Source: Isoetes taiwanensis
Taxonomy: Eukaryota; Streptophyta; Lycopodiopsida; Isoetales; Isoetaceae
Reading direction: 5' to 3'
DNA length: 64,000 bases
Assembly (NCBI GenBank): GCA_021234155.1
Contig: JAJEKV010000049.1
Span: forward strand, 5,079,001-5,143,000
The position numbers were made by a program, and so were the translations under genes. Every line of letters begins with the position of its first letter. Position 1 is the first letter of the stretch. The notes below the pieces were generated by a model. The model did not search any database. It was not told where the DNA came from and saw only the letters and a program-made list of their open reading frames with translations. This document shows positions 1 through 64,000 of this stretch, in pieces.

Positions 1-620
1 GAAGGTGAAAAGATTATTGATGAAGATGAGGTAAACTTGCTGAATTCGATTGTTGAAAATAAGAACAATACTAACAAGTTATCTCATGCTCTTGTAGTTG
101 ATAGTGGAGCTGAAAGATCGATGAGTCCACTCTGCTCATTTGCTTAAAATTTGGAACAAGGAGAAGCCAAAAGTGTGCAAGTAGGAAATGGAGCCTTGCA
201 AAAGATTGAAGGAAGGGGATTATTGCAGCTATGGGATTTGCAAGGAAATATAGTGAACATTAAAAATGTTTTGTGTGTACTGGAATTATCAAAAATCTTA
301 TATCCGTTAGCCGCTTAGTTGATTTGGGTTCTGAGTAGTGTTTGATGATGTTGGCTGTAACATATGGTTGAATAATGAAATTAAGTTTCATGCTAAGCGA
401 GTTGGTAAACTATTTCAGTTTGAGCATGTCGATGATTTACCTTGTCAAATGTTGATGCTGTCAGAATTTGAGATGTGGCACAATAGATTAGCACACACTC
501 ATGCAAACAATCTCAAGTTATTAGCAAAGAAAGGATTCATTAAATATGAAAATGAGGAAAAAGGGCATATATGTGAAGGATGCATGCTAGGCAAAATTAA
601 TAGATTGCCTTTCCTCCAAA
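1..620 (+). pseudogene. copia pol 5' part: aspartic protease and GAG-pre-integrase finger
   Basis: The first frame contains VVDSGAERSMSP at about 97-132, the active-site D-S-G-A of the copia protease, followed by a TAA at about 145. Downstream, a stretch at 338-643 carries WHNRLAHTHANNLKLL and then CEGCMLGKINRLPF, the H..H..C..C finger that precedes the copia integrase. The line between them is broken by at least two stops. The reading ends in LINE sequence after about 616. The integrase that should follow resumes at 5882. Confidence 0.88.
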
Positions 621-639
621 AGGTGCTCTGCCCGCCTTT

Positions 640-2340
640 CTGAGTCCCCAAATTGGATTCTAAGCACCCTTGAGGCAGCCAGAGACCCCTCAAACTTTGG
701 AAGTCATGGCCACAGAAGATGGGCCGGCCTGGGAAACCCAAGGCGAGGGGCCGCCTTGCAAACGGTCCCGATCAGCCATCATGGACAGGGGAGAGTCATC
801 CTCCATGAAGAAGGAGGCTCGGGCTAAGGCTAAGGCCCCCTCAGCGAGGCCAGCCCGGCCGGAAGGGATTGATTGCTCAGACCACATAGGAACTCACACT
901 TTCGGCGAGAATTGGAGCCACATCAAAGCGGGAGTGGAGGCTAACGGTGCTTCGTGTTGAGGCTAACAGCGTACCGGCTTCCCCGGCCGGCATGGCAAAG
1001 GAGATGGAGTCCTCGGCATCCCATGTGCTCAAAAGGCAAATCCCGGGGTTTCCAGAAGAACCGCATCCGCGTGGCTGGAGACCCGCATGCCGCATGTGGA
1101 AGATGGCCTTGGCCTTGCACACCGGCGAAAGGCAACAGGCGGGGAGGGAGGTCGCCGGACATGCGGAGCCCGCCTAGACTCTGTTTTCATCACTCTGGAC
1201 ACCATGACACGGAGAGGGCCCCGCGCAATGTAGGAGACGATGGTCAGCGGTGTCACCGGCCGGTCCGGAGGTGGAGGCAGCCACCACCATGGCATCGGGG
1301 CGCTTGGCTGCTCTGCGCGCAGCCGGATACGGCCGGGATCTTGAGTAAGATCGAACAACAAGCCCGCCCTCGGCGCCCGTGTCTTGGGGCTCGAGCACGC
1401 TCGGCTACTGCCGAGCACGGAGCTCCGGGGTTGCGTGCAACCATCCTGAGGCACGAGCGGGGTCTCCCTACCGGGTTCATAGTCAGCTGCGGCCGGTCGG
1501 CGAGGCCGGGATGGCCAGCGGCGTGCCCTCGCAAGAGCCTGTGCTCCCGACTTCACCCGGGGCGCGAACGGCTCGGACCGCTACCCCCGCCCACGGCCTC
1601 CCACGCCCGGCAGCCATGCCCCGCCTGCTGCCCGCCCTCGGCCACTCCACGCCATCCCAGCCACACTCTAGCCACTCCACACCATCCCAGCCACCACCAC
1701 CACCCCCAAAGGGACCCGCCCCTCGCCCACCTTTGACCCGCAGCCGCGGAACTCGGGGGGAGCGCAGGCGGAGAGGCCACAATCTGGTAGTGAGGCATGC
1801 CCCGAAATACGCGGGGAGAGTCTCCCCACAACATCCGAACACACATTCTCGGATGGATGACATTCCCGGCGGTTCACATTTCTCGAAAGCAGCCCGTCAT
1901 GGGGCTCGGCACCGGTCGTGACCACATTGTCATATTCCGCGGTTCGCGGATGCCGCAGTGCGTGATGCCATATTGCGCCCGGGGCGGATCTTTGAAGGGA
2001 CATCCACATGCGTGGGCCGGGACCTCACACCCGTGCAGCGGGGAGGCCGCGAGGCGGGGAGCTGGTCAGGGTCGAGGCATTAGCCACCCGGGGGTGCCGG
2101 GATTGTTCGGCCGGGATGCACATTTTCCGACAGCCTGCTACTGCTGCAGACCCCGCAGCCCCAGCCCGGTGCCGCCCCACCACTTCTCCTACCCACGGCC
2201 CCCTTCTCCCACTCCTACTCCTGCTCCCTCCACGGCCCGCCCTCTGGGTCACATCTTGCCTCCGCTCCATCTACTTCTCACTCAGCCTCTGCTTCCCGTC
2301 CTCCCCCCGCGACTCAGGCTGCGCATACCATCCCTGCTGA
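640..2340 (+). other. LINE-A ORF1 region, degenerate and proline-rich
   Basis: This stretch precedes the endonuclease of LINE-A copy 1, where ORF1 is expected. It is very GC-rich, and conceptual translations are rich in Pro, Arg and Ala in all frames. No nucleic-acid-binding finger is recognisable. A start near 670 gives a short reading with SSMKKEARAKAKAP, resembling SSMKRRPSQGPSTR in the GC-rich block near 45620. I cannot name a domain. The assignment rests on position only. Confidence 0.45.
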
Positions 2341-2359
2341 CAAATAGGAATTGTGTCTC

Positions 2360-3200
2360 CGGGTGGTCTCATGGAATTGTCGAGGCTTCCCTTGGCAGAA
2401 GGGGGACAGTCTGAACTCCGTGGCAGCCGATATGGATCTCATCTTTCTCATGGAGACATGGGAGCATCTTTGAGCCTGAGCTACCTGATCCGCCGGGTTA
2501 CCAACATTTCTCGGTCTTCAATGCATGCGGGGCCGGAGGGTCATGGTGGAGTGGCTTGCTACTACCGGACAACCTTGGCACATTCGGTTACCCTCCGTGG
2601 AAAACAGACGGGACACAACCGGTACTTGTGGGTTCGTGTGCATAATACCAGTGGCAACCCTCTTTTTCTGGCCGCCTGTTATTTCCCTCACGCAGACAGC
2701 ACCTTCTATCGCAGCCACCCCGATGCGGATAGGATGGACCCTTATGTCGATCTATATGATGACATACATCTGGCCATTCAAGAAGCCGGTTGGGTAGGGT
2801 CGTCCTTCTTGGAAATTTCAATGCACGCACGGGGAGTAGAGCAGCCCATGCGACTTGACCCCCTCGGCGACGTCCTGCGGCTTCGCCCCGCCGAAGCAAC
2901 CCTGCCCGCGAGGGTCGGATGGCGGCCAGTCACTTTCGCTTTGGCGCATTTCCTGCTATGTGGCATTTTGACTTCATAATTTGCAATGGCCTTTCACGGT
3001 GGCCCGATTCTACCGCAAGTGCACGCGGAGCAGGACAATCGGGGGAGGGTCTAGTGTGGTGGACTATGTGCTTTCGTAGTTGCGCCAAGATATGCATCTC
3101 ATCGGGTCGTTTCGGGTGGGCACAGACCGATCCGGGATGAGGGAGGTCGACTCGGATCACCTCCCACTTTATTTGGACCTGGTTTGGCAAGCCGCCCGGA
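2360..3200 (+). pseudogene. LINE-A endonuclease (APE family), broken
   Basis: RVVSWNCRGF begins at 2360, followed by IFLMETWEHL: the N-terminal SWN and MET blocks of APE-type LINE endonucleases. Further blocks are GGSWWSGLLL, LLGNFNARTGS (the G-D-F-N-A block, with N for D) near 2805, and VDSDHLPLYLDL near 3150, the C-terminal S-D-H. They lie in three different frames, so the enzyme cannot be made from this copy. The intact family member would nick target DNA for target-primed reverse transcription. Confidence 0.8.
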
Positions 3201-3840
3201 ACCCCCACTATGCTATGACCCCTGGCCGTCCTCGGTTGAGACTAGATTATGAGCGAGAGGACTACGCCCGAGATGCTCATGGGCCCCCTCCGGTAATTCT
3301 GCGGACCTCCACACTAGAGCGGCCAGAGCCGGACCCGGTGACTTAGCTATTACGGGATCACGTGGACAGTGCTTTGGCAGACCCCGTCGCCGCTCGAGGG
3401 TCGCACATTCCAGCGTAACCCGATGGTTTGATGCGGAGTGTAAAGAAGCATAGCGGCAGCTCGACGTCACGATCCGGATCAGTGCCAGCTTGCGAGGCCA
3501 CCACCGCGATCATCGCCCATCCGGCTGGACACAAAGCGGTACCTTCTTGCCGTGCATCGAGGGGAGATGTTGACCTTCTGGACACTCATCCTCGAACCGT
3601 TTGGCGAGTGCCGAAGGCCAACCCGAAAATCTGGGGGACATCACACCCGGCGATGGGAACGGTACTTACGGCGACTCTATGACCCGCCCGGGGGACCGTC
3701 GCCCATACCCCCCAGGATGGCCCCCATTGGTTCGTGGGCCCGAGGATGTTGAGGAGGGCACGCAACGGTGGCTAATGGGAAGGCAAACTGACCTCGATGG
3801 TATCTTGTAGAAGTTACTCAAATGGGCGGGGCAACCGCTT

Positions 3841-4980
3841 GTGCGGTCCTCACTACCATTCAACGAGCATTGCGGAAGGTCTCCCCGACAATGGACCACA
3901 AGCGGGGTTGTCCCCATTCACAAAGCAGGCGACCCACCTTTGTCGGCCATTAGCTTTATGCGATCATGGTCGATTCGATGTTTGCCAAACTGTTGGCGGC
4001 ATTCTCGAAAGCAGCGATTGACCATTGACCGAGGCGGCGATGTCGCGATCCCTCACACACCGCAGGCTTTAGACCCCGCCACTCAACGATTGACCATATC
4101 TTTACTTTGCGGGCACTTGAAGAAGACCGACGGAAATCATCGGCGGGACTTGTATTGCTGCTTTGTGGACTTCCGCACGGCTTTGATCGGTTCCGGGAAA
4201 AGCTGCGGGCTAGACTAAATGAGCGTCAAATGGGGCTCCATTTTGTGCGAGAATGCCATATCTGGTTGTATGAGAGTTGTTTTGGCGGGATGCGGTAGAA
4301 GGGCCAAGCATTCACCAAAAGTATCGAGTCCGGCAGGGTTGCCCCTCTCGCCAACACTTTTGGCCTCTACATTGATCGATTAGAGCCACAGCTTCTGCGA
4401 GCATGGGGATGGCATCAGCTTTTTGCACGGGTCATCCGCTAGCTCATCTATCTGCGGGCGATGTTGGCCTTGGCCCACACCCCGGCTATCTATGCATCTC
4501 ACTGGATGCCCTAGACACATTTTGTCGCTACTCTGATTACATGCGGCGTCAATCCGCCAAGACCGTGGGTGGTTCTCATATCCTCTTCACGTCACCCCAT
4601 GCCTCACACACTCACATATCGGGGGACAGCCTGTGGACGTCACACCCACCTACAAATTACCTAGGGGTGGGTTTCCCTCCTCACTTTCTGGCAGGGGCGT
4701 CTATCCGCTTTCTGCGGGTGACAGCCCAGGCGGAAAGCTTTATGCCATCTCAGAACAATGATCCTGGTGTTTCTCTATGATTGGGGCCATCGGTCACATC
4801 CGTTCGGGCCGGTCGAGCCCGCCTTAAATGCGAAGTCGAGGTTTGGGGCCGGTCGTCTCTTTGGCGACCTGGAATGAATTGGAGCAGGTGCGAAGGCATT
4901 TTTGCACCGGGCACTTGGTGAAACCTTCAGTCCCCTATCGGTCTGCTGCGAGAAAACGGATTCTTGCCACCAAATGGCCC
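3841..4980 (+). pseudogene. LINE-A reverse transcriptase, broken
   Basis: Recognisable blocks in order: GVVPIHKAGDP (about 3905), YCCFVDFRTA (about 4155, the first catalytic Asp block), VRQGCP (about 4330), LFARV...LIYLRAMLALAHTPA in place of the usual YADD (about 4425-4490), HTLTYRG...THLQIT (about 4600-4665), and a C-terminal W..LEQVRRHF block at about 4870. The order and spacing fit a LINE RT. Frames change repeatedly, and the YADD catalytic pair is destroyed by small indels. Confidence 0.78.
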
Positions 4981-5754
4981 CTTGATAGACACATCGTCTA
5001 TTTTTGGAAAAGTGGTTACTATGGGTGATGCTTTCGGCTCCCCGCACAGGCTTACTTTGTGGCCATGGGTCCGCCAGCAGCTTAGAAGGCCCGTTGGAGG
5101 GGTAAGAGAGATCGATGGTTCACCGGGATGGAACGTCGGCAGGGAGCCGCGGATGCGTCTGGGGCACGGTGGCCCGATCGTGGCTGACTGCTTGAGTACC
5201 TAGGCGCTTTGTTTCCTTGGCAAGCTCTGGGACCGGCTCTAGAACGAGTCAAGATGGCCCATTACAAAGGAGCACATCAACCCCGTGTTAGCCCGGGCCC
5301 ACAGCTCTACTGCGTTCCCGTTTGCCCACAGAAAAAGCCGGACTCATTGCCTCCATTCGCCCGCAGTGCCCACCATCTTCGCTTCCCGAGGCAGGCGAGG
5401 TGGATTGGGAGCCCGCCAAAACAAAGGCTCTGTCGGTCTTTGTCAAGCGGGTGCCATTGAGGATGAGTCTCACACTTTCCGAGAGCCCCAAATGGTCCCG
5501 GTCCGGGCCGAATGCACTCCCCTTAATGCGGTAGGACTTGCCCCTTGCATTTGCTGATGAACACACCACAAGACGCGCCACGGGTCGTACATTCGAGGAG
5601 GTAATCGGACCTGCGAGGTCACCTTTGCCCCACTTTGGCTGCCCGCTAATTAGGCACTCGGGTGTGGTGCATGGCTCAGATATATTTGGGTGTTTTACGC
5701 ATTTTATATGTTAGGATAGGTTTGTCCGGGGCTGATTCTTTTGCCACGGTTTTT

Positions 5755-5880
5755 TTTTCGAAAACCCTTTGGGGGGTTTTAACCCGGGCAGTAATCCGCT
5801 TGCTGCATTTTTGTATTGGGTCCCATAGACCGATTGGTCTCCGTGGACGATAAAAGTACCTTCCTTCCTTCCTTCCTTCC
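5755..5880 (+). repeat. LINE-A 3' terminus: hairpin, conserved block and TTCC tail
   Basis: AAAACCC (5761-5767) and GGGTTTT (5774-5780) can form a 7 bp stem with a 6 nt loop. A block GGTCTCCGTGGACGATAAAA follows and is shared with the two other LINE-A copies. The end is a TTCC microsatellite (about 5861-5880) that runs into copia DNA. Copies 2 and 3 instead end in TTCTA repeats. A conserved 3' hairpin is a plausible RT recognition structure; that role is inference. Confidence 0.75.
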
Positions 5881-5881
5881 T

Positions 5882-6491
5882 CAAAGCAAAGAAAAGAAGT
5901 AAGGAGATACTGGAATTGGTTCATACTGACTTGTGTGGACCTTTGAATGTCAGAGGTAGGACAAGCAAAAGGTATTTTATCACATTCATTGATGATTATA
6001 CCAGAAAATGTAAATGTTACTTGCTAGCCACCAAATCTCAAGCTTTGATAGCCTTTAAACAGTTTGTTGCTGAATCAGAAAGGCAAACAGGTAAGAAATT
6101 AAAGTGCATAAGATCTGATAGAGGGGGAGAGTATCTTTCAGCCAAGTTTAAGAGTTTTTGTATTGCAAATGGCATCAGGAGACAATTAACATGTAGATAC
6201 AGTCCCCAACAAAATGGAATAGCAGAAAGAAGAAATAGGACGCTTATGAATGCAGTCAGGTCAATGATTAAGAACAGTGGATTACCAAATTATTTATGGG
6301 AAGAAGCTTTATTGACAGCCAATACTATACAAAATAAGCTGCCTTCATCAAGCTTGCAAGGGAATATTCCTGATTTAATGTGGTATGGAGAAGGTTCAGA
6401 AATTGATTATGAAAAATTTAAAGTTTATGGCTGCCTGGCTTATGTTCATAAACCAGATGAACTCGTGGAAAAGCTTGATGCCAAAGTCTGA
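5882..6491 (+). pseudogene. copia integrase core
   Basis: The reading resumes the copia pol gene directly after the LINE (KKRSKEILELVHTDLCGPL). The DDE triad is visible: Asp in HTDLCGP, Asp in IRSDRGGEY and Glu in NGIAERRNRT. The core continues to YGCLAYVHKPDE, then hits a stop at about 6489 caused by a frame change. The LINE insertion removes the in-frame link to the zinc finger. The catalytic residues themselves are preserved. Confidence 0.9.
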
Positions 6492-6945
6492 GATTGGTTT
6501 TCTTGTAGGCTATGATAGCCACTCGAAAGGCTATAGAATTTTTATTCCAGAAAATAAAAATATTGTGACTAGTAGGGATGTGATATTCTGTGAAGATGTT
6601 TTGTACAAACATAGACGTCAAGTTCAGAAGGAATTGCCTACTCCTCAAGCTTCACAGATGACAAATAATCAAATTGATTATGAAGAGGAGGAGGAGGATA
6701 AAATAGATGGATTAGTCAGCGGATCAAATACCTCAAACTCGAGAGATCCAAGGCAAACGAAAGTTCTTGAAGCGGATAAAGCACCGAGAGAAGAAGACTC
6801 GAAAGAGGAGAAACGAGAAGCACAAAGACTGCAAGATGAAATTAAATTTGACAAAGAAATCTATGGAAGAAATCCTTTAGGTGGGGAGCGAAGATTGGAA
6901 CCGCTGCAACCAAATCAAGCAGAGGGATGAAATTGAAACAGTTAT
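6385..6945 (+). pseudogene. copia integrase C-terminus and acidic linker
   Basis: This is the next frame of the pol gene: IGFLVGYDSHSKGYRIFIPE is the usual copia integrase C-terminal GY..KGY.. block. An acidic, charged linker rich in Glu, Asp and Lys follows. The reading ends about 20 bases before the RT frame begins. It overlaps the tail of the integrase frame because of a single frameshift near 6480. Confidence 0.8.
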
Positions 6946-6953
6946 GGCAATAA

Positions 6954-7946
6954 TTGAAGATATTGAAATACCCAGAACAATCAGTTGAGCAGGCCTTAGA
7001 AAGTGTTAATGCAGAAGAATGGAAAAAGGCTATGCATGATGAGTTAAGCTCTTTTGCAGATACTCATACTTATGATGTTGTTGAGCAACCTGCTGGACAA
7101 AACATAGTTGGCAGTAAATGGATTTTTAAAATCAAAACCAATGCAGATGGTTCACAAAAATATAAAGCACGTTTAGTGGCTCAGGGGTTTACTCAAAAAC
7201 AGGGACAAGATTATGATGAAACTTATTCACCCATAGTAAAGCTCACTAGCCTAAGGGTATTGTTAAGTTTGGCCAATGCTCTTGACTATGAAATCCATCA
7301 CATGGATGTGAAAAAGCAAATTTTAAATGCTATACTAGAGGAAGACATCTTCATGAAACAGGCTCCTGGTTTTGAGAAAGGAAACAATTTGGTTTGGAAA
7401 TTGAATAGGGCAGTATATGGTTTGAAGCAAGCTCCAAGAGAATGGTATCTTTGCATAGACACTTTTCTAAGAGAGCAAGGGTTTGAAAATTTTCAAAATG
7501 ATGGTAACTTATATAGATACAAAATAGGAGATAAATTTTGTATTATAGCCTTGTATGTAGATGACTGCATCATGGTTGCTAATTCCACTCAAGTTCTGGA
7601 AGTTTGCAAAAATATTCTACAGCACAGATTCAAGACGACAGACTTAGGGCCCTTGCAAAAATTTCTGGGAATTGAGGTGATTAGAGACAGGAAAAACAGA
7701 TTGCTGAAACTAAAACAAAAAGGGCATATAGAAAATATGCTTAAAAGGTTCAATATGCAACAAGCTTGTACTGTCAAAACTCCAATTGTATCAGGCCATC
7801 GTTTAACTGTAAGTTCTGAGGTTGATGCAGATGAACTGGAGTACATGACACAGGTCCCATATCGTGCTCTAGTAGGGTGTTTACTGTACTTAAGCAACAG
7901 TACTAGGCCGGACATAACCTATCTTTGTCAATATCCCGAAGCGTAA
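6954..7946 (+). pseudogene. copia reverse transcriptase, mostly open (330 codons)
   Basis: Classic Ty1/copia RT: W..A...E......T......P, then KWIFKIK, KARLVAQGF, DYDETYSPI, MDVKKQILNA (MDVKTAFLNG in active copies), YGLKQAPREW and ALYVDDCIM with the catalytic Asp pair. LGPLQKFLGIEV and ALVGCLLYLS...RPDITY follow. It is open over the whole RT, but it is separated from the integrase and RNase H frames by frame changes. The 10.8 kb duplication breakpoint (18270/18271) maps to GCT at 7431-7433 in this gene. Confidence 0.92.
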
Positions 7947-8345
7947 GATGCGACAATCCCGAGAAGGTTCACCGGTTGGCTGCAAAAAGAGTATTAAAAT
8001 ATCTGAAAGGAACTCAAGATTATGGGATAACTTTCAATGATAATAATCTAGAAATGTATGCCTATTCAGGATGCGGTCAGGCGGTGATCAAACGTAAAGG
8101 AAGTCTACTACAGTTATGTGATTTTTCTTGGAGGGGCACAATAAGTTGGAGAACCAAGAAACAATCTGCTATAGCCTTATCTTCGCCAGGTTTGAATATG
8201 CAACCTCATCTCTTTTGTCCGGAGAAATAATTTGGCTCGGAAGACTTCTAGAAGAGTTGGATATCAAACGGATAAATCCTACAACTATCTTTTCTCGATA
8301 GCCAAAGTTGCATTGCAATAGTCAAAAATCCAAATTGAACATGAG
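7925..8345 (+). pseudogene. copia RNase H, broken
   Basis: RVLKYLKGTQDYGI, MYAYSGCG (YSDAD in active copies), ISWRTKKQSAIALSS and, in a shifted frame, IIWLGRLLEEL and HYIGDQ mark the RNase H. The sister copy at 18830-19300 reads ALSSAEAEYAAS where this copy is scrambled. Several differences between the two sit at CAG/CTG sites, so part of the damage could be consensus error. Confidence 0.85.
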
Positions 8346-8520
8346 AGAACTAAACATATTGAGTTAAGCTTGCATTACATCGGAGATCAAGCGGCAAGGG
8401 CAATATCCAAATGATGTATATCGAACCCCACAAACAAATAGCGATGTTTTCACAAAAGGGCTTCCGAAAAGTAAGTTTACTGAGTTTTCAAAAGCGTTAA
8501 AGGTTAATTGCTTATGCAAT

Positions 8521-8530
8521 GAAGGAGGAG
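8521..8530 (+). other. copia polypurine tract
   Basis: GAAGGAGGAG lies directly before the TGTTAGAA start of the LTR, as expected for the plus-strand primer of an LTR retrotransposon. The same tract precedes the second LTR copy (19368-19377). Confidence 0.8.
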
Positions 8531-9051
8531 TGTTAGAAAAATGAGGTCATTGCATAAGAGTGTGTCATGTGATATTCGAGCACATAAGGGATTAGTGACC
8601 ACATTTTGGCTCCCCTAGGCTAATGAGGATTCATACAAGCATTCATGAGAAACAAATGGCGATGAATGCAAGAAAGAAAAGCTCGAAATTGAAAAGTGGC
8701 GGGCAGGTACTACCCGAGGTTGCTACGCCGCCCGCTAAAATCGCTTGGTACCCCCTACCCCACTTAGGGTTTTGGGTTGACCGGTCAACGGTCAAAGTCA
8801 ACGGCACCGGAACTTAAGGACAGCCGGGGCATTCTATTATCCGTGCAAGTTGGAAAACTTTCTATATGAAGGGCATGCACGATTTGACAAGTGGATATGT
8901 CCAGATTGGCAAGAAAATATTCATATGTATATAGGGATGATGGGGATAGATGAATGCATCTGTTGCAGATGAAGTTATAGGTGCGGATTGGAAGAGGCAG
9001 AAGCATATACTTGGTATACTTGAGTTCATATCCTAAGCTTTGATTCTAACA
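8531..9051 (+). repeat. copia 3' LTR (521 bp)
   Basis: It begins TGTTAGAA and ends TTCTAACA, an 8 bp perfect terminal inverted repeat with the usual TG...CA ends, and abuts the polypurine tract. It contains a cluster of W-box cores (8777-8801) and a TATATAG at 8928-8934 that could be the promoter. The next five bases, GCCCT, may be the target duplication, but the 5' side is outside the window. Confidence 0.85.
8777..8801 (+). promoter_or_regulatory. W-box cluster in the copia LTR
   Basis: TTGACC (8777), GGTCAA (8783), GGTCAA (8790) and AGTCAA (8796) are four TTGAC cores in 25 bp, two on each strand, and the first pair forms the palindrome TTGACCGGTCAA. W-boxes are the binding site of plant WRKY factors. 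The cluster upstream of a TATA-like box suggests stress- or wound-responsive transcription of the element (inference). The second LTR copy keeps three of the four (first is TTGATC). Confidence 0.6.
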
Positions 9052-9281
9052 GCCCTGTCTAATCGCACAAACAGACCTGGTAGAATTTGCAATATCAGAT
9101 ACACAAAGTGTGTAATGTACTCCACACAGAGTCGCCTTCCATGCAACGGTTTCTGAGGATTTTAGAATGGCTACACCCAGTGAGCACTGTATGAACATAG
9201 TAAGAAGCATTATGATGCCGGATCCCTCATCCCAAAGAAATGCATGCTGGTGGGGAACCCCGAACAGTTGCTTGGATATTC

Positions 9282-9518
9282 CTAAAGACCAAAAAGCTTC
9301 TCTACAATCTTAGTATATGCATTTTCATGGCGCTTTTCATCAGCTGCAACAAGGCCACAGATGGTGGCTAGCTTAGGATCACCAAGCTCCATAGCATGGC
9401 GGGCGGTATTACCATGGGATATGGCAGTGGCTCGCCCCTAAAAGGAGGTATAGATGAATCCCAAGTAAGGGTTGTTCTCTATTTGCGCTGTTGCATTTGA
9501 ATCCAGATGCGAAGCCAA
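9282..9518 (-). pseudogene. stearoyl-ACP desaturase fragment, copy 1
   Basis: Minus-strand reading [15 protein letters not shown]...[15 protein letters not shown]...[30 protein letters not shown], very close to plant acyl-ACP 9-desaturases. DEKRHE carries di-iron ligands (Glu and His). Only about 70 residues of a normal ~360 are present. CAG in copy 2 (IYTSFQGR) is TAG here, giving a stop. A possible splice donor follows LF. It joins directly to a ketoacyl-CoA synthase piece upstream. Confidence 0.85.
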
Positions 9519-9716
9519 TCTGCCAAATCCGATCCCCTTTTTTGATCCTTACCTTGGCCTCTGTATAAGCCAGCTCGTACCACAGCGAGCTGCTTGACGT
9601 ATTACCAAATCGATACAGTGTCATCCTTGAAGGTTCCATATGCCACGAACTCAATTAGCTTAAATTCTTCTCTAGTTCGTCTAACACAGCTCTTCCTCCG
9701 CATGGAAGTAGGAAAA
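9494..9716 (-). pseudogene. 3-ketoacyl-CoA synthase C-terminal fragment, copy 1
   Basis: Minus strand: GGRAVLDELEKNLS, a TAA, then [20 protein letters not shown] and [33 protein letters not shown]. This is the C-terminal catalytic region of plant KCS (FAE1-type); RFGNTSSSS contains the conserved catalytic Asn. About 70 residues of ~500 remain. The piece runs straight into desaturase sequence after CNSA, in a different frame, so no fused protein is encoded. Confidence 0.87.
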
Positions 9717-9954
9717 AGCTTCGACCTAGCAACCCTAAAAAAATAATCCACACAACCCTAAAAAAAAAACCATGAAACCCACCACAAAAAAAGCCACCAC
9801 AGGATTTGCCCCTTTTCTAAAATCAACGGCTAACAAAAAGGGTGCACTCTAGAAATACTATTTAGTATACCTGGATGAATACGGCCACCAAATCATATGA
9901 AAACCTTAGAGAAAACAGTACAAAAACAAAAAAAAACCCTTGTTATAATGCTAC

Positions 9955-12279
9955 ATATTCAAATGCTTTAAGTCTTTATTTTTTCATGTTTACATGTAAA
10001 TGAAGGGTTCACTTGACAGACCTTATTTCTGAAACCAGTAGTCATTTTGATTTAATATGATATGCTGCTCCTTTGTAATTGCTATTCAGATACTGGCATA
10101 TATGCTTCCTACTTTTTCCAAGACTACAATGTCACATCTAATGTTACTGCATGGTCTTTGTGGCTCTGGCATTGGCATTTTTGGTTTTGTCGCAGGCCTT
10201 CATGGACTCTGTTTGCTAGTGTATAAGTAGCAAGGGAAGTTCAGGCGTATTAAAGATTAATCGTCTGATTAAGTTTACATGGTTATAAGGATAACTTGTC
10301 TTGGACTTGTACTTTGGATATCAGACTATAGGAACACAAGTACCAAGTTTGAATGCGTTCAGATTTTTGGATTGATAATACAGTGGATGGATTGACTGAA
10401 GCTGATGCTGACCTAGGATACTAGGTTAGGCCGGGTTTTTTTTAGACACTTCAATTCTCTGGTTTAACTGGAGTTGCTTGTGTCCTTCAGTCTATTATCC
10501 TATCGATCATGCATTCAATCTCTATATTGATTTATCTTAAACCAGCATTACTAATGACTGCTAAACTTTTACAGGATTTTCTCTATTCGTTATTACAGAA
10601 GGATTTTTCAGCAAGAAATCTTATAAAAGATTCTAATTCTTTAAGGCAACCTCTGCCACTTGGCTTAATACCAATGATCATATGCCACTCGGCCTGATAA
10701 ATTATAAGTTACCAGAGAGACTCACGCATGAACTTGGACTCAATTTTGACATAAAGACTATGCTACAGGGAATCATTAAACGCCATCAGAGGTATTTAGT
10801 CTGATCCTGCTGATAATATAAGGGTTTTTACTTATTGGGTTGGGTCTGGCCTCTGCTGTATAGTAGGGGTCACCCCTCCCTATTTATACAATCAAATTAT
10901 CCTGAGGTCAACCTCACCTTACGGGTGGTGGTAGGTTTTTTTTATAATTATGAACATCACGTTATCCTGATGCACTGAACATCATCATGTTGCTCTAAAA
11001 TGACATAAAATAGCCAATGGGGCACTTGTTTACTATATGAACATGCTCATTTTACCTTAGAAATGTTAAACATGGATTTCACGTAAGAAAACATACATAT
11101 GTGTACTTTGGCCTCATCCAATTTCGATTTATAAGGTTAGAAACTTTTAGTAAATTTGTGGGTCTCATTATTATATCCAATTACCTTGAATATACATGCA
11201 TGCATGCATGTTTGCCATGTGTTGGCTTTTCGATTGCACTATACCTTTTTGTTGCATGAAAGTGACGTTCTACATGAGGATCAAAAAGATGAAAAAACAC
11301 ACTTACCTTATTGACGACCACGGCATGGCTCATTTCATAATACAAAGAGCAAGGATTTATCTTGCCATCAAGGACAATACCATTTGGGTGATAATGGTAG
11401 TGGATATCATCTTTTTCTTGAACTCTCTTGTATTCCATTGCCCTAATGTATTTCTGTGACCTAATACAAAAATTGTGCCCTAGCATAGCCGCTTCTTCAT
11501 TTGCTTCGTCACACTGCACAATGTATGCTGTAATGTTTACTTCTACGCAAAATATGAGATCGCCAAAGAAGTCCGACCATGGCCTCTGTTATAAAATCGT
11601 TTGGGGCAGCTCCAATATTCAAAAGGTGCAATGTTGCTGATATATTTTACAAAAGGCCTCTTTAACTTCATGTTCTACACGGTGCTAGTCTTAAAGACTT
11701 GACATTCATGCAACAAGAAAAATGCAAAAGTGTTTTTTAGCTTCCGGTTGGGGCTTCATAACCGGGTTCTTATCACTAGATTGTTTATATTCATCCGCTT
11801 TTTATTATATTCAATTACTAGCTTTGAACAGTCTACATTCTATTTCTACATTTGCCATTCCATTTTCCTCTAGAATCTAACTTTGGGCAAAGGGTTACAA
11901 AGGGTGATCGGCCATAAGCCGAGAGGACCCAATGTACCTTTTGGCCCTTGCTATGTTACCATTTTCATGCTAACATAGTATTGTTTGGTCTGCAGTACGG
12001 ATCCTCTCTTCCCTTTGTGATTCCTTTGTTGTTTATGTTAGTATTTTTTGAAGTGGATATGGAGCATCCAAGAAGCTGCTACCAAACGTCTCGATATGAT
12101 AAGTTCTTCCTTTCGTCTGGTGTAATGCTGGCGTAAAATTATTCTTAAGGGCTATCACTTTTTGTTTTAATTTCATGGAACAGAAATCAATTTACTAATC
12201 TAAAACATACTTGAGTAATTAAGCATGTAAGCAAGCATTCTTGTGCATTGGATTGGTGTATCCCATATATTGAGAAACA
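9955..12279. repeat. array unit U1 (short form, 2.3 kb)
   Basis: Defined from ATATTCAAATG to the next occurrence. It contains a membrane-protein 3' exon (10090-10230), an open stretch with an acceptor-like TTTTACAG before GATTTTCTC at about 10576, a TGCATGCA run near 11196, the unidentified minus-strand exon (11307-11513), and the start of the membrane-protein exon e2 (from about 11996). Compared with U2 it lacks the CIP7-like segment; the deletion joins TTTTTATTA to TATTCAATTAC. The remainder shows no coding sequence. Confidence 0.85.
11307..11513 (-). pseudogene. unidentified 69-codon exon, U1 copy
   Basis: Minus strand, TGTGCAG acceptor, 207 bp open in phase 0-0 and an AAG|GTAAGTG donor. 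The reading starts CDEANEEAAMLGHNF and includes YKRVQEKDD, HYHYHPNGIVLDGK and ends SHAVVVNK. I do not recognise the family. Five copies in this window keep the splice sites and nearly all residues, so it comes from a real gene. Copies in U4 and U5 are the same length, while U2 and U6 carry a 14 bp tandem duplication (ATTGACGACCACTT). Confidence 0.6.
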
Positions 12280-12560
12280 ATATTCAAATGGTTTAAGTCT
12301 TTATTTTTTCATGTTTACATGTAGATGAAGGGTTCACTTGACAGACCTTATTTCTGAAACCAGTGGTCATTTTGATTTAATATGATATGCTGCTCCTTTG
12401 TAATTGCTATTCAGATATACTGGCATATATGCTTCCTACTTTTTCCAAGACTACAATGTCACATCTAATGTTACTGCATGGTCTTTGTGGCTCTGGAATT
12501 GGCATTTTTGGTTTTGTTGCAGGCCTTCATGGACTCTGTTTGCTAGTGTATAAGTAGCAA
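11996..12560 (+). pseudogene. membrane-protein gene fragment, exons e2-e3 (U1/U2)
   Basis: Exon e2 follows a CTGCAG acceptor and reads GSSLPFVIPLLFMLVF, then IWSIQEAATKRLDMI-like sequence in other copies. Here GCAGTACGG replaces GCAGGTACGG and a small deletion (TTTTTTGAAG) disturbs the frame. Exon e3 follows ATTCAG near 12415 and, in the intact frame, ends GLHGLCLLVYK and stop. This copy has an extra AT (CAGATATACTGG), a frameshift. e1 is missing. Family unknown; hydrophobic segments imply a membrane protein. Confidence 0.5.
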
Positions 12561-13640
12561 GGGAAGTTCAGGCGTATTAAAGATTAATCGTCTGATTAAG
12601 TTTACATGGTTATAAGGATAACTTGTCTTAGACTTGTACTTTGGATATCAAACTATAGGAACACAAGTACCAAGTTTCAATGCGTTCAGATTTTTGGATT
12701 GATAATACAGTGGATGGATTGACTGAAGCTGATGCTGACCTAGGATACTAGGTTAGGCCGAGTTTTTTTTAGACACTTCAATTCTCCGGTTTAACTGGAG
12801 TTGCTTGTGTCCTTCAGTCTATTATCCTATCGATCATGCATTCAATCTCTATATTGATTTATCTTAAACCAGCATTACTAATGACTGCTAAACTTTTACA
12901 GGATTTTCTCTATTCGTTATTACAAAAGGATTTTTCAGCAAGAAATCTTATAAAAGATTCTAATTCTTTAAGGCAACCTCTGCCACTTGGCTTAATACCA
13001 ATGATCATATGCCACTCGGCCTGATAAATTATAAGTTACCAGAGAGACTCACGCATGAACTTGGACTCAATTTTGACATAAAGGCTATGCTACAGGGAAT
13101 CATTAAACGCCATCAGAGATATTTAGTCTGATCCTGCTGATAATATAAGGGTTTTTGCTTATTGGGTTGGGTCTAACCTCTGCTGTACGGGTCAGCCCTC
13201 CCTATTTATACAATCAAATTATCCTGAGGTCAACCTCACCTTACGGGTGGTGGTAGGTTTTTTTTATAATTATGAACATCACGTTATCCTGATGCACTGA
13301 ACATCATCATGTTGCTCTAAAATGACATAAAATAGCCAATGGGGCACTTGTTTACTATATGAACATGCTCATTTTACCTTAGAAATGTTAAACATGGATT
13401 TCACGTAAGAAAACATACATATGTGTACTTTGGTCTCATCCAATTTCGATTTATAAGCTTAGAAACTTTTAGTAAATTTGTGGGTCTCATTATTATATCC
13501 AATTACCTTGAATATACATGCATGTATGCATGTTTGCCATGTGTTGGCTTTTCGATTGCACTATACCTTTTTGTTGCATGAAAGTGATGTTCTACATAGT
13601 TTTATATGCAAGGATCAAAAAGATGAAAAAACACACTCAC

Positions 13641-13861
13641 CGTATTGACGACCACTTATTGACGACCACGGCATGGCTCATTTCATAATACAAAGAGCAA
13701 GGATTTATCTTGCCATCAAGGACAATACCATTTGGGTGATAATGGTAGTGGATATCATATTTTTCTTGAACTCTCTTGTATTCCATTGCTCTAATGTATT
13801 TCTGTGACCTAATACAAAAATTGTGCCCTAGCATAGCCGCTTCTTCATTTGCTTTGTCACA
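13641..13861 (-). pseudogene. unidentified exon, U2 copy with 14 bp duplication
   Basis: Same exon as at 11307-11513, but 221 bp long because ATTGACGACCACTT is tandemly duplicated next to the donor, which shifts the frame by two before GTGAGTG. Upstream (minus) the acceptor is followed by TGTGACAAAGCAAATG, coding CDKANEE. The LINE-A copy 2 insertion lies 24 bp away on the 5' side. Confidence 0.6.
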
Positions 13862-13884
13862 CTGCACGCTGCGGCTTCTTGCTT

Positions 13885-14669
13885 TGGCAGTGGCGATGGG
13901 CCCGCAGCGACTCAAAGCCTGCTGGAAAGACAAGCAAGCCCAGTGGTTCTCGCTATGGAATGTGCAGGCACACAGATGTGGACCAGTGCATACAATCAAG
14001 GAACGCTACCTTGAAGCGGTGCCCGGATGCTTGCTTCATGGCCAAGCTTTTGGGATGCAGAGGCCTGTCACATCATGTCAAGGTGGCAAATTATTGACCG
14101 GAGTTAATCCCATGCTCACGAGGGGCCCACACCACTACCCCGCCGCACCCATCTACCCATGAAAAAGCGGGGTGATTGCTTCCATTCGCGCAGTGCACAC
14201 CACCTCCGCGATTGAGACGGAGATGGATTCTGGAGCCGCGGAGGACAGAGTCGATCTTTGTCAACAGAAGCCATTGAGGATGAAAATCACGCCCTCCGGG
14301 CTGTCCGTGCACGAGCATATCCCGGTCCTGCTCGGTATGCTTTCGGTTAGTTATGCCCCATCGGGCCTTGCATGAGCTACTGAGCCGCGGCCTCTGTAGG
14401 GCTTATTGGGATCGTACCTCCGGGAGGTAATGGATCACGCGGACTCGCTTATGCCCCCCATCCGGCATTAACCTCGGTTGTACTTGTGATTATGTATATA
14501 ATCATGCGGTATGTCAAAGATCCTTATTGCTACTAAGGTTTTCCCCGAAAACCCTTCCGGCGGGGTTTTTAATCCTGGTAGTAATACGCCTGCTGCTCTC
14601 TCTTTGTACTTGGGTCCCATAGGCCAGTTGGTCTCCGTGGACGATAAAATCATATTCTATTCTATTCCA
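13885..14669 (+). mobile_element. LINE-A copy 2, 5'-truncated
   Basis: A GC-rich 0.8 kb insert. The sister unit U6 (29,670-29,690) has TTGCTTCATCGCCATCTCTC, an approximate empty site, where U2 has the insert. It ends with the LINE-A signature: a CGAAAACCC hairpin near 14548, GGTCTCCGTGGACGATAAAA and a TTCTA-rich tail (about 14653-14668). The upstream part shows SLSTEAIEDENHAL near 14255, equivalent to the GAIEDESHT C-terminal motif of copy 1. No intact ORF. U5, the tandem partner, lacks both the insert and its flanks. Confidence 0.82.
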
Positions 14670-16023
14670 TTCTCTTTGCTTCATCTGCTTTGTTTCATAA
14701 AGATTGAAGAGTGTATTCCACCACAGTGTATGCTGTAATGTTTACTTCTACGCAAATATGAGACTGCCAGCACGTCCGACCATGGCCTCTGTTATAAAAT
14801 CGTTTGGGGCAGCTCCAATATTCAAAAGGTGCAATGTTGCTGATACATTTTACAAAAGGCCTCTTTAACTTCATGTTCTACACGGTGCTAGTCTTAAAGA
14901 CTTGACATTCATGCAACAAGAAAAATGCAGAAGTGTTTTTAGCTTCCAGTTGGGGCTTCATAACTGGTTCTTATCACTAGATTGTTTATATTCATCTGCT
15001 TTTTTATTACAAGAAATTTATCGCAGCGGCCTTGCTTTTGTTCGAATTGTTTCTAGTTTGAACTGTGATTATATGAATCGGTCTGATAGTCTTAGTGTCA
15101 AAGATGCCTAGTTTGACAATGTTGTGGTCTTTGTGATCCTTAGATTCTATTTGGGTTATGCATTCTATACAGGAATGGTAGACCATGGATTTATGTTTTC
15201 CTAGCTAGGCGGTATTTTAGTAGGCTCACCTAAGACCGAGCGAGAAGCCATGGACATGATAGCAAGAAGAGAATTGAAGCATTGAAGTACCATGCTAGCA
15301 AGGGACAATAAAAGCCAACAATGAGTATCATCAAATAAGTTTGTTGAAAAAAAAAATGGTTGGAACCATTTTTTAAATTGGTTATAAAAAAGCAAAGCAC
15401 CAAAGACATTAAGAAAAAGGAGATATTGTTGTTCTTTACCCTCGAAAACTATTACAACAAATCCAAGAGAACCAGGAAAAAGGAGATATTATTCTTAAAA
15501 ACTATTACAACAAATCCAAGTGAGCCATGCTGATCAGCCAACAGAACAGTCTGGGAATGGATGTGGTGCAAGGAGCAAAAGCCTTTGGATGCCAAGTTGC
15601 ATATTATTCCAAGAACCAGAAGCCAGATTGTGCTTTCCCCGATGTTCCTAATTATTAATCATATTAACTAGGAAATTACAATCTGAAAAAAAAGGCAAGT
15701 GCCAAGTAGAAAATTTTGGTTTATATAAATTACAAATGCTTCAATGAAGAATTTGTTGGTTTTGCTATGCAAACAGCATTATTGGCTAGTCTCGTCCATT
15801 TTGTTACATAAAAGTAGCAGGTCAATAACACGGGCATAAGAAGGTGACCTGAAATTCATAACATAGGTGACAGTATTGCCATGCAACTACTTGTTCGAGC
15901 TGTACAGTGTCAAGTGAGATTGCTATGTTTTATGGTTGAATTATTACAATAAGGAAGAAATGTTTTGCTGCATCAAAAAGAGTCACTGCACGAGCATGGT
16001 AGGTATTCATATTGCACTGGTAC

Positions 16024-16964
16024 CTTAATCGTGAGGCTCCAAAGTGCTCAGAAAATGTGATTATTATATCTGGTATATTATACATATTAAATCCTGCATC
16101 AATGGAACGGGCAAATGCCATCCGCTGCTCCCTTTGAAGCATTGATCTGCGCGCTTCCATTGCTTTTGTTAAGCGTAACCTGCACATCCCTTAAAGATTA
16201 GCCTAGATTAAAATTGTGCACCATATAGATGCTTAAAAGACACTCAAATAAAAAACAAAACCTCACTTGGAGCTCTCCCCTCCATCTTGATCCACATCAT
16301 CCAGGGATTCACGCCTTATTAACTATATTAACCATGAGCAAGAAAGGTAACCTCCCATTAGCCATGAATTCTAATAATCAGGACAAATGCACCAGGTATT
16401 GTTCACCCGATACACACCTTTGTCATACCCCCATCGTTATCCAGAGTTGACTTCTGAGTCGCTTTGCCACCTACAATTAAGTTACTTCAAATCTGTTAAA
16501 GCCCTTGATCCAGGTCTAGAAAATAAGAGTTTATCGGCTGAACGTATCATGATCATTGGTAATGTAATGATTGCCCACTACATGGCAGCGGTTAGAGCCA
16601 GGTTCCAGCTTTACCTGAGTCTTCATTTGCTTGATTGTATAAAGCTTCTTCTATTTGTAAAAGTTCTGCATCTATCTTGTTCTAATACTTCTGGCGTAAT
16701 CACAAAACGTAACCTAAAATCAAAGGAATGAGTAAGCAGATCAGGAATGCAAACGGCCTACAAATACATGAAAATTATATATACTTCTGCATGGTGCCCT
16801 TTGTAAACCAGCTCGCATTAATCTCTGAAGGGGGCTCCAATCTGATAGAATAGCCTCCAGCGGCTGTTTGTACTTCTGCAACTCGTAGGTGAGTAAGGAA
16901 CGGCTGCAGAAGGCCCGAAGTAAGCTTTTCTGTGACACCTTTGGCGCAGACCATGAGCTCGCAT
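16024..16964 (-). pseudogene. COP1-interacting protein 7-like gene fragment, copy 1, introns retained
   Basis: Minus-strand exons: 16785-16964 reads [49 protein letters not shown]. 16615-16713 reads LRFVITPEVLEQ and, after a one-base shift, LQIEEALYNQANED. A short exon near 16270-16325 reads RRESLDDVDQDGGESSK. 16024-16179 reads LRLTKAMEARRSMLQREQ and AFARSIDAGFN...FSEHFGASRLR. This is the N-terminal domain order of plant CIP7-related proteins. Splice phases match (AA|G at two joints). The frameshift in the second exon is shared by all three copies, so it predates the duplications. Confidence 0.82.
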
Positions 16965-17122
16965 CTAGATATCGCAATGTCCCATGAATAATCATGTTAT
17001 TTGAAACCTAGGCTTGGTCTACATAGGTATCCAAGTTCAGTCTGCAACAAAAATGAATACGCAGGTTGAATCTGCGAGAAACATGGGTTATCAGGAAGAA
17101 GAAATATACCAAGATCAGTCTC

Positions 17123-18270
17123 TGAAAAATATCGATTCCGGTGATCAAGTTGCCGCTCCTGCTTGCCCTTCTCATATTGGGGCCTTGCATTGGGTATTTT
17201 TTCAGAGTCCTTGCCATCGCCCTGTTTGCCCAGATAACTTTTTCAGAAAGCGGAAAGGAAGCATTCAGCCTATGCGTCTCGTACCTACGAAATCTTTGTG
17301 AAGCTTTAGAAAAGACTAGAAAGTAAGTATTCCGACCCACCACTATGCAAAGCCATAGCTCGCCATGCCACAACACTTGAGCTGAGGTCGTGCCCGCCAT
17401 CGCCAATAGCCAGGCGTCGAAATAGCAGGAGAATGCAAGAAGCTTAAGGAGAGGATTTGACGGAGCCGATTCCTCCCAAACGGATAAGGACAAAAACGTG
17501 GCATCGTTCGAAATTTTTTCCCAAATATTTTTCCCTCGCCATTTTTCCCCCCACCCAGGAATCTAAGGCATTAAAGAATCGAATCTTGGTGAGTCTCGAT
17601 TATATAAGTGTAGATATTCAATTACTAGCTATGAACAGTCTACATTCTATTTCTACATTTGCCATTCCATTTTCCTCTAGAATCTAACTTTGGGCAAAGG
17701 GTTACAAAGGGTGATCGGCCATAAGCCGAGAGGACCCAATGTACCTTTTGGCCCTTGCTATGTTACCATTTTCATGCTAACATAGTATTGTTTGGCTGCA
17801 GGTACGGATCCTCTCTTCCCTTTGTGATTCCTTTGCTGTTTATGTTAGTATTTTGTGGGAAGTGGATATGGAGCATCCAAGAAGCTGCTACCAAACGTCT
17901 CGATATGATAAGTTCTTCCTTTCGTCTGGTGTAATGCTGGCATAAAATTATTGTTAAGGGCTATCACTTGTGGCTTTAACTTCCATGCAGTTGGCTTTGT
18001 TTTAACTTCATGGAAAACAGAAATCAATTTACTAATCTAAAACATACTTGAGTAATTAAGCATGTAAGTAAGCATTCTTGTGCATTGGATTGGTGTATCC
18101 CACATATTGAGAAACAATATTCAAATGCTTTAAGTCTTTATTTTTTCATGTTTACATGTAAATGAAGGGTTCACTTGACAGACCTTATTTCTGAAACCAG
18201 TGGTCATTTTGATTTAATATGATATGCTGCTCCTTTGTAATTGCTATTCAGATATACTGGCATATATGCT
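17123..18270 (+). pseudogene. membrane-protein gene fragment, exons e1-e2 and truncated e3 (U2)
   Basis: e1 (to 17322) reads VIKLPLLLALLILGPCIGYF then FRVLAIALFAQITFSESGKE and ends LCEALEKTRK with donor AAA|GTAAGTAT. e2 (17802-about 17927) begins KYGSSLPFVIPLLFMLVF and includes WSIQEAATKRLDMISSSF. The e1/e2 phases fit (AA plus G). e3 starts near 18253 and is cut off by the duplication junction. Several hydrophobic stretches suggest an integral membrane protein; I cannot name the family. It lies head-to-head with the CIP7-like pseudogene. Confidence 0.5.
18117..18270. repeat. array unit U3, truncated at duplication junction
   Basis: Only the first 154 bp of a unit (ATATTCAAATG to CATATATGCT) are present before the sequence switches to copia RT. 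The switch marks the boundary between the two copies of the 10.8 kb tandem duplication. Confidence 0.9.
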
Positions 18271-19377
18271 CCAAGAGAATGGTATCTTTGCATAGACACT
18301 TTTCTAAGAGAGCAAGGGTTTGAAAATTTTCAAAATGATGGTAACTTATATAGATACAAAATAGGAGATAAATTTTGTATTATAGCCTTGTATGTAGATG
18401 ACTGCATCATGGTTGCTAATTCCACTCAAGTTCTGGAAGTTTGCAAAAATATTCTACAGCACAGATTCAAGACGACAGACTTAGGGCCCTTGCAAAAATT
18501 TCTGGGAATTGAGGTGATTAGAGACAGGAAAAACAGATTCTTTGTGAAACTAAAACAAAAAGGGCATATAGAAAATATGCTTAAAAGGTTCAATATGCAA
18601 CAAGCTTGTGCTTGTCAAAACTCCAATTGTATCGGGCCATCGTTTAACCAAGTTAAGTTCCGAGGTTGATGCGGATGAACTGAGTACATGACACAGTCCC
18701 ATATCGTGCTCTAGTAGGGTGTTTATGTACTTAAGCAACATTACTAGGCCTACATAACCTATCTTTGTCAATATCCTCCGAAGTAGAAGATGCAGCAATC
18801 CTGAAAAGGTTCACTGGTTGGCTGCAAAAAGAGTATTAAAATATCTGAAAGGAACTCAAGATTATGGGATAACTTTCAATGATAATAATCTAGAAATGTA
18901 TGCCTATTCAGGATGCGATCAAGGCGGTGATCAAACGTAAAGGAAGTCTACTACGGGTTATGTGATTTTTTCTTGGGGGGCACAATAAGTTGGAGAACCA
19001 AGAAACAGTCTGCTATAGCCTTATCTTCAGCAGAAGCTGAATATGCAGCCTCATCTCTTTTGTCCAGAGAAATAATTTGGCTTAGAAGACTTCTAGAAGA
19101 GTTGGATATCAAACAGATAAATCCTACAACTATCTTTTCTGATAGCCAAAGTTGCATTGCAATAGTCAAAAATCCAGCTTGAACATGAGAGAACTAAACA
19201 TATTGAGTTAAGCTTGCATTACATCGAGATCAAGCAAAGAAAGGGCAATATCCAAATGATGTATATCAGAACCCGACAAACAAATAGCGGATGTTTTCAC
19301 AAAAGGGCTTCCGTAAAGTAAGTTTACTGCTTTTCAAAAGCGGTTAAAGGTTAATTGCTTATGCAATGAAGGAGGAG
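18271..19377 (+). pseudogene. copia RT C-terminal half and RNase H, duplicated copy
   Basis: It starts inside YGLKQAPREW and keeps ALYVDDCIM, LGPLQKFLGIEV and MLKRFNMQQAC. Single-base indels near 18610-18730 break the frame. RNase H is better preserved than in the left copy: ISWRTKKQSAIALSSAEAEY, then WLRRLLEELDIKQINPTT and FSDSQSCIAIVKNP. It has no own 5' half because it was created by duplication, not retrotransposition. Confidence 0.9.
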
Positions 19378-19897
19378 TGTTAGAAAAATGAGGTCATTGC
19401 ATAAGAGTGTGTCATGTGATATTCGAGCACATAAGGGGATTAGTGACCACATTTTGGCTCCCCTAGGCTAATGAGGATTCATACAAGCATTCATGAGAAA
19501 CAAAGGCGTTGAATGCAAGAAAGAAAAGCTCGAATTGAAAAGTGGCGGGCAGGTACTACCACTCGAGGTTGCTACGCCCGAAAATCGCTTGGTACCCCCC
19601 CCTCGCCACTTAGGGTTTTGGGTTGATCGGTCAACGGTCAAAGTCAACGACAAACCGAACTTAAGGACAGCAGGGCATTCTATTATCCAGGCAAGTTGGA
19701 AAACTTTCTATATGAAGGGCATGCACGATTTGACAAGTGGATATGTCCAGATTGGCAAGAAAATATTCATATGTATATAGGGATGATGGGGATAGATGAA
19801 TGCATCTGTTGTAGATGAAGTTATAGGTGCGGATTGGAAGAGGCAGAAGCATATACTTGGTATACTTGAGTTCATATCCTAAGCTTTGATTCTAACA
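19378..19897 (+). repeat. copia 3' LTR, duplicated copy (520 bp)
   Basis: TGTTAGAA...TTCTAACA ends as in 8531-9051, preceded by the GAAGGAGGAG tract. Three W-box cores remain at 19629-19647. The identical downstream flank (GCCCTGTCTAATCGC) shows that this is the same insertion duplicated. Confidence 0.85.
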
Positions 19898-20127
19898 GCC
19901 CTGTCTAATCGCACAAACAGACCTGGTAGAATTTGCAATATCGGATACACAAAGTGTGTAATGTACTCCACACAGTAGTCCTTCCATGCAATCTTTTTCG
20001 AGGATTTTAGAATGGCTACACCCAAAGCCTTTAATATGAACATAGTAAGAAGCATTATGATGCCGGATCCCTCATCCCAAAGAAATGCATCTTTGGTGGG
20101 GAACCCCGAACAGTTGCTTGGATATTC

Positions 20128-20364
20128 CTAAAGACCAAAAAGCTTCTCTACAATCTTAGTATATGCATTTTCATGGCGCTTTTCATCAGCTGCAACAAGG
20201 CCACAGATGGTGGCTAGCTTAGGATCACCAAGCTCCTTAGCATGGCGGGCGGTATTACCATGGGATATGGCAGTGGCTCGCCCCTGAAAGGAGGTATAGA
20301 TGAATCCCAAGTAAGGGTCGTTCTCCGTTTGCGCTGTTGCATTTGAATCCAGATGCGAAGCCAA
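20128..20364 (-). pseudogene. stearoyl-ACP desaturase fragment, copy 2
   Basis: Open for 78 codons on the minus strand: [60 protein letters not shown]. It matches the di-iron ligand region of plant plastid acyl-ACP desaturases. Unlike copy 1 it has Gln (CAG) in TSFQGR. Neither the rest of the gene nor a transit peptide is nearby. The first residues of the open frame are KCS sequence read out of frame, so the piece cannot be an independent gene. Confidence 0.88.
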
Positions 20365-20562
20365 TCTGCCAAATCCGATCCCCTTTTTTGATCCTTACCT
20401 TGGCCTCTGTATAAGCCAGCTCGTACCACAGCGAGCTGCTTGACGTATTACCAAATCGATACAGTGTCATCCTTGAAGGTTCCATATGCCACGAACTCAA
20501 TTAGCTTAAATTCTTCTCTAGTTCGTCTAACACAGCTCTTCCTCCGCATGGAAGTAGGAAAA
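20340..20562 (-). pseudogene. 3-ketoacyl-CoA synthase C-terminal fragment, copy 2
   Basis: GGRAVLDELEKNLS, stop, then [31 protein letters not shown] and [18 protein letters not shown] on the minus strand. It is 5' of, and out of frame with, the desaturase piece; the switch occurs after CNSA. The conserved Asn of RFGNTSS is kept. KCS enzymes catalyse the first step of very-long-chain fatty acid elongation at the ER; this remnant cannot. Confidence 0.88.
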
Positions 20563-20799
20563 AGCTTCGACCTAGCAACCCTAAAAAAATAATCCACACA
20601 ACCCTAAAAAAAAACCATGAAACCCACCACAAAAAAAGCCACCACAGCATTTGCCCTCTTTTCTAAAATCAACGGCTAACAAAAGGGTGCACTCTAGAAA
20701 TACTATTTAGTATACCTGGATGAATACGGCCACCAAATCATATGAAAACCTTAGAGAAAACAATACAAAAACAAAAAAAAACCCCTGTTATAATGCTAC

Positions 20800-23100
20800 A
20801 TATTCAAATGCTTTAAGTCTTTATTTTTTCATGTTTACATGTAAATGAAGGGTTCACTTGACAGACCTTATTTCTGAAACCAGTAGTCATTTTGATTTAA
20901 TATGATATGCTGCTCCTTTGTAATTGCTATTCGAATCTTGGCATATATGCTTCCTACTTTTCCAAGACTACAATGTCACATCTAATGTTACCGCATGGTC
21001 TTTGTGGGCTCGCATTGGCATTTTGGTTTTGTCGCAGCCTTCATGGACTCTGTTTGCTAGTGTATAAGTAGCAAGGGAAGTTCAGGCGTATTAAAGATTA
21101 ATCGTCTGATTAAGTTTACATGGTTATAAGGATAACTTGTCTTGGACTTGTACTTTGGATATCAGACTATAGGAACACAAGTACCAAGTTTGAATGCGTT
21201 CAGATTTTTGGATTGACTGAAGCTGATGCTGACCTAGGATACTAGGTTAGGCCGGGTTTTTTTTAAACACTTCAATTCTCTGGTTTAACTGGAGTTGCTT
21301 GTGTCCTTCAGTATATTATCCTATCGATCATGCATTCAATCTCTATATTGATTTATCTTAAACCAGCATTACTAATGACTGCTAAACTTTTACAGGATTT
21401 TCTCTATTCGTTATTACAGAAGGATTTTTCAGCAAGAAATCTTATAAAAGATTCTAATTCTTTAAGGCAACCTCTGCCACTTGGCTTAATACCAATGATC
21501 ATATGCCACTCGGCCTGATAAATTATAAGTTACCAGAAAGACTCACGCATGAACTTGGACTCAATTTTGACATAAAGACTATGCTACAGGGAATCATTAA
21601 ACGCCATCAGAGGTATTTAGTCTGATCCTGCTGATAATATAAGGGTTTTTACTTATTGGGTTGGGTCTGGCCTCTGCTGTATAGTAGGGGTCACCCCTCC
21701 CTATTTATACAATCAAATTATCCTGAGGTCAACCTCACCTTACGGGTGGTGGTAGGTTTTTTTTTATAATTATGAACATCACGTTATCCTGATGCACTGA
21801 ACATCATCATGTTGCTCTAAAATGACATAAAATAGCCAATGGGGCACTTGTTTACTATATGAACATGCTCATTTTACCTTAGAAATGTTAAACATGGATT
21901 TCACGTAAGAAAACATACATATGTGTACTTTGGCCTCATCCAATTTCGATTTATAAGGTTAGAAACTTTTAGTAAATTTGTGGGTCTCATTATTATATCC
22001 AATTACCTTGAATATACATGCATGCATGCATGTTTGCCATGTGTTGGCTTTTCGATTGCACTATACCTTTTTGTTGCATGAAAGTGACGTTCTACATGAG
22101 GATCAAAAAGATGAAAAAACACACTTACCTTATTGACGACCACGGCATGGCTCATTTCATAATACAAAGAGCAAGGATTTATCTTGCCATCAAGGACAAT
22201 ACCATTTGGGTGATAATGGTAGTGGATATCATCTTTTTCTTGAACTCTCTTGTATTCCATTGCCCTAATGTATTTCTGTGACCTAATACAAAAATTGTGC
22301 CCTAGCATAGCCGCTTCTTCATTTGCTTCGTCACACTGCACAATGTATGCTGTAATGTTTACTTCTACGCAAATATGAGACTGCCAGCAAGTCCGACCAT
22401 GGCCTCTGTTATAAAATCGTTTGGGGCAGCTCCAATATTCAAAAGGTGCAATGTTGCTGATATATTTTACAAAAGGCCTCTTTAACTTCATGTTCTACAC
22501 GGTGCTAGTCTTAAAGACTTGACATTCATGCAACAAGAAAAATGCAAAAGTGTTTTTAGCTTCCAGTTGGGGCTTCATAACTGGTTCTTATCACTAGATT
22601 GTTTATATTCATCTGCTTTTTTATTATATTCAATTACTAGCTTTGAACAGTCTACATTCTATTTCTACATTTGCCATTCCATTTTCCTCTAGAATCTAAC
22701 TTTGGGCAAAGGGTTACAAAGGGTGATCGGCCATAAGCCGAGAGGACCCAATGTACCTTTTGGCCCTTGCTATGTTACCATTTTCATGCTAACATAGTAT
22801 TGTTTGGCTGCAGGTACGGATCCTCTCTTCCCTTTGTGATTCCTTTGTTGTTTATGTTAGTATTTTGCGGGAAGTGGATATGGAGCATCCAAGAAGCTGC
22901 TACCAAACGTCTCGATATGATAAGTTCTTCCTTTCGTCTGGTGTAATGCTGGCGTAAAATTATTCTTAAGGGCTATCACTTTTTGTTTTAATTTCATGGA
23001 ACAGAAATCAATTTACTAATCTAAAACATACTTGAGTAATTAAGCATGTAAGCAAGCATTCTTGTGCATTGGATTGGTGTATCCCATATATTGAGAAACA
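20800..23100. repeat. array unit U4 (short form, 2.3 kb)
   Basis: Tandem-duplicate partner of U1, with the same internal deletion. It contains membrane exon e3 remnants (20935-21070), the TTTTACAG block (21390), the unidentified exon (22129-22335) and membrane exon e2 (22815-22945). The e3 region differs from U1 mainly at CAG/CTG positions. Confidence 0.85.
22129..22335 (-). pseudogene. unidentified 69-codon exon, U4 copy
   Basis: Same 207 bp exon as 11307-11513 with intact acceptor and GTAAGTG donor. In this copy the upstream region also stays open in frame back to 22491 (NIAPFEYWSCPKRF...GRTCWQSHICVEVN), so the exon might extend 5' without an intron here. Family not recognised. Confidence 0.55.
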
Positions 23101-23374
23101 ATATTCAAATGGTTTAAGTCTTTATTTTTTCATGTTTACATGTAGATGAAGGGTTCACTTGACAGACCTTATTTCTGAAACCAGTGGTCATTTTGATTTA
23201 ATATGATATGCTGCTCCTTTGTAATTGCTATTCAGATATACTGGCATATATGCTTCCTACTTTTTCCAAGACTACAATGTCACATCTAATGTTACTGCAT
23301 GGTCTTTGTGGCTCTGGAATTGGCATTTTTGGTTTTGTTGCAGGCCTTCATGGACTCTGTTTGCTAGTGTATAA
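22815..23374 (+). pseudogene. membrane-protein gene fragment, exons e2-e3 (U4/U5)
   Basis: e2 after GGCTGCAG reads YGSSLPFVIPLLFMLVF, GKWIWSIQEAATKRLDMI and keeps the frame. e3 (from about 23239) has the CAGATATACTGG two-base insertion, so GLHGLCLLVYK is out of frame with the exon start. e1 is absent, as in the other short unit. Confidence 0.5.
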
Positions 23375-24452
23375 GTAGCAAGGGAAGTTCAGGCGTATTA
23401 AAGATTAATCGTCTGATTAAGTTTACATGGTTATAAGGATAACTTGTCTTAGACTTGTACTTTGGATATCAGACTATAGGAACACAAGTACCAAGTTTCA
23501 ATGCGTTCAGATTTTTGGATTGATAATACAGTGGATGGATTGACTGAAGCTGATGCTGACCTAGGATACTAGGTTAGGCCGAAGTTTTTAGACACTTCAA
23601 TTCTCCTCGTTTAACCGGAGTTGCTTGTGTCCTTCAGTCCTATTATCCTATCGATCATGCATTCAATCTCTATATTGATTTATCTTAAACCAAAGATTAC
23701 TAATGACCAAGCTAAACTTTTACAGGATTTTCTCTATTCGTTATTACAAAAGGATTTTTCAGGAAGAAATCTTATAAAAGATTCTAATTCTTTAAGGCAA
23801 CCTCTGCCACTTGGCTTAATACCAATGATCATATGCCACTCGGCCTGATAAATTATAAGTTACCAGAGAGACTCACGCATGAACTTGGACTCAATTTTGA
23901 CATAAAGGCTATGCTACAGGGAATCATTAAACGCCATCAGAGGTATTTAGTCTGATCCTGCTGATAATATAAGGGTTTTTGCTTATTGGGTTGGGTCTAA
24001 CCTCTGCTGTACGGGTCAGCCCTCCCTATTTATACAATCAAATTATCCTGAGGTCAACCTCACCTTACGGGTGGTGGTAGGTTTTTTTTATAATTATGAA
24101 CATCACGTTATCCTGATGCACTGAACATCATCATGTTGCTCTAAAATGACATAAAATAGCCAATGGGGCACTTGTTTACTATATGAACATGCTCATTTTA
24201 CCTTAGAAATGTTAAACATGGATTTCACGTAAGAAAACATACATATGTGTACTTTGGCCTCATCCAATTTCGATTTATAAGCTTAGAAACTTTTAGTAAA
24301 TTTGTGGGTCTCATTATTATATCCAATTACCTTGAATATACATGCATGTATGCATGTTTGCCATGTGTTGGCTTTTCGATTGCACTATACCTTTTTGTTG
24401 CATGAAAGTGACGTTCTACATGAGGATCAAAAAGATGAAAAAACACACTTAC

Positions 24453-24659
24453 CTTATTGACGACCACGGCATGGCTCATTTCATAATACAAAGAGCAAGG
24501 ATTTATCTTGCCATCAAGGACAATACCATTTGGGTGATAATGGTAGTGGATATCATCTTTTTCTTGAACTCTCTTGTATTCCATTGCCCTAATGTATTTC
24601 TGTGACCTAATACAAAAATTGTGCCCTAGCATAGCCGCTTCTTCATTTGCTTCGTCACA
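24453..24659 (-). pseudogene. unidentified 69-codon exon, U5 copy
   Basis: Same exon as at 11307-11513, 207 bp, both splice sites kept. Its flank lacks the CGCTGCGGCTTC...CCACCACAG segment found in U2 and U6 and so resembles the short units, consistent with gene conversion between units. Confidence 0.58.
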
Positions 24660-25973
24660 CTGCACAATGTATGCTGTAATGTTTACTTCTACGCAAATAT
24701 GAGACTGCCAGCACGTCCGACCATGGCCTCTGTTATAAAATCGTTTGGGGCAGCTCCAATATTCAAAAGGTGCAATGTTGCTGATACATTTTACAAAAGG
24801 CCTCTTTAACTTCATGTTCTACACGGTGCTAGTCTTAAAGACTTGACATTCATGCAACAAGAAAAATGCAGAAGTGTTTTTAGCTTCCAGTTGGGGCTTC
24901 ATAACTGGTTCTTATCACTAGATTGTTTATATTCATCTGCTTTTTTATTACAAGAAATTTATCGCAGCGGCCTTGCTTTTGTTCGAATTGTTTCTAGTTT
25001 GAACTGTGATTATATGAATCAGTGCGAGATAGTCTTAGTGTCAAAGATGCCTAGTTTGACAATGTTGTGGTCTTTGTGATCCTTAGATTCTATTTGGGTT
25101 ATGCATTCTATACAGGAATGGTAGACCATGGATTTATGTTTTCCTAGCTAGGCGGTATTTTAGTAGGCTCACCTAAGACCGAGCGAGAAGCCATGGACAT
25201 GATAGCAAGAAGAGAATTGAAGCATTGAAGTACCATGCTAGCAAGGGACAATAAAAGCCAACAATGAGTATCATCAAATAAGTTTGTTGAAAAAAAAATG
25301 GTTGGAACCATTTTTTAAATTGGTTATAAAAAAGCAAAGCACCAAAGACATTAAGAAAAAGGAGATATTGTTGTTCTTTACCCTCGAAAACTATTACAAC
25401 AAATCCAAGAGAACCAGGAAAAAGGAGATATTATTCTTTCTTAAAACTATTACAACAAATCCAAGTGAGCCATCTTGATCGAATATGAACGATGTACCGG
25501 GAATGGATGTGGTGCAAGGAGCAAAAGCCTTTGGATGCCAAGTTGCATATTATTCCAAGAACCAGAAGCCAGATTGTGCTTTCCCCGATGTTCCTAATTA
25601 TTAATCATATTAACTAGGAAATTACAATCTGAAAAAAAAGGCAAGTGCCAAGTAGAAAATTTTGGTTTATATAAATTACAAATGCTTCAATGAAGAATTT
25701 GTTGGTTTTGCTATGCAAACAAAGATTATTGGCTAGTCTCGTCCATTTTGTTACATAAAAGTAGCGGGTCAATAACACGGGCATAAGAAGGTGACCTGAA
25801 ATTCATAACATAGGTGATGATGTTGCCATGCAACTACTTGTTCGAGTGCATGCAAGTGTCAAGTGAGATTGCTATGTTTTATGGTTGAATTATTACAATA
25901 AGGAAGAAATGTTTTGTCTGCATCAAAAAGAGTCACTGCACAAGCATGGTAGGTATTCATATTGCACTGGTAC

Positions 25974-26909
25974 CTTAATCGTGAGGCTCCAAAGTGCTCA
26001 GAAAATGTGATTATTATATCTGGTATATTATCCATATTAAATCCTGCATCAATGGAACGGGCAAATGCCATCCGCTGCTCCCTTTGAAGCATTGATCTGC
26101 GCGCTTCCATTGCTTTTGTTAAGCGTAACCTGCACATCCCTTAAAGATTAGCCTAGATTAAAATTGTGCACCATATAGATGCTTAAAAGACACTCAAATA
26201 AAAAACAAAACCTCACTTGGAGCTCTCCCCTCCATCTTGATCCACATCATCTAGGGATTCACGCCTTATTAACTATATTAACCATGAGCAAGAAAGGTAA
26301 CCTCCCATTAGCCATGAATTCTAATAATCAGGACAAATGCACGGGTATTGTTCACCCGATACACACCTTTGTCATACCCCCATCGTTATCCGAGTTGACT
26401 TAAATTAAACTTTGCCACCTACAATTAAGTTACTTCAAATCTGTTAAAGCCCTTGATCCGGTCTAGAAAAATAAGAGTTTATCGGCCGAAGCGTATCATG
26501 ATCATTGGTAATGTAATGATTGCCCACTACATGGCGTGATTTAGAGCGGTGTTCCAGCTTTACACGAGTCTTCATTTGCTTGATTGTATAAAGCTTCTTC
26601 TATTTGTAAAAGTTACGCATCTATCTTGTTCTAATACTTCCAGCGTAATCACAAAACGTAACCTAAAATCAAAGGAATGAGTAAGCGGATCGAATGCAAA
26701 CGGCCTACAAATACATGAAAATTATATATACTTCGCATGGTGCCCTTTGTAAACCAGCTCGCATTAATCTCTGAAGGGGCTCCAATCGATAGAATAGCCT
26801 CCAAATTTGTTTGTACTTCACACAACTCGTAGGTGAGTAAGGAACACGGCTGCAGAAGGCCGAAATAAGCTTTTCTGTGACACCTTTGGCGCAGACCATG
26901 AGCTCGCAT
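25974..26909 (-). pseudogene. CIP7-like gene fragment, copy 2
   Basis: Same exons as copy 1. The 25974-26129 exon is intact (LRLTKAMEARRSMLQREQ ... FSEHFGASRLR). The 26732-26909 exon has lost bases at several former CTG/CAG sites (for example CTTCGCATGG for CTTCTGCATGG), which breaks [11 protein letters not shown] and what follows. The second exon keeps the ancestral frameshift. Confidence 0.8.
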
Positions 26910-27059
26910 CTAGATATCGCAATGTCCCATGAATAATCATGTTATTTGAAACCTAGGCTTGGTCTACATAGGTATCCAAGTTCGATCCGCAACAAAAATG
27001 AATCACGCAGGTTGAATCTGCGAGAAACATGGGTTATCGGGGAAGAAGAAATATACCAA

Positions 27060-28355
27060 GATCAGTCTAAAAAAATATCGATTCCGTGATCAAGTTGCCG
27101 CTCCGCTTGCCCTTCTCATATTGGGGCCTTGCATTGGGTATTTTTTCGAGTCCTTGCCATCATACTTTTGCCCGGATAACTTTTTTTCGAAAGCGGAAAG
27201 GAAGCATTCACCTATCGTCTCCATTACCCTCTAAATCTTTGTGAAGCTTTAGAAAAGACTAGAAAGTAAGTATTCCGACCCACCACTATGCAAAGCCATA
27301 GCTCGCCATGCCACAACACTTGAGTCGAGGTCGTGCGCCCGCCATCGCCAATAGCCAAAGCGCCGAAATAGCGGGAGAATGCAAGAAGCTTAAGGAGAGG
27401 ATTTGACGGAGCCGATTCCTCCCAAGCGGATAAGGACAAAAAACGTGGCATCGTTCAAATTTTTTCCCAAATATTTTTCCCTCGCCATTTTTCCCCACCC
27501 GGGGAATCTAAGGCATTAAAGAATCGAATCTTGGTGAGTCTCGATTATATAAGTGTAGATATTCAATTACTAGCTATGAACAGTCTACATTCTATTTCTA
27601 CATTTGCCATTCCATTTTCCTCTAGAATCTAACTTTGGGCAAAGGGTTACAAAGGGTGATCGGCCATAAGCCGAGAGGACCCAATGTACCTTTTGGCCCT
27701 TGCTATGTTACCATTTTCATGCTAACATAGTATTGTTTGGCTGCAGGTACGGATCCTCTCTTCCCTTTGTGATTCCTTTGCTGTTTATGTTAGTATTTTG
27801 TGGGAAGTGGATATGGAGCATCCAAGAAGCTGCTACCAAACGTCTCGATATGATAAGTTCTTCCTTTTCGATGCGGTGTAATCTTTGGCATAAAATTATT
27901 GTTAAGGGCTATCACTTGTGGCTTTAACTTCCATGCAGTTGGCTTTGTTTTAACTTCATGGAAAACAGAAATCAATTTACTAATCTAAAACATACTTGAG
28001 TAATTAAGCATGTAAGTAAGCATTCTTGTGCATTGGATTGGTGTATCCCACATATTGAGAAACAATATTCAAATGCTTTAAGTCTTTATTTTTTCATGTT
28101 TACATGTAAATGAAGGGTTCACTTGACAGACCTTATTTCTGAAACCAGTGGTCATTTTGATTTAATATGATATGCTGCTCCTTTGTAATTGCTATTCAGA
28201 TATACTGGCATATATGCTTCCTACGTTTTCCAAGACTACAATGTCACATCTAATGTTACTGCATATCTAATGTTACTGCATGGTCTTTGTGGCTCTGGCA
28301 TTGGCATTTTTTGTTTTGTCGCATGCCTTCATGGACTCTGTTTGCTAGTGTATAA
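27060..28355 (+). pseudogene. membrane-protein gene fragment, exons e1-e3 (U5/U6)
   Basis: e1 (to about 27265) is corrupted at several sites but keeps the LCEALEKTRK end and the GTAAGTAT donor. e2 starts after GGCTGCAG (about 27748) with YGSSLPFVIPLLFMLVF. e3 lies in the start of U6 (about 28200-28355). The gene therefore spans the arbitrary unit boundary used here. Confidence 0.48.
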
Positions 28356-29431
28356 GTAGCAAGGGAAGTTCAGGCGTATTAAAGATTAATCGTCTGATTA
28401 AGTTTACATGGTTATAAGGACAACTTATCTTAGACTTGTACTTTGGATATCAGACTATAGGAACACAAGTACCAAGTTTGAATGCGTTCAGATTTTTGGA
28501 TTGATAATACAATGGATGGATTGACTGAAGCTGATGCTGACCTAGGATACTAGGTTAGGCCGGGTTTTTTTTAGACACTTCAATTCTCTGGTTTAACTGG
28601 AGTTGCTTGTGTCCTTCAGTCTATTATCCTATCGATCATGCATTCAATCTCTATATTGATTTATCTTAAACCAGCATTACTAATGACTGCTAAACTTTTA
28701 CAGGATTTTCTCTATTCGTTATTACAGAAGGATTTTCCAACAAGAAATCTTATAAATGATTCTAATTCTTTAAGGCAACCTCTGCCACTTGGCTTAATAC
28801 CAATGATCATATGCCACTCGGCCTGATAAATTATAAGTTACCAGAGAGACTCACGCATGAACTTGGACTCAATTTTGATATAAAGACTATGCGACAGGGA
28901 CTCATTAAACGCCATCAGAGGTATTTAGTCTGATCCTGCTGATAATATAAGGGTTTTACTTATTGGGTTGGGTCTGGCCTCTGCTGTACCCTCCCTATTT
29001 ATACAATCAAATTATCCTGAGGTCAACCTCACCTTACGGGTGGTGGTAGGTTTTTTTTATAATTATGAACATCACGTTATCCTGATGCACTGAACATCAT
29101 CATGTTGCTCTAAACATGACATAAAATAGCCAATGGGGCACTTGTTTACTATATGGACATGCTCATTTTACCTTAGAAATGTTAAACATGGATTTCACGT
29201 AAGAAAACATACATATGTGTACTTTGGCCTCATCCAATTTCGATTTATAGGGTTAGAAACTTTTAGTAAATTTGTGGGTCTCATTATTATATCCAATTAC
29301 CTTGAATATACATGCATGCATGCATGTTTGCCATGTGTTGGCTTTTCGACACTATACCTTTTTGTTGCATGAAAGTGACGTTCTACATAGTTTTATATGC
29401 AAGGATCAAAAAGATGAAAAAACACACTTAC

Positions 29432-29652
29432 CGTATTGACGACCACTTATTGACGACCACGGCATGGCTCATTTCACAATACAAAGAGCAAGGATTTATC
29501 TTGCCATCAAGGACAATACCATTTGGGTGATAATGGTAGTGGATATCATCTTTTTCTTGAACTCTCTTGTATTCCATTGCCCTAATGTATTTCTGTGACC
29601 TAATACGAAAATTGTGCCCTAGCATAGCCGCTTCTTCATTTGCTTCGTCACA
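29432..29652 (-). pseudogene. unidentified exon, U6 copy with 14 bp duplication
   Basis: The reading CDEANEEAAMLGHNFRIRS and onwards is intact up to the donor-side duplication ATTGACGACCACTT, as in U2. The upstream segment CGCTGCGGCTTCTTGCTTC is present. Confidence 0.58.
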
Positions 29653-30357
29653 CTGCACGCTGCGGCTTCTTGCTTCATCGCCATCTCTCTTTGCTTCATC
29701 TACTTTGTTTCATAAAGATTGAAGAGTGTATTCCACCACAGTGTATGCTGTAATGTTTACTTCTACGCAAATATGAGACTGCCAGCAAGTCCGACCATGG
29801 CCTCTGTTATAAAATCGTTTGGGGCAGCTCCAATATTCAAAAGGTGCAATGTTGCTGATATATTTTACAAAAGGCCTCTTTAACTTCATGTTCTACACGG
29901 TGCTAGTCTTAAAGACTTGACATTCATGCAACAAGAAAAATGCAGAAGTGTTTTTAGCTTCCAGTTGGGGCTTCATAACTGGTTCTTATCACTAGATTGT
30001 TTATATTCATCTGCTTTTTTATTACAAGAAATTTATCGCAGCGGCCAAGGCCGCCGCGAACATTTCTTTTGTTCGAATTGTTTCTAGTTTGAACTGTGAT
30101 TATATGAATCAGTGCGAGATAGTCTTAGTGTCAAAGATGCCTAGTTTGACAATGTTGTGGTCTTTGGGATCCTTAGATTCTATTTGGGTTATGCATTCTA
30201 TGCAGGAATGGTAGACCATGGATTTATGTTTTCCTAGCTAGGCGGTATTTTAGTAGGCTCACCTAAGACCGAGTGAGAAGCCATGGACATGATAGCAAGA
30301 AGAGAATTGAAGCATTGAAGTACCATGCTAGCAAGGGACAATAAAAGCCAACAATGA

Positions 30358-31876
30358 TTTTCATTGGTAAGGATGATTCTCCTGGCCTGAGGTGGTTGGT
30401 GCAGTCGATTCAGCATTGTCTCTCCCGTTTCATAAAGCAACCATTAAGCCCCTCCTTCCTTGGGCTTTGATTTATCATATGCATCCGTATCCTAATGCTT
30501 CTCCCTTTCTGAAGGGGTTGCTTGCTGCTTGGGACACTGTCAGGTCTCTTTTCCATATTAATCCTGAGGCATGTCTTCAGTTGTCCGCTCCATGCTGGTG
30601 GATTCCGGTGCAGGACACTCCAGAGGATGTGCCTCTAAGTGTGGTTGTTCATCCAAAGACTCAACGACGATGGGTAGCAGCTGGTATCAGCACTATTGCA
30701 GCTTGGTATGAGTCTGGTCATCTCATGTCATGGGAAGCATTTAGAACAAAGTTCTTGTTGTACAGATGGGACAGAGTAATCTGAAATCATATTGCTGCAT
30801 TGTTGCCACAGGATTCTGGTCCACAGAGTGAGGTAGTCGTATGGGGTTGCCATCAGGATATTCAGCCAGAGCGGTTTGTGTCTTCTGTGTACAAATTGCT
30901 TTTGCGTTCTGAAATCCTGCCTTTATCTGATAGGTGGCATCTTCAGGTCCCTCAGCCACAATAGAAAAGTGTTTGGATATGGGTTTGGGATAAGCTGCTT
31001 CATCCCAAAGTAGTAGTTCTGTGGTGGCAAGTGGTCCATAGATGTCTCAGAGTCAACAAGTTAGTCCATAAAATGGATAATCGGATTTCAGAGCTCTGTT
31101 CTTTATGCCAGCAAAGGGTTGAGAGTATTGAGCATTGTTTTTTCTTGTGTGAGCGGCTTCGGCAGGCATGGTCTTGGTTGTTGATCCTATTTGGCACGTC
31201 TAGATTCTAGCCAGCAAATTTTGCTTGCTATCTATCCGGATGCTTGGCCCAAACTACGGAAACGAGCTTTTCATCTCGCATGTGGCTGGCTTTTATGGTC
31301 AATCTGGAAGAGAAGGAGGTTGTTTATCTTTAAGGGCGTAGATACTGCAGATGAGATTGTTCTTCAGTGGGCGCAAAATAAAATTATTATGGCTTACAAT
31401 TGTTCTTCTCTTGATCAAGAGAAGAAAGTACTGATCTGGCATACTTACCTTCAGATTCATTCTTTTGCATAGGCAGGTGGTTGTGCTCAGTTGGATCGGT
31501 TTGTCCACTGGGGTTATATTCTTGTCTTTGCATTTTATGTTGGGGTAAAAGCATGTTAGGGCCTACATAAAAAATTACCAAAAAGGTACTTTTCTGTGTA
31601 CTTCTGTGCAAGTACATAATTGTATTTTAAAGTACCTAGACTACAAGATTGACTAAAAGAAATTGTGTTATGTTCAAGAGTAGTAGTACATACATGTTGT
31701 AAGATACTTTGTGATGTCAAGAAGATGTTAAGAACTCAAATATATCATCATCTTTGACTACCCAGAGTATTTTCCAGGTAGTTTCCAAAACATGTAGGCC
31801 CTAACATGCTCTTACCCGTTGCTCTGATTTTTAGTTGGTGAATAAAGCTTGTCGTCCTTCAAAAAAATAAAAATAA
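30358..31876 (+). mobile_element. LINE-C, 5'-truncated, with 18 bp target duplication
   Basis: A 1.5 kb insert absent from sister units at the same place. AATAAAAGCCAACAATGA at 30340-30357 is repeated at 31877-31894, directly after an A-rich tail. The + strand codes the C-terminal half of a LINE ORF2: an open part (30392-30784), then readings LLLRSEILPLSDRWHLQVP and KLLHPKVVVLWWQVVHRCLR, then the reverse-transcriptase zinc finger ELCSLCQQRVESIEHCFFLC and GWLLWSIWKRRRLFIFK. One TAG lies near 30961. Truncation with poly(A) and a long TSD is the normal outcome of target-primed reverse transcription. Confidence 0.92.
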
Positions 31877-32466
31877 AATAAAAGCCAACAATGAGTATCA
31901 TCAAATAAGTTTGTTAAAAAAAAAAATGCTTGGAACCATTTTTTAAATTGGTTAAGAAAAAGCAAAGCACCAAAGACATTAAGAAAAAGGAGATATTGTT
32001 GTTCTTTACCCTCGAAAACTATTACAACAAATCCAAGAGAACTAGGAAAAAGGAGATATTATTCTTCTGTATCCTTGAAAACTATTACAACAAATCCAAG
32101 TGAGCCATGCTGATCAGCCAACAGAACAGTCTGGGAATGGATGTGGTGCAAGGAGCAAAAGCCTTTGGATGCCACTGAGTTGCATATTATTCCAAGAACC
32201 AGAAGCCAGATTGTGCTTTCCCGGATGTTCCTAATTATTAATCATATTAACTAGGAAATTACAATCTGAAAAAAAAAGGCAAGTGCCAAGTAGAAAATAT
32301 TGGTTTATATAAATTACAAATGCTTCAATGAAGAATTTGTTGGTTTTGCTATGCAAACAGCATTATTGGCTAGTCTCGTCCATTTTGTTACATAAAAGTA
32401 GCAGGTCAATAACACGGGCATAAGAAGGTGACCTGAAATTCATAACATAGGTGACAGTATTGCCAT

Positions 32467-32925
32467 GAATAGAATAGAATAGAATAGAATAGAATAGTTT
32501 TTTTAACGTCCACGGAGACCAATAGGTCATGGGACCCATACAATGGGCTAGTACAATCATTACTACTAGGATTAAAAAACCCCTGCCTCGAAAGGTTTTC
32601 AAGGGAAAAACCTTTGCAGTAATGATGATACTAGACAAGATTAGATAATGACTACTGAGGGCTCAGTAATTGCAGACGTTTATCTAGAACCTCAAGTATG
32701 TATAATGCCAAGTCATGCACAGATGGTGCGCTGAGAAGTTGTGGAAGCGTGGAATGGAATGCTAAGGTCGAAAAATGATTCCGGACTATCTCAAAAGCAG
32801 GGCAACTCAGAAGAGTATGGCTTTCATCTTCAATAACCTGTAACTGGCAACAGGCACATAGTCTCGCTTCTCGCGGCAATTGCGGCCGCTCCCATCTACC
32901 TGTCTCAATTGCGGCAATTGCGGCA
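32467..32925 (-). mobile_element. LINE-A copy 3, 5'-truncated
   Basis: Sister units read GTATTGCCATGCAACTACTTG; here the sequence is interrupted after CCATG. On the minus strand the insert codes PREARLCACCQLQVIEDESH then TLLSCPAFEIVRNHFSTL (32652-32879), the C-x2-C...H...C C-terminal finger of this LINE family. The shared 3' UTR block GGTCTCCGTGGACG follows and the TTCTA tail (AATAG repeats on +, 32466-32493). This copy preserves the finger that is broken in copy 1. Confidence 0.85.
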
Positions 32926-33055
32926 TGATAACTACTTGTTCGAGCTGAGATTGCTATGTTTTATGGTTGAATTATTACAATAAGGAAGAAATGTTTTGTC
33001 TGCATCAAAAAGAGTCACTGCACAAGCATGGTAGGTATTCATATTGCACTAGTAC

Positions 33056-33990
33056 CTTAATCGTGAGGCTCCAAAGTGCTCAGAAAATGTGATTATTATA
33101 TCTGGTATATTATACATATTAAATCCTGCATCAATGAAACGGGCAAATGCCATCCGCTGCTCCCTTTGAAGCATTGATCTGCGCGCTTCCATTGTTTTTG
33201 TTAAGCGTAACCTGCACATCCCTTAAAGATTAGCCTAGATTAAAATTGTGCACCATATAGATGCTTAAAAGACACTCAAATAAAAAACAAAACCTCACTT
33301 GGAGCTCTCCCCTCCATCTTGATCCACATCATCCAGGGATTCACGCCTTATTAACTATATTAACCATGAGCAAGAAAGGTAACGTCCCATTAGCCATGAG
33401 TTCTAATAATCAGGACAAATGCACCAGGTATTGTTCATCCTATATACACCTTTGTCATACCCCCATCCTTATCCCGAGTTGACTTCTGCTTTGCCACCTA
33501 CAATTAAGTTACTTCAAATCTGTTAAAGCCCTTGATCCAGGTCTAGAAAATAAGAGTTTATCGGCTGAACGTATCATGATCATTGGTAATGTAATGATTG
33601 CCCACTACATGGCAGCGGTTAGAGCCAGGTTCCATCTTTACCCGAGTCTTCATTTGCTTGATTGTATAAAGCTTCTTCTATTTGTAAAAGTTCTGCATCT
33701 ATCTCGTTCTAATACTTCTGGCGTACTCACAAAACGTACAAACCTTATATCAAAGGAATGAGTAAGCAGATCAGGAAGGCAAATGGCCTACAAATACATG
33801 AAAATTGTATATACTTCTGCATGGTGCCCTTTGTAAACCAGCTCACATTAATCTCTGAAGGGGGCTCCAATCTGAATAGCCTCCAGCGGCTGTTTGTACT
33901 TCTGCAACTCGTAGGTGAGTAAGGAACGGCTGCAGAAGTCTCGAAGTAAGCTTTTCTGTGACACCTTTGGCGCAGACCATGAGCTCGCAT
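33056..33990 (-). pseudogene. CIP7-like gene fragment, copy 3
   Basis: The 33056-33211 exon reads LRLTKTMEARRSMLQREQ to FGASRLR. The N-terminal exon ends at 33990 and keeps most of the CIP7-like reading. The middle exon shows the same one-base shift as the other two copies. Differences from copy 1 are ordinary scattered substitutions, in contrast to copy 2. Confidence 0.8.
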
Positions 33991-34156
33991 CTAGATATCG
34001 CAAAGCCCCATGAATAATCATGTTATTTGAAACCTAGGCTTGGTCTACATAGGTATCCAAGTTCAGTCTGCAACAAAAATGAATACGCAGGTTGAATCTG
34101 CGGGAAACATGGGTTATCAGGAAGAAGAAATAAATACCAAGATCAATCTCTAAAAA

Positions 34157-35409
34157 ATATCGATTCCGGTGATCAAGTTGCCACTCCTGCTTGCCCTTCT
34201 CATATTGGGGCCTTGCATTGGGTATTTTTTCAGAGTCCTTGCCATCGCCCTGTTTGCCCAGATAACTTTTTCAGAAAGCGGAAAGGAAGCATTCAGCCTG
34301 TGCATCTCCTACCTACGAAATCTTTGTGAAGCTTTAGAAAAGACTAGAAAGTAAGTATTCCGACCCACCACTGAGCAAAGCCATAGCTCGTCATGCCACA
34401 ACACTTGAGCTGAGGTCATGCCCGCCATCGCCAATAGCCAGGCGTCGAAATAGCAGGAGAACACAAGAACCTTAAGGAGAGGATTTGATGGAGCCGATTC
34501 CTCCCAAGCGGATAAGGACAAAAACGTGGCATCGTTCGAAATTTTTTCCCAAATATTTTTCCCTCGCGATTTTTTCCCCACCCAGGAATCTAAGGCATTA
34601 AAGAATCGAATCTTGGTGAGTCTCGATTATATAAGTGTAGATATTCAATTACTAGCTATGAACAGTCTACATTCTATTTCTAAATTTGCCATTCCATTTT
34701 CCTCTAGAATCTAACTTTGGGCAAAGGGTTACAAAGGGTGATCGGCCATAAGCCGAGAGGACCCAATGTACCTTTTGGCCCTTGCTATATTACCATTTTC
34801 ATGCTAACATAGTATTGTTTGGCTGAGGTACGGATCCTCTCTTCCCTTTGTGATTCCTTTGTTGTTTATGTTAGTATTTTGCGGGAAGTGGATATGGAGC
34901 ATCCAAGAAGCTGCTACCAAACGTCTCGATATGATAAGTTCTTCCTTTCGTCTATTGTAATGCTGGCGTAAAATTATTGTTAAGGGCTATCACTTGTGGC
35001 TTTAACTTCCATGCAGTTGGCTTTGTTTTAACTTCATGGAAAACAGAAATCAATTTACTAATCTAAAACATATACTTGAGTAACTAAGCATGTAAGTAAG
35101 CATTCTTGTGCATTGGATTGGTGTATCCCACATATTGAGAAACAATATTCAAATGCTTTAAGTCTTTATTTTTTCATGTTTACATGTAAATGAAGGGTTC
35201 ACTTGACAGACCTTATTTCTGAAACCAGTAGTCATTTTGATTTCTGCTCCTTTGTAATTGCTATTCAGATACTGGCATATATGCTTCCTACTTTTTCCAA
35301 GACTACAATGTCACATCTAATGTTACTGCATGGTCTTTGTGGCTCTGGCATTGGCATTTTTGGTTTTGTCGCAGGCCTTCATGGACTCTGTTTGCTAGTG
35401 TATAAGTAG
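34157..35409 (+). pseudogene. membrane-protein gene fragment, exons e1-e3 (U6/U7)
   Basis: e1 (34157-34350) is open: VIKLPLLLALLILGPCIGYF, ALFAQITFSESGKEAFSL, LCEALEKTRK, donor GTAAGTAT. The e2 acceptor is damaged (GGCTGAGGTACGG). e3 (35269-35409) reads ILAYMLPTFSKTTMSHLM, GSGIGIFGFVAGLHGLCLLV, YK and stop. With e2 from other copies the three phases fit (e1 AA plus e2 G; e2/e3 phase 0), so about 150 residues with several transmembrane stretches can be read. Family unknown. Confidence 0.52.
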
Positions 35410-36039
35410 CAAGGGAAGTTCAGGCGTATTAAAGATTAATCGTCTGATTAAGTTTACATGGTTATAAGGATAACTTGTCTTGGACTTGTACTTTGGATAT
35501 CAGACTATAGGAACACGAGTACCAAGTTTGAATGCGTTCAGATTTTTGGATTGATAATACAATTGGATGGATTGATCAAGGCGATCTTTGACCTAGGATA
35601 CTAGGTTAGGCCGGGTTTTTTAGACACTTCAATTCTCTCGGTTTAACCGGAGTTGCTTGTGTCCTTCGGTCTATTATCCTATCGATCATGCATTCAATCT
35701 CTATATTGATTTATCTTAAACCAAAGATACTAATGACCGCTAAACTTTTACGAGGATTTTCTATTCGTTATTACGTAAGGATTTTTCAAAGAAGAAATCT
35801 TATAAAAGATTCTAATTCTTTAAGGCAACCTCTGCCACTTGGCTTAATACCAATGATCATATGCCACTCGGCCTGATAAATTATAAGTTACCAGAGAGAC
35901 TCACGCATGAACTTGGACTCAATTTTGACATAAAGACTATGCTACAGGGAATCATTAAACGCCATCAGAGGTATCACTACAGGAGAATGAATAATCGTCA
36001 GAGAGCCTTTATAAAATAGACAACTGCCCAGGCCCTTAT

Positions 36040-36265
36040 TCCTGACGAATATACTGACGAGTTTTATCTGACGATTTAACGTTAGAATAATCGTCAGATC
36101 ATTAGTCAGACATAGTCAGAGGAATAGTCAGTTGAATAGTCAGAGAATTAGTCATTTGAATAGTCATTTGAATAGTCATTTTGTTAGTCAGATAGTTCGT
36201 CAGTTAATCATAATATTAGTCAGTTTATTAGTCAATGCATTAGTTAGAATAATGGTCATTTTATT
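36040..36265 (+). repeat. CACTA left subterminal repeats
   Basis: A run of about a dozen variants of ATTAGTCAG spaced roughly 12-16 bp apart. In CACTA elements such subterminal arrays bind the TnpA-like protein that brings the ends together (established for En/Spm). The motif is also found inverted next to the TIR (CGTCAGAGA). Confidence 0.8.
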
Positions 36266-37196
36266 GAAAATATTAACAATAAATAAAAATTGGTATTTTT
36301 CGTACTGCAAATAAATGAAAGGAGCTCCAAGGAATCGAACCTTGGTTAAACCATTATCTCCAGTTATTCAAATAGATATATAAATAGCAATCAAGTAAGC
36401 CAACAACAATAAAAGAAATATATTTGCAAAACAAAGTTAAAATATGACATCCAATTATCTGTTTCATTCGCAATAGATGTAGCCATAACCAGATTTCATC
36501 ACAATATATCATACCTGTATTGACGATCCATTTTGAACCTTGTTCCCATTTTCGAGCCAGAATCAACTCTGCTAGTCAAGAATTTAAGGTGCCTAATACT
36601 AAGAACTGAATTGTTTCTGCATTTCCAAACCCCTAAAATATCACACAACCTGGTCTGTCCTGAAGCAACTGGCAGTGCAATCCTTCATTGCTATACTGTG
36701 CTGCCTTGTCTGGAGTATTGAGCGGCCTCTGCCGCTTTGCCTCTACATATGATTAAAAATGCCATATCCTAATCCTGTCTTTTGCTGCATTCAAAAATTT
36801 GATAGTAGAATCAAATTAGGGGCAAGCAAAACCCTCAAAAGCACACTAGATACTAGGCAGAGGGGAGAGAAGACTAGTTGGGAAAGCCATAAGTCTGAGA
36901 CAACCAAAACAAATCCAGCAATCAACGGAACTAATGTCTTAATGAAATCGAGCCGAGCAAACAAATAATCTAGGATAACCAAAGCAAGGCTACAGGCAAA
37001 CAAGAATTAAATCCTGACCTGAAAACAAATGGAGTTGGAAAATCGACCTTCTACTGCAGGCAAAGGAGGACAAAGCCAAGGCAAAGGAGGCAGAGCAAAG
37101 GCAAAGGGGCGGGCTGTACTTTAATTTAAGATCAAACTAATACATAATGACATGTTTTCCATAGAAATTCTGCCTTAGAAATTGTCATCAACATAC

Positions 37197-38250
37197 CACA
37201 ACAGGCCATGACAATACATTCTCAGGTGTAATTCCCTCAATGCATGGCTCTTCAAATGCACACTGTTTTGCAAGCGGTAACATTGCAGACACTGCCAAAA
37301 GGAAAAAAATAAATCATATCAGAAGAACTTCAGCTCCATATGTACTTTCTTTGTGCTGTCCAGAACAACCCACAACACAACTGTCTACTTTTCCTAGAAT
37401 GGACGTTAAATAACAGACACATACTTTACGGGCAACAAACGTTAATACTGAATCCTTACTATCGATTCCATATACTTCATGCCAGAAGTCAATGCTGTCC
37501 CTATAGCGGTCTGGGTTCGTAATAGGAGCAACATAAAGCTGCAACAGGACAAGACAAGGCATTAGCTTTTTGTCAATTCTCGGAATGCAGAGTACAACTA
37601 CTAAAACCAGTTTCTATTATGTATCTTAGCTATCATGATAGTTGAGACCCCTCTCTGACACATAGAACCTAGGAAAAGCAAACTTTTCATGCTCCATGGT
37701 GCTTAATATTAAGAGGAATACGCAACTCTCACATAAGCATCAACTAGGAGCTAATGGAAAGTTAATGTTTTTCTAAGGAAATCTTTGAAGATAAAGAATA
37801 GCAAAGTAAATTACATGAACATACAGTGGCAAATGAAGGAAGCATTAAGCCTCCTGGTTTTAGCCAACGATCTCTGGCATATATTACACTGCCCAGCATG
37901 CTCTGCACATTACAAACATAGTTGGAGGATTACACAAGAAAGTTGTAGGACTGTCTGTCAAATGAGCATAAGCCCACATACCTCATACAAAAGCATATAA
38001 CCCATCCATTCTGAAACAATAACATCTGCTTCCTCTTCCAGTTGCACTTCCTAAAAAGAAAACCAGTGGCTCTTTTGTAAGAAGTTAGAGCTAAAAGCAA
38101 TGAAATGTGATGCATGCCTATATTCTTGGTATCCCACTGCTGTATAAGAATTTACTGCAGGTCTGAAATTCTAGCCATGGAAAACAGGGTGTGCTAGATG
38201 ACAACAATAGGAAGGATAAAAATAACTAATTGTTACCTCAACTCGGCCCC
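37197..38250 (-). pseudogene. protein arginine methyltransferase 6-like fragment, introns retained
   Basis: Minus-strand exons: 37982-38050 EVQLEEEADVIVSEWMGYML then LYE (the PRMT double-E loop S-E-W-M-G-Y), 37460-37538 LYVAPITNPDRYRDSIDFWH then EVYGID, and 37197-37291 MSAMLPLAKQCAFEEP then ENVLSWPVV. The 37460/37291 joint is exact (GAT A|TG giving DM). Near 38237 GRVE and a GTAACAA donor mark a worn upstream exon. The SAM-binding N-terminus and the C-terminal barrel are missing. It was captured as genomic DNA inside the CACTA element. Confidence 0.88.
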
Positions 38251-38467
38251 ATTCGCTTTCTGATGCTTGTGTTGATGCTTGTACGATGGCAAAACTTCAC
38301 CGACTGAGTGTGAATCCCCTGTTTACCATATCTGGAAAGCCCTATCGGTATGCAAACCTTCCCAAAATCATTCCGGCGGTCATGGATGCGGCAGAGGATC
38401 ATTCCAGAAACCTAACCCTACTGCCATTTTTTCGCAAACGTCCTAGCACTTTGAATTTTCTACTTTA

Positions 38468-38646
38468 TTTTTAGCACACCAGCCCTACCGGGCCTACAGC
38501 CTTTCCTCAAATTCTAGCCTATCCACGTGTAATTTCCACCTCATCAAAATCTAAAGTGGCATCAATCTACACCATTGAATCTCTAGCTTCATAAATCAAG
38601 GGTCGAGAAAATTAGAAAATAGCCAAGAAAATAGAACGGAGATAGG
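38468..38646. repeat. dispersed repeat D, copy 1
   Basis: About 180 bp beginning TTTTTAGCACACCAGCC, with TATCCACGTG..., CACCTCATCAAAA, AAGTGGCAT and ending AATAGAACGGAGATA. The same pattern recurs at 39024-39204 and 61051-61225. No coding potential. Class unknown. Confidence 0.7.
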
Positions 38647-39023
38647 ATGAGTCGCAATCCCTCTCCCAATTCCCTATTTTATTTCTCCTCCTTTCCATTT
38701 CTTCCCTGCCTCCTCCGTTTCCTGCTTCTTTCCATCAATTCATCGCCCCTCTGTTTCCATCTTTTTGCTATGGCGTTTTTACCACTACTTTGCTATTTTT
38801 TTTCTTACCTTTTTATTTGGTTTTCCTTTTATGATTTCCATATCTTAACCATAACTATTTAAAGTCATCTTATTTTATTCATATAACACAAATTCATGCC
38901 TAAGTTTTCCCATATATACCCTTACGCTTATTTTATTTTCTACAAACCCATTAGACATCCAGAACCATGATTAAACCCTTAATAATTTTAACCGCTAAAC
39001 CAACACCTCATTAATTATACCCT

Positions 39024-39204
39024 TATTTTTAGCACGCCAGCCTAACCAAGCGTGCAACCCTCCTTGTAATTCTAAGCTATCCACGTAGCATGTCCACCTC
39101 ATCAAAAATTGAAGTGGCATTAATTTTTGCCGTAAGATTCATTTTTTTTTCAAGATCTACGGTTAAGGAAATTAGAAAATGGGCAAAAATAGGGCACGGA
39201 GATA
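39024..39204. repeat. dispersed repeat D, copy 2
   Basis: Same block as 38468-38646 in the same orientation (TTTTTAGCACGCCAGCC ... GGGCACGGAGATA), 377 bp downstream. The pair might be the long repeats of a very small retroelement, or a tandem duplication within the CACTA element. I see no TG/CA ends that would decide. Confidence 0.7.
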
Positions 39205-39419
39205 CAAACTGTCACGACCATAGTTTGCCGATTTGAGCTTTATAAAGACCGCTTATTTTAAGAGTGAGGCAAAAATTCCCTATCAGGCGAAGGTATGCCG
39301 TGAAAGGTTTCATTCATTTGCATACTTCGGCAATGGCTCTTGCACAGATTGTTCGGCGTACTGGCGAGATTCCGAAACCATATGCCTGCTTCTAGCTCTT
39401 TTTTGAATTTGTAACTTCT

Positions 39420-39545
39420 GTCCTGCTTCAATATGAAAGTGGAACTCCACAAATTCGCAGCTCCAAAAGCCTGCTCTGGACCATAGTGTTTTTACAAATT
39501 TGCATCTCCAAAAGCCCGCTCTGGACCATAGTGTGTTTACAAATC
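39420..39545. repeat. short tandem duplication in CACTA (about 45 bp units)
   Basis: Two consecutive copies of CTCCAAAAGCC.GCTCTGGACC followed by ATAGTGT...TTTACAAAT. It lies upstream of the SerRS fragment. No function seen. Confidence 0.6.
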
Positions 39546-39593
39546 GGAAGCAGAGTGCTAATCCATTTCTGACTATTGCCCTGGGCCACGGCA

Positions 39594-41030
39594 ATGGCAA
39601 GCACCATAGGAGTCGCCTTCAACCTTACCTTCGTTCACTATGCAGTCACAAAATGCCGCATTGTCGGCCCACAATTCCATCATAAACAGCTCTCGTATCC
39701 TGGTGGAATACGATTTCTGTGCAATGCTGTGGCGATAAACACTGAGAATGAGGCCTCAGCAGGTCCCAAGATTACCTTGCATGTTTTTTCTACATTTTTA
39801 TTTTCTGCTTGCTTAGTCTAGCATGTTTTTCTCAGTTGTAGGAAAAGATACTGGAAGTGGACCAAGCTGGCGAGCCAACGTCGATTTTAAATGGATTCTT
39901 GATAACAAGGACGCAGTGGCTGCAAATATTCAGTGCAGGAAATCTGGACTGATGTTGATTTACTTGTGAAGCTTTATGAACAATCCTGTAATCTGACAGC
40001 GGTAAGCTACATTTCTATTGTTAAATTGGATACCGTCTTGTATTGATGGTAAGAGCTTCATTCTCTTTTGAGATACTTGTGCATCTTTTAGATGGTCTTT
40101 CAGCTCCATTCTGCAATAAATCCTGTATTTTTTTTATCCTAGATTTATAGATGATTTAAAATCATGCATAAGAGTTACAACACGATTTTTTTGGCTCTTT
40201 TATGAAGGACTTCTCAGATACCAGAACTGCTATATTCAGCCTGTAATTATAAGATCCTTCAGATATTGTCCTCATAATTGTAAGGTTTCATCATATATAT
40301 GCCTCAAGATGAGCTCTTATTCACGCTCAAGCATTGATCTAGTCTTGGGATCTGGGAATCAGAACAAAATGGTCTTCATATGCATAATTACTTGGTTGGA
40401 AACCATGCTGCCAAGTCTGAGATTTTCATCTGAGATGCATCCCTGATCTCAGCCACATATCATGTCCCATATGATCAAAATCACAACACTTATTGTACTC
40501 ATGTATGGTATATCCTCAGGGTTTTTGATGACTCTGACCCAGTAGATATTTAGTTATCATATTCTTAAAATCAGTTGCTTTCTAGACTGTGAGGTTTCCA
40601 GAAGTGCTGAGCATGTATACAGTTTTTCTTATTATGTTTAGTGCTTATGCATTTGTTCTTAAAACTTGTTTCCTTTTGTTATAACTTTACTAAGTCTGTC
40701 TAGCCTAACACAATCAAGAACTGTGTAATATCACAGGAAGGCATAAGATCCGTGAGCAGAGAAATGCTGTGGCAGATGCAATGAAAGGGAAGCTAGAGTT
40801 GTTACAGAGGCAAGAGATTATAGAAGAAGGTATGTTGCTCTGCTTTATAGATTGTTCCATGACAATATTTGTATGCATTGCTTCCAGGTAAACAATTAAA
40901 GGAGCAATTATCTGTTCTCGAGGCTAATCTTACATCAGTATCGGATGTGCTTCAGCGGTAAGGACAGAGGATACCAAATATGAGCCATCCGGATGTTCCC
41001 AATGGTTCAGAAGAAGCAGCAGTACTGCAG
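39594..41030 (+). pseudogene. organellar seryl-tRNA synthetase 5' fragment, introns retained
   Basis: Possible first exon 39594-39780 starts MASTIGVAFNLTF and resembles a transit peptide (inference). Exon 39842-40001 codes RANVDFKWILDNKDAVAANI then, after one base shift, DVDLLVKLYEQ. Exon 40737-40829: IREQRNAVADAMKGKLELLQ. Exon 40888-41030: KQLKEQLSVLEANL, stop at LQR, then QRIPNMSHPDVPNGSEEAAV. This is the N-terminal coiled-coil arm of bacterial-type SerRS as in plant organelles. The class II catalytic domain is absent. Acceptors (TAG, CAG) and donors (GTAAG, GTATG) are visible. Confidence 0.85.
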
Positions 41031-41801
41031 AACATTGCATGCATCAGCTTCAACATGGACAGGCCATCTACTGATGAGACAAAACATCTAATAAAAGGGA
41101 GAAAAGCAACTTGCCGCCACTAAAATTTGTTCATACTCTAAATGCAACCACTTGTGTTGTGCCATGAATGATTCTCGCCATACTGGAGAATTTCCAATTT
41201 CCAAGAGAGTGATGGTTCAGTCCTTGTTCCTGAGGTGCTACAACCTTTTATGGGAGGACTTAAAAGTATTTTGCCAAAGTCAGCATCATGATATTTGATG
41301 CCTAGGTCAATATTTATCCCAGTTTCTATGATGTTACTATAGCAATTTGAATGGAAATTGACGATATGGGATTTAATAACTCCACAATACACCTGTATGA
41401 ATGAATTGGGCTGATCTTCTGGATACCTTCACGTAAATGATTTCGAGTCACTCTTCTGTTCTTTTGTGAATGCATCTTTGTCTCTTTTTTACTCCAAAAT
41501 GCTTGACATTCAAAAGAAGAAATTCTATTTGTCGTCATGTCATCAAAAAGGTTTAATAATGGATTAACTTGATGCATGATTCATGCTCTTGGTAATTATG
41601 CAATTAGATGTCATAAGAAAGATGATCCAACATTTCTTTATATTGCATTAACCACCACAAATACAATTCAATTTATACTACTTTGCCCTATTTTTTTATA
41701 CCTTTATTTTCTATAGCCTCTGGCGTGCCTCTAGGGGGGCAAACCCTCGTTTATGTGGGTATGTGGGCATATTCAAGTATATGCTGGCATATACCTAGCA
41801 T

Positions 41802-42140
41802 ATGCTGATGACTGCTAAAAACTGGCTGCTGCCTGTAAATGCTCGGTCATCCGCCGGACTTGGCTATGGCTTCTGCACCTCGGATTCTGCCCTCCCTTCC
41901 GCGCCTTCCGTCAGGGTTCTCTGCGTACAAAGAAAATGGAGGGACTTGACTGCGGCCAGAAGGGTTCAGTTCCTTGTAACATCTACTGGGCTGGACTCGA
42001 TTGCTTTCTTGGGCAACCATCTGATACGCGTCTATATAGGTTGGGGGAGTTTGTTTGAAGCAAATCGGGCATTCAATAAAGTTGTGAAGCCTATTGTGTT
42101 CAAGATGGAGTATGGGACTGCTTGCTCAAAAAATGGATGA
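41802..42140 (+). pseudogene. PPR protein N-terminal fragment
   Basis: In a 112-codon reading, the part FLGNHLIRVYIGWGSLFEAN RAFNKVVKP resembles the first PPR motifs of plant PLS-class organellar RNA-editing or splicing factors, where LGNHLIR.Y..CGSL.EA...F.K is typical. Only one to two motifs remain, with no tandem array and no E/DYW tail, and the reading stops at about 42138. The N-terminal part is not recognisable. It is probably a captured or inserted gene piece in the CACTA element. Confidence 0.6.
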
Positions 42141-43671
42141 GCAAAAAGGTGGTTAGGTACTGAAGCTACAAGGTCGACCAGCTATGGTACAGGTAAGAAA
42201 CAAGGTCTGGGTATCAGACAATCTTAATCCCTTTTCCAAAACCTTATTTGCATTTTCCAGTTCTTCTCCCTCCACTCCAAGCTTTCAAAGTAATTAGAGT
42301 ATATGTATATGGTTTGATGGTATTGAACTTCTTCATGGCGTTCCAGTTCGAGGTAGCATCTTCTTCACTTTGGCCTCCTTACTCTATAGAGGATGTATGG
42401 TCGGATTTTTAAGAGGAAAAAGGGGTTGTTTTGCTCCAAGAGCATACCAAATTTCTAATCCACTATAGAGGGCATGATCTTTTTACAATGACATGTTTGA
42501 GAAATTCATGAATATGGAAGAAATAGGCAAGCCATTGCTCAAAGATCTGGAAAGAATTAAATATTATCTACATTGGAAGACACTTGAAGAAGCTCTGCAT
42601 AAATATATGTGTGAACAAATATTCTTTCTATAGATTTTTGTACGTACCGGCACTTTTCCTAGCAAATCTCAACTCTACCAGCTAATTTCCTATTAATCTT
42701 CACATGTACAAGCTTATTATAGGACAGTTTCTATGAAAAAGTTTGTGTACCAGGAACATAGAAATTTGTACCGGCAAAATTGGCATGCGTAGGACTTTTC
42801 CCACCATTGATTTCAAACCCTTCCCCTTTTAGCAATACTATTAATGCTTTGAAAAATCACCAAAAAGCTCGGGCAATTGCTTACGTGAGCATGTATAGGG
42901 CACATCAGGCTGGGTAGTAACTAGTGTACCCCAAGTTTGGCAAAACCTTAGGCTTGACTTTGACAAAGTTTATGACAATGTTTTTTACTTTCTTTTTAGA
43001 GATCATGCACACGTTGGGTTTTAGGCCCATCTTTTGCGAAAGAGCGTGGAAGTCGGGGCTCGAAAATAATGATGCCCTTAACCAGTAACAATGCCGCCTT
43101 GTATTTCAGACAAGTTAATAACTTATACAAGTTAATATTTCTATTATTATAACAAGTATTATTATAATGTAATGGACGGTTGTTCCACAGTCAGCCCTAA
43201 TAGACACATGACGTGTGTCCTCCTTTCAAACACAGAAATTCATCCTTCATACATTGTTTCGTAATCCTTGTTCCATGACGAGCACCAAAAATTCCTTCAG
43301 GCCAATTTTCATAAAGTCATGGTATCAAGTATTCTATTGTTTTTGAAGTAGCAATTTTGATTGGCTGTGGAAACATGACTTGGAAATATAATTTAAGCCA
43401 CTCCACCCTCTGGCCATGGAGGGCAACCCTCCGTGCGCAGCACCTTATTTTCTTTTGCATAATATATCCCTTGATCCTTTTAAGAAGCATAAACTCTATG
43501 GTATTCCTTTTCAATGTCTTAGAACACACTAACACCCTTCCCCATGAGATAATCTCATTACAACCCACATTAAGCCTAAAGGGGCCAAAGCCTAAATATG
43601 TTATATCACCCTACTAAAATGCAAATCATATGTATTTGTAGGCCACTAGTAGCCATCGGGATGGCAAAATA
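42141..43671. other. CACTA interior without recognisable genes
   Basis: About 1.5 kb of AT-rich sequence between the PPR fragment and the right subterminal array. Short open stretches occur on both strands, but none shows a motif, splice context or repeat that I can support. Confidence 0.6.
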
Positions 43672-44055
43672 GGAGATAGTCAACATAATAGTCACAAAAT
43701 TAATCAGTGTAATCGTCAACTTGTAAGTCATCTAATTAGTCAGATATTTAGTCAAACATTTGGACAGACAGATAGTTAGGTTACTAGTCAGACTCTTAGT
43801 CAGCAAAATCGTCAGAAATGATTCGTCCGACTACTCGTCACCTCATTAGTCAGATTATTAGACAACTAATTAGTCAAGGTAAACGTTAGTTTAAACGTCA
43901 GGAAATTCGTCAGATGCTTATTAGTCAGTTTATTAGTCAGATTTTTCGTCAAATCCAAATGTCAGTTTGTTATCAGATCAAGCGTCATATTAATAGTCAA
44001 ATAAGCATTTGACAAACTATTTTAGAGCCTCTGACGATTTCTCTGACGTTTAGCT
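43672..44055 (+). repeat. CACTA right subterminal repeats
   Basis: More than twenty variants of TAGTCAG/CGTCAG over 380 bp, longer than the left array. The asymmetry between ends is common in CACTA elements. The last copies (CTGACGATTTCTCTGACG) are in inverted orientation next to the TIR. Confidence 0.8.
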
Positions 44056-44516
44056 GTCATTCTCTTGTAGTGTATTTAGTCTGATCCTGCTGATAATATA
44101 AGGGTTTTTACTTATTGGGTTGGGTCTGGCCTCTGCTGTATAGTAGGGGTCACCCCTCCCTATTTATACAATCAAATTATCCTGAGGTCAACCTCACCTT
44201 ACGGGTGGTGGTAGGTTTTTTTTTATAATTATGAACATCACGTTATCCTGATGCATTGAACATCATCATGTTGCTCTAAAATGACATAAAATAGCCAATG
44301 GGGCACTTGTTTACTATATGAACATGCTCATTTTACCTTAGAAATGTTAAACATGGATTTCACGTAAGAAAACATACATATGTGTACTTTGGCCTCATCC
44401 AATTTCGATTTATAAGGTTAGAAACTTTTAGTAAATTTGTGGGTCTCATTATTATATCCAATTACCTTGAATATACATGCATGCATGCATGTTTGCCATG
44501 TGTTGGCTTTTCGATT

Positions 44517-45412
44517 CAGATTTTCATGTGCTTGGGCTTGTTGGAAAGCTGGTTCAGAGATCTTTCCAACGGTGTATGGTACCTGCATGCTTGGCTTTGT
44601 TTCTATGCTCAAATTGGCACTTTTCCGGGCTGTGTGCTAGGGTTTCTGTGGCAACCGGTAGACACTTACACGGACTGTATCTCCCACATCCGGTGTCAGA
44701 TTTTCATGTGTTTGGGCTTGTTGGAAAGCTGGTTCAGAGAACTTTCCAACGGTGTATAATACCTACATGCTTGCCTTTGTTTCAGTGCTCAAATCTGCAC
44801 TTTTCCGGGCTGTGTGCTAGGGTTTTTGTGGCAGCCCTTCTTCTTCCTTCTTTGAGAAGTATAGCCCTCGCCTGATGCCGTTGTTGGCCTTGGCCATGCG
44901 GTGTTGAAAGGTGTGCGTTGTCTTATTGAAGGTTACGAGAATGTTTTACTAATTCATACCCTAATTCCTAATGGTGTTGTTGATGAAAGTCCGACACCAA
45001 TATAGGGATTGGCGTATGTTTTAGTAAGTATTCGATTGGTCTCGTCTTGCGGCAGAATTTTGATCGGTCATATCTCTCACATCCGGTGTCAGATTTTCAT
45101 GTGCTTGGGCTTATTGGAAAGCTGGTTCAGAGGTCTTTCCAACGGTTTATGGTACCTGCATGCTTGGCTTTGTTTCTGTGCTCAAATTGGCACTTTTTTG
45201 GACTGTGTGCTAGGGTTCCTGTGGCAACCGGTAGACACTTCCATGGACTGTATCTCTCACATACGGTGTCAGATTTTCATGTGCTTGGGCTTGTTGGAAA
45301 GCTGGTTCAGAGAGCTTTCCAACGGTGTATAATACCTGCATGCTTGTCTTTGTTTCTGTGCTCAAATCTGCACTTTTCCGGGCTGTGTGCTAGGGGGGGT
45401 TTTGTGGCAGCC
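44517..45412. repeat. 180 bp repeat in 573 bp higher-order arrangement
   Basis: Units start with CAGATTTTCATGTGCTTGGG at 44517, 44697, 45090 and 45270. Each adjacent pair is 180 bp apart, and the two pairs are 573 bp apart. Each unit contains TTGGAAAGCTGGTTCAGAG, TTTCCAACGGT and CACTTTTCCGGGCTGTGTGC. The 44835-45089 spacer has no gene. The right end merges into GC-rich DNA. This may be the worn 3' region of an LTR element or a small satellite. Confidence 0.85.
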
Positions 45413-46490
45413 GGTTGTCGTGGCCCAAGTCATACCCCAAGTCATGGCCCGCAGAACCTATCCCCCGTGTGTGGACCCACACTTGGTTGGTGAGCTACCT
45501 CAGACCACACCAACCCATCACAGGAAGGCCCAACCACACCAACCACGGTTGACCCCCCCGTGAGGAGCCCTGCAGGAAGACCATGAAGCGGGGCCACCAA
45601 GGAAGGAGGAGGCGTCTTCCATGAAGAGGAGGCCGAGCCAAGGCCCGTCGACCCGGCGAGGCGGAGCCCTACAGGAACAATACCCGGTCGAACCTTGGAG
45701 CGCATCGGGGCGAGGAGGTTGAGGCCAGCGGTGCACGCCTTGCGGGCCTCAAGCCGAGGTGGAGGGAACATAACATCTCGGATATTCTTGGCGGTTGGTG
45801 CCGGCGGCCGAATCGCGAAGTGGAGGATGCGTGCGTCAGGCGGTGATGATAGCATCCACTTGCTTACAATTTAATGACGGCAATACCAGCAGGGCTTGCA
45901 GATATAAGGCGTGTAGATACCCGTATTAGCGACTATGGGAAGGCTGGGGCGGGACAAGAACCGGGTAAGCGAGGGACACTCATCAGCCACATCTCGGATC
46001 GGGGCGAGGGTTGAGGAGGCCAAAGGTACGCGGCTTGCGAGAACACGAGCCGCCCTCTATCGAGAGGTTGCCAGCGTGAGGACAGGGGAGTCCCGACTTT
46101 GGGCAGAAGTGGCGCTCTTCCGGATAAGAAGTTTATGCGGGATCGGGAGCTGAGGCCGGTAGTTGCAGCCAAAGGCAAAGGGAGCCTCCAAGGTCGAGGC
46201 ATGAACAACTCTGCCATTGCAGGAGATGGCAAGACATGACAATCTGCAAGTGAGCTCCAGGCTTGGGAGAAACGAAGCCCACTGACAAAGAACCCACAAC
46301 CCATGAACCCACCGCTCGGGAAGCGTCAGCACACGCTTTTGCTGCCCGGACATCGGATCCGCGGCCCAGGGCGCCACCACCCGAGCGCCGGCCTGACCTA
46401 TGCCTCACCCACCTCAGCAGCACGTGCATTTACGAACTTTCCGGGAACATAGGCGCGGGGGCGCAGTACTGACCCAATTTTTGATTACGG
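45413..46490. other. GC-rich transposon debris
   Basis: Base composition and residue style (Arg, Pro and Ala rich in all frames) match the 5' part of LINE-A copy 1; for example TCTTCCATGAAGAGGAGGCC near 45617 parallels TCCTCCATGAAGAAGGAGGC near 801. Two internal stretches (about 45700-45840 and 45950-46110) share GATCGGGGCGAGG-like and AACATCTCGGAT-like words. No intact ORF. Confidence 0.5.
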
Positions 46491-46779
46491 TTTGTTTTAG
46501 TTTATGCGGAAGTGTTGTTTTATACCAACAACACCAAAATGCTTAAAGTCCGTAGCCCGTTTATCGGATTTGCACAAAGAGAGGCGATTGGTTTTTGGCA
46601 AAACATCCTTGTGGTTTCTTCCAACATGTTGGAAGTGGAATCTCACGAGCGGCAAAGGTGGATCACATTGCTGTGATTAATCCTCCTGCTCCTAGATGAT
46701 GACTCGTGGAGTGGGCTGATGGCCTTTGGTGGGTAGGCATGTGGGCCGACACTTCTCCTCCCGGATGAATAGGTCGGTC

Positions 46780-47460
46780 CTTAGTTGGAATGTGCGGGGT
46801 GCGGTCCTCTAGTAGTAAGAGGGCCCGTGGTTTCTTTTGGCACCTCTCGGCGCTAAGGCCCCGATATTGTTTGCATTCGGGAGCATAAGTGTCATGGGGT
46901 GATATGTCTAGGTCATGAATATGGTTGGTAGGCGGTTTGCCTCTATTGCTTCTTCCTGGCGGACTAGTGGGGGTACTCTTATTGCTTGGAGGATGGATGT
47001 GCAGGTCAACGCACTGCCAGCCATTGTGTTTGGTCGGTGGGCAATAATTAAGTGGTTGGAGGGAGGGCAAGCGTGGGGGATTGTTAATGTTTATGCCCCT
47101 AATCAGCCTTCTGTTGGGGTGCTTTATGGGCCACGTTTGGAATAAGTGCTGAGCCCTTGGTGGGTTGCGTGTCGCTTGGTTGTTGTTAGGGGACTTCAAT
47201 ATGGTAGAGCCAGTAGAGGATCGCCTCGTTCTGGGAACCCGTTGTGCATGGGTTTGAGAGGGACCGGTGGTCTCGTTTATTGCGGGGATTTGGCCTTGGT
47301 TGAGGTCCCCTGGGACTTGTCTTTCAACTATTGTAATAGGCGATTGGTGCGGGCCGGGCGTATGCTAGGCATGACCGGTGTTATGCTTCCCATGCGCACC
47401 GGATGGTGTGCCCCTTTGGCGCCGGAGTAACATTCTGTCTACCTCCATTTCTGATCATTA
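46780..47460 (+). pseudogene. LINE-B endonuclease, broken
   Basis: LSWNVRGAVL at 46780, then in another frame GGTLIAWRMDVQVNALPAIV (46971 onward) and WGIVNVYAPNQPS: the start and middle of an APE-type endonuclease. A GDFNMVE-like LLGDFNMVEP block is recoverable near 47188, and SDHYPQVLSSQ near 47450 is the S-D-H end. At least three frames are involved. Confidence 0.78.
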
Positions 47461-47904
47461 CCCTCAGGTTTTGTCCAGTCAGGTGCGATTACCTCTCGGC
47501 CCTAGGAGGGCGGTGTTCCGCTTGAACACCCTGGCTTCGGCCGATGATTTCGGCTCGCCCGCCGAGTTGTGGCTTTGATACCTTTTCATCTCCTGAAGGG
47601 TATATCCGGTATGGTGACCGCGTTGGCCGGGGTGAAGCCGCTTTTGCCAAGGTCTTTGGTAGGCGGCTGTGGTGCGCCAGGAGCGGCTGTGAGTTGCATG
47701 GTCTCTATCGAGTTGGAGAGGATTGGCGCAGCCTTCCGATGGCATTAGGGGAGAATGCGCTGTTGGTGTTGCCGCATTGTTGCTCTGGAGCAGGTTAAAG
47801 TGCGAGGGAGGCGCGTGTGAAGGCTGCCCCACCGGTTGAAGGAGGGGGACACAAGTTCGTTCGGTGTTCTTCGTGAGCGGCTAAAGCGGGCGATATAAAC
47901 ATCT

Positions 47905-48531
47905 ATGGCATCCCTTGCTTTGCCTGATGGCCAGACTTTGGAGGATTCCGCCGATTTGCAGAGGTATGTGCATGCCCATTTCTCAGGGTTTTTCGCACAA
48001 CGCACTCTTCCCTATGCGCAGGAGATGCATGAGCTTGTTTTGGGGGCTGTTAAGCCATCTATTTTGCCTCACCAGCGTGAGAGCTTGGAGCAGGAGCTCT
48101 CCAGAGAGGATTTAGCGGCGACATGTATGTGCATGGCCAAGGATAAATGTCCTGGGCTAGATGGCATCCCTGTGGAGTTCTTTCAGACTTATTGGGAGTG
48201 GGCTGGTGAGTCGGTGTACCAGGTGTATCTTGAATTGATACAGTCTTCTCAAATGGATCGGATCTTAAATACCGCATGCATTTCCTTGATTCCTAAGGTT
48301 AAGCAGCCTTCTACTATTAATTATTGGAGGCCTATCTCCTTGTTGTCCTCTGTGTATAAGATTATTGCGAAAGCCCTGGCAGAGAAGTTGAAGCCGGTGT
48401 TGACTTCTTCCATTAGTAAGGTGCAATCTGGGTTTGTCCCTGGGAGGAACATTTTGACTAATGTTGCCGCGACTTATGAGGGGGGCCTTTATTGGGCGAG
48501 GAAGAGCAGGTCAAGGCATTGCCTATCTTAA
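47905..48531 (+). pseudogene. LINE-B reverse transcriptase N-terminal part, open 208 codons
   Basis: ATCMCMAKDKCPGLDGIPVE then FFQTYWEWAGESVYQVYLEL, ACISLIPKVKQPSTINYWRP, ISLLSSVYKIIAKALAEKLK, SGFVPGRNI: the fingers and first palm block of an L1-clade RT. After a shift at about 48525, YLKLDFAKAYDSVRW (first catalytic Asp) and, near 48855, FVDDTFLFL (second Asp pair) follow. The catalytic residues survive, but the ORF does not. Confidence 0.88.
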
Positions 48532-48879
48532 GCTTGACTTTGCCAAAGCTTACGATAGTGTCCGCTGGGGAGTTCTTATGCGCCATGATGTTAGCGTTGA
48601 GGTCGTGGTCCACGCTTTACGAAGACAATCATGAAGCCGCATAGGTCAAGGCATACGGGCTACGGTGGTGTGCGGGGGTGAACCCTCCGCCTTTTTCTCC
48701 TTAGGGCGGAGGGGCGCCAGAGTGCCCTTTGGCGCCATTTTTGTTTACGATTGTGGCGGAGGCAATCGTCTCGATTGTTTTTGGTTGCGGTGGAGGAGGG
48801 AGTGGTGGATGGGGCAGGATGCGGGATGGTAGCCAGCAGATCATTAACCGGGGTTTGTCGATGACACTTTCCTCTTCTT

Positions 48880-50640
48880 GATGGCGTAAGAGAGGAATTT
48901 TAGGAATGTGAAGGGTTTGTTGGATACTTTCTCCTTGGCCTCGGGCATTCTTCCGAATTGGGGTAAGTGCTCCACATTATGGGCCCAGTGACCTCCCTCC
49001 CCTTGTTTGGCTCTTTTTCCCTTGGAAGGTGCTTCCAGTGTAATGTGTGTACGGCTGTTGGGTATTCCCTTTGGAGGGATGTTTCCATGAGGAGGGTGTG
49101 GGATGAGATTTTTCAAGGGTTGCAGAAACACCTCAATTGGTGGAAGGGTAGCAAGTTGTCCATGGCGGTGTAGGATCACTATTGCCAAGTCAAGACTTTG
49201 TAGCACTCATGTGTATACTGACATTTGCGATGCTAGCTCCCGAGGGTAAGATACGTGCTTTGGATAAGATTGTTCGAAATTTTTGTGGGGCTGGGGATGA
49301 AGGGGCGGTTGTTAAAGTGGCTTGGTGGAAGTGTCTCCGCCCCGAGGAGGGGGGCTTGGCCATTGGATTTGGCGTTTGCATAGTAAGGTGTTGGTCTCCA
49401 AGTTTGTTTGGAGCATTTCGGCAGGATGGAGCATCTTCTCCCCAGTGCATTGTTGTTGTTGCGATCTCTTAGCCATTGTGTGGCGTTTGGGAAGCCGAAT
49501 GTGCATGTGGAGTTGCCCAGGCCTTTGTTGTATGGTCTTGACCTTTCTCACATGCATCCCCTTTTCTCACAGGAGTGTTGCGGGCTTGGGATCATGTGTG
49601 TGCTCTTCCGCCTAGATTATGCCTCAATTTATCACCACTCTTCTCCTTTCTTGTGGGTTCCTCTACCCCCCTGCGCAAGACTTGCCCTTGGCGCCACTTG
49701 TGCATGCTCGGGGCAGGCCCGTTGGAGGCGAGCTGTTGTGCTTACCTTGGAGGATTGGTATTGGGGTGGTCAGCTAGCTTCATGGGAGTTCTTTTCGAGC
49801 TCGCCGCCCTAAGGGGCGTGGAGGGGCTATCGGGAACACTGGCGGGGAGTATTCGCTACACATACCTATAGTCCCTCGTGATGATGTGGTGGTGCAGGTT
49901 TGGAAGGTTCATCAGGATGTTGTGTCTTCTTGCTTTGTGCGGTCTTCTTACCGGTGTCTTTGGCTATTCATGACACCTTGCCCCCTTCGTGCAAGTGGTC
50001 TCTGCGGCTTAGGGTTCTCGATGGGCTTCGGTTTGGGCGTGGACATGGAGCTCACTTCCCCATCGAAGGTTAGGGTGCTTACGTGGCGGGTGGTGCCTGC
50101 TGTATCGGGGTGAATGCCCTTGTGAGCCTCGGTTTAGGCGGGTGTGAGCCCTCTCGCGCCCTTGTTGTGGCCTTCATCATGATCTTGTGGAGCATTGCAC
50201 GGTTTTATGCCCCTCACTTGCGGTGCGTCGCCTCGAGATTGGGTTAGGGCTTTGTTTCGTGAGGTTGACTAGCCGCCATTTGTCGCTTCATGTTCGGTGC
50301 TTGGTCAGCTCTTGCGGCAAAGAAGCCTTGCATCTGGCGCGTGGCTTGGTTGGTGTGGCTGATTTGGAAGCGGGGCGGTTGTGGATCTTCGTGGGATTCA
50401 AGAGCCTGCAGCCTCTCTCGATTCCTCGACTTCCGTACAAGCTTTTTCAAAGCTTTTCGGTGTTCCGGGGAGTAGTAGAGCCGGAAGTTTACCATTTGTG
50501 GGACTTCTTGGGTGTTGTAGATGGTGATGGTCGGTTTGTACAGCAGTAGAGTTGCAGTTTTTCTGTGAGTTTGTTGTGGAGTGTCGAGGTATCGCTGTCT
50601 CTTTGGGGCAGTTCTCCTTCCTCCTCACTTGCTTTGTAAC
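48880..50640 (+). pseudogene. LINE-B C-terminal region and 3' UTR
   Basis: Traces of the thumb/connection region (LASGILPNWGKCS near 48940, GIPFGGMFP near 49060, APEGKIRALDKIVRNFC near 49225) and of the C-terminal region (CIWRVAWLVWLIWKRG near 50328). Many frame changes. 50430-50640 appears to be 3' UTR. Confidence 0.65.
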
Positions 50641-50692
50641 ATTACCATTCTTTTAATATATTGATGACACAGTTCTTCAAAAAAAAAAAAAA

Positions 50693-51205
50693 GAGTGTTA
50701 TTCAATCTTTTTAACCTAGAATCTTCTAGAATATGCCTTTGACCATGAATATAGTACCCCTCCTGAGAGTTGACCTTGAATGCTTTGTGTTGATCTTGAA
50801 GATAATGTCTCTTTTGTTTGACCTTCACATCAATGTTGGCTAACAAGCTCTTTTCAACTTTGACCTAATCTCTTGGGGTCATAAATTTTTGATTATATGG
50901 ATCAAATTGCAAGTTAAATACGTCTTGGAAACTACTGCAACTTCTTAGAGGATGCAAAGTTTGGATTATAATGAGAAATGAAATTATATTGGTTTATTCC
51001 CTAGTTTTCATAATTAATTTAAAATGAAGTGCAATGATGATTTTACTAACTCGTCTTTTATGCTAGACTACTTGAAGAACAAGTTTGACGTCAATTTTGA
51101 TGAGAAAGAAGCATCTTTATTCAAAGAATTGCCAATCCAATAAAATTTTAGATACAAGGACAATTTATGGAAACCAAAGCAAAAGAAAAATCTTTTCTAA
51201 TCTGT
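50693..51205. other. no gene seen
   Basis: About 500 bp of AT-rich sequence between the LINE-B poly(A) and the MITE-like element. I see no ORF with a motif, no RNA gene and no repeat shared with the rest of the window. Confidence 0.6.
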
Positions 51206-51709
51206 ATAAGCATACATTCGCACATATGGTTAAGTTAAATTATAGTTTTTAACAAGGTTTACATTCGCACTACTAGTTAAGTTAGCATATAGTTAAGAAA
51301 TTTAGTTAAGAATTTAGTTAACTTTTTTTAACCAAAAACACCAACCAAAGTTGTCTTCGCACCTTGTTCATTTATGTTAGCAAAATTAACTAAAAGTTAA
51401 CTAAATTAGAAATTAGCACTAAAAGTTAAATCACACTATAGAGGTCACTTTAAGTTTAGTTAAATGTGCTTATAATTTTTTATGCCTTTGGCTAACTTAA
51501 CTAGACATGTTCGAAAGCATTTAGTTAACTAGTTAAGTTATTTTCTAACCAAAATTTTTAACTAAACGGGTGCGAAATGGTTTTCCATTTAGTTATCTTA
51601 ACTAAAATTTCTAACTAGCTTTCGTGCAAATGCAATCATCCAGTTAGTGTTAACTTAACGACAAAAGTTAACTTAACTAAACTTAACCATGGGTGCGAAT
51701 AGATCTTAA
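51206..51709. mobile_element. MITE-like element rich in GTTAACT
   Basis: The left end reads CATTCGCACATATGGTTAAG, and the reverse complement of the right end reads TATTCGCACCCATGGTTAAG. These are imperfect terminal inverted repeats about 25-30 bp long. Between them, TTAGTTAACT/AGTTAAGTT-type words occur many times in both orientations, so the 0.5 kb can fold extensively. No coding sequence. The target duplication is unclear (TAAG...CTTA at the limits). Superfamily not determined. Confidence 0.65.
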
Positions 51710-51806
51710 TTTCCCTAAGATTGAGATATAGTGGACTGTTGAGTTTTACAAATGGACATACCAAATGAACTGTTTGTTTTTTTTTTTTGAGATCAATCAC
51801 ATGCAG

Positions 51807-51943
51807 ATGACAGAAAAGCTGTTTGAATACCACAGAGAGTGCTACTATTACCACAGAGGCCGGGCAGATACTTACGGAGCCGTGATATTATTGATGGCAA
51901 CTAGCAATTCAGAGGATCTGATCGACGCAACAGACTGGGGAAA
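51807..51943 (+). other. candidate exon of unknown gene
   Basis: After an ATGCAG acceptor and an upstream T-run, 137 bp are open: MTEKLFEYHRECYYYHRGRA, DTYGAVILLMATS, EDLIDATDWGK, followed by AAA|GTATACC, a fair donor. The residue composition looks protein-like (Tyr/Glu/Arg-rich helix, then a hydrophobic stretch). I do not recognise it, and no partner exons are visible nearby. Confidence 0.3.
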
Positions 51944-52300
51944 GTATACCAAGTTCATAATTTAACCCATTTTCACTAATCAAATCACCTTTTAGCATTT
52001 GTTTTTTCTAGTAACTCACGGGAATACATATAGTTTTTGTCTCTTAAGTGTCTCTTGAAATTGATCAACCACAAGCAGAGGATCATTATGTTGGGAAGCA
52101 CGCTCATCATGCAAGTCTTAAGGTGCTTGAGAGACTTCATATTAACTAATCTAATTAACAAATGCCCATGTCCAAGGGCCTTTAACTAAATTACATGTGG
52201 GGCGAGAGTTCTTTGATCCTGCATAATAATGGTCATATGGAATATATTGTATTGGGCCTTATATACCAGTTTTCACAATTCTATTTAAAGAAATTTATCA
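51944..52300. other. no gene seen
   Basis: AT-rich sequence without a supported ORF or repeat. Confidence 0.55.
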
Positions 52301-52384
52301 TAAGTCCTTGTTTAGGTCCTATCTATTTATTATCATTACCAAGTATGGATGGTTCACTATCATTCTTATAGAAAAACTTTAGCT

Positions 52385-52455
52385 TGTCTCTGTCTCGCCC
52401 TTGTCTTCTCCGTGAATGATAAAAAATCTATTCTATTCTATTCTATTCTATTCTA
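52385..52455 (+). repeat. worn LINE-A-like 3' end and TTCTA microsatellite
   Basis: GTCTTCTCCGTGAATGATAAAAAATC followed by five TTCTA/TCTAT repeats resembles the LINE-A terminus GGTCTCCGTGGACGATAAAA plus TTCTA tail. The upstream hairpin is not recognisable, so this is an old or very short copy. Confidence 0.55.
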
Positions 52456-52559
52456 AACGTAAAGGCAAAGCCCGTTCCCACAAAAATTACCTATTATGCA
52501 ACTACTGGACCTCGTAAGAGTCTTTTATAGTATAATATTTCTGTAATATATATGAGATG

Positions 52560-53190
52560 ATTCACTATATACTTTTTTTTTCCAACTATAGCTGTTGCAC
52601 TTAATGGAATAGCTATTGCCATCTAATGGATTAGCTAAAGGTAAGTTCTGTAATAAGAATATGCATTTCAAATTTAGTAAGAAGAGTTACTTTTTCACTC
52701 CTAATTCTCCCAGCAAACAGATGGCTTCCTTTTGTTCTTGCACACGCAAGAAGCACCCTCCATGTGAAGCATCGCTTGCTGCAATTCAGCAATAATACAG
52801 CAAAGGTATGAGGAAAAGAGAAAAGGACAGTTGGATATGGACAAAAACTCTGGTAGACAAGACTCAGTCACGAGTCTAAAGGATATGAAGGATAGAACCA
52901 ACATAAAATAAACCTCCTACCAAATTTTACACGAAGGGCCATAGCCATCCTCCTGGTTTTGAATTTGAACTTCCAAACTCTAAAAAGACACACAGTTTTC
53001 AATAGGACAACATGCATGTGCCACAGTAACCTCCAATTCCAAGCAATGTCTTTGTCACATTGCAATGTCCATGTACACAGGACATGGTATCTCAAATCCC
53101 AACATCCATAAAATTATAATTTCATAAACTTAAGAGGAAAACTCAAGGGAATACATGCACTAAATAAATATTGAGCCTAGAAAGTTGCTT
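52560..53190. repeat. duplicated 3' flank of the receptor kinase gene
   Basis: Shares CTTGCACACGCAAGA, GGACAGTTGGATATGGACAA, ACTCTGG.AGAC and ATAGCTGT..GCTTAATGGA with 54940-55560, in the same order. No coding sequence of its own. Confidence 0.8.
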
Positions 53191-53194
53191 AGAA

Positions 53195-53870
53195 AACCTG
53201 TACAAGAGAAGTTTTTCTATGCCAGCTACTTACACAATAACACAGTAAAGGAACTAGTTGCATCTTTCAAGTTTCCAAGAAACCTAAGCTGCTGTGGTCC
53301 ACTGCACCTTCCTTTCTAACTAGCAATTTAATTGTAGCTGCGCTTTCCCTTAAAGACAATACCATAATCACTTTCTGCAACCTGATACTACTTGCTCTGA
53401 AGTTGGAAGTGCCAGATAACAAGTCTGGACATGTAAGATTTGAGAATGGCTTTTCGATACCACAACAGGGATTGATGTTGGACCTTAGGCCAAAATGTTG
53501 GATCAAGTTCAGAATTATAAGGTCCACAAGCAGAAGCATCCCTTTCTTCCTTTGGGTTACTCTGCAGAGCTCCGAGTCGGCTTGGACAAAATGTGCACTG
53601 ATATGCCTAGCAAAAAGACGAGAATGTGAACTCATACCTGCATTGTTTTTTGTGTTATCTGTTGCTTGGGCGAAGAGTCAGTCGAAACCCTCTCCACACG
53701 TAGTCTGTAATAGCAGCAAATCCATATTTATTGTTCAAATGTGCCCTAGCATTTTTTATCAGGTTATTCAAACCCTCTCTACCACTTGGAATCTCTCCAC
53801 TTTTAGACTGCTATAATATGATGGTCTAGATAGACAAGTGGAAAAGGTTTCTCGAAGTCCTGGTGCTATT
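53195..53870 (-). pseudogene. truncated tandem copy of the LRR receptor kinase
   Basis: The minus strand matches the 56210-57035 part of the kinase gene: GIEKPFSNLTCPDLLSGTSN corresponds to FEKPLSNLTFSDLLSGTFNF, and the last LRRs (53740-53830) and the 3' side (CAAGAGAAGTTTTTCTATG at 53203) are also shared. The kinase C-lobe and most LRRs are missing, and frames change. Flanking DNA (52560-53190) matches 54940-55560, so this is a tandem genomic duplicate, not a processed copy. Confidence 0.82.
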
Positions 53871-54939
53871 GGTTAGAGATCACCTCCAAGTAATTGAGAA
53901 GTAAATTCTTCAGAGATCTAAATGCATGTAATTCTCACTTGTAGAGAATAAGGTTTCTTGTCTAATGTGTGACATATACTTTATACCAAAAGATGGGAAC
54001 CTTGCATAGGCACACTTCTTTTAGAAGGTGCCAGCTACTCTCACTTCACAACCATTCTTGTTTCACAACCATTCTTGTTCGTAAACAACAGATCTGAACG
54101 CCTGCTTCATAAGAAACATTTGAGATGGAAAGACTATATTGTTGTATTATATGGATCTTACATTAGACATAGGCCACAAAGGTAGGGCAATTACCTCCAT
54201 TTGTCCTGGGCCACATTTTTTAGCTAATAAAGAGATGCGCTCATGAGCTAGTCTAGATAACAGCGAGAGTTACAGGACTTTAGTATATGGGCTACAGTCC
54301 ATATACTACATAGACCACAAGACTATAATATATGTAGTTGCCGAGGGGGGGAACACTGGAAGAGAGATTTGCTCGAGTACTTGTGGCTATTCAAGTTAGT
54401 CCCATCCAAGTTCACTACCATTTTCATATAGATAAGCTTAATGTTGTTCCATCTTGTCTTTTACAAACAAAATAGGTAAAGACATAAAGCTTATCACGTA
54501 AACCAACATCCCTTGGTTGCCTATTTCAATCATTTTCTAACATGTCAACTTGCATATAGTAACTGATTTCTTCACATGTAAAAACCAACATGCCTTGATT
54601 TTGGGATTTGCTTTACATGATATGCTTGTTCATGCATATTATAATTACTATAACTATGCAACGCCCAACAACATGTGACTGCCAATGCCAAGGTTCATGC
54701 AAAAAAAATAAAATAATAATAGATAAAAAAAATCCAAGCCAAATGTTCCTCGTAGGAGTAATCACAACCTACAACCTGCCATTCCTGCTAAAAGTAGCAC
54801 GGTTGGTCCATGGAAATAATCCAAGCCAAATCTTCCTCTAAGGAATAATGCAATTCAGCAACTTTAGCGTGGATTAGTGGAACCATAGTCAGACCATTAA
54901 CATAGCATATGCTATATGTACATTGCATAATGACTGTAA
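53871..54939. other. no gene seen
   Basis: About 1 kb between the truncated kinase copy and the duplicated flank of the main gene. Short direct repeats occur (CACAACCATTCTTGTT twice near 54045; CCAAGCCAAATNTTCCTC near 54735 and 54825). No ORF with a motif. Confidence 0.6.
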
Positions 54940-55581
54940 TTATACTTTTTTCTTGCAACTATAGCTGTCTGCTTAATGGAATAGCTAATGCCATTAATGG
55001 ATCAGCCAGGACCACGATGTAAATGCTCTAAAAGCACTCTCATTACAAGAGATTACTAGTGAAAGATGTAGATATGTCATCTTTACTTTTGACTCTTAGT
55101 TTTCTTCAGAAAATATTGCTTTCTTTTATGCTTGCACACGCAAGAGGAAACCAGAGTACTTCCCATGTGAAGCCTTGCTTGCTGCAAAATCAGCAATGGT
55201 AAACATATGAGGAAAAGAGGAAAGGACAGTTGGATATGGACAAAAACTCTGGCAGACATGACTTAATCACGAGTCTACAGGATATGGACGACGTAACAAA
55301 CACAAAAAAATCCTTGTACCGACCTTTGCATAACTGTATAACTTCCAAGCTTTAAAAAGCCAATACCTGAAACACACAGTTTTCATTCACTTGGAGTGCA
55401 TAGGACATCATATAATGCATGTGCCAAACAATATTTCTGTCACATTGCAATGTCCATGTACACAAGATGTTGGCTCTCAAATTCGTCAACTTAGAATTGA
55501 GAACCCGAACATCCATATATTTTCATACTTAAGAGGAAAACTCAAGGGAATACAGTGATACATGCAGTAATAAACATGGCC

Positions 55582-58062
55582 CTAGGAAGTTGCTTGGTTT
55601 TTCTTCAAGTCTTTCAACAAGCCAACAACCTGTTGCATTGTTGGTCGTTTCGAAGGGAACTCAGCAGTACATAAATATGCAATTCGCAACATTTCGAGCA
55701 TTTCCTCTGTAGACTCTTCACTTAAAAGCCTTGGATCTAGTGCCTTGTGACTGCGTTTATCACGAACTAAGGTCCTTACCCAGTTAATCAGCTTACCAGC
55801 ATAATTTCCTTTCCCAGTGGCAAGCTCAAACAGCACAATTCCAAAGCTGTAAACATCATCCTTTGCTGACAGATCCTTGCTCTCTATGTCTCCTGATTTG
55901 TACTCCCCTTCCTTCATGGCGAATAGTCATGCAATAACAGTGGCTGCCAAATGTGATTCATATTCTGCATCTAGCAATATGTTGCTTGACTTCACACTAG
56001 AATGCACAATTGGCGGAGAACAGCCATGATGCAGGAAAGATAAAGCCCTTGCAGTACCAAGAGCTATTTTATGTCTAGTAGGCCAGCTAAGGTGATCTTT
56101 TGGAAACTCAACCTCAGGCTGTTCCCATGTATCCATGGTCCAATCTTCTGTGTTCTGTATTCCTTCAGGAAGCTCATGAAGTTTGCTATAAAGGTCACCA
56201 TTTTCAAAATACTTGTACAAGAGAAGTTTTTCTATCCCAACCACACAATAACCGAGTAAAGGAACTAGGTTTACATGCTTCAATTTTCCAAGAGACTCAA
56301 GCTGCTGTGGCCCTCCTGTACTTTTGCCTATAATTGTTATAGCAATTTGAATATCACCTGGTAAGGTTCCCTTAAAAACAGTACCATAGTCACTCTCTGC
56401 AACCTGGCAATCCTTGCTGAAGTTAAACGTGCCAGATAACAAGTCGGAAAATGTGAGATTTGAAAGTGGCTTCTCAAATACCACAACAGGAATTGATGTT
56501 GGATCCTTGATGCCTGTGGCCCAAATGCTTGGATCAAGTTCAGAATTATATGGTCCACAGGCAGAAGCATACTTTTCTTCTTTGAGTTTCTTCGGAGAGC
56601 TCCAACTCCGCTGGCACAATATTACTACCATGAAAAGGCCTGATATGCCTATCAAGCTGCCTAAAACAACTCCTATAACTCCTCCAGTTGAAAGATGAGA
56701 ATGTGAACTCATGCCTGCACTGTTTGTTGTGTTATTTGTTGTGTTTGTGCTTGTGCAATTCACTATACATAGTCTGTCATTTCCCACAGTCGCATTAGAC
56801 CCATATCTATTATTGAAATCTGATGAAACAGATCCACTAAGGTTATTATGTGATAGGTTCACGTGATGGAGCTTATCCAAAGTCTCTATGCCACTTGGGA
56901 TCTCACCACTTAGACTGTTATATGAAAGGTCCAAATACTCAAGCAATACCAGCTTAAGAATTGATTCAGGAATACTTCCACCTATGTTGTTATGGGATAG
57001 ATCTATCAGGGAGAGGTTCCTCAAGTCCCCAATGCTATTGTTAATAGATCCTCCAAGCCCAGTTGATGACAGATTTACATATTCCAGATGTTTTGCTTCA
57101 GCAATTTCCAGAGATCTTGCATTTAGATATGGATTATATGCCATATTCACACGCCTCAATTGAGAGAAATTGCTCAAATCTATGGGACCAGCTGATGCAC
57201 TCAAATTGTTTGACGAAACATCTAAAATTTCCAAACTGCTCCATTTCTCAAAGACAGAAGAAATACTTCCATTAAATTGATTATTACTCAGATTCAGCTC
57301 CTTGATATTTGCATTCGAGATATTTGGAAGGTCCCCTGTTAATTTATTATGATCCAATCTAAGAATACTAAGAGAACCCACTGACCATACTTTCTGGGAT
57401 ACTTCCCCTGTGAAGTTGCTATTACTTGCCCATAACTTTTCTAGTTTAGAAGAGTTGGAAAAATAAGGAAACGACCCATGAAACATATTATTTGAAAGGT
57501 CAAGTACCTCTAGACTGGTGCAGTTGATGAAACTATCCATCAGAACACTTCCAAATCCGCTGCTGCTAAGATTTAAGTTGGAGAGGTTCCCCAAGAGACA
57601 AAACTGGCCTGAAATAGCTCCTGTAAATTTGTTATTTGACAGGTCCAGCTTCTGTATCGGCGATGCATTTCCTCTCAGAATAGAAAGTGTTGCATTGAAC
57701 CCATTCGAGGACAAATTTAAATTTGTAAGATTGCTCAATTTCCATATATCTTGCGGAACGGTACCATATATAGAATTGTTGAATAGATTTAACTGTTTCA
57801 AAGAACTCAATTTGCCGATGGAACTGTTAGGAATCACACCATGAAGTCCATAGCTTGTAAGCTGGATTTCTATTATGCTCTGATTTCTCGCATCACACTG
57901 TATTCCTTGCCAGCCACAATATGATCCAGATTCGTTAAATGAGGGGTTAAGTGATTTCATAAAATTTGTAATCGCCGTAGTTTCATTTACCAACGCTTCC
58001 GCACACCATAGCGATGCGAACAGAAGAAAAGTCGCGCCAACAGCTATCATCTTATGTAGCAA
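55582..58062 (-). pseudogene. LRR receptor-like kinase (At2g24230/At5g58150-like), pseudokinase with in-frame stop
   Basis: The start at 58062 gives a signal peptide (MLHKMIAVGATFLLFASLWC), an LRR N-cap with CGWQGIQC, about 13 LRRs (residues ~75-430), a transmembrane helix (~455-478, GGVIGVVLGSLIGISGLFMV) and a kinase domain. It most resembles the plant LRR-RLK group with FEKPLLNITF.DLL.AT and TDDW..DTWE. Key residues are lost: VAVK lysine is Thr (IQIAITII), HRD is HSS, DFG is absent, and an in-frame TGA interrupts at 55924-55926 (codon 712). About 15-20 residues of the activation segment are missing. Downstream, [17 protein letters not shown] and [18 protein letters not shown] continue in the same frame to a stop at 55582. 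Without the stop it would be about 824 residues, normal for the family. Confidence 0.85.
55924..55926 (-). other. in-frame TGA in the kinase activation segment
   Basis: On the minus strand GCA TGA CTA TTC GCC ATG AAG keeps one reading frame through the stop (VIA, stop, [12 protein letters not shown]). It falls where DFG and the activation loop should be. A truncated product would keep ectodomain, membrane helix and kinase N-lobe. Confidence 0.8.
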
Positions 58063-59919
58063 GCTTTTAAAGTACTAAAATCAAGCGCTGAAGAAGACGA
58101 AATTGACCCAAATGAATGGAAATAAAGCTAGAGAAGCGAATGCAGATTTTGCGTACAAGCACTTGACTACTCTCATCACTGAGACCGAAAAGGCAAACTA
58201 AACTGCACCCAATGAAATATTCAACGATACAGATTGAGAAATTTCCGGCATGCCAAGAAGGAAGTGATGATCATACATTATAATAGACAAGAAAAAAACG
58301 CAGCACCAACTGCTCGGGGCCACAGTTCCGGTAATTGTGAGATGACATCCAGAGGAAATTAGGCTATGCATGTAAGAAATTTCTTACAAGAATGAGTCGT
58401 TAAACGACGCTAGAACAGAGTAATCACATGCCGAATCCAACCGACCACGATAAGCATTAAAAGCTATGACCCAGTTAAGAAACTTCTTAAATGGGCCACC
58501 AAAAGTGGATCGCCATAGCCAGAGAACCGGGGATCGGCGGCGACGGAGCGGACTCATCGGACCCATAGAAGGCGCCAAAAATCTTTTCCACGTAATATAA
58601 TACAATACATATAATAAGATAAGATAAAGATAAATATATTTAGTTATATATTTTTTTATTACAACCATGGTGTATATTTTGCTACTAAGACCATGGCGTA
58701 TATTACTAGACGACAATATTTTTATGCTTTCTACGTATGGGCAATTGGGCATGTGGACATTCTTGGCTTCGGACATAGAGAAAAGACATAGGGGGCCCCT
58801 TCCACACTTGCCTTTTCCATGGAACCCGAACCCGACGGCACCACCTTTGGCATGTATTTGACGCGTAAGTCTGTCCATACATCAGTTGCCTCTGTTGTCT
58901 CTCTAGATTACCTCTTCATACATCAGTTGTTTGTTGTCTCTCTGTATTACCCTTTGTTCTCATGTGTGCCTCGCACTTGACAACTACAATGGCGTGTTGT
59001 TGTGAAAAGGCTGAGGAAGAACACGTGCTACTGGAATGATTATTAGTATTCAACAATGACATTCCTGTCCCTTATGCTTTTGCAGTCTAGCATTTCAAAT
59101 TGGATATAACTTTTACTCCAAATCATGGCCTCAGCAAACCATTCATCATGTGCTTCAAACATTTGGTTCTGTAGTTGTTCTCATTGTATTGCCTTCGCTT
59201 TTGTACTTAAAATAATAGCTCTTGTTTTGGATTGCTCCCCTCAAGGAGCAATTCGATAAGAAGTGAGTACTTTTGACATCTTAAGGCGCATTTTGGGGTA
59301 TCTGAAGATTAGCGACTATAGATTAATGACTATAGTCTTTCTTTCCTTTTTTGGCAGTAGAAAACTCTTTCATAATTTTCTATGTGATTGTGGGCCATGT
59401 GATTGAAGCCCAACCTCAATTTCTTCATCTCACACATGCATTGCTTATTCGAACTTCTTAAGAGTCAAACGGGAAGAATTCCTACTTCAAAATTGTTCAC
59501 AGAATTTCCATACAATTGGTTCTTTTAGTCAATCTTGTAAACTTTGTTATAATTAAGAGTGGAACTTTGTTATAATTAAGATCTAGAATTTCATACTCAA
59601 TACTAGTACAAATGAAAATTATTGTCTCATCTTGGCTGAAATAAATGGTGCAAAGTAACTAATATGTCTTGCATTATGGTAACTTTTATGTGGAGCTCAC
59701 ATGCACAAAAAGGGAAAAATGATAGCTGCAAGAGGTTGTGACATCCTGGGCAGTGCTGCAAATTTTATACCAACCATGTACATCAATTTGTGGAATTGTA
59801 GTAGCTGGAGGGCAAATCACCTATGTTACATCACTGTTCACGCCCATCTCCCTTGCTGTTGTTATTTTAGGGGCTCGTGTGAACACTACATTAGAGCTTT
59901 ATTCTTATATCCCCAAAAA
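58063..59919. other. upstream region of the kinase gene and intergenic DNA, no gene seen
   Basis: The first few hundred bases presumably include the kinase 5' UTR and promoter; I see no confident TATA or motif cluster. A 164-codon minus ORF (58384-58878) has no recognisable domain and a biased low-complexity middle. ACAATGGCGTG..., coding CCCEKAEEEHVLLE near 58990, faintly recalls a LINE finger. An 8 bp perfect hairpin (ATTGCTCC...GGAGCAAT) lies at 59231-59252. Confidence 0.5.
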
Positions 59920-60210
59920 CTAAGCATTAAATGATGTCTAATGTAGGACAATTGAAATTAACCTTATACCCCCAAAGTCAGCACCATCTTAAATGGTGCA
60001 TAATGTAGGACAACTAAAATTATCCTTATATCCCATCTTAAATAATGTCCAATGTAAAAGTCAACATTAAATGATGTCTAATGTAGGACAATTGAAATTA
60101 ACCTTATATCTCCAAATTAAGTAAGTGGCCCATCTTACATGGTGTCTAACGTAGAATTGAAATTATTCATGTAGGACAACTAAAATTATTCGAATATCCC
60201 CAACCTAAGC
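59920..60210. repeat. degenerate minisatellite
   Basis: Imperfect repeats built from ATGATGTCTAATGTAGGACA, ATTGAAATTAACCTTATA and CCCCAAA, at intervals of roughly 60-75 bp, with at least four partial units. No coding sequence. Confidence 0.75.
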
Positions 60211-61050
60211 AGACGTATTTTATTGATCACACGACATCAAATACAACTCATGCAACATCAAATATATTGGCCAATCTTGAACACGTAACCAGTAACCAGT
60301 GGTGTGGCAAGCTTAATGTCCCATCACTAGACCATGCACCGAAGCGAGAGGTATTTTTGACTAGCAGCTAGTAGTACCTACTTATTTTTAGTCCCTTTCC
60401 CATCTAAACTATGAGACATTGCATGTTCAATACTCGGATGGAATAATTATAATATATGTAAATTAAATAAAAAGAGAGGAATCATTTATTGATCACACAT
60501 TTACAATCTTTACCTATGGTTATGGCGGAATTGAGGAAAAGATTGTGGCTTGTAAATATCTTGCATTACTTTACCTCGTTATTCACAAAAGATGTACTAG
60601 AAATTATTATTCTTTTCATTAATTTGAGTTTCTACATCGGTTTAATCTAATGGTTGTCTTCTTCTTTTTTTCGTCTTGCAATGTGTCACAAATATATGTG
60701 CAATAATGACATATTATAATGCAAAATCAAGATGTAAAAGGACATTGTGACAAGGATAGTCTAAAAAATCGACAAGTACGACCAACATTTAACAGTGCCG
60801 TGAATTTGAGGGGAGTTGTAAGTGGGAGACAAATAAAGAGACAAGTTAAAAAGAAGCAAATGTACGAAGGAATGAAACATGAACAGGCAGCACGATATAA
60901 AACAAAGAAGATAGACAATGGGAATATTAGTAAAGGACTACTACTATGACATCTTGTGAATAGATGGGACCTTTGAGATGCAAAGTTTGACTCAAGGTCC
61001 ACTTTTATCAATGGTTTGGTACATATAGTTTGTTAGGTTGCTATTTTGGA
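60211..61050. other. no gene seen
   Basis: A 76-codon plus ORF (60719-60949), Lys/Gln/Arg-rich, with no recognisable domain. Otherwise AT-rich without features I can support. Confidence 0.55.
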
Positions 61051-61225
61051 TTTTTAGCACGCCAAACCCACCAAGCCTACAACCTTTTTTTGCAATTCTA
61101 GGCTATCATGTAGCACCTCAGCCTCAGCAAAAACCAAGGTGTCACTAGCGGATCATTGGATGTTGGATCTTTTAAATTGGTGGCTAAGAAAATTAAGAAA
61201 AGGCAAGGAAATAGTATGAGGAGAT
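61051..61225. repeat. dispersed repeat D, copy 3
   Basis: Same block as in the CACTA element (TTTTTAGCACGCCAAACC, GGCTATCATGTAGCACCTCA, AAGGTGTCAC, GAAAATTAAGAAAAGGCAAG), same orientation. It is 22 kb from the other copies and outside the transposon, so the repeat moves independently. Confidence 0.68.
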
Positions 61226-61737
61226 GAAATACGACGCGTCCCTTGCACGAGCTTCAAGCTTCGGCCTTTTAAATCTTAATCGTTCGGGGAGACGGACAAG
61301 TTTTATTTCCAATTTTTGGACAGGGGACGACACATTGGTATCAGAGCAATGATCTTGGAGGACCAGGATCGAGCACTGGCCATTTTCCTAGTAGTACTAA
61401 CAGTCTAGATCTTCAGTCTTGGAGTTGACATCCCAAGCATGAACCTCAAAAATTGGGAAAAAAAATTTCCAATCCTTAGAACAGTAAAGTAGAGGGTAAA
61501 AGCATGAAAGGGTGTCTATAAATGTAGCCCTTTTTGTACATATACATATGTACAAAATGCACATTTTTGGAATAACTGTCATCATGATCCGCTAGTAACT
61601 GCCATGATTAATGGCTATCCACTACTCTAAACCCGCAATTATCGGATTTTGAAATTCTTTCCCAAATTCTTTCTTGGTTTGCCTCCCGCCCCTGCCTTCT
61701 CTGCTTGAATTCCGATCACGAATTCTTCATCTAGCTA

Positions 61738-62160
61738 TGGCCCCAAAACGCCCCCAGATGAGTGCTTGCTCATCATCGGTAAGCAAGAAGCCGGTTCTTC
61801 CGGTAGTGGATTTTACCTCCAAGGAGTTTACGTTTGGGTTCTGAGGTGATCCAAGCCAAAGACCTCCGTGATAAACATGCAGAGGCCCACATACCCAACC
61901 TAGAGATGGTTATGAACGAGGTATGGGGTGAAGCTCCAAAAAACAGACGAGGATTCAAGGAAGGGAGAATCCAGAACGCATGGAAAGATGATTTTTTTAA
62001 ATATTATGAATTGGTTTATGGCAAGAAACAGGTTACAAACCATTATATTTCTACCTATTTTGCCAGAGCATTTGCTCTTCACTTGAAGGGACGGCTTGTT
62101 GATTGGATGGACGTGGCTAGGACCGCCAAAGATCTTGCCAAAACCCTCATTTGAGGCGTT
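61738..62160 (+). pseudogene. decayed gene of unknown family, 5' part
   Basis: ATG at 61738 opens MAPKRPQMSACSSSVSKKPV, stops after about 35 codons, and the reading continues one frame over: GSEVIQAKDLRDKHAEAHIP, NLEMVMNEVWGEAPKNRRGF, KDDFFKYYELVYGKKQVTNH, ALHLKGRLVDWMD (61834-62154). It looks protein-like (amphipathic, helical) but I do not recognise the family. It may be a TE-encoded protein or a host gene remnant. The downstream 62160-62830 continues in pieces. Confidence 0.4.
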
Positions 62161-62833
62161 ATGAGAGGACCCTACAACGAGGTAAATCCTCAACTATCAA
62201 ACCGGACATCGTGATTGCGTGAGGTAATATTAGAGCCCAGGTTATTCTAGATCGGATGTTGACACAATAAAGCGATTATTTAAGCATGGGTTGGAGGAGA
62301 AAACTAACCTATTGAATGAAGTAGAAGCACCGGAAGAAAAAAAGGAGGGATGCATTGAAGGTCATCACCGGATTGAGGGTAGAAAGGATATGCTATCAGA
62401 AGATCTGCAGCAGAATCCGCCGAAAAATAGATGAGACAAAACAGATTTTGACAAATTGTCCCAGGATCCTGGCCGGAAATCAAGTTATCTTTGAGTGTTG
62501 AAGTACAAGTTGGAAGACTTGGTTATGAGTAGACATGATAAAGAGCAAAGACTCTTCTAAGCTAGACATTGGTTTGCGGGAAGCAAACTAAAGAAATTGA
62601 AAGGCATGAAATCTCAATTGAACAAGCAAAGGAAAAACTTAATTGCATTGAATTGGTTCAGCAAAGGCACTCCACAGATTTTGGATTTCATGGGGAGAGG
62701 CGGACCTATTGTTTCGCACCCCGAGGCCCTACCCTATAGGAGCTACTTCTATAGAGCAGTTCATCACATTCGGTTCATGTACTGTTGTGGCCAAGGCTTT
62801 GGCAAAACTGGTTTGTTGTTGCTAGCTCCATAG
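62161..62833 (+). pseudogene. decayed gene of unknown family, 3' part
   Basis: Frame-broken continuation: KHGLEEKTNLLNEVEAPEEK (coiled-coil-like, about 62285), then 62597-62833 open with LNKQRKNLIALNWFSKGTPQ, ILDFMGRGGPIVSHPEALPY, FMYCCGQGFGKTGLL. No catalytic motif that I can name. It appears to belong with 61738-62160 by spacing and strand. Confidence 0.35.
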
Positions 62834-63249
62834 AGATGCTTATTGCCTCTTTCGCTTGTGTTATCCTGGTCCATGAAAGATGAATTGCATAAAAGGTTGA
62901 TCCGGGATGAGGGCATTCGAATTCAACTTGGTTTCCCCATTTTGTGAAAGGTATGCATTGCTCTCAACTAATTTAAACTTATATTTCACTTAATTCATAT
63001 TTGTTATTGTAATCTGCATAGTTCTACATGTATGGCTTTCGGTGCATTGCTATTCCTTGTACATGTATAACTTTTAGTGTACATCAGAAGTGAGAGGTAC
63101 ATAAGCATATATTTGCTTGTTTATTGATGCTTTTATTTTTGAGCTTGGACCAGAGTTGTATCGGTTGTACATGTCTCTAATGGAGTCTACATCCGCAAAT
63201 AGATGTACATGCATTTATCTTTAGAGTGCATCGTAGATGGATTCATAAG

Positions 63250-63470
63250 TATGTGCATTTTTACATATATGTGCTTTTTTTGGGCATAGATCTATATTCC
63301 CCGATTTGGATACGGGTACATATCGGGTACATCGGTGTACATCTCGGTACATTGATGTACCTTTATGTACATTGAGGAACATGTACATGTACATTTGGCT
63401 ATAGTTAAATGTAGTTACTTACATTTGGTACATTTTATGTACATGAAATGTACATGCTTGGCAGAATGTA
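63250..63470. repeat. TGTACAT-rich stretch
   Basis: About fifteen GTAC cores in 220 bp, most within palindromic TGTACA or ATGTACAT words, in no fixed period. The wider density begins near 63030. GTAC is the core bound by plant SPL/SBP-domain factors; any regulatory role for the next ORF is inference. Confidence 0.55.
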
Positions 63471-63636
63471 CCAGATATTTCTCATTAGTTCTGTTTTCAT
63501 GTTCTTTTTATGTCTATTGAAATTTAGATCATTTGTTTGTTTGGTGATGAGGTCGTTCCTATCCCGAGCGGCTTTAATGGTCGATGTTCTTGAGCCATCT
63601 GCATCGACTCTCTTCTGATTTTACCGAGCATAATAA

Positions 63637-64000
63637 GCGCACCGAATCAGACCCTCTACCTTCCACTCCAGATCACCAATGACATTTACGATTACCGCAT
63701 TAATAGAACAATGCGCAGCAGTGCCTCCTCGAACATGGCAAAGTGAAGTTGAGGAAATTGAGAGGATGGCACTTGAGAAAGCTAAAGCAGTGCAAGGTGC
63801 AGACCCTTCAATGACTGCTGCAACAGAAACTCCTTCATCACCAAGTGATAAATTAGTAATTGGAGAAGCTAAGAAAGATTCAGCTTCGTCACAAGATCAT
63901 CTGCGGGTCCCGATTCCGGACACGTTACGTAAGAAGCTACAAAGGAATCGGATTCAAATTTTATCCCGTGAGATACCGGGGAAGAGGAAGGCGAGTTGGT
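63637..64000 (+). CDS. unidentified ORF running off the window
   Basis: Open from after a TAA at 63634 to the end. The first ATG at 63679 gives MTFTITALIEQCAAVPPRTW, then EVEEIERMALEKAKAVQ, a Ser/Thr/Pro-rich stretch, and a basic end VPIPDTLRKKLQRNRIQILS. Low complexity with a charged helix; no domain recognised. It could be the 5' part of a gene or of a TE gag-like ORF. Confidence 0.35.

Follow-up and report, generated by a model that had tools for sequence, protein, structure and literature searches.

The sister repeats in this 64,000-nucleotide stretch of the Isoetes taiwanensis assembly (contig JAJEKV010000049.1; hereafter the window) differ from one another in patches, and within those patches the differences gather at CAG and CTG trinucleotides (together, CWG). 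We asked whether these differences record changes in the organism or errors of the assembly. A preliminary description of the window had favoured systematic consensus error at methylated CWG over a biological CWG-targeted mutator.

Repeat architecture and location of the patches

Self-BLAST resolves the repeats into three blocks:

7431..18270, forward strand: repeat block A, with segment X (7431-9955), units u1 and u2 and segment Y (14722-18270)
18268..29675, forward strand: repeat block B, with segment X, units u3 and u4, segment Yb and unit u5
29681..35974, forward strand: third block, interrupted, with pieces of Yc and unit u6

Self-BLAST alignments of sister sequences longer than 1 kb show 92.7-97.1% identity. 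Segment X, present once in block A and once in block B, is a piece of a Copia element. An Rfam scan of the window returned no families and a tRNA scan no genes.

Comparison of the copies places altered CWG in the following patches:

7930..8850, unstranded: patch in copy A, with CWG lost relative to copy B and CG often gained
11540..11807, unstranded: probable small patch at the end of u1, with CG-containing strings opposite CWG of B and a CWG observed/expected ratio of 0.5
18535..18745, unstranded: patch in segment X of copy B
19940..20100, unstranded: patch in segment X of copy B, carrying CAAAG and CTTTG replacements
20930..21045, unstranded: patch in u3
23580..23770, unstranded: patch in u4, with some replacements common to u6, though u4 is otherwise closest to u2
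25470..25830, unstranded: patch in Yb
26330..27500, unstranded: largest patch, in Yb, with CWG disrupted at 25 of 34 sites and a density of 10.2 CWG/kb versus 35.6 and 33.3/kb in its sisters
27860..27895, unstranded: small patch in the Yb/u5 overlap, containing CTTTG
35570..35795, unstranded: patch in u6, with zero CWG remaining and a CG observed/expected ratio of 1.31

The probable patch at 11540..11807 is left out of the six-patch base counts and nine-patch row counts below. The pattern had been described for 20930-35792, where we find it, and it also occurs at about 7.93-8.85, 11.55-11.81, 18.54-18.75 and 19.94-20.10 kb. All eight replacement strings quoted in that description are present in the sequence, most at the positions given; two pairs of coordinates were one position out, with CAAAG starting at 25720 and 35722.

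Differences between copies concentrate at CWG

Six patches contain 170 bases within CWG, of which 70 deviate from the state common to all sister copies; of their 1405 bases that lie outside CG and 5 or more positions away from the nearest CWG, 33 do so. Outside these patches the counts are 15/709 CWG bases and 127/13574 far bases. Across five repeat alignments, CWG is touched by 108 of 299 short difference events versus 31.2 (sd 5.5) expected, a count which accepts a motif from any copy, and so inflates motifs created by the change itself, and which counts twice about 0.66 kb common to two of the alignments. None of 1000 circular shifts reaches 108. Change-created motifs, inflated by the same any-copy count, stand at 105 versus 23.6 expected for CG and 64 versus 15.4 for CCG/CGG. 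A single 6.4-kb alignment gives 49 CWG events among 104.

We also used a directional test, in which a copy is judged only where every other copy agrees. Of 334 CAG/CTG site-copies 56 are disrupted, which ranks this class first among 32 trinucleotide classes, ahead of CGC/GCG (10/108) and CGA/TCG (17/184). The preliminary description had proposed a context spectrum of the full alignment and a classification of each difference; both, the spectrum being taken over unselected contexts, agree with consensus error at methylated CWG. In two pairs of diverged paralogs within the window the CWG excess is small or absent (9 of 39 events versus 9.7 expected, and 16 of 52 versus 10.9). Ordinary repeat divergence could in principle have landed on CWG by chance, and SNPs and indels away from CWG are indeed common between units, but an excess of this size that no circular shift reproduces makes the idea practically negligible.

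Ordinary differences, at neither CWG nor CG, are numerous: they account for 19 of 23 events private to u5 and for 29 of 44 in segment Y3 of Yc. The earlier claim that nearby CAG/CTG sites and the rest of the sequence stay unaltered holds only roughly. Within the patches, 33 of the far bases counted above deviate, as do 5 of the 58 CG bases that are not near a CWG. These patch changes count against a base-calling artefact, as does 26402-26412, where one block is swapped wholesale. The excess of far-from-CWG changes inside the patches (33/1405 versus 127/13574 outside) would suit another kind of assembly error, in which patches derive from one or a few raw reads or from a different error-prone platform and methylation plays no role. 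We think this improbable: random raw-read error would neither favour CWG among 32 classes nor obey the next-base rules described below. Indels in homopolymers are the other usual mark of nanopore data. They are not prominent here, with 10 of 43 single-column indels in runs of at least 4, and to that extent count against the artefact; they were not used as independent proof of nanopore origin.

Replacement depends on the next base and is alike on both strands

Alteration within a patch is incomplete: among 123 CWG rows from nine patches, 29 are intact, 54 gained CG, 13 became CA(A)AG and 27 became something else.

On both strands, CAG followed by A or G mostly turns into a CG-containing string, and CAG followed by C often into CAAAG. 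CAGC rows yield 9 CA(A)AG (of 28 rows) and 6 CG outcomes, versus 4 and 48 in all other contexts (p = 5.6e-5). Rows written as CAG and as CTG behave similarly, with 29 CG and 6 CA(A)AG among 63 for the former and 25 and 7 among 60 for the latter, which bears out the proposed strand symmetry. The same replacements also recur, as had been noted: beyond the next-base rule, u4 and u6, which belong to different lineages, share an identical replacement. The outcome is not strictly deterministic, since one CTGG site has three different readings in u2, u4 and u6, and this counts against the artefact. Tallies of CAGCA versus CAAAGA per 2-kb bin were too few to use.

These outcomes bear on deamination of methylated CHG, which would turn CAG into TAG or CAA and CTG into TTG or CTA. 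Such changes account for 23 of the 61 altered CWG outside the patches and look like ordinary decay. Within the patches 15 altered CWG were scored as deamination-type, several of them really parts of CAAAG or CTTTG strings, while 53 of 90 gain CG and 10 more become C(A)nG or C(T)nG. Multi-base replacement with indels differs from deamination, which we regard as a very poor candidate for the patches.

The altered copy alternates

Segment X has 61 difference groups, of which 31 are unequal in CWG count, 15 having lost CWG in A and 16 in B. These 31 form just 8 runs, and only 26 of 20000 shuffles give as few: one copy is clean opposite a damaged sister, and the side alternates in long runs. Alternation of this kind is consistent with published accounts of how short-read polishing fails in repeats. 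In both of the two stretches checked, the open reading frame sits in the CWG-bearing copy, and in the stretches open to judgement the CWG-bearing state is the older one.

Long one-sided runs are also expected if one copy is methylated and the other is not. The patches could then mark places where sister copies truly differ in CHG methylation, seen through the same base-calling artefact, and the errors would form a frozen methylation map; the miscall hinges on methylation under either account. Over a span of some 2 kb in which the copies are nearly identical, the damaged side flips several times, which would be odd for methylation, although this is not a strict test, and we hold the map to be possible but rather unlikely.

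Polishing that misses repeat copies would leave single-copy sequence clean, and the window gives mixed signs of this, a point against the artefact reading. A reverse-transcriptase domain is open through 7065-7430, which is single-copy within the window, but the LINE-like region at 48-50 kb is poor in CWG and has broken frames (read over 48.4-49.5 kb). CWG observed/expected is low in several 1-kb bins (e.g. 11, 25, 27, 49 and 60 kb). CWG depletion was tried as a damage detector for single-copy sequence and dropped, as natural composition is inseparable from damage.

A base-calling artefact is the most probable explanation

We conclude that the CWG-site differences are very probably base-calling artefacts of the assembly rather than changes in the organism. 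Their concentration at CWG, their patchiness, the likeness of the strands, the dependence on the next base and the greater age of the CWG-bearing state where it can be judged strongly indicate this, short of proof, and consensus error at methylated CWG is still the best explanation; the platform, the methylation and the polishing are what we infer. The next-base rule, the bias towards CG creation and the alternation of the damaged copy are added here to the earlier reading.

CWG falls within the plant CHG methylation context. 5-Methylcytosine at CWG would shift the nanopore current, and a base caller trained on 5mC mainly in CpG may resolve the signal as a CG-containing string or, when C follows, as CAAAG. 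Such an error would be common to the reads and retained by the consensus. Short-read polishing, somewhat more probably than otherwise, would then mend one copy of each near-identical stretch and starve the other of reads, leaving a mosaic of raw patches: polishing reads would align to the already clean copy, and errors would stay in the repeats.

Comparable behaviour is known from bacteria, where Dcm methylates the inner C of CCAGG/CCTGG. Nanopore base callers make consensus errors at Dcm sites, and these disappear when the training of the model included such methylation (Wick et al. 2019, PMC6591954). Those errors resemble ours in being systematic and in sitting at a methylated motif with a CWG core, although methylation would be presumptive here, and they concern a five-base motif across whole bacterial genomes, whereas here any CWG in repeat patches is affected; the text consulted names no strings that take the place of the motif. 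Modification-mediated nanopore errors at GCAGC and GCTGG were described in Listeria, where whole-genome amplification raised quality (Chiou et al. 2023, PMC10687267). They too were seen at CWG-containing motifs, on native DNA, but in the text consulted they are mismatches, in bacteria, and known 5mC counts did not distinguish the poor genomes from the good ones; this leaves the kind of modification there open and counts against our reading. In telomere repeats, strings of similar current profile are interchanged (Tan et al. 2022, PMC9414165), so that, as here, whole strings are swapped and length may differ; unlike ours, those miscalls are strand-specific and, in the portion consulted, are not ascribed to methylation. 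For polishing, reads were described as favouring the error-free repeat instance, so that the faulty site of its partner is left uncovered (Wick and Holt 2022, PMC8812927); that account concerns bacteria, and its counterpart here would be the alternating damaged copy. Among the matches listed in a literature search (titles and abstract openings), none described CWG-specific string replacement in plant assemblies.

A biological, sequence-directed process could instead rewrite CWG in some copies, inserting CG-containing or CAAAG strings on both strands, and the motif, the symmetry and the recurrence would suit it. We know of no enzyme that swaps CAG for CG strings or CAAAG. The outcomes match those to be expected of a base caller, and the portions consulted describe the same effect at methylated CWG-containing motifs in nanopore data (PMC10687267, PMC6591954). 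A mutator is accordingly very unlikely, in line with its earlier ranking below the artefact.

Implications

If the strings were real, they would point to a mutational process hitherto unknown; most likely, the CWG-site pattern is not a real biological feature. If it is an artefact, the outcome rules (CAAAG where C follows CAG, a CG string where A or G follows, on both strands) provide a read-free screen, and near-identical repeats in long-read assemblies of CHG-methylated genomes may hold dozens of false differences, which disrupt reading frames, make repeats look older than they are and add spurious CpG sites.

Repeat architecture of the window

The window contains nested direct repeats, with units u1-u6 of ~1.3-2.1 kb each and 92.7-97.1% identity between sister copies in alignments longer than 1 kb. 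The repeats are laid out as follows:

7431-18270: repeat block A
18268-29675: repeat block B
29681-35974: third block, interrupted
44072-44516: 445-base repeat-unit piece

The 445-base piece adjoins a tandem array of a ~180-base unit at 44516-45412. Part of segment X, which is present in both A and B (A copy 7431-9955), is a Copia pol piece. Judged by sequence, the window looks like plant nuclear DNA: it encodes a Copia-type integrase, RVT_2, an RVT_1 piece and an LRR receptor-kinase frame of 715 residues (52568-58074), whose kinase match stops short of the Pfam profile's end (positions 5-138 of 258) and which comes with diverged duplicated pieces (52.6-53.6 and 54.9-56.6 kb). GC-rich islands (~50-60% GC) are found at 1001-6000 and 45001-50000, the rest of the window having 37-42% GC; the second island contains the RVT_1 reverse-transcriptase piece, which is probably LINE-like; this region is frame-broken and CAG/CTG-poor at 48-50 kb. 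Another reverse-transcriptase domain, single-copy within the window, is open across 7065-7430. A Copia frame break at 6457-6490, also in sequence with one copy in the window, separates two overlapping open frames which match successive portions of a retroviral SH3-like domain.

Differences between sister copies concentrate at CAG/CTG

Across five alignments, with no selection of patches, CAG/CTG (CWG) was touched by 108 of 299 short difference events, accepting the motif from any copy and with a ~0.66 kb stretch common to two alignments. Circularly shifted events gave an expectation of 31.2 (sd 5.5) and reached 108 in 0/1000 shifts, so chance divergence is very unlikely as the source. CG (105 vs 23.6 expected) and CCG/CGG (64 vs 15.4) were also raised in this count, because motifs are taken from any copy and the changes create them. 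A directional test, in which a copy is scored only where every other copy agrees, placed CAG/CTG at the top of 32 trinucleotide classes (56/334 site-copies disrupted), followed by CGC/GCG (10/108) and CGA/TCG (17/184); the concentration claimed in the preliminary description is thus borne out. Two diverged paralog pairs at 52-57 kb gave 9/39 CWG events vs 9.7 expected and 16/52 vs 10.9.

The changes are grouped in patches, affecting one or two copies at once. In the block B segment Yb, 25/34 CWG were disrupted at 26330-27500 in the directional test; CWG density there is 10.2/kb (sister stretches 35.6 and 33.3/kb) and CG density 47.8/kb (34.7 and 29.9/kb). Unit u6 has zero CWG remaining at 35570-35795. 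The span originally described, 20930..35792, does contain the pattern but is too narrow: it also occurs at 7.93-8.85, 18.54-18.75 and 19.94-20.10 kb, and probably in a further patch at 11.55-11.81 kb.

Changed bases by position, pooled from six patches with at least three copies. Patches were picked after inspection, so the rates are a description and not a test; the Yb/u5 overlap 27860-27895 falls under patches in one alignment but under elsewhere in the other.
Position; patches; elsewhere
Within CWG; 70/170; 15/709
1-2 from CWG; 33/204; 13/845
3-4 from CWG; 14/168; 12/741
Farther, outside CG; 33/1405; 127/13574
Farther, at CG; 5/58; 12/353

Altered sites follow outcome rules

Outcomes depend on the next base: the ratio of CA(A)AG to CG at CAGC is unlike that at the other next bases combined (p = 5.6e-5) and at CAGA and CAGG together (p = 4.9e-6). 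The rule is not strict, as a single CTGG site has three readings across u2, u4 and u6.

Outcomes at CWG in nine patches. The 123 rows are written on the CAG strand, two positions being entered twice as sister copies differ; for segment X the reference is one sister only.
Site; CG gained; CA(A)AG; other; kept
CAGA; 26; 0; 6; 13
CAGG; 15; 1; 1; 7
CAGC; 6; 9; 7; 6
CAGT; 7; 3; 13; 3
All; 54; 13; 27; 29

Two further claims, that the replacements are strand-symmetric and recurrent, hold as well: CAG-written sites (29 CG and 6 CA(A)AG of 63) behave like CTG-written ones (25 and 7 of 60), and u4 and u6, of different lineage, have an identical changed state at 23616 and 35648, many u4 states otherwise being common to u2.

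Deamination would leave a different signature. Of the 120 CWG lying in patches, 30 stayed as they were or only moved, and 90 were altered: 53 gained CG, 15 were scored as deamination-type, 10 turned into C(A)nG or C(T)nG and 12 were other. Several of the 15 are fragments of CAAAG or CTTTG replacements. Outside patches, 503 of 564 were kept or shifted, and the 61 altered comprised 23 deamination-type, 10 CG gained, 2 C(A)nG or C(T)nG and 26 other. We therefore see ordinary decay outside and a different process in the patches, and the outcome type makes deamination very unlikely as their cause.

The damaged copy alternates

Where at least three copies exist, the majority was taken as the older state. 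In the two copies of segment X, CWG count differs in 31/61 difference groups, with CWG lost in A in 15 and in B in 16; the losses alternate in 8 runs, as few being reached in 26/20000 shuffles. Reading frames agree: A is open at 7.70-7.90 kb, where the B counterpart (18.54-18.75 kb) has lost CWG and its frame breaks, while at ~18.99-19.18 kb B is open and the A counterpart broken. This open B stretch resembles Copia RNase H by its motif rather than by a Pfam match. The frame test is limited to these two stretches because B is not intact throughout the interval between.

Origin of the pattern

The pattern is real, in its motif, outcome rules, both-strand symmetry and alternation of the damaged copy. 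The most likely source is a familiar type of sequencing artefact, here leaving an unusually clear signature, and the preliminary reading, consensus error at methylated CWG, is most likely correct. Chance fails on counts and deamination on outcome type. A biological process rewriting CWG sites is very unlikely. Against a nanopore artefact, homopolymer indels are not prominent (10/43), some patch changes lie away from CWG (the two farther classes), and a ~10-base block of Yb (26402-26412) is replaced wholesale, being wholly unlike both sisters, which also differ mutually; CWG rules alone are insufficient to explain this block. As to whether single-copy sequence is free of such errors, the window gives a mixed picture: the reverse-transcriptase domain at 7065-7430 is open, whereas the LINE-like region at 48-50 kb has broken frames and few CWG.

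Under the artefact reading, the cytosines would be 5-methylated in the CHG context, and a base caller trained on 5mC chiefly in CpG would take the shifted current for CG, or for CAAAG before C; the error would be common to reads and hence retained by the consensus. Dcm methylates the inner C of CCAGG/CCTGG, which gives these motifs a CWG core.

Related errors are described in the literature. One study places ~70% of the consensus errors made by the ONT base callers of its time in Dcm motifs, and nearly none with a custom-trained model (PMC6591954). In Listeria genomes, errors due to base modification are described at GCAGC or GCTGG, with quality improved by amplification; in the same account, known 5mC counts did not distinguish bad from good genomes (PMC10687267). 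Strings of unequal length but similar current are reported to be swapped in some nanopore miscalls (PMC9414165), and authors on plant base calling expect methylation differences to lower accuracy (PMC9749173). For plants, a large role of CHG methylation in transposon silencing (PMC8514461) and strong CHG methylation around a pea centromere (PMC10027222) are described. Finally, a study of repeats notes that an error-free instance attracts reads, none being left over the other instance's error (PMC8812927); such a preference would yield alternating one-sided damage.
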